The notes under the pieces are model-generated. The model searched no databases and was not told the DNA's origin. It worked only from the letters and a program-made list of their open reading frames with translations. DNA of 64,000 nt from Kappaphycus alvarezii (lineage: Eukaryota > Rhodophyta > Florideophyceae > Gigartinales > Solieriaceae), in contig NADL03000470.1 of the NCBI GenBank assembly GCA_002205965.3, positions 124,001 through 188,000 on the forward strand, given 5' to 3'. Positions 1-64,000 of this stretch are shown piece after piece. Positions within the stretch are counted from its first letter, which is position 1. Each line of letters starts with the position of its first letter. The position numbers and the translations under genes are program-made.

Positions 1-610
1 GATTACAGCCATGGGAAGTTTAAGTGTACCAGTCGCATTTGTGAAAACGAAGCAAGTGATCCGTTCCTTCGAAAACATTTATTTAAGTGCTGCCACGAAG
101 CTTTTTCTTAATTTCATCAGGAATTATATACGTTTGGTTAGGAAAATACTTGTAAAAAAAGCCGGTCTCGTCCATGTTGAAAATTCAATCTGGACTGTAG
201 GGAGAAAGAGCGTCCCTGTGCTCAGCAATACCCGACGCCTCGTCAGCAATCCTGACATCCTCAGCTTTTCCATGAAGAGTGACAGATCGAAGCGCATGTC
301 TCGATACAAATGAAGTAATCCACGAAGGATTTGCCTTTAAGCTCTCTAATGCAGAATTTTGAACCGGGTCATTCACCTTTCCTAGGAGAGTCTCTCGGAT
401 GATCATCGCCTTTACGAAAATCAAGTGGTATTTAACAGGATACTTAGCGCTCCGCGCTATCTGCATCCAGTCGTATAGCCGTTGCTGTAGAAGAGGATTT
501 TTCGGCTTGAAAACTGCCTTCAGATGTAAAGAATGTTTCTGTTCGGCGCTTGTCAGTACCGACTCACTATTCTTCTTAGTCTCGAAAACAGTGCAGCGAG
601 AGCAATAAAA
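1..610 (-). pseudogene. pogo/Tigger-type transposase fragment
   Basis: Minus-strand translation shows the N-terminal half of a CENP-B-like transposase. A psq-like start region lies at about 610-470. It is followed by a CENP-B/Tc5-type helix-turn-helix at about 466-190, with the signature NPSWITSFVSRH and a conserved LHG. Then comes the first catalytic block, NMDETGFFYK, at about 181-152, where D is the first acidic residue of the DDE/D triad. A TGA stop at 185-187 separates the DNA-binding part from the catalytic part. The frame changes again between about 95 and 60, after which ERITCFVFTNATGTLKLPM continues to the window edge. The rest of the DDE domain lies outside the window. The gene is dead. 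It sits directly beside the piggyBac-like element. The family call is confident; the exact start is not determined. Confidence 0.75.
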
Positions 611-798
611 ATTGTTCTTTGTTTGCAGAACAGAGAAACCTTGACGAAGTAAGCGAAGAATTTACACTTTCTGAGAGAGCAGAAGGCGAGTTCTCGTTTT
701 TCCGGGTCTGTTTTGTTGTGTGGGAGGCATTTTGTGCGATCAGCGTTAGTGGACGAGGGGTCATTGAGCTCGATATGGACAATTAAGCCGTTCTTTAA

Positions 799-836
799 CC
801 CCCGAAATCTATGGGGTACCCAGCGGTACCCCTGAA
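799..836 (+). repeat. left terminal inverted repeat of the piggyBac-like element
   Basis: C-rich start, then GGGGTACCC and GGTACCCC in inverted arrangement. It pairs with the repeat at about 4698-4737 on the opposite strand. TTAA precedes it. Confidence 0.7.
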
Positions 837-954
837 AAAAACGTCATTTTCCCATTCCGGTTCCCCTTTTTCACAAGGGGTACCGCGGGTACCCCATAAT
901 CTCAAACTGGTGCCCCATAATCAACTCGCCCTTTGCCACGGCTGTCCTTGCCTC

Positions 955-1078
955 TTTGCCTCCTTTGCGCGCGCTTCGCCGTTTGGTGCGCGCTTCGCCT
1001 CAAAAGCGCGCGCTTTACAACTTGCTTTGAAAGCGCGCGAGAAGCAGCGCTTCACCTCGAAAGCGCGCGGTTTTCGAA
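955..1078. repeat. cluster of GCGCGC blocks near the left end of the piggyBac-like element
   Basis: At least six GCGCGC-containing blocks lie in about 120 bp, most as AAAGCGCGCG or its complement GCGCGCTT, at irregular spacing. No similar cluster is seen near the right end. The open frames that cross this stretch on both strands are explained by its base composition. It may be a transposase-binding or promoter region of the element; this is inference from position only. Confidence 0.5.
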
Positions 1079-1175
1079 CAATGGGTGCGCTTGCATAGTG
1101 CGCTCGAAGAGCCCGGACTTCTGGAGCTATGCGCACTTCCGGGTGTGCGTGAAACATAAACTTCTATGAAACGGT

Positions 1176-2506
1176 ATGCACAGTCTTAATGTACCCGACT
1201 TTGAGTCTCGACAAGCAATCACGAGACAAGCAACGCAACACATGGCTGGCACCGATGATGATGATTTGGATTCGCTCTGCCCCGATACGGAGCTATTCAA
1301 TAACGACAACTACGACGAAGAAACCGCTCCGCTCTCTTTGATCAAGTTCCGATACACGCACATACAACGGCACAAATTCTAACCACCCAAGTAGATGATT
1401 GCGCCATGATGGAGGTCAGAAGGGTGTTCAAGGTATTGAAAGTGCGGCTAGCACAACAGTTACGGATACAAGAGATCCAACTATCCTCCTTGGAAGCGGA
1501 CTCTCTATTTGACGTTTCGTTTTCTGGCACAGACAAACAGGAATTACTGCGGATCTGCAACGTGAGTTTAGGTGAACTGAGTCTACCATCATGCCGCGGA
1601 GAGGAACTGAATGTAGTGGTTGGAATAGTCGCTGCCTGTGGATTCTACCGAACATTGTTTAACTATCTCACTTGTGCGAAGAGTAGAGATGTGTATTCGT
1701 TTGGTTCTGTCAATGTTCACAGAGTGAGAGAAATTATAACGGCTGTAGAGGTGAGTGGAACGGACTTTGCTGGTGTTCTGCCTAATATTTAGGGCTCTTA
1801 TGATCGCGACATCAACAGCTTAGGGGAATCATTTGCATCGACATGTTGTCCATTATTTTATGTCCCCGGGATGAGCTTTTCCGCTGATGACGATGTGACA
1901 AGGCTGCGAAGTAATAAGTTTTCTCCAAGTACTGGAATTCGACAGGTAAATCTTGACAAAGAGAGAGGTGCACAGCAGACGTTGTCAAATCCACTTACTA
2001 ACCTCACGTTGTGTTCCAGATATGCCGTTTTTCACGAGAAAGTAATATCTACAATTGCGACTCTACTTCGTCGTGTGCAAGGCCATTCTGAGGTCTCATC
2101 TTGTATGTTTAGGAATGCGTGTACCCTTTTATTCATAAGGGTTACATGTCTGATGACTTGATTTCATTGTTTCGTGATATAGGAATGCGAATTATAGGCA
2201 AGCAGAAGAGCGGACAAAAGGCCCCATTTACGTTTGGGGATAGCAATTTTTATGAAGGGACCAGGAGAATTCAGGGGTTCGGTATACTTTCAGCGTTTTG
2301 GGCTGAGAGAGAGCACTCGAAGAGAAAAAAGTCATATCATCTTGCACTACGAGAAGCAAGCACAACGCGTGAGCGAGTTGCAGTGTTGGGCACCACTCGG
2401 GCGGACCTGGCGAGTGACAAGTGGTTGGCAAAGAGGGTGGTACATCAGAACAGGCTTCGATCTTCGAGTAAATTCCAATAGTCTCCAGCGAGAAGGAAAG
2501 CCTTAA
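1176..2506 (+). pseudogene. N-terminal half of the piggyBac-like element's gene, not recognised in detail
   Basis: Several plus-strand open stretches in different frames fill this interval: an acidic segment at 1176-1382 with a DDDD run and many D/E residues, one at 1406-1792, and overlapping ones between 1871 and 2506. An acidic N-terminus is usual in piggyBac transposases. I could not identify the first two catalytic aspartates with confidence, so this part is placed by position between the left terminal repeat and the better-preserved 3' half. Frame changes occur several times. Real introns cannot be ruled out: a TTACAG/GTATTTGG junction near 2522 would make a plausible acceptor. Confidence 0.35.
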
Positions 2507-4337
2507 AAATACACCCTTACAGGTATTTGGCGATCGACTGCAAGAGGAGTTTCTTTCCAATCTTAACCCCATCACCAGAGCACAGTCCCATGGAGATAAG
2601 CTGTGGTTTTTAGCAGGAGGACTTCAATTTATTTCATCGACGACGCTCTCGTTTCTTGAAGCCGCTGCAAAGCATAAGCCCTATGAGATTCTGAGAAGCA
2701 CAGAATTTGAATGCGTCTGCCTTCTAGTCGGTATTACTCTATCCAATGAAGAAGAATTTGTTACGCCTATGACAGTCATAGCAATGGGGGATAGTGACAA
2801 AATGAATTTGCCGGAACTCAAAGCTGAATGTAGGGCTCGAAAAATTACGGGGTTCTCGAGCAAAACGAAGCAAGGAATGAGAGAGTTGTTAGCGCATTGG
2901 AAGCAGGATTTTGCATATTGTCTAATGTTCCCAGATTTGATTGTTCATTTAGCACTACAGTCGTGGTGTTTCAAACCGCGAAGGGCCAGTGAAGACATGC
3001 GTGCAGGTTCCTGAAATGAAGTGACGTTGAGACAAATCCTCCCAGATTTTTTGTTGTCACACGGTAATCTCAGAACACTATGCGCTCGGTCTTACGGTCT
3101 CGTGCAACGAAAGGGGACTCCATTTGCGCACATGTCCACATCACCTGACATGGTGGCTGTGCTCATGAAGAGAGAAGGGCATTCAGGAGGGACTGAAACA
3201 GGTAATCGGCAGGGTGAGATGGAATGGAGTACTGCTATAGCCGTTTGTGAGTTCAAAACGTTTAGTGGAAACGATGCATTTTCAATGGCTTATGATGTCC
3301 GCGAGACGCACGGAACATACTCTGCGCTTCTCATTGGGAGTGGTAGCATGCAACAAAGCTTGCCCTTGTCTAAAGGTGAATTAGAACTGCAATCGAAATA
3401 ATTCCATTCTTTGGTACCATGGAAGCAGTACAGATACCAACTTCTGCACCAAGCTGCTGTTTGCCAGTCTCCAGTATTATTTCTAGCAGCTTCGAGAAGC
3501 GAGATAATCTACGCTGTACGTGTCTACATCGCACAGTACATTGCAGATGCAATTTGTACTCTAATGCGAAGCCTCCTGCAGAGGTACATGCCGTGGTCTT
3601 CGATTCCTCTAAAGCCAGTGCCTGCGTTCAAGAAACAGGTGTACAGTTTCGGAAAAGAAAGTCACTCTGTACAGTCATATCTAGGATTGGCGTCCAGTTT
3701 TCATGAGATGGTTCGGCAGTGCGGCCCAATACAAGTGGCACACTATATACGACCGAGGCTGGTTGTCGAGTGGAACATACACAAAGGTGGTACAGACGTA
3801 ATGTCTTGAATGATTTACAACTGCCCATTTCGAATGTCAAAGCTCGCTCCACGAGGTACCATAATCTGGCGATTTATTGAAATGCTTTTTGTAAACGCAT
3901 ACTATATGGCACGAGTTTTACGAGTTGATGAATATCAGTATGATTCTTACCAAAAATGGAGAAGAACCTGTGCGAACTCTGTCACGTTCAAAATGGTGTT
4001 GAAAGACATATTTCAATCTCTACTCAAATCTGTTGAGGTCAGGAAGAGTTACGCAAAAGAATGCATTGAGAGTGAGACAGAATTAATGATTGGAAACCAA
4101 TGTATATCAAAACCTTTGCGATACAAAACAGATTCTGCTCGAGCCAGGAAGATGGATGTAACTCGACTAGAATATGCAAAACCACACATACCTATTCTGC
4201 ATAGTCGTGGTCGTATTTCAAAAGAAAATGAAGTTTCTGGAAACCCGAAATGGTGTATTGTGTGCTCAAAGACCGAGAACAAAGGCAAAATAATTGTTCG
4301 AAGTGGTCATGAAACTCGCTACTCTTGTTCACAATGA
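2472..4337 (+). pseudogene. YqaJ-like PD-(D/E)XK nuclease region followed by piggyBac-type transposase C-terminus
   Basis: One reading frame stays in register from 2472 to 4337, broken only by stops at 3012-3014 (TGA), 3399-3401 (TAA) and 3807-3809 (TGA). In order it shows four regions. First, KLWFLAGGLQFISST at about 2598-2642 resembles the W..R....T.S opening of YqaJ-type nucleases. Second, a SAP/HeH-like stretch, LPELKAECRARKITGFS, lies at about 2808-2860. Third comes a PD-(D/E)XK pattern, with SPD (D at 3147-3149) and EFK (3249-3257), and then YRYQLLHQAAV at about 3429-3461. Fourth is the piggyBac-like block WNIHKGGTDVMS, with D at 3795-3797. After the 3807 stop it continues with a conserved K/R-rich and NAYY segment and ends in a Cys pair region (WCIVC near 4252, YSCS near 4322). 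The nuclease and transposase calls rest on motif reading only. Confidence 0.55.
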
Positions 4338-4697
4338 AGTGTGTTTTTGTGTTGTGTGATTCGGCGGAAAGTTCGCCACCGAGCTCAGAGAAGTTGTTGA
4401 AAGGAGTGGCATGAGCTAAAGAAGCTATAGGATGCTGCAATCATTTTATATTATCCGGGAGTAACTACTGTTAACGGGTACAATATTGGGTACCTCTTCT
4501 ATGGGGCACCGTTTTTACGAAGGGGTACCCGAAGTCTAGGTGTTCATTATTGTATTTTTGGCTATGAAATCCTCGCTGTTCTTTGAAATTATTGTTATAT
4601 GTTATTGGTATACCAAAAGCTCACATCAAGAGGCACAATAAGGTTCGCAGTTGACACATCCAATTCATTGCCAATGGAACAACTGCCAGGTACAAAT

Positions 4698-4737
4698 CAA
4701 GGGGCACCCGCGCAGTACCCCTTAAAACTTTCCGGGG
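4698..4737 (-). repeat. right terminal inverted repeat of the piggyBac-like element
   Basis: Reverse complement of the left end with a few changes and a 2-3 bp length difference. It is followed by TTGA at 4738-4741 in place of TTAA. Confidence 0.7.
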
Positions 4738-4782
4738 TTGATCGCCTAAAGAGGTATGCACTTAAGGTGTATCAGCTCACTA

Positions 4783-5221
4783 GTGTCTATTGGACCGTTG
4801 TCCTCATATGAGGACTACTTTTAGAAGTTGTTTTTCAATACAAATGTTTCTCCCTCAGCGCTTTTCTTGTCCCTCCTCATTATTTTATGAGTGTAGATGA
4901 CCGATTAAAACAAACTTTTCAAGATTGTTGACCTCGGTGAAGGCCAGAGCAGTTTTTCCTCACCAGATTCCGCTCTTCGCAAAAAGTTGTGAAAACAGCT
5001 TCATTTTGGAAGGAAATATAGTTCGTATTATCGTGGGGGTTTCAGAAACGAGGGCGCATGTACAGTAAGAATTAATGTACTGTAACTCAACAAAGAAACC
5101 TTTTTTGTAGTAAAAATTTCGGGCTTCCAAAACATTTACCTTTCCAAAATGTAACGGAAACTGTCCTCATATAAGGACAAAGTTTGCCTCATATGACAAC
5201 AGTGCTTGGACGGATAGACAC
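4783..5221 (+). mobile_element. 439-bp non-autonomous TA-flanked element (Tc1/mariner-like MITE), copy 1
   Basis: It begins GTGTCTATTGGACCG and ends CGGATAGACAC. It is flanked on both sides by TA (4781-4782 and 5222-5223), the target duplication of Tc1/mariner-type elements. Close inside the left end is the perfect palindrome GTCCTCATATGAGGAC, with degenerate copies near the right end. It has no coding capacity. Two better-preserved copies lie at 20774-21213 and, inverted, at 21682-22122. This copy differs from them by scattered substitutions, so it is older or of another subfamily. Confidence 0.8.
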
Positions 5222-5618
5222 TATTTGTGCAGTTCTGCTTTGGAGGAAAAGCGCTGGAACTGGACTCTTGACAGGGAAACTTTTTAACAGTACTGTGCAG
5301 ATCCTGTAGTGATGTGCTTTCATGAGAGAAGCTGATTCAGAGCTGGTAAATCTCATCACGGGTACGTCACCGATGACACGTGTCTATCATCTCGCCACGT
5401 GTGGAAACCATGCCAAGCTTCCGGGGAGTGCGATATGAATGATTAGTGATGGCCAGTACTATTTGGCAATTGCATGGTAGGGGCAATTGACAGTAATTGC
5501 AATTTTGAAAATTGACAGTAAATAAAATTGTGTAAAAAGTATTGCCACTGGTAGGGGCACTTGTCGTGGGAGGTGAACAGTGGGGTACTTGTGAAAATAT
5601 TCCTCTACCAGTGCCCCT

Positions 5619-6225
5619 ATGGCTCCAGATGCTAACCCTGAAGATAATGGACACATTGCAACTGTCCAGGGGCGAAAAGAAGCTCCAGGACATATTCCTG
5701 CAGCTGTGGTACTATTAAGTCGGTTATATAGTGGCCAAGCACGTCCCTTTCTTGAATTGCATGCAGTTCTGTCCTCCCCTGAGGCAATGCAATCTGGTTT
5801 ATACTGGGTACTCCCTAAGTATACGATATGGTGGCCCATAGCCCTACTCGAGGCAGTTAAAGCCGCTTACCCATCGGAGATCCAACAGGTTTACAGCGAG
5901 GGACCTGCAGTACTAAATGCGCTCATACGCTCTAGTGAATTCATGAAGCGTTTTTTTGCCAAACGCGTGCACTCTTTGGAACCATTTATGCAGGCCTTCG
6001 TGGAACAAGAAGATGCAAATTCCTGCTTCCAGATTCCGCGCAACTGCTTCGGGGTATGCAAGTTAGGTAGCGGCCCGAAACTTGTCCTCGAGCTCCCACA
6101 ACGCGGCCATGGAGGTCGCCCAGACATCAAGGGGCTTAAGGAGAACGGGAGCATAGACTGTTATGACGCAACCGTCATTCATGCCTTGACCCTTGCCCGC
6201 TTCCTGTCTCTTGCACGATATTTGT
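5619..6225 (+). pseudogene. REL-type LINE fragment, first part
   Basis: The reading frame at 5619-6230 matches the LINE at 22.2-26.2 kb in two blocks. TIWWPIALLEAV through NCFGVCKLG (about 5825-6070) corresponds to the stretch after the reverse-transcriptase active site (CAVWWPTAPPSV ... TCFGVCRIN). It is joined directly to GRPDIKGLKENGSIDCYD near 6115-6165, the restriction-like endonuclease core (RPDIKALGENGGTDYYD in the better copy). About 770 bp present between these blocks in the better copy are missing here. The first 70 or so codons are not recognised. Confidence 0.65.
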
Positions 6226-6885
6226 TCTAGCCCCTTATGTAGGATAAAAACCCTAGGGGATGGTTCGTCAGCAGCAGATTTTAGTATGGTAGAGCAAACA
6301 CGAACCTAAAGGGAACGATTAAACCAAAGGGATAAAAGTGGCCAAGGAAGCAAGGGATTCAAGGCGTTCAATGGGCGGGCGGTTAACCAGCTGGGGTAAA
6401 GTCATCCAGGTTGGTGCCGATGGCTTGGAGACGCGAACAATTTTGGGGCCTTAGGTTGCTTGCCTTTTTACCTTCCCACTGAGGGTTGACCGCATTATAT
6501 AACCTAAAGGATGTGCCGCTAGCTAGCTCCACTGTAAAGGCTCTACCGCTCCAGAAGGGCTCTCAACCAACCATTTGGGGGATAGATCAAAAATCCAGAG
6601 GCGGGGATCAAGGTGAGCCGCGAGCTCCCCTTCGCCGACCGACGACGGTGCGTACCCAAGGGTTTCTTGTGACATCTCCATGAAGGTCCTTACTGTACGC
6701 CCGATCCTTACAGTAATCTCCGGCTGGACTCCAAAACCTATACATGGCATGCCCACCTGGACGTCCAGCAATGCACGTCCTCATCCCTGCTGGATCATTA
6801 CACCCGAACCCCTCAGCTTACAGGATCCCTCAGGGCGGCGCACCATGTTACTCCCGGCTCCCCAACCTGCGGGATATCACAATAC
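6226..6885. other. about 660 bp of unidentified sequence inserted into the LINE fragment
   Basis: The LINE endonuclease domain stops at SLAR near 6225 and resumes with LNHARPGKDT near 6889. In the better LINE copy these are adjacent, separated by only a few residues. The DNA between has no recognisable gene and no clear terminal repeat. It could be a short unknown element, a solo LTR or filler DNA. Confidence 0.5.
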
Positions 6886-7304
6886 TACACCTTAATCATG
6901 CCCGCCCTGGCAAGGATACTTGTTTTGCCGAACTAATCCGAGCGAAGGGTCCTGGGTATCGCTTCACTGCCCATCCACTCTTCACATTGCGGGGCTGGTA
7001 CCAAGCTACTCGGGACTTCGCCAACCGGGTTGCGACTGGCATTGTCGCACATGCAGCTGTTACGATTGGTGAGTCGCATCAAACACTGTTCGAACGCCTC
7101 GCGGCGAGACTCGTCCAGATTAACGCCATTTGTTTGTTGGGGCACGGATTGAGCGGAACTGAATACCACAGCAGGCTGTCATCAGAGAACCTCTCACCTC
7201 AGGATAAATCGAATATCTCTTCCAACAGTAAAAGCACCCAAAAATTTCCCCCTCAGGATGAATTAGTCTCCACGCTCATTAGCCCTCGTCCCTATAATCT
7301 CTAG
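6886..7304 (+). pseudogene. REL-type LINE fragment, C-terminal part
   Basis: LNHARPGKDTCFAELIRAKG and then GWYQATRDFANRVATGIVAHA match, almost residue for residue, the C-terminus of the LINE protein ending at 26092. The frame runs on past the matching stop point to 7304 with an unmatched tail. It belongs to the fragment that starts at 5619, from which the 6226-6885 insertion separates it. Confidence 0.75.
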
Positions 7305-7754
7305 CTCAACCCCATGTACTATTAATATTTCATCATAATAAAAAGGTCATTTTTACTCTACATAGCCCCCGTTGCCAAGGTCCTTGGTGTGGTGAACATT
7401 TGTTTATCCCCTGACTAAAAGCCGCCTGATGGGCTTCTCGGCGGGTTAAACATTTGATGAATACCTGAAAAAGGGGCCTTCAGTGGGCCATGACCTTGAA
7501 GGGCCATCGGCGTTGGCCGGGGCGTAGCTGGGGGAGTGCAATTACGGGGTTTAGGAAGGGGGTTAAAGTTGTGCTGAAGGCTCCGGTGGGCGCCCTAGCT
7601 ACTGAATAGCAGGATGCTTAGTGTCAAGGCGAAGCGTTGCCAGTTGTGTACAGCACGGCACTGTACAAAGGGCACTGGAGACAGGGGGCACTGGCGACCA
7701 AGGGGCAGTGGTGACCAAGGGGGTACTGGCGAAAGTGGGGCCCTGGAATTGCCT
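7305..7754. other. gene-free stretch with G-rich imperfect repeats
   Basis: No coding region is recognised. At about 7672-7742 there is a short run of imperfect repeats of the type GGGCACTGGCGACCAAG, changing to CAGTGGTGACC and TACTGGCGAAAG. Part of the interval may be 3' untranslated sequence of the LINE fragment. Confidence 0.4.
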
Positions 7755-7759
7755 GCTAG

Positions 7760-7864
7760 TGACGAATCAACCAAGACAGACTGTCCAGTAACATAAATAG
7801 TATTTAACCCAGAAGACAAACTAAAGGATAGAAAGTGTAAATGGTAACGGTTTACGTTCCGTCA
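7760..7864 (+). repeat. 5' LTR of Copia-1 (105 bp)
   Basis: TG...CA ends and a match to 13701-13805 at about 96 of 105 positions. Very short for a Copia LTR. Confidence 0.88.
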
Positions 7865-8024
7865 GGTTATGGGCAAACATCGCTGACCACGACGCACTCC
7901 TAAGCACTCCCCGGCACACACCCGCGATCTCGCGAGAACACACGACGACGATTTACACATCCCTCGCGGATCAGCCGTCCATCCCACCCAACCACCATCA
8001 CACCACCATTCGAAAGAGCCCAAC

Positions 8025-8920
8025 GTGCGGCACGTCGCGCGGCTTGAGCTCCCTTCACTGAGCTTACAGTGGAACTCCTACGCCTTGCCAAAATCACCGC
8101 AGCAGACACAAACCCACCGTACCACAACGAAACTGAAGCTACCATGGACAACCTCAGCTACCCTCGACAAAGCCAACGTGTCCAAATGGTTCCTTTCCGT
8201 CCGTGCAGCAGCTATCTCCCTACGAGCCCGAGCCCACATCAATGGAGACCCCGAACCACCCCAAGACCCCGCCCAACTAGAACAATTCAATGACAAGAAA
8301 GATCTCTTGATAGGGACACTAACAGATTTCATACCCACCGACATAGCTTGCCTCGTCCTCCAACCAGACACACCAACCTTCCACTTTCAGATCATCAACG
8401 CCTCAAGGAACACCTAAACACAAAAAGGATAAGCGACCACAAATTCCTGAAATCACTCGCGGAAAACACTAGACTCACGGAGGAACTGACAATCGACGAC
8501 TACACGACTGCCAATGAAATCCTACGAGCAAAAATGATAGAAGCCCAGTATCCCGAAATCAACGATCCTGCAACGACCGTTGAATTCATGATCAATGGGC
8601 TCCGGGAGGCACTGAAAATCGACGACTATACGACTGCTCATGAAATCCTACGAGCAAGAATGATAGAAGCCCAGTATCCCGAAATAAACGACCCTGCAAC
8701 GACCGTTGAATTCATGATCAATGGGCTCCGATACAACGACAAAACCAAGTACATAGGGGCCCAGATGCTCTCCAATCCCCCAGCCGACGTCAAAGATTTC
8801 AAACAAAAAGTCAATGCCATCAACAGCTTTCTCTCCGGCAACGGCCCCCAGCCAGGTCCGTCCAGCACCCAGTCCACAGCACAACAAACAGCCGACACCC
8901 TCCAAGCCATACTCTGGTAG
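8025..8920 (+). pseudogene. Copia-1 gag-like region
   Basis: Two overlapping plus-strand open stretches follow the 5' LTR, as expected for gag. The second holds a nearly exact direct duplication of 113 bp (8492-8604 and 8618-8730), encoding two copies of a DDYTTA...EILRA...MINGLR segment. This is the retrotransposon UBN2/gag-polypeptide region typical of Copia elements. Fossil; broken. Confidence 0.6.
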
Positions 8921-9791
8921 CTCCGAGCCACCGCCACCCGATCCACGGCCCCCTCGCGAAGCTTCAAGCCCTGCCAATAACATCTCTTCCTCGGCCTCAG
9001 CGACCCGCGCCACTCCGATGACCGATGCAGAGACCCAAATCACCCGAAAAACAGACGAAAGACAAAAGTAGCAGCAAAGGAAGTTAGTATCAACTACCAA
9101 GCACTGGCCAAGGAACTCGCCGAGCTCAATAAAAACCAAACGGAAGAATCCGAAGACGATGAGATCCCTTCAAATTGTGATTACATCGTCGACTCCGCGG
9201 CTAACCCCACCCTTATCAAAGCTCCAAATAGGAAGATGACCCAACTCACCTAACCAATCCCAACCTCCACCGCCACGAATGAAACATCCCACTGCACCCA
9301 TGCCATAACTTTCTCCATACAGCCGAGTAAGACCAAAAGAATCAAGCTCCCCACGCTGTAACACTCATCGCTCCGCAGCAACCTGCTCTCCGTAAATACG
9401 TACGCCAAGAGATATGGTCCGGTCCTATTCACCGACACCGAAGCCCTGCTAACCAAACTCTCCGCACAAGGCCTACAACTCCACGCCAGAGCCCCATGGA
9501 TCCCAAGCATGCAAGGCTACGTACTGCACTATGGACCCCAAGCTACGGCCCACATAGCAACAATACCACAATTCTTCACCCGTAAAGGCAAACTTAGGAC
9601 AATCACGAAACCAATATAGCCACCAATGGCCTCGCCCCAACCCACACCCAACCCGCAAGAACCCACGCACGCCACACAACCAAAACCAAGACCCAAACTC
9701 CTCAGCGCACCCCAACGCCAAGCAAAAATACGATGCTCCGCCCCACCCCACCAACCAATCCCAACTAAAAAACAACCCAACTCAGCCATCA

Positions 9792-10787
9792 ATGGCACCT
9801 AATCCTCAACCACGCCCCACCACGCGCGCTCCAGCAAATGGCAAAAGACAGAACTTTCCCCCTCATACCCGTTTTTCTCAGTCAACCACTCCCCCAATCA
9901 CATGCGTCCCTTGCCGTCACGCCAAACTAACCAAATCACCGCACAAACCCAACCAAGCCCACTACCGCATAGGGAGCTACATCAGCTCAGACACCTGCGG
10001 ACCAATCACACCGCAATCGAAACACGGCAACCGAAACTTTTTAACATTTATGGATGCAGAAAGCCGCTACCTCACGATCTACTTCCTCAAAACAAAAGAT
10101 CAAGTAGCATTATATACCCCCATCCAAATGTCCGTAGTCACCACCACCCATGGCGCACCACCTCACACCCTCCGCGTAGACAACGCCAAAGAGTTCACCT
10201 CCAAGAAAATCGCTGAACTATGTCAACTCACCGGGACCAATCTAAAACCAAGAACACCGTATCAACCGCAAGAACACTCACGGGCAGAAAGAATCAATCT
10301 AACGCTGCTCAACGCCACCAGAGCAGCACTGGCCATAGCCCAGCTCCCTGAAAATTTCTGGGAAGACGCACTCCAAGACGCCGCGTTCAAGTACAACATC
10401 ATGAGGCACTCCTCTATAAAAACGTCACCACATAAGCTATGTCACGGCACGCACCCTAAACCTACGAGACTCTTCATATTTGGAGAACTAGGACACATTC
10501 CAGTCCACAAGCCCAAAGGCAAACTGGAACCCCGAGCTTCACTCGTACGCTACATGGCGGTACTGTACAACTCAACTATACGAGTATGGCACCCAGATAC
10601 AGACTCATACAGCCAAGAAAGAGCCACCAACTTCCGACCATACACACCATACACAGATCCATCCCAAACCACAAGCATGGCCCTCCGCACCACCCCCAAC
10701 GCCTTCCCGGCCCACCTCAAACACCCAGCCAAGCACACAAATATCCAGACGCCGAACAATGGGCAATCGCCCACAACCAAGAGCTAG
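9792..10787 (+). pseudogene. Copia-1 integrase region
   Basis: The integrase core is readable in one long frame: a D near the start of the core (FMDAESRYLTIYFLK), a second D in LRVDNAKEF, and the region around EHSRAERINLTLLNATRAAL. It is followed by the usual Copia linker into reverse transcriptase. Fossil. Confidence 0.8.
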
Positions 10788-10935
10788 AAACACTACACAA
10801 AGCCCAAACATTCCAGTGGGTGCACAACAACAAAATTCCGCAATCAGCCAAGGTCATCCCCTCAAAAATGACATACCGCTACAAACACGGCCCATCCCTC
10901 GAGCTCGAACGCAAAGCGCGGTGCTCGGTCAGAGG
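10586..10935 (+). pseudogene. Copia-1 reverse-transcriptase start, cut by an insertion
   Basis: WVHNNKIPQSAKVIPSKMTY and then the KARCSVRG block are the usual first motifs of the Copia reverse transcriptase. The sequence then runs into the hAT fragment at 10936. Fossil. Confidence 0.7.
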
Positions 10936-12675
10936 TAGTGATGGCCGGTAATAAAAAAAATTTTTTCCATGACAGGCACTTAATAAATGAAAATATTCTA
11001 TTACCAGGTAATTTAATTCCCTCTCGGACCAAAACAGGAATTATTACCTCATAAGTCATTTATGAAGTCATAGTCATAATTATGACTATGAGTTCATATT
11101 TTAATGACCTAGGTAGTCATAATTATGACCAGCTAGGTCAATAATTCCGCAAAGAAATTAATTCCCCTAGTCCTGACGAGCAGAATAGTCCCGCACTGTG
11201 CTATACTGTACTGTAAAGTGCTTTAAATTACAGTGTAAGGGCTAGCATAAAGGTGCAACATGCAGTCATGCACTGAACTGTACAATCCAATACATGATTC
11301 CATGTTGTACTGTACAACATGGAGAACTGTACTGTACGAACAGTACATTACAGTACAGTACGATCTACAGAGTAAGGGTTCGAACCCAAAGAAACAGGAC
11401 CGCCTGAATTCTTTCAACAGTCCCTGGCCAATGCACCCACTTGCAGAAAACCGTCAATGCGGCCAGTAAGGCCACATTTGTAATATGCAATGTATATATA
11501 CAACTATTGGCATCAAAGTTCTCAACAATCGACCCGTGGTCGAGTGGTTAAGCCTAAGTCCTGGGATTCTGGATAGTCATATCCTTTCTCGCAGCAACTT
11601 AGTTGGAGCGGTGATTTAATTTCCTGATTCCGAGATCGTTCTCAGATTACTGTCATAACGTAGTACAAGGAAGTTGTTATCTAGATGCCAACTAAGAAAT
11701 GCCGGAGATTGGAGTGCTACTCATAGTAATATGTCGCCAGAAGGGCGATTACAATTTTTAACCTGTTTTGGTGAGTAAAAGGCTGTTTTTTGAATATTTT
11801 TACAGGACTCACTACAACAAACACTACTTTTATAAACAGGAGTGCATTAAACATGTGAAAAAGAATCTTGAACTTACTTGAAAGAGGTAAGTAGAAGTTA
11901 TTTATATGGATATCGATAAACATCTATTTTTACAGGGATTGGGATAGAAAAGCAGTGTATATGTGTATAAACCGAAGCATATATCGTCAAATTAGCGAGC
12001 GCTATTTAATTTTCCGCAGCTAGCGTGACGTATAATAGGTATTAAAAAGATTTCAAATAAAGAATTTATAACATTCTCAACATAGCGGATCTGATTCAAT
12101 TCGTCTGAAAGATGTTTTTGTCTCTTCAGATAGTCTCCAACTTTCAAAAGACATTCGGTAAGACCAGCTGTCAGGCAGGATCTCTTCTTGGATCTAATTG
12201 ATCCAGCAACGCTAAAAAATCTTTCAGATGATGTGGAGGAAGAATTAGGAGTAAAAACAACTCGTGCGACTTGAGATACGATTGGGAATTTGCCTTCATA
12301 CTTCTTCCAAAAATCAAGCGGTTCCATTTCTTTTGCAGAGGCCGCCATAAACTTATAAAGGTTAATTTCAGAATCAATGGAGGCATCAACTTTATCCCCA
12401 ATTTGCACATCTTCATCATCTGAATCGAAACTTGATAAAACACCCTTCTTTGAATGTTCGGATGCCTTTGCATTTACAGCATCTGACCCTGAGTAAACCG
12501 TGATAGTGAAGTAGTTTTCGGCCAATTTTGAGATAAGCTTCACAGCAGCCGTGTCAGAAAGGGAGTAAGCATCAACTCCACCCAAGAAAACCTTGTGCTT
12601 CATTTTGAAATACCTGGGAGTCAGAAGAGTTGCAACGTGAGCGCAATGCTCTGCCATTGGGCACTGAAGGCCCAT
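10936..12675 (-). mobile_element. hAT transposon fragment inserted in Copia-1
   Basis: It starts at 10936 with TAGTGATGGCCGGTAATAA, close to the ends at 5444 and 13924. It contains a minus-strand hAT transposase C-terminus (11992-12699). No matching inverted end is visible near 12675, where Copia sequence resumes, so the element is truncated on its 5' side, probably together with some 450 bp of Copia sequence. The central part (10980-11990) is non-coding and includes AT-rich DNA with short TCATAATTATGA-type palindromes and the TACTGTAC cluster at 11190-11360. Confidence 0.6.
11190..11360. repeat. cluster of TACTGTAC / GTACAGTA motifs
   Basis: At least six copies of ACTGTAC or its complement lie in about 170 bp, some in inverted pairs. 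The same motif is clustered near 15935-15985, 20575-20597 and 31090-31300. Confidence 0.6.
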
Positions 12676-12699
12676 CAACGTTCTAGGCCACCCGACCAC
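11992..12699 (-). pseudogene. hAT transposase, C-terminal dimerisation domain
   Basis: The minus-strand frame gives HVATLLTPRYFKMKHKVFLG, the ALLLDPRFK-type block of hAT transposases. It later gives the dimerisation signature LDFWKKYEGKFPIVSQVARV followed by SSSTSSERFFSVAGSIRSKK. The N-terminal BED finger and catalytic half are absent. The first 10 or so codons near 12699 come from neighbouring Copia DNA, and the frame opens with GTG, so the given start is not a natural one. Relation to known families is by motif; the Ac/Tam3-like dimerisation block is clear. Confidence 0.82.
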
Positions 12700-12790
12700 C
12701 TACCTCAACTGGCACATTAACAGAACCGCAGACGGCCACATTCATGTTAATCAACCGCACGTCATTGCAGCACTACTCCACAAGACGCGC

Positions 12791-13700
12791 ATGACGCAAT
12801 GCAAACCACGCGCAACACCAGTACCAGAACGAACCGACTGGACCGAAGCAAGCAAAGTCCCCACCACTCAACAAAACTCAAAAAACGCAATACCAAAGTA
12901 TACTCGGAGATCTAAGGTACCTAACAGACTGCACTCGACCGGACATCCAGTTCGCAGTCAACCGCCTTGCCGAACACATGCACAACCCTACCAACCACCA
13001 TCACCGACTTCTCAAATGGCTCATGCAATACCTCCGGGCCACTCCCAACTACGGCCTCCTCTACAAGAAAAGATACAAGCCACAATCCCACCCCCTCACC
13101 ACATATGCCGACGCAGACTTCGCAAATGACCCCGACCGCAAGTCCCGCTCAGGCTCCCTTCACTCCCTCTGGAACACACCAGTTCAATGGAACTCATACA
13201 AACAACACGTAGTAGCCAGGTCAACGTGCGAAGCCGAATACCTCGCCGCCTCTCAGGCACTACAAACAACACTCTGGATACGACGCCTCCTCGCAGACTG
13301 CGGCATACCGACAGGCAGACCATTCAAAGTACTCGTCACAGCAGTCGTCAATGTCGCCAACTCCCGCTCCACCACAAATCGGCGGAAACTAATCGACGTC
13401 GCGCATCATCACGTCATTGAAAAAGTCAATAAAAAACACATCACGATTCACCACATCCCCACCAACCACAACCTTGCGGACACACTAACAAAGTCCCTAG
13501 GGCGCCTCAAAATTTCCCGACAGAACACCACCATGAACCTCCTCCCACTCCCCACCATCAACACGTCACCCCACAGCACACATAACCTCAACATCCCACC
13601 AACACCGACCTCACAACCACGCGATTCCGAGCCACCGCTTTTACCGGGGACTGACGAATCAACCAAGAAAACAACCAAAAACGCAGCTCGAAATCGTGCA
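12791..13700 (+). pseudogene. Copia-1 reverse-transcriptase end and RNase H
   Basis: The last part of the reverse transcriptase is recognisable in more than one frame. The RNase H domain reads clearly at about 13100-13510, with TYADADFANDPDRKSRSG, ARSTCEAEYLAAS and HNLADTLTKSLGR, all usual Copia landmarks. The 3' LTR follows. Fossil; broken. Confidence 0.82.
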
Positions 13701-13805
13701 TGCCGAATCAACCAAGACAGACTGTCCAGCAACACAAATAGTATTTAAGCCAGAAGACAAACTCAAGGCTAGAAAATGTAAAGGGTAACGGTCTACGTTC
13801 CGTCA
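13701..13805 (+). repeat. 3' LTR of Copia-1 (105 bp)
   Basis: Direct repeat of 7760-7864, followed by GCTAG, the second copy of the target duplication. Confidence 0.88.
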
Positions 13806-14236
13806 GCTAGTGCCACTATATGCACTATAAATCAGGGGCACTATTATTTCCATGCACTATAATTGTGTTCAAAATGTATTACCATTACCTATAATTTTTT
13901 AAAAAGTAGTGCTGGCCATCACTATTAATGATGTGCACTATCCGTATGTGCGTTATCTTGCGACCCCTCCCCTGTATAGCTTTCTTGACTCACCCACACA
14001 ATTTATGTTGCTCTTCATGGGACAGAAACAGACATTTGGCACCTCCACTGTTCCACTCCGGTAGACGACTCCCATCTCACTTCCACTGAAACCTCTACCA
14101 CAGTTGCAATGAGCGACGCTCATCTTGGCGTAATTTTTCGCGAAATCACGCGCAAACAAAAGTTCAGAATGACGTTGGGGTATATGAAATATGTTTTCCC
14201 GAAACGTTAAACGGGGAACGCGAGGGAAATGAAGCT

Positions 14237-14884
14237 TTGAGACACGGGGAAGAGAGAGGCAGGCTGCATTCTGATAGGGAGCGTAAAGCGGAGGGCACAC
14301 TCGATGGAGGCGGGTTCGTAGAAAGGGAAGGGATGGAAAGAGAAGGGGCGTCGAACGGTGAGCAAGATGAGGCAAGCATTAGCAGAACGGGAGGTGATGA
14401 CCCGCGGATGAGTGCGAAGACTCGGGCGGTAAGCTTACTGCACTTCTGTTCTTTGCTTGTACCGACTCCGACGAGTAATCCTAACACCCCTTTTTGCGCA
14501 ATGGCTCCAATCAATTGAATCACACCTACCTTGTGTGGCGTAGAAACCAACCCGATTGCAGAGGAAGAAGAGTCGAGCTACACAAGACTTGCAAAGATCG
14601 TAAGTGTGAGCAATATTGACAAAGGAGAATTGCTGGACTTGGTGTCGATGGACCATAGCGCCGAAGACGATGAGGCGTACATCAGTGCCGGGGATGCGGC
14701 AGGCGAAAACGAGAACAATGATGGTGATTTTGCGCCCCTCTTTGTGAACGCTGTACTCAGAGAGAATTTGGCGGGGATACCGGCGGTAGCGAATATTGAA
14801 CAAGCAGCTAATGACAGGTTAACCTCAGGGGTTGGAAAGTGGGATGGTGCAAAGCCAAGGGGTGGGGGGTGGAGGGGAATTTGA
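14237..14884 (+). CDS. possible small acidic protein, not recognised
   Basis: Two open stretches in the same frame (14237-14518 and 14531-14884) are separated by a single TGA region. The product would be charged, with EEEES and DDEAY-type acidic runs and no known domain. A GTAAGC at 14429 and several AG sites downstream could form an intron, but no simple choice keeps the frame, and a second GTAAGT lies at 14599. The base composition is GC-rich like the neighbouring LINE. It may be a host gene, a remnant or chance. I see nothing on the other strand that is better. Confidence 0.22.
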
Positions 14885-15158
14885 ACGAGAGGAAGGAGGC
14901 TAATGCGTACCACAGGATCCGGACGAGGCTTGCCGCGCCTTCAAAAGGCCGAGTCGTAAGAGGAGGGAAGGGGATGAGGGGAGCGCTGAGGGTACGGCCA
15001 CAAACGCTTTACCGCGCTGTAATGTCGAGACGTGCTCCTACACCCCGGCTGAATGCGTATCTCAAGTAGGATAATGCTTTTGTAAAGAGAATTCTAAAGT
15101 ATTTGCGGATAGGCCTCGCTGAGAAAAGCCAATCAATGTTGTGGAGTCAACTAACTAA

Positions 15159-15980
15159 TCAAAGGCTGAGAAGAGCGACAATGGCAGCATCCTCCGTGCT
15201 GCCTGCCATTATGGCATGTATAGCTATAGCAGCCCCGATGCTGATGAATATCAGCGGCGAGCTCAGTTTCGGTCTGCCCGGCATGTGCACCGCGCCGGGC
15301 TCCTCAGCTAGGCGGTGCATCCAGTAATACCTCGCTGTTCCTTGCAGTGTGGCGATGATCGCTAGAGACGATATTAACCCGGCGATGGCCTGCACATAGA
15401 TGTCATTTCCCTCGTTGGAGAGGTTTTCTAGGCGCAAGGAGGCAATTGCTGCGGTTTGCAGCAGCACCGAAAAGCGGACCCAGGCGAGGAATATGCGGTC
15501 GTTTGACAGATGGGTAAGTATTCTGCCGTCCTCTGGAAGGACTTTCCGGGTGTCGATCGACAATGCCTGGTTGAGGTACTGAATACTGTCTAGTAGAGAG
15601 CGCCTGTCTCTCAGCTTGGTTATACCCAGCGTCTTGCGCAGTTCGACGGAGTTAAGTGACAAGAGAGTGCTGCCTGTCACTTGCTGAGCTCGAAACACCG
15701 GAATATACGAGCTCATCCCAATGGCAACGAGCCATTCTGCAACCTCTTCTGTGCTGTCCATTGACTGGAAGCAAGTGGCGCTAAGAAGCCCTCCGCGCAC
15801 AGACTCCAGTGAATACGGTGCCATACCAGGGTGTCTGCAGAAACTGCCCAAGTTGCGATGATGCAGTTGGTGATACTCCGAGTCTTCCAAGCTTACTCCT
15901 CTGGTTTCGGAGGTTACTGAAGATCCCAAGTGCAACGTACTGTACTGTAGTACCGTGCCGTACCGTATGTATCGTACCAA
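15159..15980 (-). CDS. SAM domain + DUF202 membrane protein
   Basis: Intact minus-strand frame of 273 codons. Residues 76-136 form a SAM domain (STEEVAEWLVAIGMSSYIPV, later LRKTLGITKLRDRRSLLDSI), a helical bundle used for protein-protein or protein-lipid contacts. Residues about 150-270 fit DUF202: the signature LSNDRIFLAWVRF at 158-170 and three hydrophobic helices at about 163-183, 197-213 and 241-259. DUF202 also forms the membrane part of VTC polyphosphate polymerase subunits, so location in a vacuolar or other inner membrane is plausible but inferred. The first 50 residues derive from the TACTGTAC repeat and look non-native. ATG at 15824-15822 (MAPYSLESV) is the likelier start, giving 221 residues; ATG at 15761 also keeps both domains. 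No introns, no breaks. This is one of two convincing host genes. Confidence 0.8.
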   Translation of the reverse strand: MVRYIRYGTVLQYSTLHLGSSVTSETRGVSLEDSEYHQLHHRNLGSFCRHPGMAPYSLESVRGGLLSATCFQSMDSTEEVAEWLVAIGMSSYIPVFRAQQVTGSTLLSLNSVELRKTLGITKLRDRRSLLDSIQYLNQALSIDTRKVLPEDGRILTHLSNDRIFLAWVRFSVLLQTAAIASLRLENLSNEGNDIYVQAIAGLISSLAIIATLQGTARYYWMHRLAEEPGAVHMPGRPKLSSPLIFISIGAAIAIHAIMAGSTEDAAIVALLSL

Positions 15981-15990
15981 ATACCTTACA
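15930..15990 (-). promoter_or_regulatory. TACTGTAC/GTACCG motif cluster upstream of the SAM-DUF202 gene
   Basis: Several overlapping GTACTGTACTGTA, GTACCGTGCCGTACCG and TACAGTA units lie about 110-165 bp upstream of the preferred start at 15824. No clear TATA box was seen. A role in transcription is inferred from position and from a similar cluster upstream of the AhpD-like gene. Confidence 0.35.
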
Positions 15991-16097
15991 GTATTTTGTA
16001 CATCCTTACTTCATGTATTATAAAAGGCGTACAAGCCAAGCTGACAGTATAACCTAAGATAGTTGAAGTTCGTCGCTGCCCAGCTTGGGAGTACGCG

Positions 16098-17312
16098 CTA
16101 CCGTAGGATCGATGTTGCAAAGGTAGACCATATGGTCGACGAGATTCGTTGCCGCAGGTGGTCAAGGGCCGCCGCTGGTGTACAGAACAGTCGTCGCGAT
16201 ATCAATTTCGCATGGGTCCCAATCACCCCAGAGGTTGACTTACAGGGCGCGGCGAAAGAGTCGAAAGCTAGCGGAACAAAGTGAAAACCGAGCTTTGGAA
16301 AAGTAGCGTCCGGGGTCAGGTTAATCGCAGCTCTCACTGAGCGGTCGAAGGTCTTCACCTTGTCAACGTAGGCCGATTCGGCTGCCCCGCAAGGTGCCAA
16401 TGCAGCTTGTTTGAGGTAAGATCGGGCCATGGGATTGCGAATGGTGACATCATACGCGATTTGCGTCGGCGCATCGAGCGTGTCAGTAGGTTCCGGTCCA
16501 CATTGGACGAGGATGTCGGCTGGCCGGAGGTCTGTACCCGGCACAAGGTTGGGAACTTCTTGTCTGTGAGCAAGACCGGCAGGTCGGAACATGTCGGTCG
16601 TAAGGAGGTTCCGGAGGAAGTTGTGTCGGGTAGCGGCGTTGTATCCTGAGGTGCAACTCGAAGCATGGTCGCCTTGGGCGTCCATGTAATCGAGACAGTG
16701 GGAGCAAACAAGGGGAATTGACGAGTGGAAAACAGGGAGGTCGAGGTGCCGGCGAAGCATGATGGACCAGACCTCGGGGGAAACATGAGTAGCCTTGGAG
16801 GGATGCGCAATGAGCCACGCGTAGGCGCATGGATTGAGCAAGGAATTACGTCTCGCGCGAAGGCGAATGGAAACCTGAGTGTGTCGGGCAGGTCGTGGTT
16901 GAGCTGTCCATATGTCCTCTTCCCATAGCTTGGAAGCCGCCGAATTGTGAATGGCCTGAAATAGAAAGTGGTGTGGTCTTTCAGGTCGCATTGCTAGGGC
17001 TTCGGGCTCCAAGTGTCCGAGAGAGTAGGACTGGGGGTTTCGAAGTTCTTCTTGTAGACGTAGGGGCTGTAAGGGTGATTCAAGCGCGGTGGCCGCGAAG
17101 CGCATTGCAGGTCGTGCGCATCGCATATAGAACTCGGCAGGGCGTTCGGGGTGTCGCAGGGGTGCGGACTCGATGAGGCTGGCCGCATATGAGGCATGCA
17201 GGGTGAGGGCTAGGGACGTAAAGCCATGCCCGCCAAAGCGAAAGGGGAGGCGAACTTGGCGGATGCGCTGAGTGGTAAGGGGCACGGAGTTGAGCCTCGA
17301 ATAGGCTACCAT
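16098..17312 (-). pseudogene. LINE-1 ORF2, C-terminal part: Cys/His knuckle and restriction-like endonuclease
   Basis: A 404-codon open frame. Residues 203-220 read CSHCLDYMDAQGDHASSC, a C-x2-C...H-x3-C metal-binding knuckle, followed by RHNFLRNLL. Residues 263-291 hold RPADIL and then AYDVTI, the acidic residues of a PD-(D/E)XK-like endonuclease that nicks the target for target-primed reverse transcription. The end, VPLAFDSFAAP plus a terminal helix region, is the same C-terminal domain that is found repeatedly at 26.5-28.3 kb and at 38.6 kb. The frame is intact here, but the gene as a whole is split, so I treat it as a dead copy. The first codons overlap the previous frame. Confidence 0.78.
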
Positions 17313-19072
17313 TTGGGACTTGTCAAACTCCTTAGCGAGCGGGTATGCAATGACGGGGGGTGAGCCGGAAGGCGTGTTGCACTTTGCAAGCCGATGCGCA
17401 GAGTCTGTGGAGGTGAAAGGCGGTGCGAGGGAGGCAGTTTGAGCAGAGCTGCGAGCGTGTTGTCGCAGAGGGCCACTCTAGACTTGAGAAAGGAGCGCAT
17501 GTACTCATCAGAGCCCAGGGGGGCGCCCAGGAGGGTAATTCCGTTCTCATTTGGGATAGACAGCGGGAGCACACTCGTAGCTGGCGTAGGCTGTCCGAGG
17601 ATAGAGACGGCCAATATGCCAGGGTCTTGGAGGCGTTGATGTGGAACTGGAAAGCCGGACCGGCGTGAACCAGGATGCGTAGAGCCTTGCAGATCTCATC
17701 AACAGGGCCGAGGAGGAGTCCATCATCGGCATACCAGCGGTTCAAGTTGAGAGCACATTCCTCGGTTATTTTCTGCACAAGAGGCTGTAAGCACAGAGTA
17801 AAGAGGAACGTACTTGCAGGATCTCCCTGCTGGGTTCCCTCCTTGCTGTAAAGCATGATAGGAGCGGCTTCGGGGGCCCGGGTGCGCACGAATAGGGGCG
17901 GAGGACTAAGGCCGTATATCATGTTGATGAAGCGCGCCAGGGAGGGGGCCTTGGATGGGAGGATGCGGAGGAGCTACTGGCGAGAAAAAGCGTTGAAAGC
18001 ATTCTGGGCATCAACCGAGACCATGACGTAGCCTGCATCGCGACCATGTCTGTTCATGTGCACTCTGGCGCATGAACTACGGAGTCCATGCCGGCGGAAA
18101 TACCGTTGGCGAGTTGACATGGGGCGAAATGAGTGCGGGTATCAGCGAGGGCCGGACCAAGTAGGACTTTAGTTGCAAGGCGTCGAAGCGTTTGTCCAAT
18201 TGCGATGGGGCGGATCTTGTCCGGCCGGGGCTGGTCGGGATGAGGGTGGCTGCGGTGAGGAGAGGAAGGGTTTGCATGGGTAGGTCACCCATGGCTAGGC
18301 GCCTGACAAGGTTCGTGAGGGCGGAGAGGCCGGTGACACCAGCCTGCGGGGAGATGGAGGTCGTGGCAATGAGGCGTACAAGCCGCGGGGACATAAGATC
18401 AGGGCCTGACGAGGCAGTTGGATTGAGAGATCTTGCCGCCCGTAGGACCTCAGCTTCGGTGATGTGTGGGGCGGGCGGGAGGTCAGGAGGAGGGATTGGT
18501 TGCACGGGTGCCGGAGGATCTGGATGGAGGTCATGCAGCTTGTTGATAACAGCAGAGCTCCCAGCGTCAGCCACTGGGGCATGGAGCAGGGTGCGCATGG
18601 CGCGCGAGTATTGTCCTTCTTTCGCCAGGTGGAGAGCTCGCGTTGTGCGGAAACTGTCAGGCGAAGCATTTTGTCGCCGGGGGCGTCGGTGCATGAGATT
18701 CCATTCAGTGTTTCGGCGGTGTGCAAAGATAGCCTCAGTCCACAGAGCAGTCCAATCCCCTCTGGAGGCTCTCCGTATGCGCTCTCGGAGACCGCGCACT
18801 TGACCCTTGTGGGACCGCCAGCCAGGTTCTCCTCGAAGTGATCGCCGTAGGACAGCAACGGGGAAAAGGTGTAGCTTGATAAAGGCTGCATGTGTCTCTT
18901 CGGGGGGAAGGGAGGAAGATGCAGCCAGTATTAGGCGGATAAACAGAAGCACGGTAGCGTGAAGGCATGGGCGGGGAATGGATGTGAAGAGATCGGATGG
19001 GCGGAAGGGGGAGGTGAGAATCTCATGTGGAGATGGAAGGCTTGGTGCAAGGGTAAGGGGAGAGGATTGCAT
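17306..19072 (-). pseudogene. LINE-1 ORF2, reverse-transcriptase part in several frames
   Basis: It opens with ATG at 19072. The first frame (19072-18077) shows THAAFIKLHLFPVAVLRR, HLAKEGQYSRAMRTLLHAPV and SGPDLMSPRLVRL, matching the start of the RT in LINE-2. The frame then shifts near 18080-17920. The second frame (17922-17332) carries KEGTQQGDPASTFLF and the active site RWYADDGLLLGP. A third frame (17614-17306) carries the thumb-like stretch LLGAPLGSDEYMRSFLK. At least three frame changes are therefore needed across ORF2. Confidence 0.75.
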
Positions 19073-19444
19073 GGGAGGGGGATCGACGGGGAAGGTAGCG
19101 GGGGTGATTACGAGCTCGGGGGGTTGGTGGTAACGCCTTCCATAACTAACGCGGCAGCGTCAGAAGGGGAAGACTACGAGGCAGCATAGGGAGCCAGCGG
19201 TCGGTTCGGGCCCTGCTGGTTCGGATTGGCCGGGAGGGTCAGAGGGGTTGGCACCATGAGTGTGTCGACTTTGTGGTTGGGGTCAGCAGCGGCGGTTGTG
19301 GGATGAGCCGCAGAGCACCGGCGCTTCATTGCCGCCGGTGAACCGCCAGGAGACCGCATGGCGGGGTCCGACGGGGCGGACAGTGCTTGGTTGGCGTTCG
19401 GCGAAGGAGGCGGGGAGGTGGTTGTGCGTTTGCTCCCTTGGGCT

Positions 19445-20473
19445 TCAGAGCGTTTGTTGCCCTTTGAGTTGGAGCGGGAGCGAGAGCTGGAGCGGGAGCG
19501 GGAGCGGGCGGGGCCCGGGGAGGGGGCCGGGGCTGGGGCAGGCGAGGCCGTTGCGGCAGGAGTCTCGGGCGGTATCGTTGAGCGGGGTCACGGTGTGGGG
19601 TGGGGCTTGTGCAGCAGGGTCGGGATTCGGGGTTGGGCGGTGGGCTTCTGCGGGGGTGGGGTCCAAGATGGTGGCGGGGAAGAGAACCGGAGCGGCGGTC
19701 GGCACGGCCGGAGCGCGTCTAGGAGGAGGTTGCAAGGCCTGGATGGCCATAGCATGGTGAAGCAAGGCGTCCGCGAAGGCTTTAGGGACCGCCTCGAGCA
19801 CTCATTCCCCCATCCTAGGGGCCCGGCGGAGGATGCGGGCCTCCTGTCGGAGGGCCACAACGAGGCCTTTTGCATGGGGCGGAGGCAAGGAGGAGGCGGC
19901 CTCGGTGATTTCAGCATCGGAAACCACAAGGTCGGGGAACAGGAGGCGGAGATGCGCGAAGATGCGCAAGGTCTCTTCTCGGGCCTCGACCGGGAAGTAT
20001 ATGTACGTGAGCTTCCCGACCAACGGGATAAGAACATGCGGAGGGAGCTCTGTGTTCGCTAGCGCAGCCGCCTCGCGCAATACCTCTTTCGTTTCTTCGA
20101 AGAAAGGGAAGGCGAATTCGGGCATCGGCGCAATGCCAATGTGTGCGAGGGCGGGAGGGGGCGGCGGGGAAAGCTGCGGCTTCCCTGTGACAGGGTCCAG
20201 GGTGAGCGAGGTTGCTGTGGCGGAGACGACGCGCTCGCGCGAGCTCAATAATGTGGGGCGGGGTATCTCCTGGCTGGCCAATGATAGCCTGAGCTTGGCG
20301 GAGATTAAGAAATGATTGGTGTTTTGGAGGTGTGGCAGCGGGGAGGTCAATAGGCCCCATCGGGACGATAGGGATAGGGGTTGGGTAGGAGGGGCGAGGA
20401 GGGCGCCGTCCGACAACAGCTGCGAAAGAGCCGCGCATCCAGGGGGAGGCGCGGGGAGGCGAAAAGCGTGCAC
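19445..20473 (-). pseudogene. LINE-1 ORF1-like protein, unknown type
   Basis: One frame runs from 20473 to 19445, broken by a single TGA at 19802-19804. The middle part (LPPHVLIPLVGKLTYIYFPV, then REETLRIFAHLRLLFPDLVV) looks like a folded domain. The C-terminal part is rich in Pro and Ala. No zinc knuckle or RRM could be named. It lies upstream of the RT frame in the position of a LINE ORF1. The long plus-strand open frames opposite it are GC-rich shadows. Confidence 0.45.
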
Positions 20474-20773
20474 CCTGCGAGGCGGGGTGCAGCGCAGCCA
20501 TGGGGAGGATGAGGTTGTGGTGTTGTTGTGTGTGCTTTGGTTCTTGGAAGTGGAGACAGAAAGGTACGGTTTTAGAAGATTGGGTACCGTACAGTATCAC
20601 CGCTCGATATGGAAAACACGCCAATTAAAAATCGAATGCAATTTCCGTAGCTTCACGGCTTGTGACAGATTGGGAGTTCTTTCCAGGAAATCAGTTGGAT
20701 CTAACAGCACGCTGAGACAGATGGTCATTTCTAACGCAGCCTGCTTGTCAACCGGTCTACCAGCTACTTTCTA

Positions 20774-21213
20774 GTGTCTATTGGACCGTTGTCCTCATAT
20801 GAGGACTACTTTTAGCACTTCTTTTTCAATACAAAATTTTTTACCTCAGCGCATTTCTTGTCCCTCCGCATTAGTTCATGAGTGTAGATGGCCGATCAAA
20901 ACAAACTTTTCAAGATTGTTGACCTCGGTGAAGGCTAGACCAATTTTCCCTCACCAGCTTCCGCTCTTTGCAATAAGTTGTGAAAACGACTTCATTTTGG
21001 AAGGTAAAATAGTTCGTATTATCGTGGGGGTTTCAGAAACGAGGGCGCATGTACAGTAAAAATTACTGTACTGTAACTAAACATAAAAAACCTTTTTTCC
21101 AGTAAAAATTTCGGGCTTTCAAAACATTTTCCTTTCCAAAATGTAACGGAAATTGTCCTCATATGAGGACAAAGTGTGCCTCATATGAGGACAGTGCGTG
21201 GTCGGATAGACAC
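20774..21213 (+). repeat. arm 1 of the TA-element dimer
   Basis: Full-length 440-bp copy: GTGTCTATTGGACCG start, CGGATAGACAC end, GTCCTCATATGAGGAC palindrome near both ends. Confidence 0.85.
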
Positions 21214-21681
21214 TAGTGTCGTGGTCGGATAGACACTAGTGTCTATCCGACACTAGTGTAGACACTAGTGTCTATCCGTCCAGTGTCGTGGTCGGATAGA
21301 CACTAGTGTCTATCCGACACTAGTGTAGACACTAGTGTCTATCCGTCCAGTGTCGTGGTCGGATAGACACTAGTGTCTATCCGACACTAGTGTAGACACT
21401 AGTGTCTATCCGACACTAGTGTAGACACTAGTGTCTATCCGATCACTAGTGTCTACACTGATCACTAGTGTCTACACTAGTGTCGGATAGATACTAGTGT
21501 CTATCCGATCACTAGTGTCTACACTGATCACTAGTGTCTACACTAGTGTCGGATAGACACTAGTGTCTACACTAGTGTCGGATAGACACTAGTGTCTATC
21601 CGACCACGACACTGGACGGATAGACACTAGTGTCTACACTAGTGTCGGATAGACACTAGTGTCTATCCGACCACGACACTA
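21214..21681. repeat. core of nested terminal-repeat fragments
   Basis: Dozens of units of GGATAGACACTAGTGTCTAT and the variants CACTAGTGTAGACACTAG and GATCACTAGTGTCTACACTG. Every join falls at TA. It is locally palindromic throughout. There are no unique spacers, so it is not a CRISPR array. Confidence 0.85.
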
Positions 21682-22122
21682 GTGTCTATCCGACCACGCA
21701 CTGTCCTCATATGAGGCACACTTTGTCCTCATATGAGGACAATTTCCGTTACATTTTGGAAAGGAAAATGTTTTGAAAGCCCGAAATTTTTACTGGAAAA
21801 AAGGTTTTTATGTTTAGTTACAGTACAGTAATTTTTACTGTACATGCGCCCTCGTTTCTGAAACCCCCCACGATAATACGAACTATTTTACCTTCCAAAA
21901 TGAAGTCGTTTTCACAACTTATTGCAAAGAGCGGAAGCTGGTGAGGGAAAATTGGTCTAGCCTTCACCGAGGTCAACAATCTTGAAAAGTTTGTTTTGAT
22001 CGGCCATCTACACTCATGAACTAATGCGGAGGGACAAGAAATGCGCTGAGGTAAAAAAATTTTGTATTGAAAAAGAAGTGCTAAAAGTAGTCCTCATATG
22101 AGGACAACGGTCCAATAGACAC
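21682..22122 (-). repeat. arm 2 of the TA-element dimer (inverted)
   Basis: Reverse complement of arm 1 over its full length. Confidence 0.85.
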
Positions 22123-22644
22123 TAGCTGGTACACACGCTCAAGCACTTGCAATATAGGTCCCGCCAATGGTTTGATTACAAATACAGAGGACTCCCAACC
22201 GTTCCATTACTCGCAGTAAACATCACATTTTCTCACTTCTTCTCCCTCAATTTCAGCGATTTTTTTGGATATCCACATCTCCTCCTGGACAAGCTCTACT
22301 CAGCATCTCCGTAACCCTCCGCTACTGCACAACTTCCGCGATCAGTGACGCGCCCTGGTCTTCCTCGTCACCGAACCGCACTTCTCAAGGTCTGAACTCC
22401 GTTGGCAAGTTCAATATTTCAAACGGTCACTTTTTCCTAGTCCTGCATTGCTGGTCATTCATTAGCGCCACGTGGCCACCTGGTATCAAGAGGCCTTGGT
22501 GACATTTACAGTATCGGAAAGGGAGGTCTGAAGTGCATACCGACCGTACAGGACAGGAAGTCCCGAGGATTGGCATACAGTATTGTAGTAACTCGAATCG
22601 CTTCGTAGGGTGCACTGCTTTTAGGGCCTCAGGGAAGGGAAAAT

Positions 22645-23062
22645 TTGTTACCAAGAATGCCCTCTGCCAGTACAAGTGCAGACGCAGTGGCCCATCACAA
22701 ACCAGGTGATCCCCGAACATGGTTATGCCCCAAACCACTTCGTCCGGCGTCTGAGCGCCCCCTACAGCGCCCTCACCACTGTCCCTTGGGTTGTGCATCC
22801 ATCACGGCAACTACCGTGCATGGGTTGGTTTCACATCTCCGCCAAATGCACAAACCCGGCAAGAGCTCCACCAGTAACCACCCCAAGCGCACGCAGGTTC
22901 CAAGCCAGGCCAGCTTATCTTCTTATGGATACTGGTACTGTTATGCCCACAAACGGTACATGACCTCAACGGTTGGGCGTAAGCTTCAAAATGGCCTTCA
23001 TTCCTACACATATCGGCCATGCCCGGAGTGCGGCGACAGGTTCTCAACCCCTCCTCGGTACA
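22645..23062 (+). pseudogene. LINE-2 N-terminal zinc-finger part
   Basis: Frame from 22645. CPLGCASITATTVHGLVSHL continuing to RQMH is a C2H2-type finger, as found at the N-terminus of R2-like LINE proteins, where it binds the target DNA. A second candidate begins with CPECGDRF near 23019-23042; its histidines (VHSALTHAASLH) lie in the next frame, so the frame switches at about 23045-23060, within a C-rich stretch. I chose the frame by these Cys/His patterns, not by the start codon, which is uncertain. Confidence 0.55.
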
Positions 23063-24698
23063 CTCCGCTCTTACCCACGCAGCTTCGCTCCACTCCTCGA
23101 GCACCATCTGCATCTCGTGTACCGAACGAGGTTACACCCCTGAGGCAGCTTCAGCCTCAACCAATCCACCCGAACCACAGCCCATTCCGGATGCCACTCC
23201 TCCTCCGCCTTTGCGCACCACCGCTCCCTCCTTGAACGGCCCGAGGAGACAGCCGCTTCCCCCCTTGCACACAATCTGCACTACTCACGTCCCGCTAGCG
23301 CAACACATACCGCGACGTGAACGTCAGCGGATTTCAAGGGAGCTAGCTCTTGTCCTTGGGGAATGCGCGGACGCACCACATGGTTCTCCTCAAGCTGTGG
23401 AGGCATTCACCAAGTTGTTCCTATTCCCGTCCGCGATCCTTGCCAATCCCAAGCCCTCCACCCTCTCAATCCTCGTTCCGGGCACAGCATCAAATTCCCG
23501 TATTTTTGCTGAACGTATTCAACTATGGCGTGATGGACAGTACGAAACTTTGATGCGAAGGGCAAACGCCTTGGCAACATCGCGCCCGTTGCATAAGGCA
23601 ACGGAAGAGGAACAAGCGGGGATCAACAAACGGCGCGCCCTGAGGCTTGCAAAGGAGGGCGCTTACGGCAAGGCAGCGCGGGCGCTGGGATCTTCGGGGA
23701 TCGCATGCCCCTCTGCAGAGGTGGTTTCCATTCTTCGGGAGAAACACCCACAGCGCTCTCCGACCACGGAATCGTACCAACCCGCTTCCCCTGACTCGTT
23801 GCCGGCTTGCCCCCACTTCACTCCAGAACTCGTTCTCCGTTGCGTTCGGAGCTTTCCAAGGGGTAGCGCCGCAGGGGGATCCGGACTCCGCCCAAACCAC
23901 CTCGTCGAGCTTTTGCAGGTCCCACCAGTTGTCAATGGTGGACGGAGCTTGCTAGCTTCTCTAACTAGTGTGGTCAACTTGCTAGCCAACGGGAAGGCCC
24001 CTACGGCTATATCGGCATGGATCGCAGGTGCGCCGCTCACAGCACTCCTAAAACCAGACGGGGGAATCAGACCGATCGCCGTGGGCGAGACCCTCCGTCG
24101 CTTGGTGGGAAGATGTTTGCTGACTTGCATTTCCGAGAAGGCTTCCGAATACTTCCAGCCACTACAGTTGGGAGTAGCAACGTCAGGAGGATCTGAGGCA
24201 GTTGTCCACGCTGTACGGCGACTTTATGAGGAGCATGGCGAATCGGCAGAGTATGCACTGTTAACCGTTGACCTTCAAAACGCATTCAACCTGGTCAGCC
24301 GAAGTGCGTTTTTGAAGGAGGTCGAGGAGAGGTTCCCGGAGCTCTTACCTTGGGTCAATTACACGTACGCGGTAAACCCGGGTCATCTGTGGTGTGGGGA
24401 TGATATGCTCCGGAGCGTGGTAGGCGTGCAGCAAGGGGATCCTCTGGGTCCACTTTTATTCTCCCTTGTGCTGCAAAAAGTAACGCGGGAACTGAAAACC
24501 CGCCTGGAAAATGTGGCCGACACCACAGGCAGGCCTTCTCTACTCCTTCAGCTATGGTACTTGGACGATGGGTATATAGTGGGCACCCATGAAGCCATTC
24601 GGAGGGCACTACAATTCCTCTCTTCCGCGGAGGTGCGTGCTTTGGGTTTGCACCTCCGCATGGATAAGTGTGCCGTCTGGTGGCCAACCGCTCCCCCC
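23063..24698 (+). CDS. LINE-2 reverse transcriptase part
   Basis: Open frame from 23019 to 24827, matched to the family up to about 24698. It shows HKATEEEQAGINKRRALRLA, the palm start (PNHLVELL), LTVDLQNAFNLVSRSAF (first catalytic Asp), GVQQGDPLGPLLF, and the active site LWYLDDGYIVG with YLDD at 24558-24569. The enzyme copies LINE RNA into DNA at the nicked target. After MDKCAVWWPTAP the frame leaves the family at a run of seven C (24693-24699), and the protein continues in another frame. RT residues look intact. Confidence 0.78.
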
Positions 24699-26092
24699 CG
24701 TCTGTTCAGCAGTCCTTCCCAGCCGACCTTCGCCAGGACTGTAGTGAAGGGACAAAAGTGCTTCGCGCCCCAATCGGATCGGACCTATTCGTGGAGCGCG
24801 AGTTCTCAAAGCATGTCGCGTCACTGAAGCCTCTCCTCAGCGCTTTGTTAACCCTGGAGGACACTCAAGTAGCTCTCCATCTACTACGGACCTGCTTCGG
24901 CGTATGTCGCATTAACTACCTCCTACGTGTAGTTCCCCCTCATTCCACTGCTAAGAGGGCCGCGGAATTCGATTCCGCTGTTGAAGCTACACTGCGGGGG
25001 TTGATGGGCGGGGTTCTGGACAGCAACACTTTTCGGGAATTACAACTCCCTGTGGCGCCCTTCGGCCCCCTCAAGCCAACTTTTGGCATTGGGCTTCGCT
25101 CTGCGAAGCTCACTGCGGCGGCTGCGTTCCTTTCCTCCGTGTCCCTCACGCGTGCCCTTTGCTCTACCCTTCTGCCTGTGCTACCGAATACTGCTCTTCA
25201 TTCATACAAATCCGCAGTTCGGGCGCACGATGACTGGAAGACACAAGTGGCACCCGAGAAGGTGGTCCATTTCGCGGCTATCGACTCAGTGCAGAGGTTT
25301 GGGCAGGGCCAACTCGTCCGCCCAGTTGAGGAAAAGGCCTTTGATGCCATGCCGAAGGGGGATGAGAGGACTGTTGCATTCCGAGCCTCGTTGTCAGTGG
25401 AGGGTTGCAAGGACTGGCTGTCATGCCAACCGGCTCCGGGGTTGGGTACCTACATCCCGGACCGCAATTACAAGACGTGGTTGCAGTTCTATTGCAGAGT
25501 GCCACTGTTTCCTCCAGCCTCGAAATGCCACAAAGGGGGATGCACGACCCTCATGGATCAGTATGGTGACCACGCGCTGTGCTGTGCCTATGGATCCACA
25601 CGTGGGTGGCGGCATAACTCGCAGACACGTTTGTTTGCTGCAGATCTCTCCAAAGCTGCCCGACACCCTGTCCTCGAGCCGCCACAACCCGGCCATGCAG
25701 TTCGCCCGGACATCAAGGCGCTTGGAGAGAACGGGGGCACGGACTATTACGATGTAACCGTTATCCATCCCCTGGCCCCCGCCCGCCTTCCCTCCCTGGC
25801 GCGATGCCCACTCAAGCCCCTTAACCATGCTCGCCTGGGCAAGGACACTCGCTTTGCCGAGTTGATACGTTCCAAGGGTCCTGGGCATCGCTTCATTGCC
25901 CTTCCACTCTCCACGTTGGGGGGCTGGCACCCTTCCGCTCGGGACTTCGCCAACCGGGTTGCGAATGGCATTGCCGCACGGGCAGCCGTTCCGATTGCTG
26001 ATGCGCAGCGAACATTGTTCGCTCGTCACGCGGCGAGACTCGTCCAGAATAACGCCAGTTGTTTGTTGGAAGGAGTCTTGAGCGACACTTAG
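24699..26092 (+). CDS. LINE-2 C-terminal part: thumb, Cys/His knuckle, restriction-like endonuclease
   Basis: Open frame 24668-26092, meaningful from about 24699 (SVQQSFPADLRQDCSEGTKV ...). It contains the stretch around TCFGVCRINYLLR, a Cys/His knuckle with CHKGGC and QYGDHALCCA near 25530-25590, and RHN-like residues. The REL core RPDIKALGENGGTDYYDVTV is at about 25704-25762. The end, FANRVANGIAARAAV and VLSDT, stops at TAG 26090-26092. It should nick the target site. It is joined to the RT frame only by a one-step frame change at the C7 run, which could be a real mutation or a length error. Confidence 0.75.
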
Positions 26093-26246
26093 GCTACAAC
26101 TTGAAATTGTGTATACAGTGTATTCCAGAGAACCATTTTTCCCCCTTTATTCCCAACCAATTTTCCCAACCGTTCCATGTTAGATCTTAACCGTATAGTT
26201 AGGACGTGCGCAGTCCCCAGTAGATACTGAACGCATTAAACTTCCT

Positions 26247-26875
26247 TCCATTACTCGCAGTAAACCAAAACCAATTTTCCCTTTGATGCGAAGGGCAAAC
26301 GCCTTGAAAACGTCGCGCCCGTTGCATAAGGCAACGGAAGAGGAACAAGCGGGGATCAACAAACGGCGCGCCCTGAGGCTTGCAAAGGAGGGCGCTTACG
26401 GCAAGGCAGCGCGGGCGCTGGGATCTTCGGGGATCGCATGCCCCTCTGCAGAGGTGGTTTCCATTCTTCGGGAGAAACACCCACAGCGCTCTCCGACTAC
26501 GGTTACAACTCTGGGAACGCAACCTCGCCCGATGCCTCCCCGCTCCCTCAACTGGCCCATCTTCTGCGCCTTACACGCCGAACTTCACGTTTCGACCTCT
26601 GGCGTTTGATTCCCTGGGTGCGCCTTCCCCTGGTACAATTGCGTTTATCGAGGAGTTAGTTCCGCGGATCGCGTCCAAGTGTCACTCAACACTTGGGGTT
26701 TCCGCCGCCGTATCTACCAGCGACTGAGTTGCACCCTCTGGTCATCCATCGCTCAAGCTATCCTGTCCCGAGCCCCAATGCGCGTGGATGACGATGTGCA
26801 TCCGGTTAGATCTTAGCCGTATAGTTAGGACGTGCGCAGTCCCCAGTAGATACTGAATGCAGTAAACTTCTTCTT
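26247..26875 (+). mobile_element. internally deleted REL-LINE copy (array unit B)
   Basis: It starts with the LINE-2 leader sequence (CATTACTCGCAGTAAAC). At 26282-26503 it repeats LINE-2 positions 23550-23771 almost exactly, then jumps to a C-terminal domain (FRPLAFDSLGAPSPG, then ELVPRIASK) at about 26575-26815. It ends with the tail TTAGATCTTAGCCGTATAGTT at about 26808-26875. The whole RT and endonuclease are missing. Confidence 0.7.
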
Positions 26876-27218
26876 CAGACTTGTCCGAATCCCGCCCCCT
26901 TCGCACAACACCCTCCAGGAACCAAACTTCAACTTCAGTCCCTGGCTTTCGATTCCTTGGGCGCCCCATCCCCCGCCTCTATTCTGTTCCTAGAAGACTT
27001 CATCCCGCGCATCGCAGAGAAGTTTAACACAACCGCAGCAGTGATCCGCAGACGTCTTAAGCAGCGCATAATTTGCACACTGTTGTCTTCTGTAGCAATG
27101 GCGATTCTATCGCGAGCCCCACTGCACGTGCCTGACGTGGAACATCCGGTTAGTTCTTAGCCGTATAGTCAGACCTGCAGTGTACACATAGATACTCAGT
27201 GAAGTAAAGTTTCTTCCA
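26876..27218 (+). mobile_element. 5'-truncated REL-LINE 3' end (array unit C)
   Basis: It encodes only the last domain: LAFDSLGAPSPASILFLEDF, then IPRIAEK, the RRRLKQR helix and RAPLHVPDVEHPVSS with stop TAG at 27158-27160. It is followed by a tail with TCTTAGCCGTATAGTCAG. It is diverged from unit B at many positions, so it is a separate insertion rather than a recent duplication. Confidence 0.65.
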
Positions 27219-27520
27219 GCCCCTGGTTTTTGACTCCCTCGGTGCCCTTTCTCTTGAAACTGTTATTCATCGAAGAGTTCGTACCCCGCCTTGCCAGGAA
27301 ATACCACACCTCGGACGCTACTATCCGCACGCGCATCTACCAGCGTGTCAGTTGCGCCTTGTGGTCGTCGGTGGCTATGGACATCATATTGCGCGCCCCA
27401 CTGCACGTCGCCAACACGCTTCATCCAGGTAGCTCTTAACTTAATAGTCGGTCATTCGGTGCAATCTCCATAAGCCATTGTGCTGAAGTTGCAGATATAA
27501 CAGTAAATAAGTTGCAATGC
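27219..27520 (+). mobile_element. 5'-truncated REL-LINE 3' end (array unit D)
   Basis: Same last domain: FIEEFVPRLARKYHTSDATI, RTRIYQRVSCALWSSVAMDI and RAPLHVANTLHPGSS with stop TAA at 27437-27439. The tail has CTTAATAGTCGGTCA. It starts in the middle of the domain's conserved PLxFDSLGA block. Confidence 0.62.
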
Positions 27521-27667
27521 CGTTTAATGAGGTCTGTACAGATAGTCTACACTGAAAGTGTGTAATGAGTAAATATCATGTATTGTTCAACGCCGGCATT
27601 GTCGGGGAGTCAGTGCACACTCAAAATGAAAGATAATGATCCGTTCACACTTTAGACGAAGACCGTT

Positions 27668-27800
27668 TTAAACAGCGATAAAGAAAGCTACGTCAAAGGC
27701 GATGGGCTGTTCCCTGGGTTCGGTGGCAGGGGAGCGGGGTTGCGCGGGGTCAGCTGGCCGAAGGTCGGTTTTAGGAATGAACACCGCTCCCAAAGCCCGG
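27668..27800 (-). pseudogene. small minus-strand REL endonuclease fragment
   Basis: Minus-strand frame gives IPKTDLRPADPAQPRSPATE and IAFDVAFF, which match LVPGTDLRPADILVQ and IAYDVTI of LINE-1. It is a short piece of another LINE in the opposite direction, lying within the tail array. Confidence 0.5.
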
Positions 27801-27869
27801 TCAAAAACGAAGATGATATCCATTGGCCCTAGCAGCCCATTGCCTCTGACGTCACTATTGTATTGCTGT

Positions 27870-28287
27870 TTAAAGCAGCCTCCGTCACAAGGCGCCACCG
27901 CCGAGGCCCAGCCCCACAAGGTTCAGGACCTTCAGGGCAAGGTCTCCCGGCGCATGGAACCTGCCACTGACAACATCTCTCGCTGCCCGGATTTCCGCCT
28001 CAAGCCATTTGCTCCCGATTCTCTCGTTGTGGCATGCCCGGCTACAACTAACGTTTTATCTCTGGTAAACTATTTACCGCGGATCGCGACTATAAATGCC
28101 ACACCTCAAACGCCACTGTTCGCACAAGAATCTTTCAGCGCCTCAGCCGTGTTTTGTCATCATCGGTGGCAATAGCCATCACATCGCGCGCCCCACTCAA
28201 CGTGACCGACGTGAACCATCCAGCTAGCTCCTAACTACATTGTCGGCCAGTCATTTAACACTGCAGAAACAGAAAGAGTAAGACACA
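27870..28287 (+). mobile_element. 5'-truncated REL-LINE 3' end (array unit E)
   Basis: It starts slightly further upstream than C and D (KVQDLQGKVSRRMEPATDN), then gives FRLKPFAPDSL and LVNYLPRIA. After a frame change it gives QRLSRVLSSSVAIAITSRAP and HVTDVNHPASS with stop TAA near 28234. The tail has ACATTGTCGGCCAGTCA. Confidence 0.6.
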
Positions 28288-28440
28288 CTCCCCGCTGCAC
28301 GTGGCCGACATGGACCATCCAGTTAGCTTCAAACTAAATAGTCGGTCAGACATTGAATACTAGCAGAAACACAAAGAGTCAATATACATCGAAGTCAACT
28401 CCTAACAAAATTGTCGGTTAGTCAATTTCCACGTAAGGAA
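28288..28440 (+). mobile_element. two very short REL-LINE 3' ends (array units F and G)
   Basis: Unit F (about 28288-28385) begins CCCCGCTGCACGTGGCCGAC, continues to a HPVS-type end and has the tail AAATAGTCGGTCAG. Unit G (about 28386-28440) keeps only CTCCTAACAAAATTGTCGGT and a little more. Both line up with the ends of units D and E. Confidence 0.5.
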
Positions 28441-29187
28441 CACATCGAATAAAATATCGTGGTGCTCGAGAATAGGGCGATAATCGTCCTGCCCGTCATG
28501 GTCCCAGAATCCCGATGTTGTGAGCGACATCGTGCGACACCCATTTCAATCTCGAGCCCGAAGCTTTTCCCGCACTGCCCGCTCCATACATGTACTTGCC
28601 TTACACTTACCCGTCGAATACTTACCCGTCGATGGAGCCCTCAGGCCACCAAGTCTTTGTTTCTTTACACTAGTGTAGACTCTACAACTCCCTCCCCGTT
28701 CTGTAAGCCGATGATGTGTTGACGCAAATCATTGATGCAACAAATACGCCATGATCAAGCGAGCAGTTTGCAAAATATCCAATCGCGCTTCTCGCATGTC
28801 TGCATGAAGTGCGACACGTTGCGCCGACGTCAAAGCGGTTCCAGCGGACACCTAGAGCGGATTTTGCAAATGTTCTCGCCATGGCTGCAAAACCAATCTA
28901 GTACGCCTTGGTTGGCGAATGACGGTAAAAGTCCAATTGCTGTATATAGTGCCGGTATGGCCAAAGGGTAACTGCACTGCGGTTGCCGGCGTGCGATGTC
29001 GTGAAGTGTACTCAGCCCCTTTCCGAGTGCAGGAACGAGGATCAAGCTTTTAAATTGCATTAACGTTCATGGTGTTTAAAATAGCAATTTGTTCTTTCAT
29101 CTCATGAAGACTTACCGAGTATAATACTTCATTGCTGCTGTACACACAAAATAGAAACTACCTACGTGCACACAACATACCCTCCCC
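28441..29187. other. gene-free interval
   Basis: Short open frames on both strands resemble nothing known. A TACACTAGTGTA sequence at about 28668-28679 resembles the TA-element end junctions, but no element is attached to it. The downstream part serves as the 3' flank of the AhpD-like gene. Confidence 0.4.
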
Positions 29188-30764
29188 CTACTCTCCCGGT
29201 CTTTTCCGTGGAATCTTTGTAAACATGGGTGCCCTTTCCCCCAGCTGCGAATCCAACTTCGGTTTCTCCGAGCAACTTGGATAGTAGAAGATGTACAGCT
29301 TTTGCAAAAACGATAAAAGCGAAATCCAACAGATCAACTCAACGGTGTGCTCAGGCCTCAACTCCTTAGTAGAATCCACAACCGCCTGTGTAGTCTTGGT
29401 TGGTGCAAACGAGCACGCCTTCGCAATATACAACATCCGAACCTGCATTTCCGAAAACGGTGCGTCCATTAACGCTGAGTCGGTGAGTGCACTCATAAAC
29501 TCAGAACTGAAATCGGTGTCTTCCTTGGAAAACTCATACACCGAGTTTATGGCATCCTCATCATAATAATCCACCATCAACTTTGTCATCTTTCGAAATT
29601 CCTTCGCCATCAGCCGATTACGGTTGACGCCCGCGAACACAATGCCCATCAAGTACTTTGTGTCTGGCTCAATACCACATATAATGGCATCTAAATTCAA
29701 ACAAATAGACTCTGCGATAGCCCTAACGACCCTCGTGTGGTTCAACAGGGCCAGTACCGGAAAAGAATGCCCCACAACTTGCGTAAGATAATCGCCAATC
29801 GCCGGCCACGACTTTGGAATCTTTTTAGTCGCCTGCGTATCATACGAAATAGCAGCAGGCATATGCCGGAGCATGGACAAATTAGTCAAAAGGGTATCGC
29901 CCCTTGTCGGGGCCGGATCAACCGCCTGTAGATAATTCTCTGGCTCGGTAACTGTATGCTTACCCTGCGTCCATCCGCTCAGCTCCAATAACTCCGCACT
30001 CTCCTCAATTGCTGCCTGCTCCATGTCTGTACCCAGGGAGCTCATGAACGTTGTCAAAAAGCCAACCATTGCAATCGCAAGTACAATCCATTCGACATTG
30101 GAAGGAGACAAGTGGCGGAACAAATTACGGCGATCTTCCTCGATGATGTGATTCGGGAAAGAAGACATATTAAGAGCGAGATCTACGACAGCAGCCTCCC
30201 TCTTCGACAAACTCCTCGAACCCGTCAAGGCAGCGGCATCGACACCTCGACGCAGCGCAAAGTTGCACGTATGCAGCGAGCAGTATGCACACTGCGAGCT
30301 CCTAGCTGCGTAATACGTGGCCATCCCCACCAAATCGACGGGGGCAGCGACGCCCCAAAGCAGGAATGGCATGTTTATGGCGTTAGGCACGAGAAGATTG
30401 TAGGTGGTAAACGCGGGTGGGAAAATTTCCATGATCCCGTCTGAATTTGACACGACGCCGATCAAGGCACGTACCAGGACGAGGATAGAGTGATAACGGT
30501 TATCGAGATCGTCTAGGGAGACAGCGTATGGTGAGAGAACGTCGGCGATGGCTTTAGGGGGGAGGCGTCGAGAGATTCAACGGAGGAGATGGCGGAAGAG
30601 AGGGCGGAGGATTTGGCTGAGGGGGAGTGGTAGTGGTGTTTGTTAGGATGGACGGGTTTGATGGAAGAGGGGGTGGGGAGGGTGGTGGAAGGGGGGAGGG
30701 TGGGCGTAGAAAGCGCTGATGTGGAGCGTGAAGTCGAGGGTGCATGCTGTACGGCCGGGTCCAT
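29188..30764 (-). CDS. AhpD-like (carboxymuconolactone decarboxylase-fold) protein, frame interrupted at a G6 run
   Basis: The main frame (30555-29188) has the AhpD-type redox signature YYAARSSQCAYCSLHTCNFA, with CAYC at about 30291-30280 and His three residues after the second Cys. Such proteins reduce peroxides or disulfides through the CxxC pair. Before it come PFLLWGVAAPVDLVG and a long helical N-terminal part. After it come a hydrophobic helix (VEWIVLAIAMVGFLTTF), a further 300 residues of mostly helical sequence and a basic end, with stop TAG at 29188. Upstream the frame stays open to about 30575 but has no ATG. A Ser/Pro/Thr-rich leader with ATG at 30764 reads into it one frame off, the switch falling at GGGGGG 30557-30562 (plus strand). 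Either that run is one base wrong or the gene is broken. The domain call is firm; substrate and location are unknown. Confidence 0.72.
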
Positions 30765-31238
30765 GTGGTGCGGGAGGGTGACGGTTTTGACATTAGAAGA
30801 TGGAAATGTGAAAGTTACTCAACACCGGTGAGACAGAGAAGACGGGTGGGTGGATGGGGTGGGTGCCGAAGAGAGTTTAAGCGAAAACCAGGCGAGTGGT
30901 GACTAAATTAAAGTGCGCGGACTTAAGAGATAGCGCAGAGGTAGATTCGAGCGTTTGGTTGTGAAGAGTTCCCTAGCTTTTGTTAACAGGAGACGGAGAG
31001 TGCAAGCGAGGTGGGTGGAAAGGCCAACGGGGCATTAGCAAGTGGATGGCAAAGGGACAAGAGGTATAAACGTATGGCATATTACTGCTTTTGAATTGCA
31101 CAGCGAACAGTATTCCAATGCTGTACAGTAATGCGCAACGTACAGTGCAGTACAGTATTTTCGTGTTGAATGCAGTCCAAATATCATCTATATCTCGGTA
31201 AATGAAAGGATTGTACTGTACATACATGTACTGCATAC
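30765..31238. promoter_or_regulatory. upstream region of the AhpD-like gene with TACTGTAC cluster
   Basis: No gene is seen. Repeated TGTACAGTA, TACAGTGCAGTACAGTA and TGTACTGTACATACATGTACTG units lie at about 31085-31235, that is 320-470 bp upstream of the ATG at 30764. The Copia-2 insertion begins right at the edge of this cluster. Confidence 0.35.
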
Positions 31239-31807
31239 TATCGGTGATAATGTACTGTACGCGAGGAGTTAAGATACTCAATCCCAGGATGTACTGTACG
31301 GTACTATAATAGGCATTACAGTGCGTTACCAACTACAGTACAATTTGGAAACGCTACAACCGCGGTCGAGCCCGTAACGTGAACAGAATGAGTGGCTTAC
31401 TGTAGCCTGGAGGCTTCGCAAGGGCAAGCATGTCGAGTCATAGATTAATCGGGGCTGATTGTGACGACCATTTGGGCAACGCTTAGATTGCACCAGTAAA
31501 CGAAAGGGCACGAGCGGGAGAGGGGTCTGAAGAATGGACTGGAGTTGAACCTGTATCGGGATCAAATTGTAGGCTACAAATACCATAATGAATAAGGTTC
31601 ACGAAAGGAGAAACAAAAAGGAGCAAGGATGAATGCATAAAACACAGAACGCTTGACTATACCAGTCTCACTTTTTAACATCTCGTTTATCACGCGGGGT
31701 ACGCCTGCTGTCTCATTGAGCGATAAAGTAAAGCACGGTTCGGTTCTACGCCAAGTACGTAATCGATAACACGCTCCGGGATCATACCGATCCCAGTCTG
31801 ACCGACA
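31239..31807 (+). repeat. 5' LTR of Copia-2
   Basis: About 569 bp, matching 37255-37818. It carries TACTGTAC motifs and CTATAATAGGC near its start, which could serve as a promoter. The extreme first bases read TATCGG against TGTCGG in the 3' copy. Confidence 0.88.
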
Positions 31808-32337
31808 ATCATGATTACAGGTTAGACTCTGGCCCTCAAGCCAGGATAATAGTAATATATCGATAGGTCGGCAAGGTCCGAAAGAAGAAGCGCAAGACGA
31901 AAGCTGGTTGGATGAATATTTTTCTGAATTTCGCGCGGAAAAGGATTTTTTCTACGGCTCCAGTCGAAGTATTTGAGTTTTCCAAGCTATACCAGACGGA
32001 CAGTATGGACACTATATTAAGCTCCTGGTGTCACCACACTCAAGGAATCAGGAATAGTTCAGCAATCCCAACTCAGTCAGTCAATCGCATTGACGGCAAC
32101 ATGAGACGCGGCAGGAAGACTACACCGAGGGAAAGAAGTGCGGGTGGAAACCCATTTGAAGCATTGACAGATGAACAGACTACCGCAAGACCATCGACCA
32201 CTGAAATAAGGAGCGAGGCTAACGCTAACTTGCAGACCCCATAAATGCAGAACAACCCCCAGCAGGAGTAGCCAGCCGAGGCCGAGATCGCTGAGCAGCC
32301 ACAGCAAGTTGAAGCCGAGGGAATATCGCATGGAGGA

Positions 32338-34605
32338 ATGAACCCTATTAATACCGGTAAACCCCAAGCTAAGAGTGCAAAACAGGAAGAGCTTGTGTTC
32401 TCAGACAACCCGGTGCTCGGCACTAACTTTGTTTTTGAATCGGAGAAAGAACCAACTCGATTGTCTTCTGTGTTTGTACCACGAAAGACGCAAGACACGA
32501 TGGGAGAATACTACTTTGTGCACCAAATCCGCCTCATATTGGCGTTGGGAGGTAAGGAACTGTCCGCAGCGGACTTACTGGATGACATTCGTGCCCACAT
32601 GAGTGTGCATGATATATTCCACCCGGAAATACTGCGGAAACCTATCTACTACCGCCGGTTAGGATTTTTGATCAGAAAATACCAGGTGGCTATGGATTCT
32701 CCTCTGGCATCGGACAAGAACGCGCGGTACGCTCATTGCATTGCAAATGCATTGTACAGTGATGATCTGTTTGAACAAGAACTGGTGGCGGCCAGGAACC
32801 TAATCAACCAGCAGCCGTTCCAGCACCCCCACCGGAATGCAGAAAGCAGTGAAGCGAAGACTATAGCATTGGACCCCCGCACACTAAAAGGACCTACAGA
32901 GCCCATAGCAAATACACAGCAGAATTTGATGCCCACAAGGGCGGGTATTGTTGGAAAGCAAGCAACCAACTACAGGCCGTCACCTGGTGTGCCTGCCCTA
33001 CAACTCAATGAGGCTGTGCACCCTAGCCGTGAGCCCTGTGGTGAATCAGCTGCAGCACCATCGAGTGCAGTCCAACAGTATGGGAATGGAGGATTTGATC
33101 GTAAATTGACCGGGCAACACTCGTCATTCCCAGATCCGGACCCCAGTGACGACGATGACGACGACACCGATACCGATGGCGACTATGGACAAAACAATCG
33201 GAATCGCGCTCCCGATCGTCGAAGGCGCGACAAAGAGACAAAAAGTGGTTACTCTCAGCCATTGGGCCTTGACGAAGCTCCGAGGAGATTCTTCGACATG
33301 TACAAGGATGGCAAGAACTGCTTCGATGGAACAGACGATGAAAAATGGCAGCCACACTTGGCGACCATGCTGCGCCTAATGAAAAGCGCAGGAATGTTTG
33401 AATCGCAGCGCATACAGATATTACCCTTGACGTTGAAGGGAACTGCAGAGATGTTTTTCAATACACGAGTGGATGCTGTATGCGAAACATTTGAGGCTGC
33501 AATATCAGCTTTTACAGCCCACTACAATGGCCCTGAGACACAACAGCTCGTGAGGGAGCGTCTCCAGGCCCTCAACATTCAGGACTTTGTTCAAGAGACA
33601 GGCTCGGAGATTAAAGCTCTGAAGGCAATAACAAATGAGATTGACAGGCTATACCTGTTGACGGAACCTGAAGCGCAGTCAGAGTCTCACAAAATCAGAT
33701 ATTTAGTCGGCGCTGTACGAGCACGACCTTTGAGCGCTAGTGTCATCAGCGATCCGTCCAAGAAGAGCGAGTACAAGACAATAGAACGTGCACTCACCAG
33801 CAAGTTATACGCATGGACATCTTCCCAACCAAAACATTCAGATCAACGAATCCGACAGGAGAACATGAGTCGAGCGACAATGGGGCCAGCAACCTCAAAC
33901 AATGAAAGGCCGGACATATTGCACTATCAATATGGCAGGCACCCCCAGACAGTGCGTACCTCTTTCGGACAGAAGGCAGGACCGCGAAAAGGTAGCACCT
34001 CGCCTTCGCGAGTCGTTTTACCCGGTACCCCCATAGGTCGCGATAGCAAAAATATCAAGTGCTTCGGCTGCGGAAGGTTGGGATATCGAGTAAGGAACTG
34101 CCGACATGGTAGTGCGGCAACGGGGTTTGCTCATCGCGCAAGAGATTTCAACGAGCGCGGCGGACGGTTGCCCAACGACTCGGAAGGGATACGTCAGGTT
34201 ATGTTTGCGCTTGCCGCCAGTGCTGATGGAGGCTATATCGTTGAAGTCGACGAAGAATCAGTTGAGCAGTCCGCGGTTGCAGAGGCATTCTTGAAGCATT
34301 GCACGATGAGCAGAGCCTACCCTACGTACCGGGTGAGAAAGACACCCATATCAATCCGACGCGATATACTGAGCTCGGTGCACCAATTCCTCACCCTAGT
34401 CTGTCCAACGACGGCACCAAAAATGAAAGCCCGGCAAACATATTTACTACGAACTTCTGCAAGCACGCTAGCACTGCACTTGCCGCTCAGGAGGAGAGTC
34501 TGGCCCATTGCTTCACAATCAATCCTTGTGAAAATACCATATTTCGGACATCAAGTCAAACGCTGCCACATATGTCAACGCCTCAACAATTTTCACAGAG
34601 TCTGA
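32338..34605 (+). pseudogene. Copia-2 gag region
   Basis: Long frame with a central gag domain (RRFFDMYKDGKNCFDGTDDE, then a helical stretch to about 33830) and a Cys-rich knuckle region IKCFGCGRLGYRVRNCRHG at about 34053-34109. It is preceded by an acidic DDDDDTDTD linker near 33145. Fossil part of Copia-2. Confidence 0.72.
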
Positions 34606-34660
34606 ACTACGAAAACTACATCAAAACTTTTACCATCCACCTTCGTCCAGACTATACCGC

Positions 34661-35662
34661 TTGATGCAGAGAGCACGTCCCACTGAAACTGATAGTAGTA
34701 CTTTCCGACCGCTAGAGGAGATTTCGGCAGCCTGTCTTACGTGTACAAACTTTTGTGCTCGGCCACTGCGTTTCAGAGTTGCCATCCCACCAGAGTCGAT
34801 TCCATTCAACAAGGAAGTCGCACTTGACCTTTTCTGGCTCGATGGCAGGGCAAAGTTGCATGCGGTCGATACACAGACGGGCTATGGAAACGCTGCGTTC
34901 CTACCCGGTAATACAGTGGAAGATGTATGGCAGACCTTTCTCGAGTGCTGGGTATTACCCTATCTTGGGTACCCTGAAATACTCCGTCTCGATCAAGGCT
35001 CCCAATTTACGTCCGTCAGGTGGGAACGTCGTGCGGCAGAAGTTGGCATTATCATTCAACTCTCCAGCATTGAGAGTCACAATTCAATAGGACTTGGCGA
35101 GCGGTAACACGCCCCTTTAAGACGCATATACCAAAAAATACGTCATGCGTCTCCCAAAGTATCACAAGAGATGGCGTTAAGACAAGCTGTGAAGAGCATG
35201 AACGATACTGCCGGCCCAGCCGGGTTGTCACCAACTGTACTCGTATACGGCGAGCATGAACGCCTACCAATACCAGGTTCCTCATACTCAGACCAGGAAA
35301 GCCGAATGACGGCGATGCAAACTGCGAGAGCCGAGATGGAAGCCATAGTGGCAGAGCTGCGAATGTCGGAGGCACTGCGATCACGCAAGCCGGCAGCTGC
35401 CAATCTTATAGTCGTATGGGGGGACAAAGTCAGGGTATACAGGGAAACAGACAACCGCATACACGGAAAATTCGAAGTACTCGACGTGGACGACAAACAC
35501 GTTTGGCTGGAAGTTGATGGGACCCGCAAGAAATTTAACCGCACTCAGGTCATTACGGACAACCAAAGAGCTGTGAAAAAAAACTATTTCTTGGACATGT
35601 TGGTGCGGAATTGCTTGCAGGACTTTGAGAATTCTAATAATGAGCACGTGGAGCGGGTATAA
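34661..35662 (+). pseudogene. Copia-2 integrase region
   Basis: The core is visible at about 34830-35060 (VALDLFWLDGRAKLHAVDTQ, then LRLDQGSQFTS). A downstream C-terminal part is at 35171-35662, with a barrel-like stretch KVRVYRETDNRIHGKFEVLD. Fossil. Confidence 0.72.
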
Positions 35663-35699
35663 CTCACAGAGGTATTAAAGTCGGGAGACCCGCGCAAAC

Positions 35700-36655
35700 A
35701 AAGCAGAGAGTGTATGGAGGCACGAATGAGGGAAGAGAGTGGCCTTGAGTCCCGTGGAGTCTGGAAGGTCATACACCCCAATGACCTGCCCAAGGGAGCA
35801 AAAATTATCGGATCGCACTTCGTCGACACTATCAAGGACTAAGACACTGACACGCCAAACTATAAGTCGCGACTTTGCGCTTGCGGCAATTACGAAGATG
35901 ACAAGCCATACTTAGTTCACGGCTCTCAGACCGCCAGACCTCAGTCTATCAGAATGCTCATGATGCTTGCCGCGACTAAGGAGTGGGAAATGTGGTCGCT
36001 GGATATTTCCCAAGCATACGTGCAAAGTGACCGCCCGTTGCAGCGAGATGTGTACATGTGGTTGCCAAAGAGACCAGGGGATGCCACCAGACGCTTGTGC
36101 AAACTAATAAGGCCACTGTACGTCCTGGCAGATGCTGGGGATTATTGGTCGCAAACACTGCATCGCTATCTCACTGTTCACCTAGAGATGCAACCAGTGG
36201 TTGGGGACACAGCGCTATATGTAGCGCACGAGAACGGAAGATTAATCGGTGCGTTATCAACCTACGTTGACGAGGTTATCTGTTGCGGCATATTGAGTTT
36301 TTTTGAGCGGACACAGTCACTCATACAGTACTTCAAGTCCAAACCCGCAAAACGCAGTCAGTTCACATTCGTGGGAACAGAAATTTCAGTCGCCCATTCT
36401 GGAGTGTATGAGAATCAAAGCCGGTCTGCTCGTTTGATAAAACCACTGCCCCGCGAAGCAGACTATAAGGATTTCAAGTCTCTTCTCATGCGCTGCGCTT
36501 GGCAGGTCGTAAAGAAACCTTTTGCAGCCTTCCCCGTGGCATCCTTAGCACAGGAGACCTCCGAATCCTTCAAAAGGAACAAAAAGGAAGTACTTAAAAG
36601 GGTAAACGCTTTAGTAAGGATTGTTTCCAAGAACGGGGATCTGGGACTGCATTAA
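35700..36655 (+). pseudogene. Copia-2 reverse transcriptase region
   Basis: Readable landmarks are WKVIHPNDLPKGAKIIGSHF near 35762, EMWSLDISQAYVQS near 35990 and PLYVLADAGDYW near 36112. A STYVDE-type active-site segment is near 36262. Fossil. Confidence 0.78.
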
Positions 36656-36667
36656 AAGAAGTTAGAC

Positions 36668-37222
36668 ATGCGCACTGAACACATCAGGGTCTACTCAGAC
36701 GGTTCGTTTGCGAACAATCGGGATTTCTCATCCCAGCTTGGACACGTAGTGATTATTAAGGACGGAAGCGGCGCGTCATGTCTGCTGTCTTTTCGGTCAT
36801 ACAAGTGCCGCCGAATGGTGAGGTCAGTACTTGCCTCTGAGACCTGCGCATTCGTGGATGGGTTCGATAGTGCCTTCTTACTTCAGGCACAGTTAACAGA
36901 GATATTTGATCAACGCTTCCCTATCCGTGCATTTGTGGACTCGAAGTCTCTTTTTGATGTGATCACGAAAGGTACAATGACTACAGAGCGGATGCTAATG
37001 GTGGATCTGTTGGTATTGAAGGAGGCGTACGACAAAGGGGAAATCGCTGACCTCGGGTGGATACAGTCACTATTCAATATAGCAGATGCAATGACTAAGG
37101 AGTGCCCTAACGACACGTTATGGGGACTTCTTAAGAAGAACGGTATCTTGCATCCCATCGGCCAATGGGTGATCCGTGATAAGATGTTCACACAGAAACA
37201 GCCAGGTCAGTCCGAAGCATAG
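36668..37222 (+). pseudogene. Copia-2 RNase H region
   Basis: RVYSDGSFANNRDFSSQLGH, then ASETCAFVDGFDSAF and IRAFVDSKSLFDVITKGTM, ending in the N.ADAMTK block: all typical of Copia RNase H. Fossil. Confidence 0.8.
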
Positions 37223-37238
37223 CGACATACTTGCATTG

Positions 37239-37254
37239 GTGGGGAAAGGGGGAG
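37239..37254 (+). other. polypurine tract of Copia-2
   Basis: Purine-rich run with a single T, directly before the 3' LTR that starts TGTCGG. Confidence 0.65.
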
Positions 37255-37818
37255 TGTCGGTGATACTGTACGAGAGGAGTTAAGATACTCAATCCCAGGA
37301 TGTACTGTACGGTACTATAATAGGCATTACAGTGCGTTACCAACTACAGTACAATTTGGAAACGCTACAACCGCGGTCGAGCCCGTAACGTGAACAGAAT
37401 GAGTGGCTTACTGTAGCCTGGAGGCTTCGCAAGGGCAAGCATGTCGAGTCATAGATTAATCGGGGCTGATTGTGACGACCATTTGGGCAACGCTTAGATT
37501 GCACCAGTAAACGAAAGGGCACGAGCGGGAGAGGGGTCTGAAGAATGGACTGGAGTTGAACCTGTATCGGGATCAAATTGTAGGCTACAAATACCATAAT
37601 GAATAAGGTTCACGAAAGGAGAAACAAAAAGGAGCAAGGATGAATGAATAAAACACAGAACGCTTGACTATACCAGTCTCACTTTTTAACATCTCGTTTA
37701 TCACGCGGGGTACGCCTGCTGTCTCATTGAGCGATAAAGTAAAGCACGGTTCGGTTCTACGCCAAGTACGTAACTGACAACACGCTCCTAGATCATACCG
37801 ATCCCAGTCTGACCAGCA
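37255..37818 (+). repeat. 3' LTR of Copia-2
   Basis: Direct repeat of 31239-31807. It ends TGACCAGCA and is followed by CATAA. Confidence 0.88.
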
Positions 37819-37839
37819 CATAAACAATTCTACTCCGCC

Positions 37840-38828
37840 TCGCATGACCCTTGAATTTTCGACCCCATCGTCCTTGCAGCCAACCCACTGCGCATAGCTT
37901 CCTACTCAAGACGGGTGCTGCTACTCGCCTCGGCTGGAGCCCATTGGAAAGAAAAGTATTGGACAGCTTATCCCGTCCTTTCAAACCACTGGACCCAAAC
38001 CGCCCGTCTCCGCATCCGTGGCCTAGCTTTTCGCCGTCGCCCGGGAGCCGCCTTCCTCAACGCCCACCCTGCCACCGCTCCCGTCTCTAATGCGGACTGG
38101 CCCGTCATGCAACAACTCCATCTAGGCCTGCCTGTCTATTCAGAAGCCCTCCCAATCCGCTTCCAGCATTGGCACAGGCTTCAGGATGCCTGGGCAGACC
38201 ATGCGGCTGATCATTACACGCTCGGAATCGGCCGCCTCCACAGGCACAACCACATCCGTAACGCCGAAGACTCCCAGCTTTTGCGCGCCGACGGGCTTGA
38301 TTGCCGGTTTGAGGCCCCGCTCCTCGTCCGCGGGACTGAACTCCGGCCCACAGACCTCCTCGTCTATCCCTCTGCCCCCCGGACCTCCCCTTGTAACCCA
38401 CCGCCCCGCAAGACAGCCCTGAAGACCGTCCTGCTGCATGAGACGTCGCCGTGGTGTGTCCCTTCAAGCCCTCTGTCCTTGCCAAAGCCGCCCATGCCCC
38501 TGGTGGCGCCGCAGACGAGGCCCATCGCTCAAAGATCTCAGACTTCGAGCGGAAGATTTCCCAGTGCGACCCTGCTCGACCAGCTCCCCGAGCTCTTGGG
38601 TTCCGGTTCCCTACGGTCCCCTTCGACTCTCTCGGCGCCAGCATCCGCCTCTTCGAAGACTACATCCCCCGCATCGCCCACCCCTACCACACCACCGACA
38701 ATGTGATCCGCCAACGCAACTATCAGCGTGTCAGGACGGTCATTTGGTCTTCGTCGACCCTGACTGTCCTTTTACGTGCACCACCGCATGCGTCTGACAC
38801 GACTCAACCAGTTGACTCTGAGGGATGA
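37840..38828 (+). pseudogene. REL-type LINE 3' fragment
   Basis: Frame 37915-38450 gives QTARLRIRGLAFRRRPGAAF, then WADHAADHYTLGIGRLHRHN (the knuckle region) and LVRGTELRPTDLLVYPS (REL core). The frame then changes, and 38451-38826 gives CPFKPSVLAKAAHAPGGAAD, FPTVPFDSLGAS, YIPRIAHPYHTTDNVIRQRN and RAPPHASDTTQP, the same last domain as in the array at 26.5-28.3 kb. It is 5'-truncated. The Copia-2 insertion lies just upstream of it. Confidence 0.7.
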
Positions 38829-38880
38829 GTACAGCCCGACCAGTGTAAATACAGTATGCGTTGTGTACAGTACACAATAT

Positions 38881-39062
38881 GTATACGTGTGAAGACGTCC
38901 GGAAAATAGCGAGTGGTCTTAAAAAGTTGTGACGGTATTTGTCAGTCGAGCATACACCACTAGTGATGCGACGACGCACATGCAGTTGGCGCCCAGGATA
39001 TTAAATCCAGTCCACACGCTGCAATTTGATGTATCGCACACCCCCGGCACGTCTATTCCTTT
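38881..39062 (+). repeat. left direct repeat of a decayed retroelement
   Basis: It begins GTATACGTGTGAAGACGT and includes CACATGCAGTTGGCGCCC. It matches 42117-42300 with about 25-30 % change. Confidence 0.55.
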
Positions 39063-42000
39063 TCCGAGTAAATTTCCCCCACATCCGGGCGGTGGCATTT
39101 TCTGATAGGCACGCACAGAGTGGAAGAAGAGACATATCAAGCGATGCGAGGATTAGTGCCGCTGGAGACCAGGCCGCGGTTCTTCCAGCGGGAGGGCCGT
39201 AAAGGTTCGCGCGGCATGGTCTACGCTGAAGCCGAAATCGACAGGACTTCGACATGATCGTCACAGAGATAAGCGCTTCAAGGTTGTTTGGGGAAGGCGG
39301 CATTTTTGATCGTGGTACTCATGTCCCGACGACCCACATGGGATAATTTAAGCGGCCGGTTGATGAGTGCATCAACACATTGAAAGCCGAAGATCAACCG
39401 TACGCGAAAGAGTAGGAGTTTGTAAACGCAGTCGGTGTCAGGGCCGAATTGGTCGCGGTGGCATTGGAGATTGCAAGAACCATGGAAGGAAATTAAGAAA
39501 ATATGGATAGAAGACTAATACTGGCTGAGACGGCGATCAAGGCTACAGTGGAGGTTTCAGTATGAGAGCACAATAGGTCAAGGACATTATGGACCACGGC
39601 GTTGAATTCGTGAGGCAAATGGATTTTGTCGTAGGAGAAGGTCGTTATGTTGTATTCTCTGAGTCCTAGAAGACTGCTCTTGAAGCATTGACGGGAAAGT
39701 TGGAGATTGAGGCTGCCAAGCAATTGGCGAAGCTTCGTTTGGAGCGAGCAAGAGGCGCGTTAGGAGGTGGCTCAAGTGGAGCTGCTGAGGGTGAGTAATG
39801 CCCAAGAAAATAAGCGTCACATATGGAAAAGGCGGAGATATGTTGTGGCGGGCGACTTCTCGGCCAACTTTAAACTGGGCTACGGAGATTGAGGACTCTG
39901 AGTTTGTGGTACGATGCGTGAGGTACGGCATAACGGACATACCTGTCGTACCGTTCACGAGGGGAGAGGTGATGGGGAGGTACCTCAGTCGAGAGACGAT
40001 AAAGAATTCGCGAAATGGGAGACAGAAGTCATGTTGGAGAAGAGGCTGATAGAAGAAGTGGACGAAAGAGAAGTGAGAAGGATTTTGAGAGAGGGAAATA
40101 TGTGTTATTCGTCATCCAAGCTGTGGTACGGAGATAAAAAGGAGAACAAGGGAAGGTTCTTCATGAATTTCAGCACGCAGAGGAAACATTGGCCAAGTGG
40201 AAAGATGATGATGAAGACAGTTCAATTGTTTGCCATGGAGGTGGAAAAGAAGAAATCATTCTTCCTTGATATTTCAAGGGAGGACACAGAAATTTCTTCT
40301 GACACCCGGACATGCGCGATTTCTTTCTTGTACGATATGATCGGAGGGTATATCGATGCATAGCTCTATCTTCGGGTGGGGAATGTCTGGTCTATGGTTT
40401 TAAACTGTTGCAACCCCTCGTCCAGAATTTGAGGGAAGTGTGAGGATATCGGGTTCTGCAGTAAATAGATGACTTTCTGTTGGTTCTGTGGAGCACAGAG
40501 AGGGCTTCGACGAGGACGGACTGCGGGGTCGCTCGAAGAAGGTTGGACAATCCTTTCTTGTCCCTAGGATTAAGAAAGAATACGAATGAGGGAGATTGGT
40601 TCTTGGCGAAGAAATTGGACCATATCGGAGTTTACATAGATAAAGAAGAAATGAAGGTGCACGTAATAGAGTCGAAGATCGTGCGTATACGCCGCATGGT
40701 CAAGGAGATTTTATTACTGGCACATGGACACCAACGACTATTAGCTTTGGGGTTGATAACAAGTGTGTGTATCCCTTACGCTGGCATTGCATCTAGCAAT
40801 ATTTTACACAATTTCCTTTTACTTCGATCAGAAACTCGCCGAACGGAAGGCAAGGACGGAATATGAGGATGGAGAAGGGGCGGGGGATAAAAGAAAGGAG
40901 ATAAACCCCGCAAGCTCGCTTCTGGTCGCGACCCGCCTCCGACGCGCATACCGCAAATGGCGGCAAGAATTATTCCGAAGTGTGGAAAGAGTGCGACTGA
41001 GCCGGATATCTTTACCAGATCTTGTTTATCGGCGACCATTAGCAAGAGGCGAGGGAGAGGATTTAGAACCTGTCCCAAACGATCTTAGCTGCACTCCAAT
41101 GCAGCGGATGTACGGGGGGACTATTTTTTTCGAAGAGGACGCTAGATCGACGGATTCGGGAGGGCCAAGGTTTTTGGAAGGCCGAAGATCGCGCGCAATC
41201 GATCAGTCAATTGAGGAGATTTTTTGCGTTCTGGGACGAAGAAGGAAGCGAGGAAATTCATGCAAGTGAGGGAGATGCAATATTATTCGTTGGATATCCC
41301 TTCTGAGAGGGACGGATAGGGCCGAAGTCCTTCCCACAGTATCTTACGACAGTTTTCAGGTCCCACGAAGATGCAGGTTACCATCAAATGGCACGATCAC
41401 CTATACTAAGGCGAATCATAGCTTTGTAAGGGCGAAAAGTAGACATGGAATTACAGAAGCAGCAGGCGAAGACGTGACTCTCCGCTGGTCCGGTAAAACG
41501 AATTATGCATAATGGTCTATATTCCAACGACATTTTCTTACTAGGTTCGTGCACAATGGTCGCGTACGCTTTTATTTCCAATTCCGCTCAATCAAGGTGT
41601 TAAAAGTGGCTCCTAGTCATGTGCCTATCAAATTGGATTACGCAATCGATGACATATTGGTAAGAAGAAAGGAAATACCAACCAGCAGATCCTTGCGGCT
41701 CCAATACCTGCACAATCCAAATTGGTCATCTGAAACTGGGGTAGACTTTCTATTGGGCACTCAGACACTTTAACGTCTCATTTTGACAGCTTTTGGCCTC
41801 ACCGCAGATTATAAGATAATTTCTGCCCATCTCAGCTAGGCACCCCAGAGAGTCTTCAGTGACCTCAGAGAGGAGACGCCAACGGGTTCTATGTACAGTT
41901 ATCATATCCCCCATATTGTGGGTTTCAATGAACTAGTCTCTTTGCAATTGTCTAAGGTGTCAATTATGGACCTTCTAGACTGTTCATTGAAATATATGTC

Positions 42001-42116
42001 CCGCATTACTACGAGGGCGCATCACTCCTCCCTCAGATTCGGAATGGTTCTTCGAGCGTCTGCAGACACGCTAGTTTCTGTTTTAATTTAGGGTCTTTGC
42101 GATGTGTGTACCATGT

Positions 42117-42300
42117 GTATACGTGTGAAGACGTACGGAAAATACCAAGTGGTCATATACAGCCGCAAGGGCATTTGAAAGCCAATAGTACAGCACCAGA
42201 GGTGCGACAGCTCACATGCAGCTGGCGCCCGGAACATTTAGTCCAGTTAGCACACTGCTATGTGATGTCCTGCACAGTTCAGGCATGTATATTTCACTCC
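42117..42300 (+). repeat. right direct repeat of the decayed retroelement
   Basis: Matches 38881-39062. Shared blocks are GTATACGTGTGAAGACGT, CACATGCAG.TGGCGCCC and the region CACTGC/CGCTGC..TGTGATGT. Confidence 0.55.
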
Positions 42301-44200
42301 TTATCTGACCAACTCTCTTGCGTCTTAGTCACCTGTCTTTTTACCTATTTCTATTTTTCTAATTTTCTTTGTGGGATTCCTTGAATCTATTCATATCAAT
42401 TAGTGGTAGTCCAGAAGTTAGCAGTTAAGTTCGTATGATCTAGTGGGCCGATGTCCTGAGCAGAAGTAGACTAACAATTGTATTCCTGCAGATAATGCAT
42501 GAGTTGAACCAAAATAATACACATCTGCAGCCCACCAAATCGCAAGTTTGGTGCGGATATTGAGAGTATGAGAAATTCGCGCAAACTGCGCATAGCCCTC
42601 GCCAAGGAACTTTCGATGATTCTATTTCGGGTCGCCAATTCGTAATAATAATACTGTTTTATCACTGGAGTACGATTGTGCAACGCTGCTGGTCCCTTAA
42701 AAAATTAAGTCGGAATTGGGTTACTAGAATCTGTGTGATTTGGGGCACAAAAAAGTACAGATTCCGCATACGTTAACCAGATTACTTAACTAACCTTCTG
42801 AGATTGGCGATTACTCACTAACCTCGTGGAGGATCCGCTACGGGACGCGACAGCTGCTGTGTATCTCTTTATTACCTTGGATGTTGCCACAGAGGGTGGA
42901 CCTAAGGATTAGAAAGCTAGCGCCACAAAATCCCATCCTAGCCTTGATCGTTCCACAGTTCCTCGCCTATGATAGCTGTCACTTTGGTGGCCTGGTCCCT
43001 CTTCTTCCACTTTTCTGCTGCATTGGCAAAAGCTCGCGCTTGTTGTGCTGCCATTGACTTATATCTCTCCTAGAGTGGTAATGATACGATAATATCATTT
43101 GCCACTGGGAGAGAGGGCGGAGTGCTCGCTATATCAGACAGTTGGTGCCCTGGGTATCCATTTGGGTCGAGATACACAGATAGGCAGAGGTGCTTGTTAG
43201 GGATAAATATCAAGAGGATAATGTTCTCAGAGCCAATTATACAATAACGAAGGTTTTGAAAATGGCAATAGTGCTACCGAAGCATGTTTATGGGAACTAG
43301 AATAGGTAAAAAAGGACGGAGGGCAAGGGGCTATAAGTATGTGTAGAAGGGACAGGGTCTACCACCTATGCTCAGGGACTAGTGCTGAAGAAGTATTGGC
43401 CCATTGTTTGCGTAGTCGGAGATACTGCACAGCCAAAAAGATATTCTCCTTATGCCAACTGTATGCTGTGCATGGTTATGAAGGAGAATTGTACGAAAAT
43501 GTGGTAGTCTATCTCGATGAACGTTCAAGTTCGTTTATTGATGTACTTGAGCTTGCAGAAGGTCCTCTCAGTGGACGTCAATAACCTCTTCTGGGCAGGT
43601 TATTTACTCCTGAAAGTCCTCCTCGGGTCATTATCACTGATTCAGGAGGATTTTCTTCCCTGCTAGCTCTTTTTTTGGCAAGGTGTAGGGTTAGGCCCCG
43701 AAAGCGGATACAGCACCAATTTGTATTCCATATCTGGTGATAAGTTTTTCTCTCGAAGATGCACTTCTTGGTGGTCCTCGAGAAACAAAAAACTGTACGT
43801 ACGATATTCGTATAGGTTTGCGACAGGTTCCTGGTAGCTACTTCCCAATATCTTCCAACAGAATAATGATATACTACGTCCAAAAAATTTGGACCTGCGT
43901 CAATGAAAGGCCCGATTTGGAACGGAAAATGAACTCATCTGAATGATTTTTAATCTTCTTTTTGAAATAATTGTCCGTTCAACGTACAGAAAAATAGGCA
44001 TATGTTAATGCATAGGTGGATTGTGACATTGAACTCTTAATAATTCTGCGTAAACGAGGCAATTCATTCCCAAACCCTCTCTTCGTCAGTAGGAATCATT
44101 ATGTAGCTGTAAAGGAGTATATTATGTGGTTGAAAATAGTCCCGCATGAGAATAAATTATTCAAGTCTTTGATTTTTAGTGACGAGAAGACGTGCGTGGA
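42301..44200. other. AT-richer stretch, no gene recognised
   Basis: Open frames are short and resemble nothing known. A TATA-like GGGGCTATAAG followed by GGGTCTACCACCTATGCTC at about 43328-43375 recurs at 60410-60456, which suggests an old LTR or promoter remnant. Confidence 0.4.
43300..43376 (+). repeat. TATA-containing repeat, copy 1
   Basis: GGTAAAAAAGGACGGAGGGC, GGGGCTATAAG and GGTCTACCACCTATGCTC occur in this order. The same order is found near 60393-60456. Confidence 0.5.
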
Positions 44201-47200
44201 TTGCCCTTCTTGATTACTTCCATGAGCTTGAACAGAGCTGGTAATGCCTGTGCATCTCCTTCGTAAAGTAGCAAGGTATGACGTACTTTGATTTGAATTA
44301 ATGGCTACTTGATAGCCTCTTGCATGATTTTTCCATGAACGAAAAGGACTTTGGAGCCGATTGGAAAGGTTTGAGCTTGATGATTCGCACCTTAGTTTTT
44401 ATGTCTTCGACAAGGCTTGGTGTAATCTTCAAATTTCTGTGGCCCATAATCCGAACTCTCTACTTTCATCACCGACTTTATTTGACGTCAAATCACTTTC
44501 TATATGTATTTATAAAATTACTGCATATTTTATGTACATAAGCTCGAATAGTGAGCGATAATTTACTTCCTTTCTTAGGGGATACCCACATAATACCTTT
44601 GGTAAAGATTTTTTTCACTATATGCCTTCGCCTGCTGTAGTTTTTGCTACTATCCTTTTGAATTCTCCTACTGTTTTTCAAATTTCGGGTTGCATATATG
44701 AGCATAGGCGAAAATAGTTTTCTGTTGAGCACATTTATCTCTTAAAAATTGCCGACATGCCCTTGCAGCGAAACAAAGAGCGTTATCCGAGATGATCCTT
44801 TTTGGGAGGCAAATGGCTTAATTTTTTCTTTTTCCAAGAAGTTGAGGACAATCTCTGCATCATTATAATTAGTTGCACCCACAGATGGACAGCCAGTAAA
44901 GTTTTAGACTCCCATGAGAAGATATTTGTTTCCAGAAGAAGTTTATTTGAATGGAACGGCAAAGTTAATTGTGAAAGTTTCAAAAATTTTTGGAATCGGA
45001 AAGCCTAGTCTAGTCTTGTACATTCAGATTGAAGCGAGCTTTTGAAAAGCTTCACAACTTTTGAAGAACTGGTAAAAATACTTGTGCATGTTGAGCCAAC
45101 AACATCTTTCCGTATAAATTATTTTTGTTGTCCCGAGATCCAAATGACCTAGCTCATTATGAAATATCCTCACAATATCAGTTCTTTCTTCCAACGGAGC
45201 CAATAGTCTGGATCCGGCTTTATTGAGTCGAAAAGATTTCCTTCATACAGAGCAAACGTCTTCTGCTTCTCGTCTTCTGCTTCTTACGCAACCATTCTCT
45301 TTGCTCTCTGTGGATGTTTCGTATTTAAAAATAATCCATGAATCGAAAAAAGTCTTTGGATATTACCCTCAAAAGTTTTTTTGCGAAATCTCGGCGTTTC
45401 TGTAACTCTAATATCATTCTAGGGAAAAAAGTCACTTGGATTTGATGGGAACCCCAAACGAGATAAGTAATCAGCTGGCTGACTATTGACTCCGGGACTG
45501 TACAATATTTAGTACCTATACTATGCTAGAATATCCATCGAGCCACCTAGCCAGCCGATGATTTACACAGTTTCTGAATATTATTTCTTCCTGAATGCTG
45601 TGATAAGTGCTTGATGATCAGTAATGAGAGTGAATTTTTGAGTGATAAACGATAAAGACGAAAAAGTTTCAATTAAAAAAATGCTGCTAACGATTTCTTT
45701 TCACGAACAGTGTTTATCTTTTTAGCATCATTCAGAATGCTACATGCGAATTGAACGTGGTTCAGTATTCTGTCTTCACCCTTTTGGGACAGACCTGCTC
45801 CCAAAGATTGATCAGATGCATCTGTTTCCACTATAAATTGCTTTTTAAAATTTGAATACATGAGTACTGGAGGGGCGCATAACTTCTATTAATGTTCGTC
45901 GAATGCGATTTGAATTTACTTGTCCCAAAAAGACTCCCATTTCGCAGTTTTGTCGCGTAGCGGCGCCGCTGTCATGGCGAAATCTTTGATGAACCTTCTG
46001 TAATAAGATGATAGACTAAGGAAGCTCTGAACTACCGCTTTTGAAGCAGGTCTCGGCGCTAGCTCGATTTTTCTCTTTCTCCTGATCAACCTTGATCCAT
46101 CCTTGATCTACAATGTTTCCCAGTATTTCGATGTAGTCTTGCGCAAATAAGCATATGCTCAATTTGATTTGCAAGCTTTACACTGCTATTATCTCCACTA
46201 CTGTCTCGAAATCCGAAAAACATTTATCCAAAAAACTTGAAAATACTATACCATCATCAATGTAAACCCTCGCAAATGGAAGTCACTTCAAAATCTCATT
46301 CATCATTTTTTGGAATGTGGCTGGTGCATTCATGAGACCAAAAGGCATTACATTGAATCTGAACGTACTAATTTTGCTGGTGACAGTTTTTTTGTCCTTG
46401 CAACTTTCATCAAAAAGAATATACTAATAGACAATGTATAGGTCAATTTTTGTGAATTATCTTCAGTCCTTCAAGTATTCGAGTACTTATTCCATATTTG
46501 GAACTCGAAATCAATAGAGTATCATCACTTGGTTTAATTTTCGGCAGTAGACCCAAAATCGAAGTTTTTCATCCTTGTTTTGACGCAAACACATCACGAA
46601 ATGACCATAGAGGCGAGATCGGCCGAAAGATGTTAATTTTGAGCATATTTTCAACATTTTCGAAATAAGCTGGTCATATTTTGGCGGTTGACGTTTAGGC
46701 CTGTGGCAAATTGGTTGAGTGTCGGTAAGTTAGAAGGGGTGAGTGACCGGTGCACTTGATTTTCTTAAATAGGAAACGCTCCATGAAATAACTTCAGAAG
46801 ATGTTAATGTCACGTATGTCTTTTTAGATGCGTTAGAGGGAGGTGCTTCAATTTGTCATTAATATCCGCAATCATTTGCTCCTCTTTAGGGTTATCATTC
46901 TCATCTCTGTTTTGATGAGCGAATTATGTGGCATCTATATTTGTGGATTCGATCGCCACCGAATTCTCTGCTGTTTCAGATGAATATTAATTCTTCATAT
47001 TGTCAATCTTGTCCACGAATCCAAAATTCTCGCAAAATGGTAAAGATTCAGAGCCTAAATTTTCCTTCAAACCTCAGTCGTCTTCTATAACATACACAGA
47101 ATCGTAAGAATTCCATTCGAATTTTAGCGTCCTTATATCATAAAGTTTTTCATTTCGGAGGGCTTTCTTAGAATCCGAACCTTCGCTGTGATAGCTAGAG

Positions 47201-48490
47201 GTGAAATCTTAGCTGTTTGTACCTTCCTATTTTTCTTGACTCGCACCTTTGTCAAAGTCTACGGGTAAGTTTATGGTTACGCTTCCGATTTGAACTTAGG
47301 CTCTTTGGTTTCCAAAGTCAATGAAATTCCCTAGCTTCTCCTCTGCTGAACAGGCAATGATTGCATCGAAAGGAAACTCAGACATAAAGAGGAAGTCCAT
47401 GTCAATTTTCAGGTCCCTAAAGAACACGGGAACGTTTTCAGCAGCTACTCTACATTTTGATACGGTTCTTTCCGCAATAATTAATCTTCTTGCAGCAAAT
47501 ACTTGCGATGAGAAACTACGAGAGCGAAATTCGACTGGCCAGCTCGATCTTTCTGGGACCATCATATCTGAGACCTACCCAAGGTTGTCCCTGTGAGGAA
47601 ATTTCTCGCTACTCATGGATTTTCCATTCTGAAGTATCCTTGGCTGCGTCCTGGATAGCCCTATCCTGTAGATGGTCCAGGAACCATCGATTTGATGGTC
47701 CGGCAGAATCACTGCGGACACTGTGCCGCTTCCCGATGATGCGACCCACTGATGCGACAAACATGTAAATGGAGTCCAGAGCAACCCGATCCATGATCAT
47801 GGACAGGGCTAGAGCGACACCGGACAGCTCCGAGTGAATGCCGAAGACTGCTCTCTGTGTAGAATAACTTCCCGCATTTGATAACGAAATTACGAGTACT
47901 TTCGCATCTGTTTATCAAGCTTTTGATTGAGATACTAGAGCTTCTGATCAAGTGGTGAGTCAGCCGTGGTGTCTCCGACGAGCAGTTCAAAATGGCGTAC
48001 ATCAGGTTTCGTTCGCATCTGCTGACAGAAAGGGACCATTTCCTGGCAAAGATGGTCGTTTGGGAGATGTATTTTTCCTCCTTCGTTTTCTTTTCCAACA
48101 GTGATTTAAAAATGATCAAAAAATCTTTAGTAATTTGATCTAAATGCGTCAGCATCAAGCGAAGTTCTGGAATTAGTTGAAATTTAGGGACTTCCTCAAT
48201 TTCGGAGCCGTCCAAGCCCTCGGGTCTTGTTAAGACCAGGAGAATCTCAGTCGAATCCATCGTCATTCTCGATAGTTCAAAAACTAAGAAGGGTTTACAG
48301 ATTGTTGGTTTCCCAAATTGGAAAGATCTTAGCTCGGGAAGGAGACCGATAACTAAATAAAAAGAGATCCTGAAGTGCGCGATTTGACACGAGGAATTCC
48401 TCGCAAAGCGCGGTCCAAGGTTTTCCTGGCTGGTAATATCGGAAGAATGAGTCACCTTGAAGATTTCAATAGAGCAAACCACTTAAAGAA
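44200..48490 (-). mobile_element. Gypsy retrotransposon fossil (Gypsy-A), heavily decayed
   Basis: The clearest trace is RNase H at 45861-45673 on the minus strand: YSNFKKQFIVETDASDQSLG and so on. Upstream, at about 46700-45870, are reverse-transcriptase remnants, including RFIKDFAMTAAPLRDKTAKW. Earlier regions at 47565-47296 and 48482-47709 may be protease/gag-derived. The part beyond RNase H (45500-44200) would be integrase, though little of it is legible. Order and motifs fit Ty3/Gypsy. Dozens of breaks; old. Confidence 0.6.
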
Positions 48491-50140
48491 AATAAACGAC
48501 AGTCCTTCTTCGAAATATTACTCAGTGGTTCCGTAGAAAGGAAGTGCTTTCTATGTCTGGAGCCTAGCCTACGCGGTAATATATAGCTACTGATGTAACA
48601 GGGTGGAGCCAAGATAAGTAGCTTCCAAAATGCTTAGGAGGATTCGGTAAAGCCCTCCAATAGGTTGACTGGAACAGGTGAGAAGAATGAAAAATGGGGG
48701 AAAGGGACGGACATATTTAGCCGGAGTAGACGATCCTACTTCGTGAGAGCCCAAAAGGGTTAGTACAGTGTGATTTTGCCGATAAATGTGTCTATTATGG
48801 ACAATAGAAGCGACATCTTCTCCGCATGCACGCCAGGTGTTCTTTCTAGAGTGACATCGAGCAGCGCTGGGCTTTCCGGGGGCCAACTAGGCAAAACATA
48901 GTTAACGATACTGGACTACTCAAGCCTTGGTGGTACTGGCCAGTGAATCGTGGGTTTTCGTTTGACCATATTTAACCTTAGGTTTCCTAAGGCTGACGAC
49001 CATAAGTAGTAACAGTTTCAACTACTAAGGCACTTTCAGCTAGCTACTTCTGCAGTATTTACTACGATTAAAGGATAATTAAAAGAATGAGAGTAATTGC
49101 CTTGGTCCTAGAACTGGCACTAAAAGGTGGCAGCTACATCTGGCACTACACTTGTTCCCTGGAAATGAAAGCCTGTCTGTACTCTATTAAAAAAAGTATT
49201 CCCGCGAAATAAGCAGGCAGGTCCTTACATCCAACTTTGTTTTACACATATATATCTTTACTTTCGAGAGGTGGCGGAAGAGCAATTTGTCTGTTGAGCT
49301 CGTTTTAAAATTACTGCTTCAAGAGGCTAGCTTGGAAAGCAATGTTAATTCCTCTGCAAGTCATTGGTTGCTGTAAGTCAAGACGGTATGTACCGAATTG
49401 GGTAGTAACGTCTGTGATTTTAATCGGACTGCAATACTTTTGGCTTCGTTTGCGTGATACAGGCCAATCTTTGAGTTGTATGATCTTTTATGATATCAAA
49501 ACGTTTTCAAACCCCTTGAAAATAGATCTTCTCTCTTTTTGTGTACATATTTGGCTGTGGGTTCATCGTAGAACCGTATTTGAATTTGGTTTTCAAAATG
49601 AATCATGCATGTCTTCGCAGAAACCTTCTGCTGCAAAGTTATCTAATGGCAATTTTTTTCGACAGCACTGCTATTTAATTAAGTTGACAACTGAGGAATA
49701 ATGGTGAAAAAGTATTGGTTGAATTCAGAGAAGAGGTTTAAGGAAATTAAAATTCTACCGGGTAGCTACCTAAATGCAATTTGTCGAAGCTAACGAAAGA
49801 ACGGGCCATATACGCCATTTTACTATTCATTATCTCCGACTGTCCGTCATACTGTGAGCGATACACAGAAGAGGGCTGTATGTTTGTTCCTGGTAGAGAA
49901 AATAAGCTTTTCCAAAACCTGTTTATAAAAGTGGGATCTTAGTTACGTATGATACTCGCTGGTAATTCATGGTGTGTAAATATGATTACTGAACAACATA
50001 GATTGTTTAGGAGCATCTATGTTGGGTTCTGTTTGTATCTTCCTTATCACCTTAGAAAACATGCATACGAATGTTGACAAGCCGTTTTTTCCATTTATTC
50101 ATCGTTGCATAATTCCATTTTGTTTTCAGTAGTTCTGTGG
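48491..50140. other. no gene recognised
   Basis: AT-rich. A frame on the minus strand at 48886-48587 and one on the plus strand at 49342-49701 show no known motif. TTAACCTTAGGTTTCCTAAGG at about 48971-48991 is a short palindrome. The stretch may hold old Gypsy LTRs that I cannot delimit. Confidence 0.35.
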
Positions 50141-52450
50141 GTTTAAACGACCTGCATTTTTCTGATTTTTTGCCTTAATTGTCGCCAATTTACAGACAAA
50201 AACGTGCCGGAGTACTTCCGATCGTAAAATTTTCCAATGAAACTTTGGTGATATTCATTGATTGCCTTGCTTAATTTAGATGTGTCATAGTAGAACTTCA
50301 AAGATAGTCGCAGAAAAAAAGGCTCCAAAACTTCCTTTTGTTCCAAAAATCTTCCCGGTTCTATGAAAAAGCATCCCTTGACGCAAAAAGGGCGCATCGG
50401 ATTTTTAATAATGGGTCTTGAGGTTATCATCGCCACCATTATCTTCTCCTATTCTCATTAATTGAAGATTCGGAACTATACGGTCGAAAAGTTGGCTGGA
50501 TTCCAAGGATTTTTTGGTTGTTAAATATTGAAGCAATGAATCTTTCAGATGATCAGGTCGGGTAAATCTTTTGGTTGCCTCGGTAGGGCATCCACCACTA
50601 CGTTTTATTTTCGTGAAATGGGAATTGTCTCGAGAGAAAAGTTATTTCAAAGATTTCTTGGGTTTCTGGACATATCACTGGATAGCAATCCCAGTGAACG
50701 GTTAAGGAACTACCGTAAAATTGGGATACTCACCAATTGAAGGTTGGAATCTAACATAGTCGACAATTCCTTATCATGGGCCGAAAAGTGTTGCTTGGCA
50801 TAATTAGAGCCCTGGATGAAACTGTGACCGGTTCTCGAGAACTTAATTCTTCTTGCTCAAATACGGTGCCAATTGCATATTGAGATGAATCTGTGGTGAA
50901 GTAGATAGGAAGTTCGTCATCGAAACTTCGGAGTGCAGATTTACTATAGGGAGTTTAAGTACTTGAAGGCCTCGCCATGGACAATATTCCATTGAGTATT
51001 GATTTTACGTCAGTTCTGTTAGATTTACAGAAATAATTGAATATATTATTGTTCTGTTTAAATTGACAAAAACAAGAAAATGCAGTAATTGTCACCTATT
51101 TTTTCGAACCGGCCATCCCATAACTGTACTTATCTCATTTTGATCAACAGAAACACCACTCGGGGAAGTTATCTGTCCTAGGGACTCTATTATAATAACT
51201 CTAAAAATGCATTCAGATAATTCGTCGAACAAATTCTCCATTCTGAGGATTTCGAGTACCGCTCGAATGTGATCCAAATGATCTTGCCATGTTTTACTAC
51301 AGATGAAAATTTCATCCAGAGAGAAGATCACAAACGCGTTGAGCTGCTCCTCGAAATTCCATCTGCTAAAGCGATAAAATTTCCTGTGGAATATGTGAGT
51401 CATTACAATAGAAAGAGAAATTCAAAGTGCCCGTATCGTGTTCAAAAAGCAATAAATGTAATTTAATTATCGTTTAGCCCAATTTGGTGATAATCAGATA
51501 TAAGATGAATTTTTCCGAGGTGCTTTTCTCCTTTGCGCTGATCTAAAATTTCATCATTTCGTGGTAACGGATAACTGTTTTTCACAATACGCCAATTTAA
51601 GGCTCTGTGTTGAACAGAAATTAGTATATCATTATCCTTTTTACTAAAATATAGAATTTTCACTCCACATTGACTCTGAAATGGTATGATAAAGTCTGTC
51701 TCTGAAAATCCGTCCATCTGTTTTCGGAGTTTCCATATTTGTTTTAAGAAAGTCTGTAAAGAACTTTCTTCTGCAGTTTTGCTCCATATTTTCTTCTATT
51801 TTAAATCATCCTTACTTCTCGGGCAAACGTTATGGAAGTTTTTCTGAATTTCAATAAGTCCAATTTTTTTTAAAATCATCATTTAGTCTTATGGGAAAAT
51901 CAGTTCTTTTGATTTACCAGGATCTAATGGTCTAAATAAAGCTTCAAATAACAAATTTTTCTTATTTTTCTTATCTTACTCGCTAACTGTTGCATTCAAA
52001 GGGAATAAAGTACTCATTAATGCGTCATTAGCGAGTAGTTACGAATGATTTACCTTATATTTGAATTTTGCCACTTAAGGCAGTTGATTTTCGTTCCATG
52101 AGCGGTGCCCCAATGTTTCCAAGAACTGAGTCATGGCGCTTCAGTGAGGTTATGGAAAGGTAAAGCGGTTCAACATAGGCCGTCATCTGAACATTGAAAG
52201 CATTAAGTACTTATTGAAACACATATTTCGCGCCTTTGGCCATTCTAGCTATCTCTATGGAATCTTTGATCCTTTTTTCGTGATGCTTGCAAAGTTTTTC
52301 ACCAGAAACTTGATCTCTCCACTACAGACTGTAAGAATATTTGCTAGCCAGACCGCAATGATTTTTTTGAAGATGAGAAGTAAATTTTGAATATTATAAA
52401 AGATAAGGGATAGTGTTCTAATGAAGGCTGTACTGGACCTGATGATGGAC
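50140..52450 (-). mobile_element. second Gypsy retrotransposon fossil (Gypsy-B)
   Basis: Minus-strand traces occur in the order RT, RNase H, integrase. RT at 51717-51092: GVKILYFSKKDNDILISVQH...NSYPLPRNDEILDQ and SKTWQDHLDHIRAVLEILRM. RNase H near 50960-50750: FTTDSSQYAIGTVFEQEE. An integrase zinc-region-like stretch lies at 50439-50143. It is separate from Gypsy-A because RT occurs in both. Dozens of breaks; old. Confidence 0.6.
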
Positions 52451-55400
52451 AAGATGGGTCTTCCTCTTTGGGTTAAATATATATCTCAGTTTTCTGTGCG
52501 TAATTACAGGGTTTCTAAAGATTTATTCGGAACGGTAACTGAATTAAGGCCTTCAGTCAGTCCTTGCGGTCGTCTGAACAGTCCTTAACCATATATACTT
52601 CATCTCTTTACCTGAAGCATAGAAAATAGCGCAAAAACTTCCTCCGTTCTTCTTTTTAAGGATTCTGTAAACTGGAAATAACTTTTTAGACCCGGCTTTA
52701 TTCTATGTTCTGAGTTTAAATTTTTAGTGAAAATATGTTTCCAGCAAGAAATTTTCCATTAATAATCTTTCTTCTCGAATATTTTTGCAGGTTACCGGGT
52801 GCTGGACGCCGAAAGACCAGCTCAACTCGTTTGGCATCCCTCATTGTGTTGGATAAGTGGGCATATTCCTTGTTGCAGAACGATTTACAGATAAAAGGGT
52901 TTAAGATGCGAGAGTAGTGATCTGTTTGGTCTTAAAATACTATGTTATGGATGTACTGTATAAAATGTTTAAGTCCTCATCGCTTTTCTCAACCCACCTT
53001 TGCATTTTATATTGTTCAAAACCACTGTATTAGGACAGACTTAAGAGGCTTGCAAATAGTCACTTATTTTCCTTCCTTTCTTTCGGAGTGGAAAATAAAA
53101 CACACGAATATTGCCAGACGAGTAGCTGTCTGCTCTGTTTATCGATTCTTTGCCATATCTTGGTCCAAGATAGTTTTATATCTGAAACAGCCAGCTGAAA
53201 GTTGATACTTTCCAAGAAAAAGCGACTTGCTTGGTTTACTTTGCGCCGGGTTGGGTTTCCAGGGACTCATTCGTTGACCAAACAGGCTGACTTCCGGCGT
53301 TTACCAGTTCAGACTCAAAATAAGACACGACTTGTGCCGCATTGGAAAGTTCTGATCTTTTTGCGGTAGTCTGGCTGCTAGAATACTACATTAGAGTACA
53401 GAACATGAACCATCCATGTGATAGAATCCATGGTGACTTTTGGCTGATCCAAAGCGATTAGATTCAAAAATGCAGTATTAATGCCTCTTCTAGTATCTAA
53501 ATGAAGCTTCAGCTTTACAAGTGTACATGCGGAAAAACTTGTGCACTATTCCGGACTGGCCTGAAAAAAAGACAATAGAATTGGTGCATCTCGGGCTAAA
53601 TACCGACGATGTGTACCGCGGATCAGATCGTTTAGAGAATTTAATGTGGACACTTTTACTCACAGATTCTATGAGATTTATACCCACTCACCGACCATTT
53701 AGTAAATATGTAACTGGATGATAAAATAGTTTACGGCAAATCGTTTATGTTTTATAAACTACAGGATCATACTGTATAGATAAGAACTGACCAAATATTA
53801 CACGTCGTTCACGTGCAGCAATCTGGGAAAGCAAACAGCAGAATAACTTTATAGCTTGATTATCAAGATTTTATCAATGGTTTTCGAACAATTTAGTGCT
53901 ATATATATTCTGATTGGATCTCCTTACACCCTCAAATCGCAGTACTGGATGCTTATTAGCTACGTGTAAGCAGTTCCGAATGAAATATTCGGGGGTTGAA
54001 ATCCCCCATCAGGAGCATTTGCAAAATTCCCCCTCTAATTCAAAAGTTGACATCATTCACGTGTATTGGGTTATACTAGCCCTCCTTTTAGGTCCTGATG
54101 GCGATACGGACCTACAACTGTGGAAGTCCCACTAAATGAATCTGGGAGCAGCAGAAGTAAACTTGCAATTAAAGGGAAAGTTTGAACACAAAACAAGCAC
54201 CAAGTCGGTTGAAAAAAATGCATTACCCTGTTTTACCTTTAAGACTCGAAAGAAAAATCATTTTAAGTGCCAAAAAGAGGTTTAATTGTGGCCGCTCACT
54301 AAAAGGCGATGTTGGGCCCCGGTCTGGTGGCAAATGAGGTCCTGTGAACTGAATGAATCTATCTTCTACTATTTTCAATAGCAATCGTCATTGCTTGTAC
54401 GGTGGGTATGACGGCGGAATTTAAGGTGCTCGAAGTAGTGAATTCGACCGCAGCAAGTGACATGACAATGACGAAAATGACATGGAGAGGACTTCCTGGA
54501 AAATATTGCTGACGGTATCACTAGTAGAGCTTTCGGAACCTGTAGTCAGAATTATCGAAATAAAGTGATGACATGTAAGAATGATATTGGCCCAGGTGGA
54601 ATGGTATGGCAAGCCAGCTTGTAGATGGTGGAGCATCGATAAAATATGCCAGTGTATAACTATTCTTGACTATTCCAAGCGTACTAATAGGGCCATAAGT
54701 TGTGTAAAGAAACAGTATGGTAACAGGGAAGTGCCTAGGGGGCATAGATATGATTTTACTGGTGGCTTGAGTCTTGATGCAAGGAATTATTGTAAATCTG
54801 CAAGGCCTGTGGGAAATCACTTCACACAGTTAGGAAACATAAGGAACACCACAAAAGTAGATTAACCTCGGGCCTTCCTCCTGAAAAGACGAATGTAGAA
54901 CTGTAAATATGTGTAAAAGATAGCCTCCGCAAAGTATATGCTCTAAATTCGTATTATTTGCATATTATATACAGCAATTTTAATTACGCTTTCTGTCGAA
55001 GTTCCGTGAACTTCAGCTTAAAAAACCTTCAAATAATATTTTATGGGGCAATTAGATTAGGGATACAACGCAGTCTGTAATCCTATATACTCAGCTCTTC
55101 CTATTCCTTACGGGACACAAAGAAAGAAGAACAGGCTACAAATTGCGACATTTAAGATTTCTGAGAACGTTAATAAACTCATATCACGACGTTCTAGATA
55201 AAAATGGTTGTGTTAGCGAATATATCAAGGAATTGGTCGATATCCAATCGCTTTAGGCTCAAAAAGAAGCACCAATGAATCACGTGAAGCTCCGTTACGG
55301 CTTTTGGCGTATATATCGAGAACACAGACTAAAAAAGAATATTTTAGAGGAATGAGGACCCAGTTTAGTTATTTTCTGCAGTTGTACTCCATATATATGG

Positions 55401-58400
55401 ACCAATTCAATATACATTCGATTTAATAAAGCTCAAGTGACGGTTGAAGCCGTTAAAAGCGCAAAACTTTCTTTCTGAAGAAGTAAAGAAAAAAAATCTG
55501 TTACAAAGACCCACTTCGAGGAGGGTTTTTTGAAAGCCTCGGAAATGTTTCCGATCTACAAATTTTAATCAACCTTCTCGGTGAATCGCAGTGTGTGGAT
55601 CGAACAAATATTGCAGCAAACGCATATAAAAAAGCTTATGAGGACTTAAGCTGTCTTGAACTCCATTTCGTCTCCACTTTATTCCGTTCCTCACAGGAAG
55701 ATGCTTTACAGTTCAATAAGACACACTATAAGCTGCATGTATATACATCATACACTTTCCATACATCCTTAGACGTTTCGAAATGCTTAAACTCATTTTT
55801 TGGTCTTAAAGTAATAAAGGACTCAAGAAATGCCCCTACTCTATATTTTGTTACCAATTGAGAGAAGTCAAGACGGACATATGACGTTTTTAAATTTTTC
55901 TAAAGGTTTTAGCTATCTAATTTCTGTTCTAATTCATCAATTGGATGGATTTTTGCACTATTAGCACACAACTCAAGTAAAGAAAACTTTGCTTACAGGT
56001 TACAACCAATATACTGCAAGCGGGGACATCTTAATATGTAACTAGCTATCGCAGATGATTTCGTTCATTTGGGGCAGTAATTTGTAATTCAAGGATTTTC
56101 TGAGTACAGTACCAGAAGAGGGGTGGCAGATACCAGTATTGTGTGTTTTGAAATGATATCTTCTTTCTGTATAGATTTTTAGGACACATAGACTGAGATG
56201 TTGAACTGTATTGAAATTTAGAAGTTCGAAAACTTTTCTGTTCTCCTAGGTTTCAGAGGATTTAACGCCAAAAACTATATTTATCAATTGTTCCTGATAT
56301 GAAGGTCAGTGCAAATCGCTAGGTAATTTTTTTGACTAAAAACCCTACTTCTCATTCTCTGTGTTGCGCCAACAAATGGTCAGTTTAGAAGATAACGCCA
56401 TGAATTGAATAAATTCTCAAAGAAAAAAATTGCGGAGACCATTCAAACAAAGAAAAAAATGAAAACTGGGGGAACCTTTACTCGATTCAGAGGAAATAAA
56501 ATAGTTTGACTAAAAGTAGTACTGAGTGAATTCCCCCTAGGAAGCCGATGTCCATGAAAACAATGTTCCTGAGAATAAACAGCAAATATGGCCGTTCGCT
56601 TCATTTCAGTTAGTGGATTGGACATTTCATCACGACGAAGGATATAATTTCTTGCCATAAATTAGTGGGAAAAATAATTTGTCGGTTTTTAGGCATATTT
56701 AGGATCCCAGAAATCAGTATTTCGTCCTGTATTCATGCTTCATCGTCCCCAAATTACACATAGAATCACAAATCAAGCCCTTATGCACTTATTGAATGAC
56801 CTATAGTGTAAAGTAACTAGTTATGGTAGTGAACCTCTTTCAAAAACCAACAGTAGTACTTTCTTGCGCTCCAATTTATCAAAAATACGTATGATGAAAC
56901 CACATCGCAACTCAGGGAGTTACTAAGAACTCATTCAGATTTAGATGAGAGCCGGAGGATGATTAAAGAAAATAGAGATCAAAAAGTAAAGGTTCCTGCG
57001 ATACCCTTCCCAATATAGCAAGACATTCCACAGGTATTCAAAGTATTCATGTATATGAATTCAATGTTTCACACAGGCATACTCAACTTTGCTTTATTCC
57101 TCTGAATGTAAGTTCTGGGAATTTTTCTAATCGTAAAGAAATTCATCGCAGTACGAATAAGTTGCTCGATATACTGCAAATTTAGTGTTTTCCAGACAAA
57201 AAATTCGTTCAGTAAGGCTATGAAGTACTGGAACATAGAAGAAAGAAACCGAAATATAGAGTGTAATTGAAAGGTACCGTGAAACAATATTTGAATGTAG
57301 ATGAGGGAAACCAAAGTATCATATGCAATTGAAGATTACAGCACAAATACACTTATTTGTAAAATGTAGAACAATAAATTTTATCTTTACACTAGTCTCA
57401 AAATCTTTGATTTGCTTAATAAGAGTATGTTTTACTTCTTTAATCTCTCCGAAGTTTTTGAAGCGTAACTAGTGAATTTTATGTCTGCAAAAAAAGAAAA
57501 ATAACTTTAATCGCGTATCGTATTTAAGTCAAAATCATCATGGTTATAGGTACCTTTGAAATTCATGGGGAAGGAAAATGTGCGAAATTTAATTTGATTC
57601 CATGAAGATACCATATAATTTATCCAAAAAGATAATCACCGATGTAACGCATAAGTTTAATATGGTCAATAGTACATATGTTTTGAATTCAATTCATTTC
57701 AAAAGTGGACCTCGGAGTTTTTCTACCGACTTCTCCATATTTTACGGTTGCCTAACTGTAGTGTTCCAACTTTTTGATACAGAAATTTCATGGTTGTTTG
57801 AAGTATGTTCTTACACAGGCCGGTAATTTTCTTTAGTTCTTATTCAAGCATAAATAAAAAAGAGACCTTAATCTTTTGAGTACCTTATGTGGCATACCAT
57901 TGTCTTAAGAACTTAATCCTCTTTTTATTTTTTCGGTGACACGCTCTGGTGTATACACACCGTATAAAGATTCCCTCACGAAATAGTTCCTAGATAAAAG
58001 GAAAGAGATAAATGAAACACATATATGGACGCAGAACTGTCGCAGAAGGACTTCTATGCACTTCTTTCCGCGCCGTTAGGAGTAATAGATAGCTCTTTCT
58101 GTTCCGTAGGACTGTCGAGGAGACTTTTTAGGAGTTGAAAACTCAGTATAAGCAATCGAAGGGTCCCATCCTATTGGGGTTACTTCAGATCGCTTAATTC
58201 GAGAATACGTCGCTATCGTCGTCTCTCTTTCTGTAAGAAAATTTCTTACACCAGAAGTTTTCAACACGTTGCTTTCTCTGCTGGTCAAGATTTCATTGGG
58301 GCGGTTTTCCACCATCCCTATTTCTGGAGAAGGCACCGGTTACCCTTTTCGGGTTCTTTTTGTTTAGCAGGCTTACTTAAATCTTTAAATAAACGTCCCA

Positions 58401-59960
58401 TTTTCTCCCCCAGTATAACTACTTAACCGGTGCTGAAAGATGAATAGTTGCTGCTTCGATTTCGATCTGACGCAATTTATATTAGGAGAGGAAAGGAATT
58501 TGTTATGAGTCAAAAGGTTTGATACCAGTTTATTCGACAGTTCCGAGTTGTGGTCAGGGTTAAGTAGTGCAAGTCAGATAGGGGTTGGCAATTCAACTCA
58601 CTGAAATTACTACTCTCTGACACAGTAATTATCAAGGGTCCAAGGAGAGTCAAGTTGCAGCCTGAAATAATTAGCGGATGAATGCAGGTGCAGTAAAAAC
58701 TAATTTCTTCTGTCGCGTGTCACAGTTCCCTACGTTTCGTGTCATACTAATAAGTTACAGTTGATTAAGGGTCGGTAGTAGGAGAAGCTAACAATTCTTA
58801 CAATCATTGCAGTTTGAATAACTCAATATAATATAATGACGAAAAATAACTGTTTCAATCGAAGAAAATTCCGGAAAATTCTGTATTTTAGTTTCTTGTC
58901 ATTATAATTTGATATATTGACTAGATGAACTACGTTCCAAAGAGACTTTTTAATTTCAATTGCATCAACTCTGCTACTGAAGTGGATTTTGTATCTTGTA
59001 CTATTGACTTACCTCAATTTTGATCAGGAAAAGACTATTCAATTATTTCTACCATTTTAATAAGCTTCGAGCCCGTTAGGGGTATTGGAACGACCATTAA
59101 TTTTATCCCAAATTGGCTTTTTGAATTTTCTTTCGATATTCCGTGAAGCATGTCTCTCGGTGCTGTCTAAGTACAAGTCAACATTGAAGAAGAATCAGTA
59201 CTGCATTTAAGATTGAAAACGAGTGCGCCATCAGGCACTTGGACATTTTAACCCTTTTCGACTGTAAAATCTGTTGCAAATATCGTCGCATATATTGAAG
59301 ATCATACATTTCAGGGTATATCCCCTAATAAATATTAAAGGTTATAGATGATAACAGAGTATATTGGAAAATAATATGGCACAAATCAGTCGGTAAATAT
59401 CGACCTACAACTTTATCGTCTTCAACAGGGGAGGGGATAAAGTACCTCGAATAACACAAAATATAAAAGCAACATTCATGACTTGAATCTAATTGACGTA
59501 GTATTTTCGGAGTCTGAATTGCGGAATTTCAACGATTATATTTCCGTTTATTAGGGAGGAAACAAATTAGACGTATATTTTCGTATTTAATAATGGTCAA
59601 CTTTATATCTTAAACTTTCGCCGATGTAAATGATAGTATGAGTTCATGCATCATCTTAAATGACCATGACCTATCCTTAGTTTATTCGATGCATACTAGT
59701 GGGAATTAAGAAAATCAAGAGTTTCAGTTCATTGCGGACTTCCTCGTCGCAAATAACTTCACATCTTTAGCAATGTTTATCACTTCTTGAATGTTTTCAA
59801 ATAAGCCCTTCTTGGCTGTTTAAATTTCATAAGTTGGCTTGATACTGCCGATATTCTAACGCCAGTCGAAGCAAAACGTTGGGAGACGAGAAAAAATTAG
59901 CCTGGAGGCTTAAACATTAATTAAACTGTATCTAGTAAAAGAATATGAAGTATCTGACCC
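52451..59960. other. long AT-rich stretch without recognisable genes
   Basis: All open frames are shorter than 100 codons and show no domain I know. There are no tRNA, rRNA or clear repeats. The sequence texture resembles the decayed Gypsy region to its left, so unrecognisable old retroelement DNA is the likeliest content. Confidence 0.4.
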
Positions 59961-60350
59961 GGTTCATGTGTTTCCACCCAACCAGAAAAACCATCCTCGG
60001 ATGATCATTGCCGGGATTTCAGCATTAAATATGCGGTGTAAACACCCTTTCTTCTTCGGAGAAATTTGTATGCATGCATTTGAAAGATCAAGTCGTATAA
60101 GACTACTTCGTCATCACATAAATTCCATACGAGCCCAGAAAATATCTTCCACAGATTATCAGTCCACTTTTGCAACACATTTTCCATTCTCGTTCATGAA
60201 ACTCTGGGTACGCGAGGACTTTTAATTTCCAATAGGCTTTGAGGCAAAAAATCGTCGTCAAAGCTGCTGTACTCCACCTCCTGGGGAGAAATCGTCCGGA
60301 TAAGAGATACTCAAAACCAATTACCCCAAGAAGAGCTTGTTGCAAGCGAC
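59960..60350 (-). mobile_element. possible small Gypsy reverse-transcriptase remnant (Gypsy-C)
   Basis: The minus strand gives EWKMCCKSGL and nearby text that resembles the EWKTAFRTKYG block of Gypsy reverse transcriptase. It is short and badly decayed. Confidence 0.25.
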
Positions 60351-60392
60351 AAAAGTTCTAATGTGATATAGTTGATTGAGCAGAAAGAGTTG

Positions 60393-60456
60393 GGTAAGGA
60401 CGACAGTTCAGAGGGCTATAAAGAGAGTATGGAAGGGGAAGGGTCTACCACCTATG
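60393..60456 (+). repeat. TATA-containing repeat, copy 2
   Basis: GGGTAAGGACGACAGTTCAG, GGGCTATAAAGAGAG and GGGTCTACCACCTATGCTC. It is the counterpart of 43300-43376. Confidence 0.5.
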
Positions 60457-60733
60457 CTCTACGAGAAGCGTAAAAGAAACTTCTCTTGGGTCCGAAGTTG
60501 ACTCTCACCTTCATAACTATTTGTAACTGACTTGATGTCGTTTGCAAACTTGCTTGACCTTTCCAAGGGAAGAAGTTCACTCAGCTCATACAGACTTTGC
60601 AGCTAACCATTGAGTCTCAAAAAGACAAAGGAAGTACCATAAATGCATTAAAGGGAATATTGTGAACGAGAGAGACTAGTAGAAGATATTTCTTAAGAGG
60701 TGTATCTAGGTGCCATACTCATGTTCGCTGATG

Positions 60734-60900
60734 GGGGAAGTAGGAGATGGAGGGAAGGAGAGAAAGAAGGAGGAGACGGGAGAGGGAGAGTGAAAGAGAG
60801 AGTAAGAGAGTGACAGAGATATGGGGTGATGGACCAAGGAAGATAGTTGAGAGGAGAGAAGGTGGTGGGAGACTTTACCCAGACAGAAAATGGAGAGAGA
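60734..60900 (+). repeat. purine-rich (GA) tract
   Basis: About 165 bp almost entirely of G and A, with motifs such as GGAGAGAAAGAAGGAGGAG and GAGAGAGTAAGAGAGTGA. The open frames that cross it are low-complexity and not credible genes. Confidence 0.75.
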
Positions 60901-61343
60901 CTGGGCCTTTTATAGACCATGAGGCCAGTCGACTGGTGCTTCCGGCTGATCAAAGGATTTTTCCAGAAACCACGCAGACGACGGTTCGAAGCTAAACCGA
61001 ATCCTGCTTGAGCTGATCTAAAGAAGATCAACTAAAGCTTATGACTTTCTACAGTGCATAAGAATGACGGTCAAATTCTAGGTAGAACTGTAAACTGCAG
61101 TAAAAGACGTTTATAAGCCGCTTTGCTAGCTGTAAGATGTCACCAGAGGCAACAGAAATTAGTAACAATAACACGCCCCCTTAAACTAGAACTGAACACA
61201 ATAGCTCCCCATTAATCTGAAAAAAACAATACAATATTAATTGGGAAAGCTATAAGAACGATGCCCAACTCAAGTCGAAACTTCACAAACTCGACTCTAA
61301 GTAAAGGCTTTGTCAAAATATCGGAAACTTGATCTTCGGTTCT

Positions 61344-61919
61344 TCAATTAGATATGCGGATCTGCTTTCTGGCTAATGAACGAACGAAGTGGTACCGAAT
61401 ATAAATATGATTATTTCGCTCATTAGTGGAATGGTTCCTGGCAGAGCCAATAGATCTTGGGTTACCGGCGAAGATTGAAATCATTGTAGGACATTTTGCA
61501 CCCATTATCTCACTCAAGAGATTGCAGAGCCAAGTGGCGTCCTTAGAAGTATTGTAGTGCGAAATATATTCTGCGTCACAGGAAGATAGGGCGACACATC
61601 CTTGCTTCTTAGAGCACCATGAGATATGCCCTCTGGAAATCATGAAGACAAATCGTTCGGTTGATTTGCGAGTTGAGAGACAGCTTGCCAAATCATAGTC
61701 GCTGTAACCAATAATCGTAGCGGCTGAAGAGTGTCCGTAACAAATACCAAGATCCATGGTTCCCTTGAGGTAGCGATATACTCGCTTTACTGCTTTCCAG
61801 TGATTCGATTGAGGCCTTTCGCAGTGCTGTGAAAGTTTGCAAACTGCAAAAAGAATTTCTGGACGATTGAATATCATTAGATACATGAGACTTCCAATTG
61901 CGGAGCGATAGAGTGTCAA
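61344..61919 (-). pseudogene. Copia-3 reverse-transcriptase end and RNase H
   Basis: AVKRVYRYLKGTMDLGICYG, SDYDLASCLSTRKSTERFVF and CVALSSCDAEYI are standard Copia landmarks in this order. Fossil. Confidence 0.82.
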
Positions 61920-62160
61920 CGAAGGAAGTTGACTGTCATTTTACTCGGTTTTCTCCCCATATGAAAGCACCATAGGAGTGTTTACGGCCTTTCAGTCACT
62001 CATTTTGAATCTTTCGGGTATCATGGATATAAGATGTCTGAGAAAGGTTCAAAGTCCTTTTTGCACGGTGACGGACAACTTTTATTCCCAGAAACTCTTT
62101 GAAAGGACCAGGATCTTTCATATTGAAGAGGCTTTTCAACTCAGTTTTAATTCTTTGCAA

Positions 62161-63138
62161 TCAAGCTCTACTGGATCCTTCAATCAAGATATCATCGACG
62201 TATAGCACAATTATTGAAATTGAGCTACTATGCCTAAATAAATAAAGGCATGGTTCATGTAGGCTGCTCTCGAATCTAAGATTTGAGGTTAAAAACTCAT
62301 ATATTTGGGGATTATAATGATGCGGGGACTGCTTCCGCCTGTGCAAAGTTTTTATATGTCTGCAAACTTGATCAGGATTGTTTGCATCACGAAAGCCGTA
62401 TGGAACTTCCATATATATCTCCTCCTCCAAATCTCCGTTAGGGAATGTGGTCACTACTTCCATTTAATCACATTCGAGGCCAAGTAGATTTATCAAACAA
62501 AGAAACATGCGGAAAACAGACGGAGAATTCACAGAAGCATACGTGTCGTTTAACTCCATTCCAGGGACCTTCCTAAATCCCTTGGCAATGATGCGGAATT
62601 TCGGGCCAACTTCTGGTTTCACGCAGAATAAGTAGCGACAAGAAATTAGGTGCATTCCTTGTTTCCTTGGACGAGTATGAAAGTTCCATTTTACCGAAGG
62701 GAGTCTTCTTCCTTCTTGATAACAGGCATCACAGAAATTGATCTTATCGAGAGACGTAGCGCCTTCGTAAGAAGCAGGGGTGCCGATAGAAGTCGATGCA
62801 GTATCAGGAATGAGAGATAAATATTCTGTAAGGCTAGTAAAACCCCACCTATTTGGCTTCCTGGGTATTCGAGATGAGCGAAGAGGGGTGACTGCACAGG
62901 AGTCATCTTGAAGTGAAGGATGAATATCGTTTTCCAGTGACACGTCTACTTTTTCAGTATCTTGCGCTACAGCGGACTCTGTGTAAATGTCTCCCACTGA
63001 GGAGCTGTCTTCATCTGGGAAAAATTCTTGTTCGGAATGGTCTTCGATATCTTCTGTAGTACATTGAACTTCTGGATTTCCAGATGCATTGAATATTACA
63101 TCTCGAGATAGAACCATTTCTCTGCTTCGATACCCCAA
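62161..63138 (-). pseudogene. Copia-3 integrase tail and reverse transcriptase
   Basis: The linker with RSSRIPRKPNRWGF precedes an RT start, and the YVDD-type active site lies near 62190-62200. Fossil. Confidence 0.75.
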
Positions 63139-63439
63139 AGCTAGTAAACTTTACTTTTCAGGGACTAGCCAATCATAAGGGCCCCCATTGACCTCGAATC
63201 CAGATTTTTGAGGTCTCTTCTAGGGATTACGTACCAACTTTGTGATCCGACTACTCACAGATGCAGTATGTTTGGAATTGTCCAGTGCCAAAGTAAATCT
63301 GGGGTAGAGTTATATAGTAGAGCGCCGAAGGGTACTCTGTTCCGAACATAAACAGCGGTGGAGATAGTCTCTGCTCAGAAATTTTTGGGAAGACTCTTAT
63401 GACGCGGCATTGAGCGGACCAGGTTGAGAAGCGTACGAT

Positions 63440-63996
63440 TCATTCGTTCAGCAACACAATTTCGCTGGGGAGAATGGGATACGCTGAGCTGATGCTGAAT
63501 AAATTATGATTCGATGAAATTATTGAAAGCGGAAGACAGATAATCCCCGCCACTGTCAGATCCCAAAGATTCGAGGAGAGGATGGTCTTCTTCCGGAGCG
63601 GGATTTTGTTACGAAATTCTTGAACGTGAGGTTCCGTAAGAGTTCGACCATTATGTTTTTCTGCGAGTTTCTTGTACATTTTGAATAATTCTTTAACCTT
63701 TTTCTTGTACTTCAAAGTGTAGACGGTCGTCCATTTGGAGTAGTCGTCAATAAATGATACGAAAAGCCTTGCGCCTCCAAGCGAAGGAGTCTCGACAGAT
63801 CCCAGAACACCTGAGTGAAATAACTCAAGGAGCTTTGTAGAGCGAGTATCCCTTGTCCTAGGGATCGGGGCACGATGCGACTTGCCGAGGATACAACCAA
63901 TGCAAGAGTAATTCTCTTTTGGGTCTTTGAGCCTAACGCCCTGTACGGCCCCATTTGTGACCATTGATTTGATCGCACTGGTGTTGATGTGTGCAC
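63440..63996 (-). pseudogene. Copia-3 integrase
   Basis: Zinc-region end CIGCILGKSHRAPIPR, followed by the catalytic core start SFIDDYSKWTTVYTLK. Fossil; the upstream part lies outside the window. Confidence 0.8.
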
Positions 63997-64000
63997 GTTG

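Follow-up and report, generated by a model that had tools for sequence, protein, structure and literature searches.

The locus described here raises the question of whether one transposase can house a second DNA-cutting enzyme within its own catalytic domain, and we addressed it across the whole 64-kb (64,000-nt) stretch of DNA that was analysed, hereafter the window. The reading that we lean towards, at slightly better than an even bet, is a decayed TTAA-targeting, cut-and-paste transposon of piggyBac-like type in which the insertion-domain loop of the transposase has been expanded by a probable PD-(D/E)XK nuclease module. An earlier sequence-only reading had set the extent of such an element at 2472-4337; that interval turned out to cover only the C-terminal half of an element that spans 799-4737 (Table 1).

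The ends were placed by a scan of paired TTAA-like sites, separated by 1.5-6 kb, of which one had to be an exact TTAA and the other could deviate by a single base; 123,989 pairs were considered and the 1,621 that passed a 9-nt prefilter were aligned over 36 nt. This revealed the pair at 795/4738 as the top-scoring one, with 14 against 11 for the runner-up. The ends, which can be read directly from the DNA, are CCCCCGAAA-TCTATGGGGTACC on the left and, inverted, CCCCGGAAAGTTTTAAGGGGTAC on the right, with termini that are 5'-CC on both sides and not 5'-RR (CCCCCGAAA / CCCCGGAAA); piggyBac elements begin 5'-CCC. TTAA-type flanks had been claimed from the sequence alone, and this held on the left, whereas the right flank reads TTGA. 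The two ends also contain 8 of the 10 copies of GGGGYACC found in the 64-kb window, with 2.8 expected window-wide, and these clusters would fit subterminal repeats bound by the transposase.

Table 1. Features of the element, in window positions.
Feature	Position	Strand	Remark
Whole element	799-4737 (3,939 bp)	+	Between left TTAA and right TTGA
Left flank TTAA (target-site duplication)	795-798		Terminal-repeat scan
Right flank TTGA, TTAA but for a single base	4738-4741		Terminal-repeat scan
Left terminal inverted repeat, imperfect, about 37-45 nt	799-843	+	
Right terminal inverted repeat	4693-4737	-	
Left subterminal GGGGYACC cluster, 5 copies	813-916		
Right subterminal GGGGYACC cluster, 3 copies	4503-4708		
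Possible start: ATG and acidic stretch GTDDDDLDSLCPDTELFNNDNYDEETAP, frame 3	1176-1382	+	Candidate start
N-terminal coding stretch, frame 2	1304-1750	+	No Pfam match
Putative 42-nt GT-AG intron (GTGAGT...TTTAG)	1751-1792	+	Contains in-frame TAG; would keep phase
Frame-2 coding stretch with YVPGMSFSAD	1793-2089	+	Asp codon 1886-1888
First catalytic Asp position, YVPGMSFSAD	codon 1886-1888	+	Spacing as in T. ni YTPGAHLTID (D268)
Frame-1 coding stretch, IHKGYMSDDL...IGKQK and VAVLGTT (2377-2397)	2113-2467	+	
Second catalytic position, reads His (IHKGY)	codon 2134-2136	+	Set by order
SAP-like helix KMNLPELKAECRARK	2799-2843	+	Pfam SAP, sub-threshold
In-frame stop TGA	3012-3014	+	
PD-(D/E)XK-like series	3015-3452	+	NE 3015, SPD 3141-3149, EFK 3249-3257, YRYQLLHQ 3429-3452
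In-frame stop TAA	3399-3401	+	
Third catalytic Asp block PRLVVEWNIHKGGTD, Asp 3795	3753-3797	+	T. ni P433...Y439 N440...D447; KGGTD at 3783-3797
In-frame stop TGA	3807-3809	+	
Region after third Asp, FRMSKLAP...IEMLFVNAYYMA	3810-4200	+	First part within the piggyBac alignment; remainder probable
Cys-rich C-terminus, WCIVC...GHETRYSCSQ, stop 4335, then SVFLCC	4248-4397	+	Next stop 4398

Frame 3 forms a single register from 2472/2523 to 4337 that holds the SAP-like helix, SPD, EFK, YRYQLLHQ, KGGTD and the Cys-rich end, such that the shared register described in the sequence-only reading is there with all of its motifs, but broken by three internal stops. The openness of this frame is directly observed and is not due to chance: its 605 codons between 2520 and 4336 include just 3 stops, whereas 2,000 order-1 Markov resamples average 32 and never drop below 14, and only 5 equally open places occur elsewhere in the window, all in or beside long reading frames and most of them retroelement-looking. 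Decay is equally plain, and the stops at 3012, 3399 and 3807 together with the His at the second catalytic position suggest that the copy at 799-4737 is inactive. Two of the catalytic positions belong to the N-terminal half, which is found at about 1176-2467 and for the most part uses two other frames: upstream of frame 3, the same protein continues in frame 2 (1304-2089) and then frame 1 (2113-2467). The acidic frame-3 stretch that opens with the ATG at 1176 may be the start of that protein. Besides the putative 42-nt intron, further candidates were weighed at 1946-2019 (74 nt, GT...CAG, frame-shifting), near 2090-2112 and near 2468-2522, and the last of these, worked by hand, fails to carry frame 1 into frame 3. 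Junctions other than 1751-1792 may be either splices or frameshifts. These intron-like gaps, together with the retroelement and hAT remains elsewhere in the window, make a eukaryotic host probable. At the C-terminus, a Cys-x2-Cys, a His and a Cys are followed by a stop and then by CC in frame, and since the stop at 4335 precedes more in-frame Cys codons, the original protein end may lie later.

The catalytic residues of piggyBac are given as D268/D346/D447 (PMC7351741), and the element was compared with segments around each of them that were picked by eye. The YxPGx5D block at T. ni spacing aligned to T. ni with p 0.016 and to piggyBat with p 0.007, and P-x5-W-N-x2-KGG-x-D, at exact T. ni spacing, reached z 5.5 (0 of 2,000 shuffles) against T. 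ni and a weak z 2.1 (p 0.04) against piggyBat. Set beside the published block consensus P...Y....GGVDxxD (PMC2533014), PRLVVEWNIHKGGTDVMS keeps P, GG and D at T. ni spacing, with W for Y, T for V and Ser at the D450 position. It also retains the equivalent of N440, a residue reported to touch a TTAA base in piggyBac (PMC7351741). The second-Asp segment did not align significantly to either transposase (p 0.28 for T. ni, where the match also fell off the expected place, and 0.13 for piggyBat), so this position was assigned by order and by the IGKQK and VAVLGTT that follow it, which makes it the weakest of the three assignments. The DDD triad is not complete in this decayed copy, which has Asp at the first and third positions and His at the second.

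In an unbiased scan of 5,118 chunks with single piggyBac sequences these segments did not stand out: the best chunks of the element ranked from 7 to 61, and just one query, the T. ni third-Asp segment (rank 29), matched where it should. With a two-sequence piggyBac HMM the KGGTD chunk came second of 2,130 (E 0.13), behind a chunk at 5761, outside the element, that matched another part of the profile, and on stop-to-stop pieces the KGGTD piece came first (E 0.43); for two-sequence HMMs of the first- and second-Asp regions, the element's stretches were absent among the top matches listed. Taken with the known piggyBac of Trichoplusia ni (PDB 6X67/6X68; PMC7351741), the element shares a TTAA-type flank, 5'-CC termini and equally spaced first- and third-Asp blocks, its Cys-rich end may correspond to the Cys-rich C-terminus there, and by the same comparison 3810-4200 would be the C-terminal helical region. 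The piggyBac-like label of the sequence-only reading is supported on these points and on the P-x5-W-N-x2-KGG-x-D block, but not by Pfam DDE_Tnp_1_7, which found no match in the element in profile searches up to E 5 to 10, nor at the second position with its His. We consider the case for piggyBac descent fairly strong.

Where the element departs most from T. ni piggyBac is the length of one loop. The insertion domain of piggyBac is described as residues 372-433 of the catalytic domain, with loops that line the hairpin/target channel (PMC7351741), and from VYLLSS (414-419) to P433 it spans about 13 residues, whereas in the element about 450 codons, small introns counted in, separate the end of VAVLGTT (2397), matched by eye to VYLLSS, from the equivalent proline (3753). 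Because the SAP-like and nuclease-like stretch has the second catalytic position before it and the third after it, it falls inside the catalytic domain, at the site of the insertion domain; the earlier description of a module ahead of the transposase C-terminus was therefore an understatement. That a piggyBac-like lineage carries a complete PD-(D/E)XK nuclease and SAP-like helix nested in its RNase-H domain, between the second and third Asp, is a tentative claim, to which we give a little less than an even chance.

Evidence on what the expanded loop encodes comes mainly from motifs. A SAP-like helix pair had been proposed at about 2808, and the Pfam SAP (PF02037) match in the element is indeed located there, but at E 0.017 and 15.2 bits it stays under the 23.9 cut-off. 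The motif set of YqaJ / lambda exonuclease is an ordered E, PD, ExK and Q, and the order E...D...ExK...Q of that family (PF09588) is present in the stretch. Five motif patterns each occur once in the six frames of the 64 kb, all within the element and in order, with a chance expectation for each of at most 0.033 per random window (60 replicates). A strict [ST]PD pattern recovered 0 of 64 true YqaJ loci, so calibration used a loose D..ExK..Q pattern alone, which found 47 of 64 phage YqaJ loci, matched this window once (at 3147), and matched control DNA once in 572,768 bases (76 bacterial, archaeal or viral loci, six frames), with 0.1 expected per window in Markov DNA. All these patterns were designed after the sequence had been seen, and the loose one permits a wide ExK-to-Q gap (57 residues from the K of EFK to the Y of YRYQ, against 18-19 in three phage YqaJ matches), so the loose-pattern evidence is weaker than it appears.

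Profile and fold methods gave a different picture. Searches against YqaJ, SAP and DDE_Tnp_1_7 returned nothing above cut-off; Pfam YqaJ had no match in the element up to E 5 to 10, and neither did PHROGs for the nuclease stretch or NCBIfam for the C-terminal half. Across Pfam, PHROGs, NCBIfam and the PDB, the last queried by sequence with the C-terminal piece and the C-terminal half, only sub-threshold SAP, Rho_N, PadR and fn2 came up. Our own phage-YqaJ HMM, built from 60 sequences (one query plus those 59 among the 64 loci that ran beyond 150 aa before a stop) and run with filters off, scored the nuclease-like stretch below zero bits and ranked it amid noise, and shuffles equalled it in 55 of 100 cases when hhalign was run against the phage-YqaJ profile. 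A single-sequence AlphaFold model had pLDDT 38, too poor for fold evidence, and its best Foldseek match was at E 0.45. The attribution of the nuclease to the element, as first proposed, remains plausible in that the stretch is in frame, inside the terminal repeats and has the expected motif order, but the YqaJ profile gives it no backing. Granted that it is part of the element, we hold with moderate confidence, somewhat above an even chance, that the stretch is a nuclease, without assigning it to YqaJ, from which it differs by the missing profile match and the longer ExK-to-Q spacing.

Known transposons offer partial parallels. ISL2EU / PHIS elements are DNA transposons associated with a YqaJ exonuclease (PMC4482050, PMC9179366), but these encode the nuclease in an ORF of its own, whose function is stated to be unknown (PMC4482050), and the target A|AT|T and the usual GG termini are unlike the ends seen here. 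KolobokD and KolobokP belong to another TTAA-targeting superfamily and are described with an extra nuclease, DEDDh and His-Me respectively; these are other folds, in elements with 5'-RR termini, and that of KolobokP is a second protein on the opposite strand (PMC9587614). Proposed roles in that source are trimming of intermediates for KolobokD and multimerisation via cleavage and crossover for KolobokP. Recruitment of accessory nucleases by transposons is thus documented for ISL2EU (YqaJ), KolobokP (His-Me) and KolobokD (DEDDh), and for the first two as a protein apart.

Several other explanations of the locus can be weighed against this background. The expansion may be specific to a lineage of piggyBac-like relics and serve DNA binding or structure, with SPD...EFK a coincidence and no nuclease at all; the silence of the profile and fold methods speaks for this, as do the post hoc patterns and the gap of 57 rather than 18-19 residues between EFK and YRYQ, but the motif order has been retained despite decay and the loose pattern turned up just once in 573 kb of bacterial, archaeal or viral control DNA. 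We regard this explanation as unlikely, if well short of negligible. Considerably less probable, in our judgement, is that two elements are present, a piggyBac-like relic broken by a fragment of a YqaJ-bearing, ISL2EU-like transposon. The separate YqaJ ORF of ISL2EU (PMC4482050, PMC9179366) and the several transposon remains in the window would accommodate it, but a single frame extends from 2523 across the nuclease-like stretch and on to KGGTD and the Cys-rich end, and among the short repeats listed in the window none has copies both near 2400-2520 and near 3500-3750. That continuity and the lack of bracketing repeats make a nested second element unlikely.

An origin from Kolobok with an accessory nuclease is very improbable: the TTAA duplications of that superfamily and the nucleases of its KolobokP and KolobokD lineages (PMC9587614) would suit the locus, but its 5'-RR termini conflict with 5'-CC on both sides, and the KGGxD block is of piggyBac type. 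Least credible of all is the remnant of a host gene caught between chance repeats, which the single copy in the window would allow but which has to contend with a terminal pair that came first among all pairs considered and with the subterminal motif clusters.

Under the favoured reading of a piggyBac-like transposase with a probable nuclease in its loop, intact relatives would cut and join their ends at TTAA with the DDD site, as piggyBac does. The long in-frame module, a SAP-like helix and then a probable nuclease of the YqaJ/lambda-exonuclease PD-(D/E)XK type, would sit in the loop that joins the last insertion-domain strand to the helix with the third catalytic Asp. It would project from the insertion domain near the hairpin/target channel and bind flanking DNA, which it might nick, open or resect in excision or integration. 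We hold this role in flanking-DNA processing only weakly. A nested nuclease, if true, would place two different DNA-cutting centres per monomer facing one hairpin/target channel, and one built in at the insertion-domain site would be a physical tie to strand transfer, such that accessory-nuclease function could be examined on one protein. It would also mean that this site tolerates a whole second enzyme, which would be useful for the design of transposase tools. Should intact relatives bear it out, the nuclease-in-transposase would be a new design.

Relatives were sought in the collections at hand. Exact short peptides from the C-terminal, C-half, second-Asp and nuclease pieces found no close relative in viral contigs, a WNxxKGGxDV pattern hit 7 loci in viral contigs and 69 in genome contigs, with no tblastn match below E 0.04, and of 31 stretches in viral contigs drawn by a two-sequence piggyBac alignment none was confirmed; tblastn of the C-terminal half in phages and plasmids found no relative. 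As these collections are viral, plasmid and prokaryotic rather than eukaryotic, this lack says little. Among the papers listed for piggyBac with YqaJ, none has a title that points to such an element. Similar long proteins are presumably present in oomycete protein sets, and if so, the family may already be in databases without a description. Within the window itself the element has no second copy, and the same 64 kb also hold retroelement and hAT remains and several transposon remnants.

Comparison of repeats within the window revealed two 551-bp direct repeats (31253-31803 and 37264-37814; 98.7% identity) that are probably the two LTRs of a young, ~6.6-kb element. Two open frames lie between them, one tabulated below and a second (35843-36655) that looks, by eye, like a copia-type reverse transcriptase. 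A separate frame at 22983-24827 matched RVT_1 (Pfam, E 2e-14) and is carried on by an overlapping frame at 24668-26092. Judged by eye, this reverse transcriptase (22983-26092) is of non-LTR type. Decayed fragments at 5595-6237 and 6890-7140 are kin to the non-LTR frames at 24.6-26.1 kb.

Just to the right of the piggyBac-like element, a decayed transposon flanked by TTAA and TTGA, we found a 445-bp unit (4780-5223) with further copies elsewhere in the window, and the repeat comparison also revealed a foldback palindrome with inner repeats (20771-22125). Among minus-strand frames, 29188-30576 (462 aa) returned no Pfam matches at E up to 0.01, and the SAM/DUF202 frame is possibly a host gene. 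Probable retroelement frames adjoin the latter.

Further features of the window
Feature	Position	Strand or orientation	Evidence
Open frame inside 551-bp repeat pair	32272-34605		weak match to Ty3 capsid
Copy of 4780-5223 unit	20771-21215	direct	91%
Copy of 4780-5223 unit	21680-22125	inverted	91%
Open frame, SAM domain then DUF202	15159-16010	-	Pfam
hAT C-terminal dimerisation region	11992-12699	-	Pfam, E 7e-15
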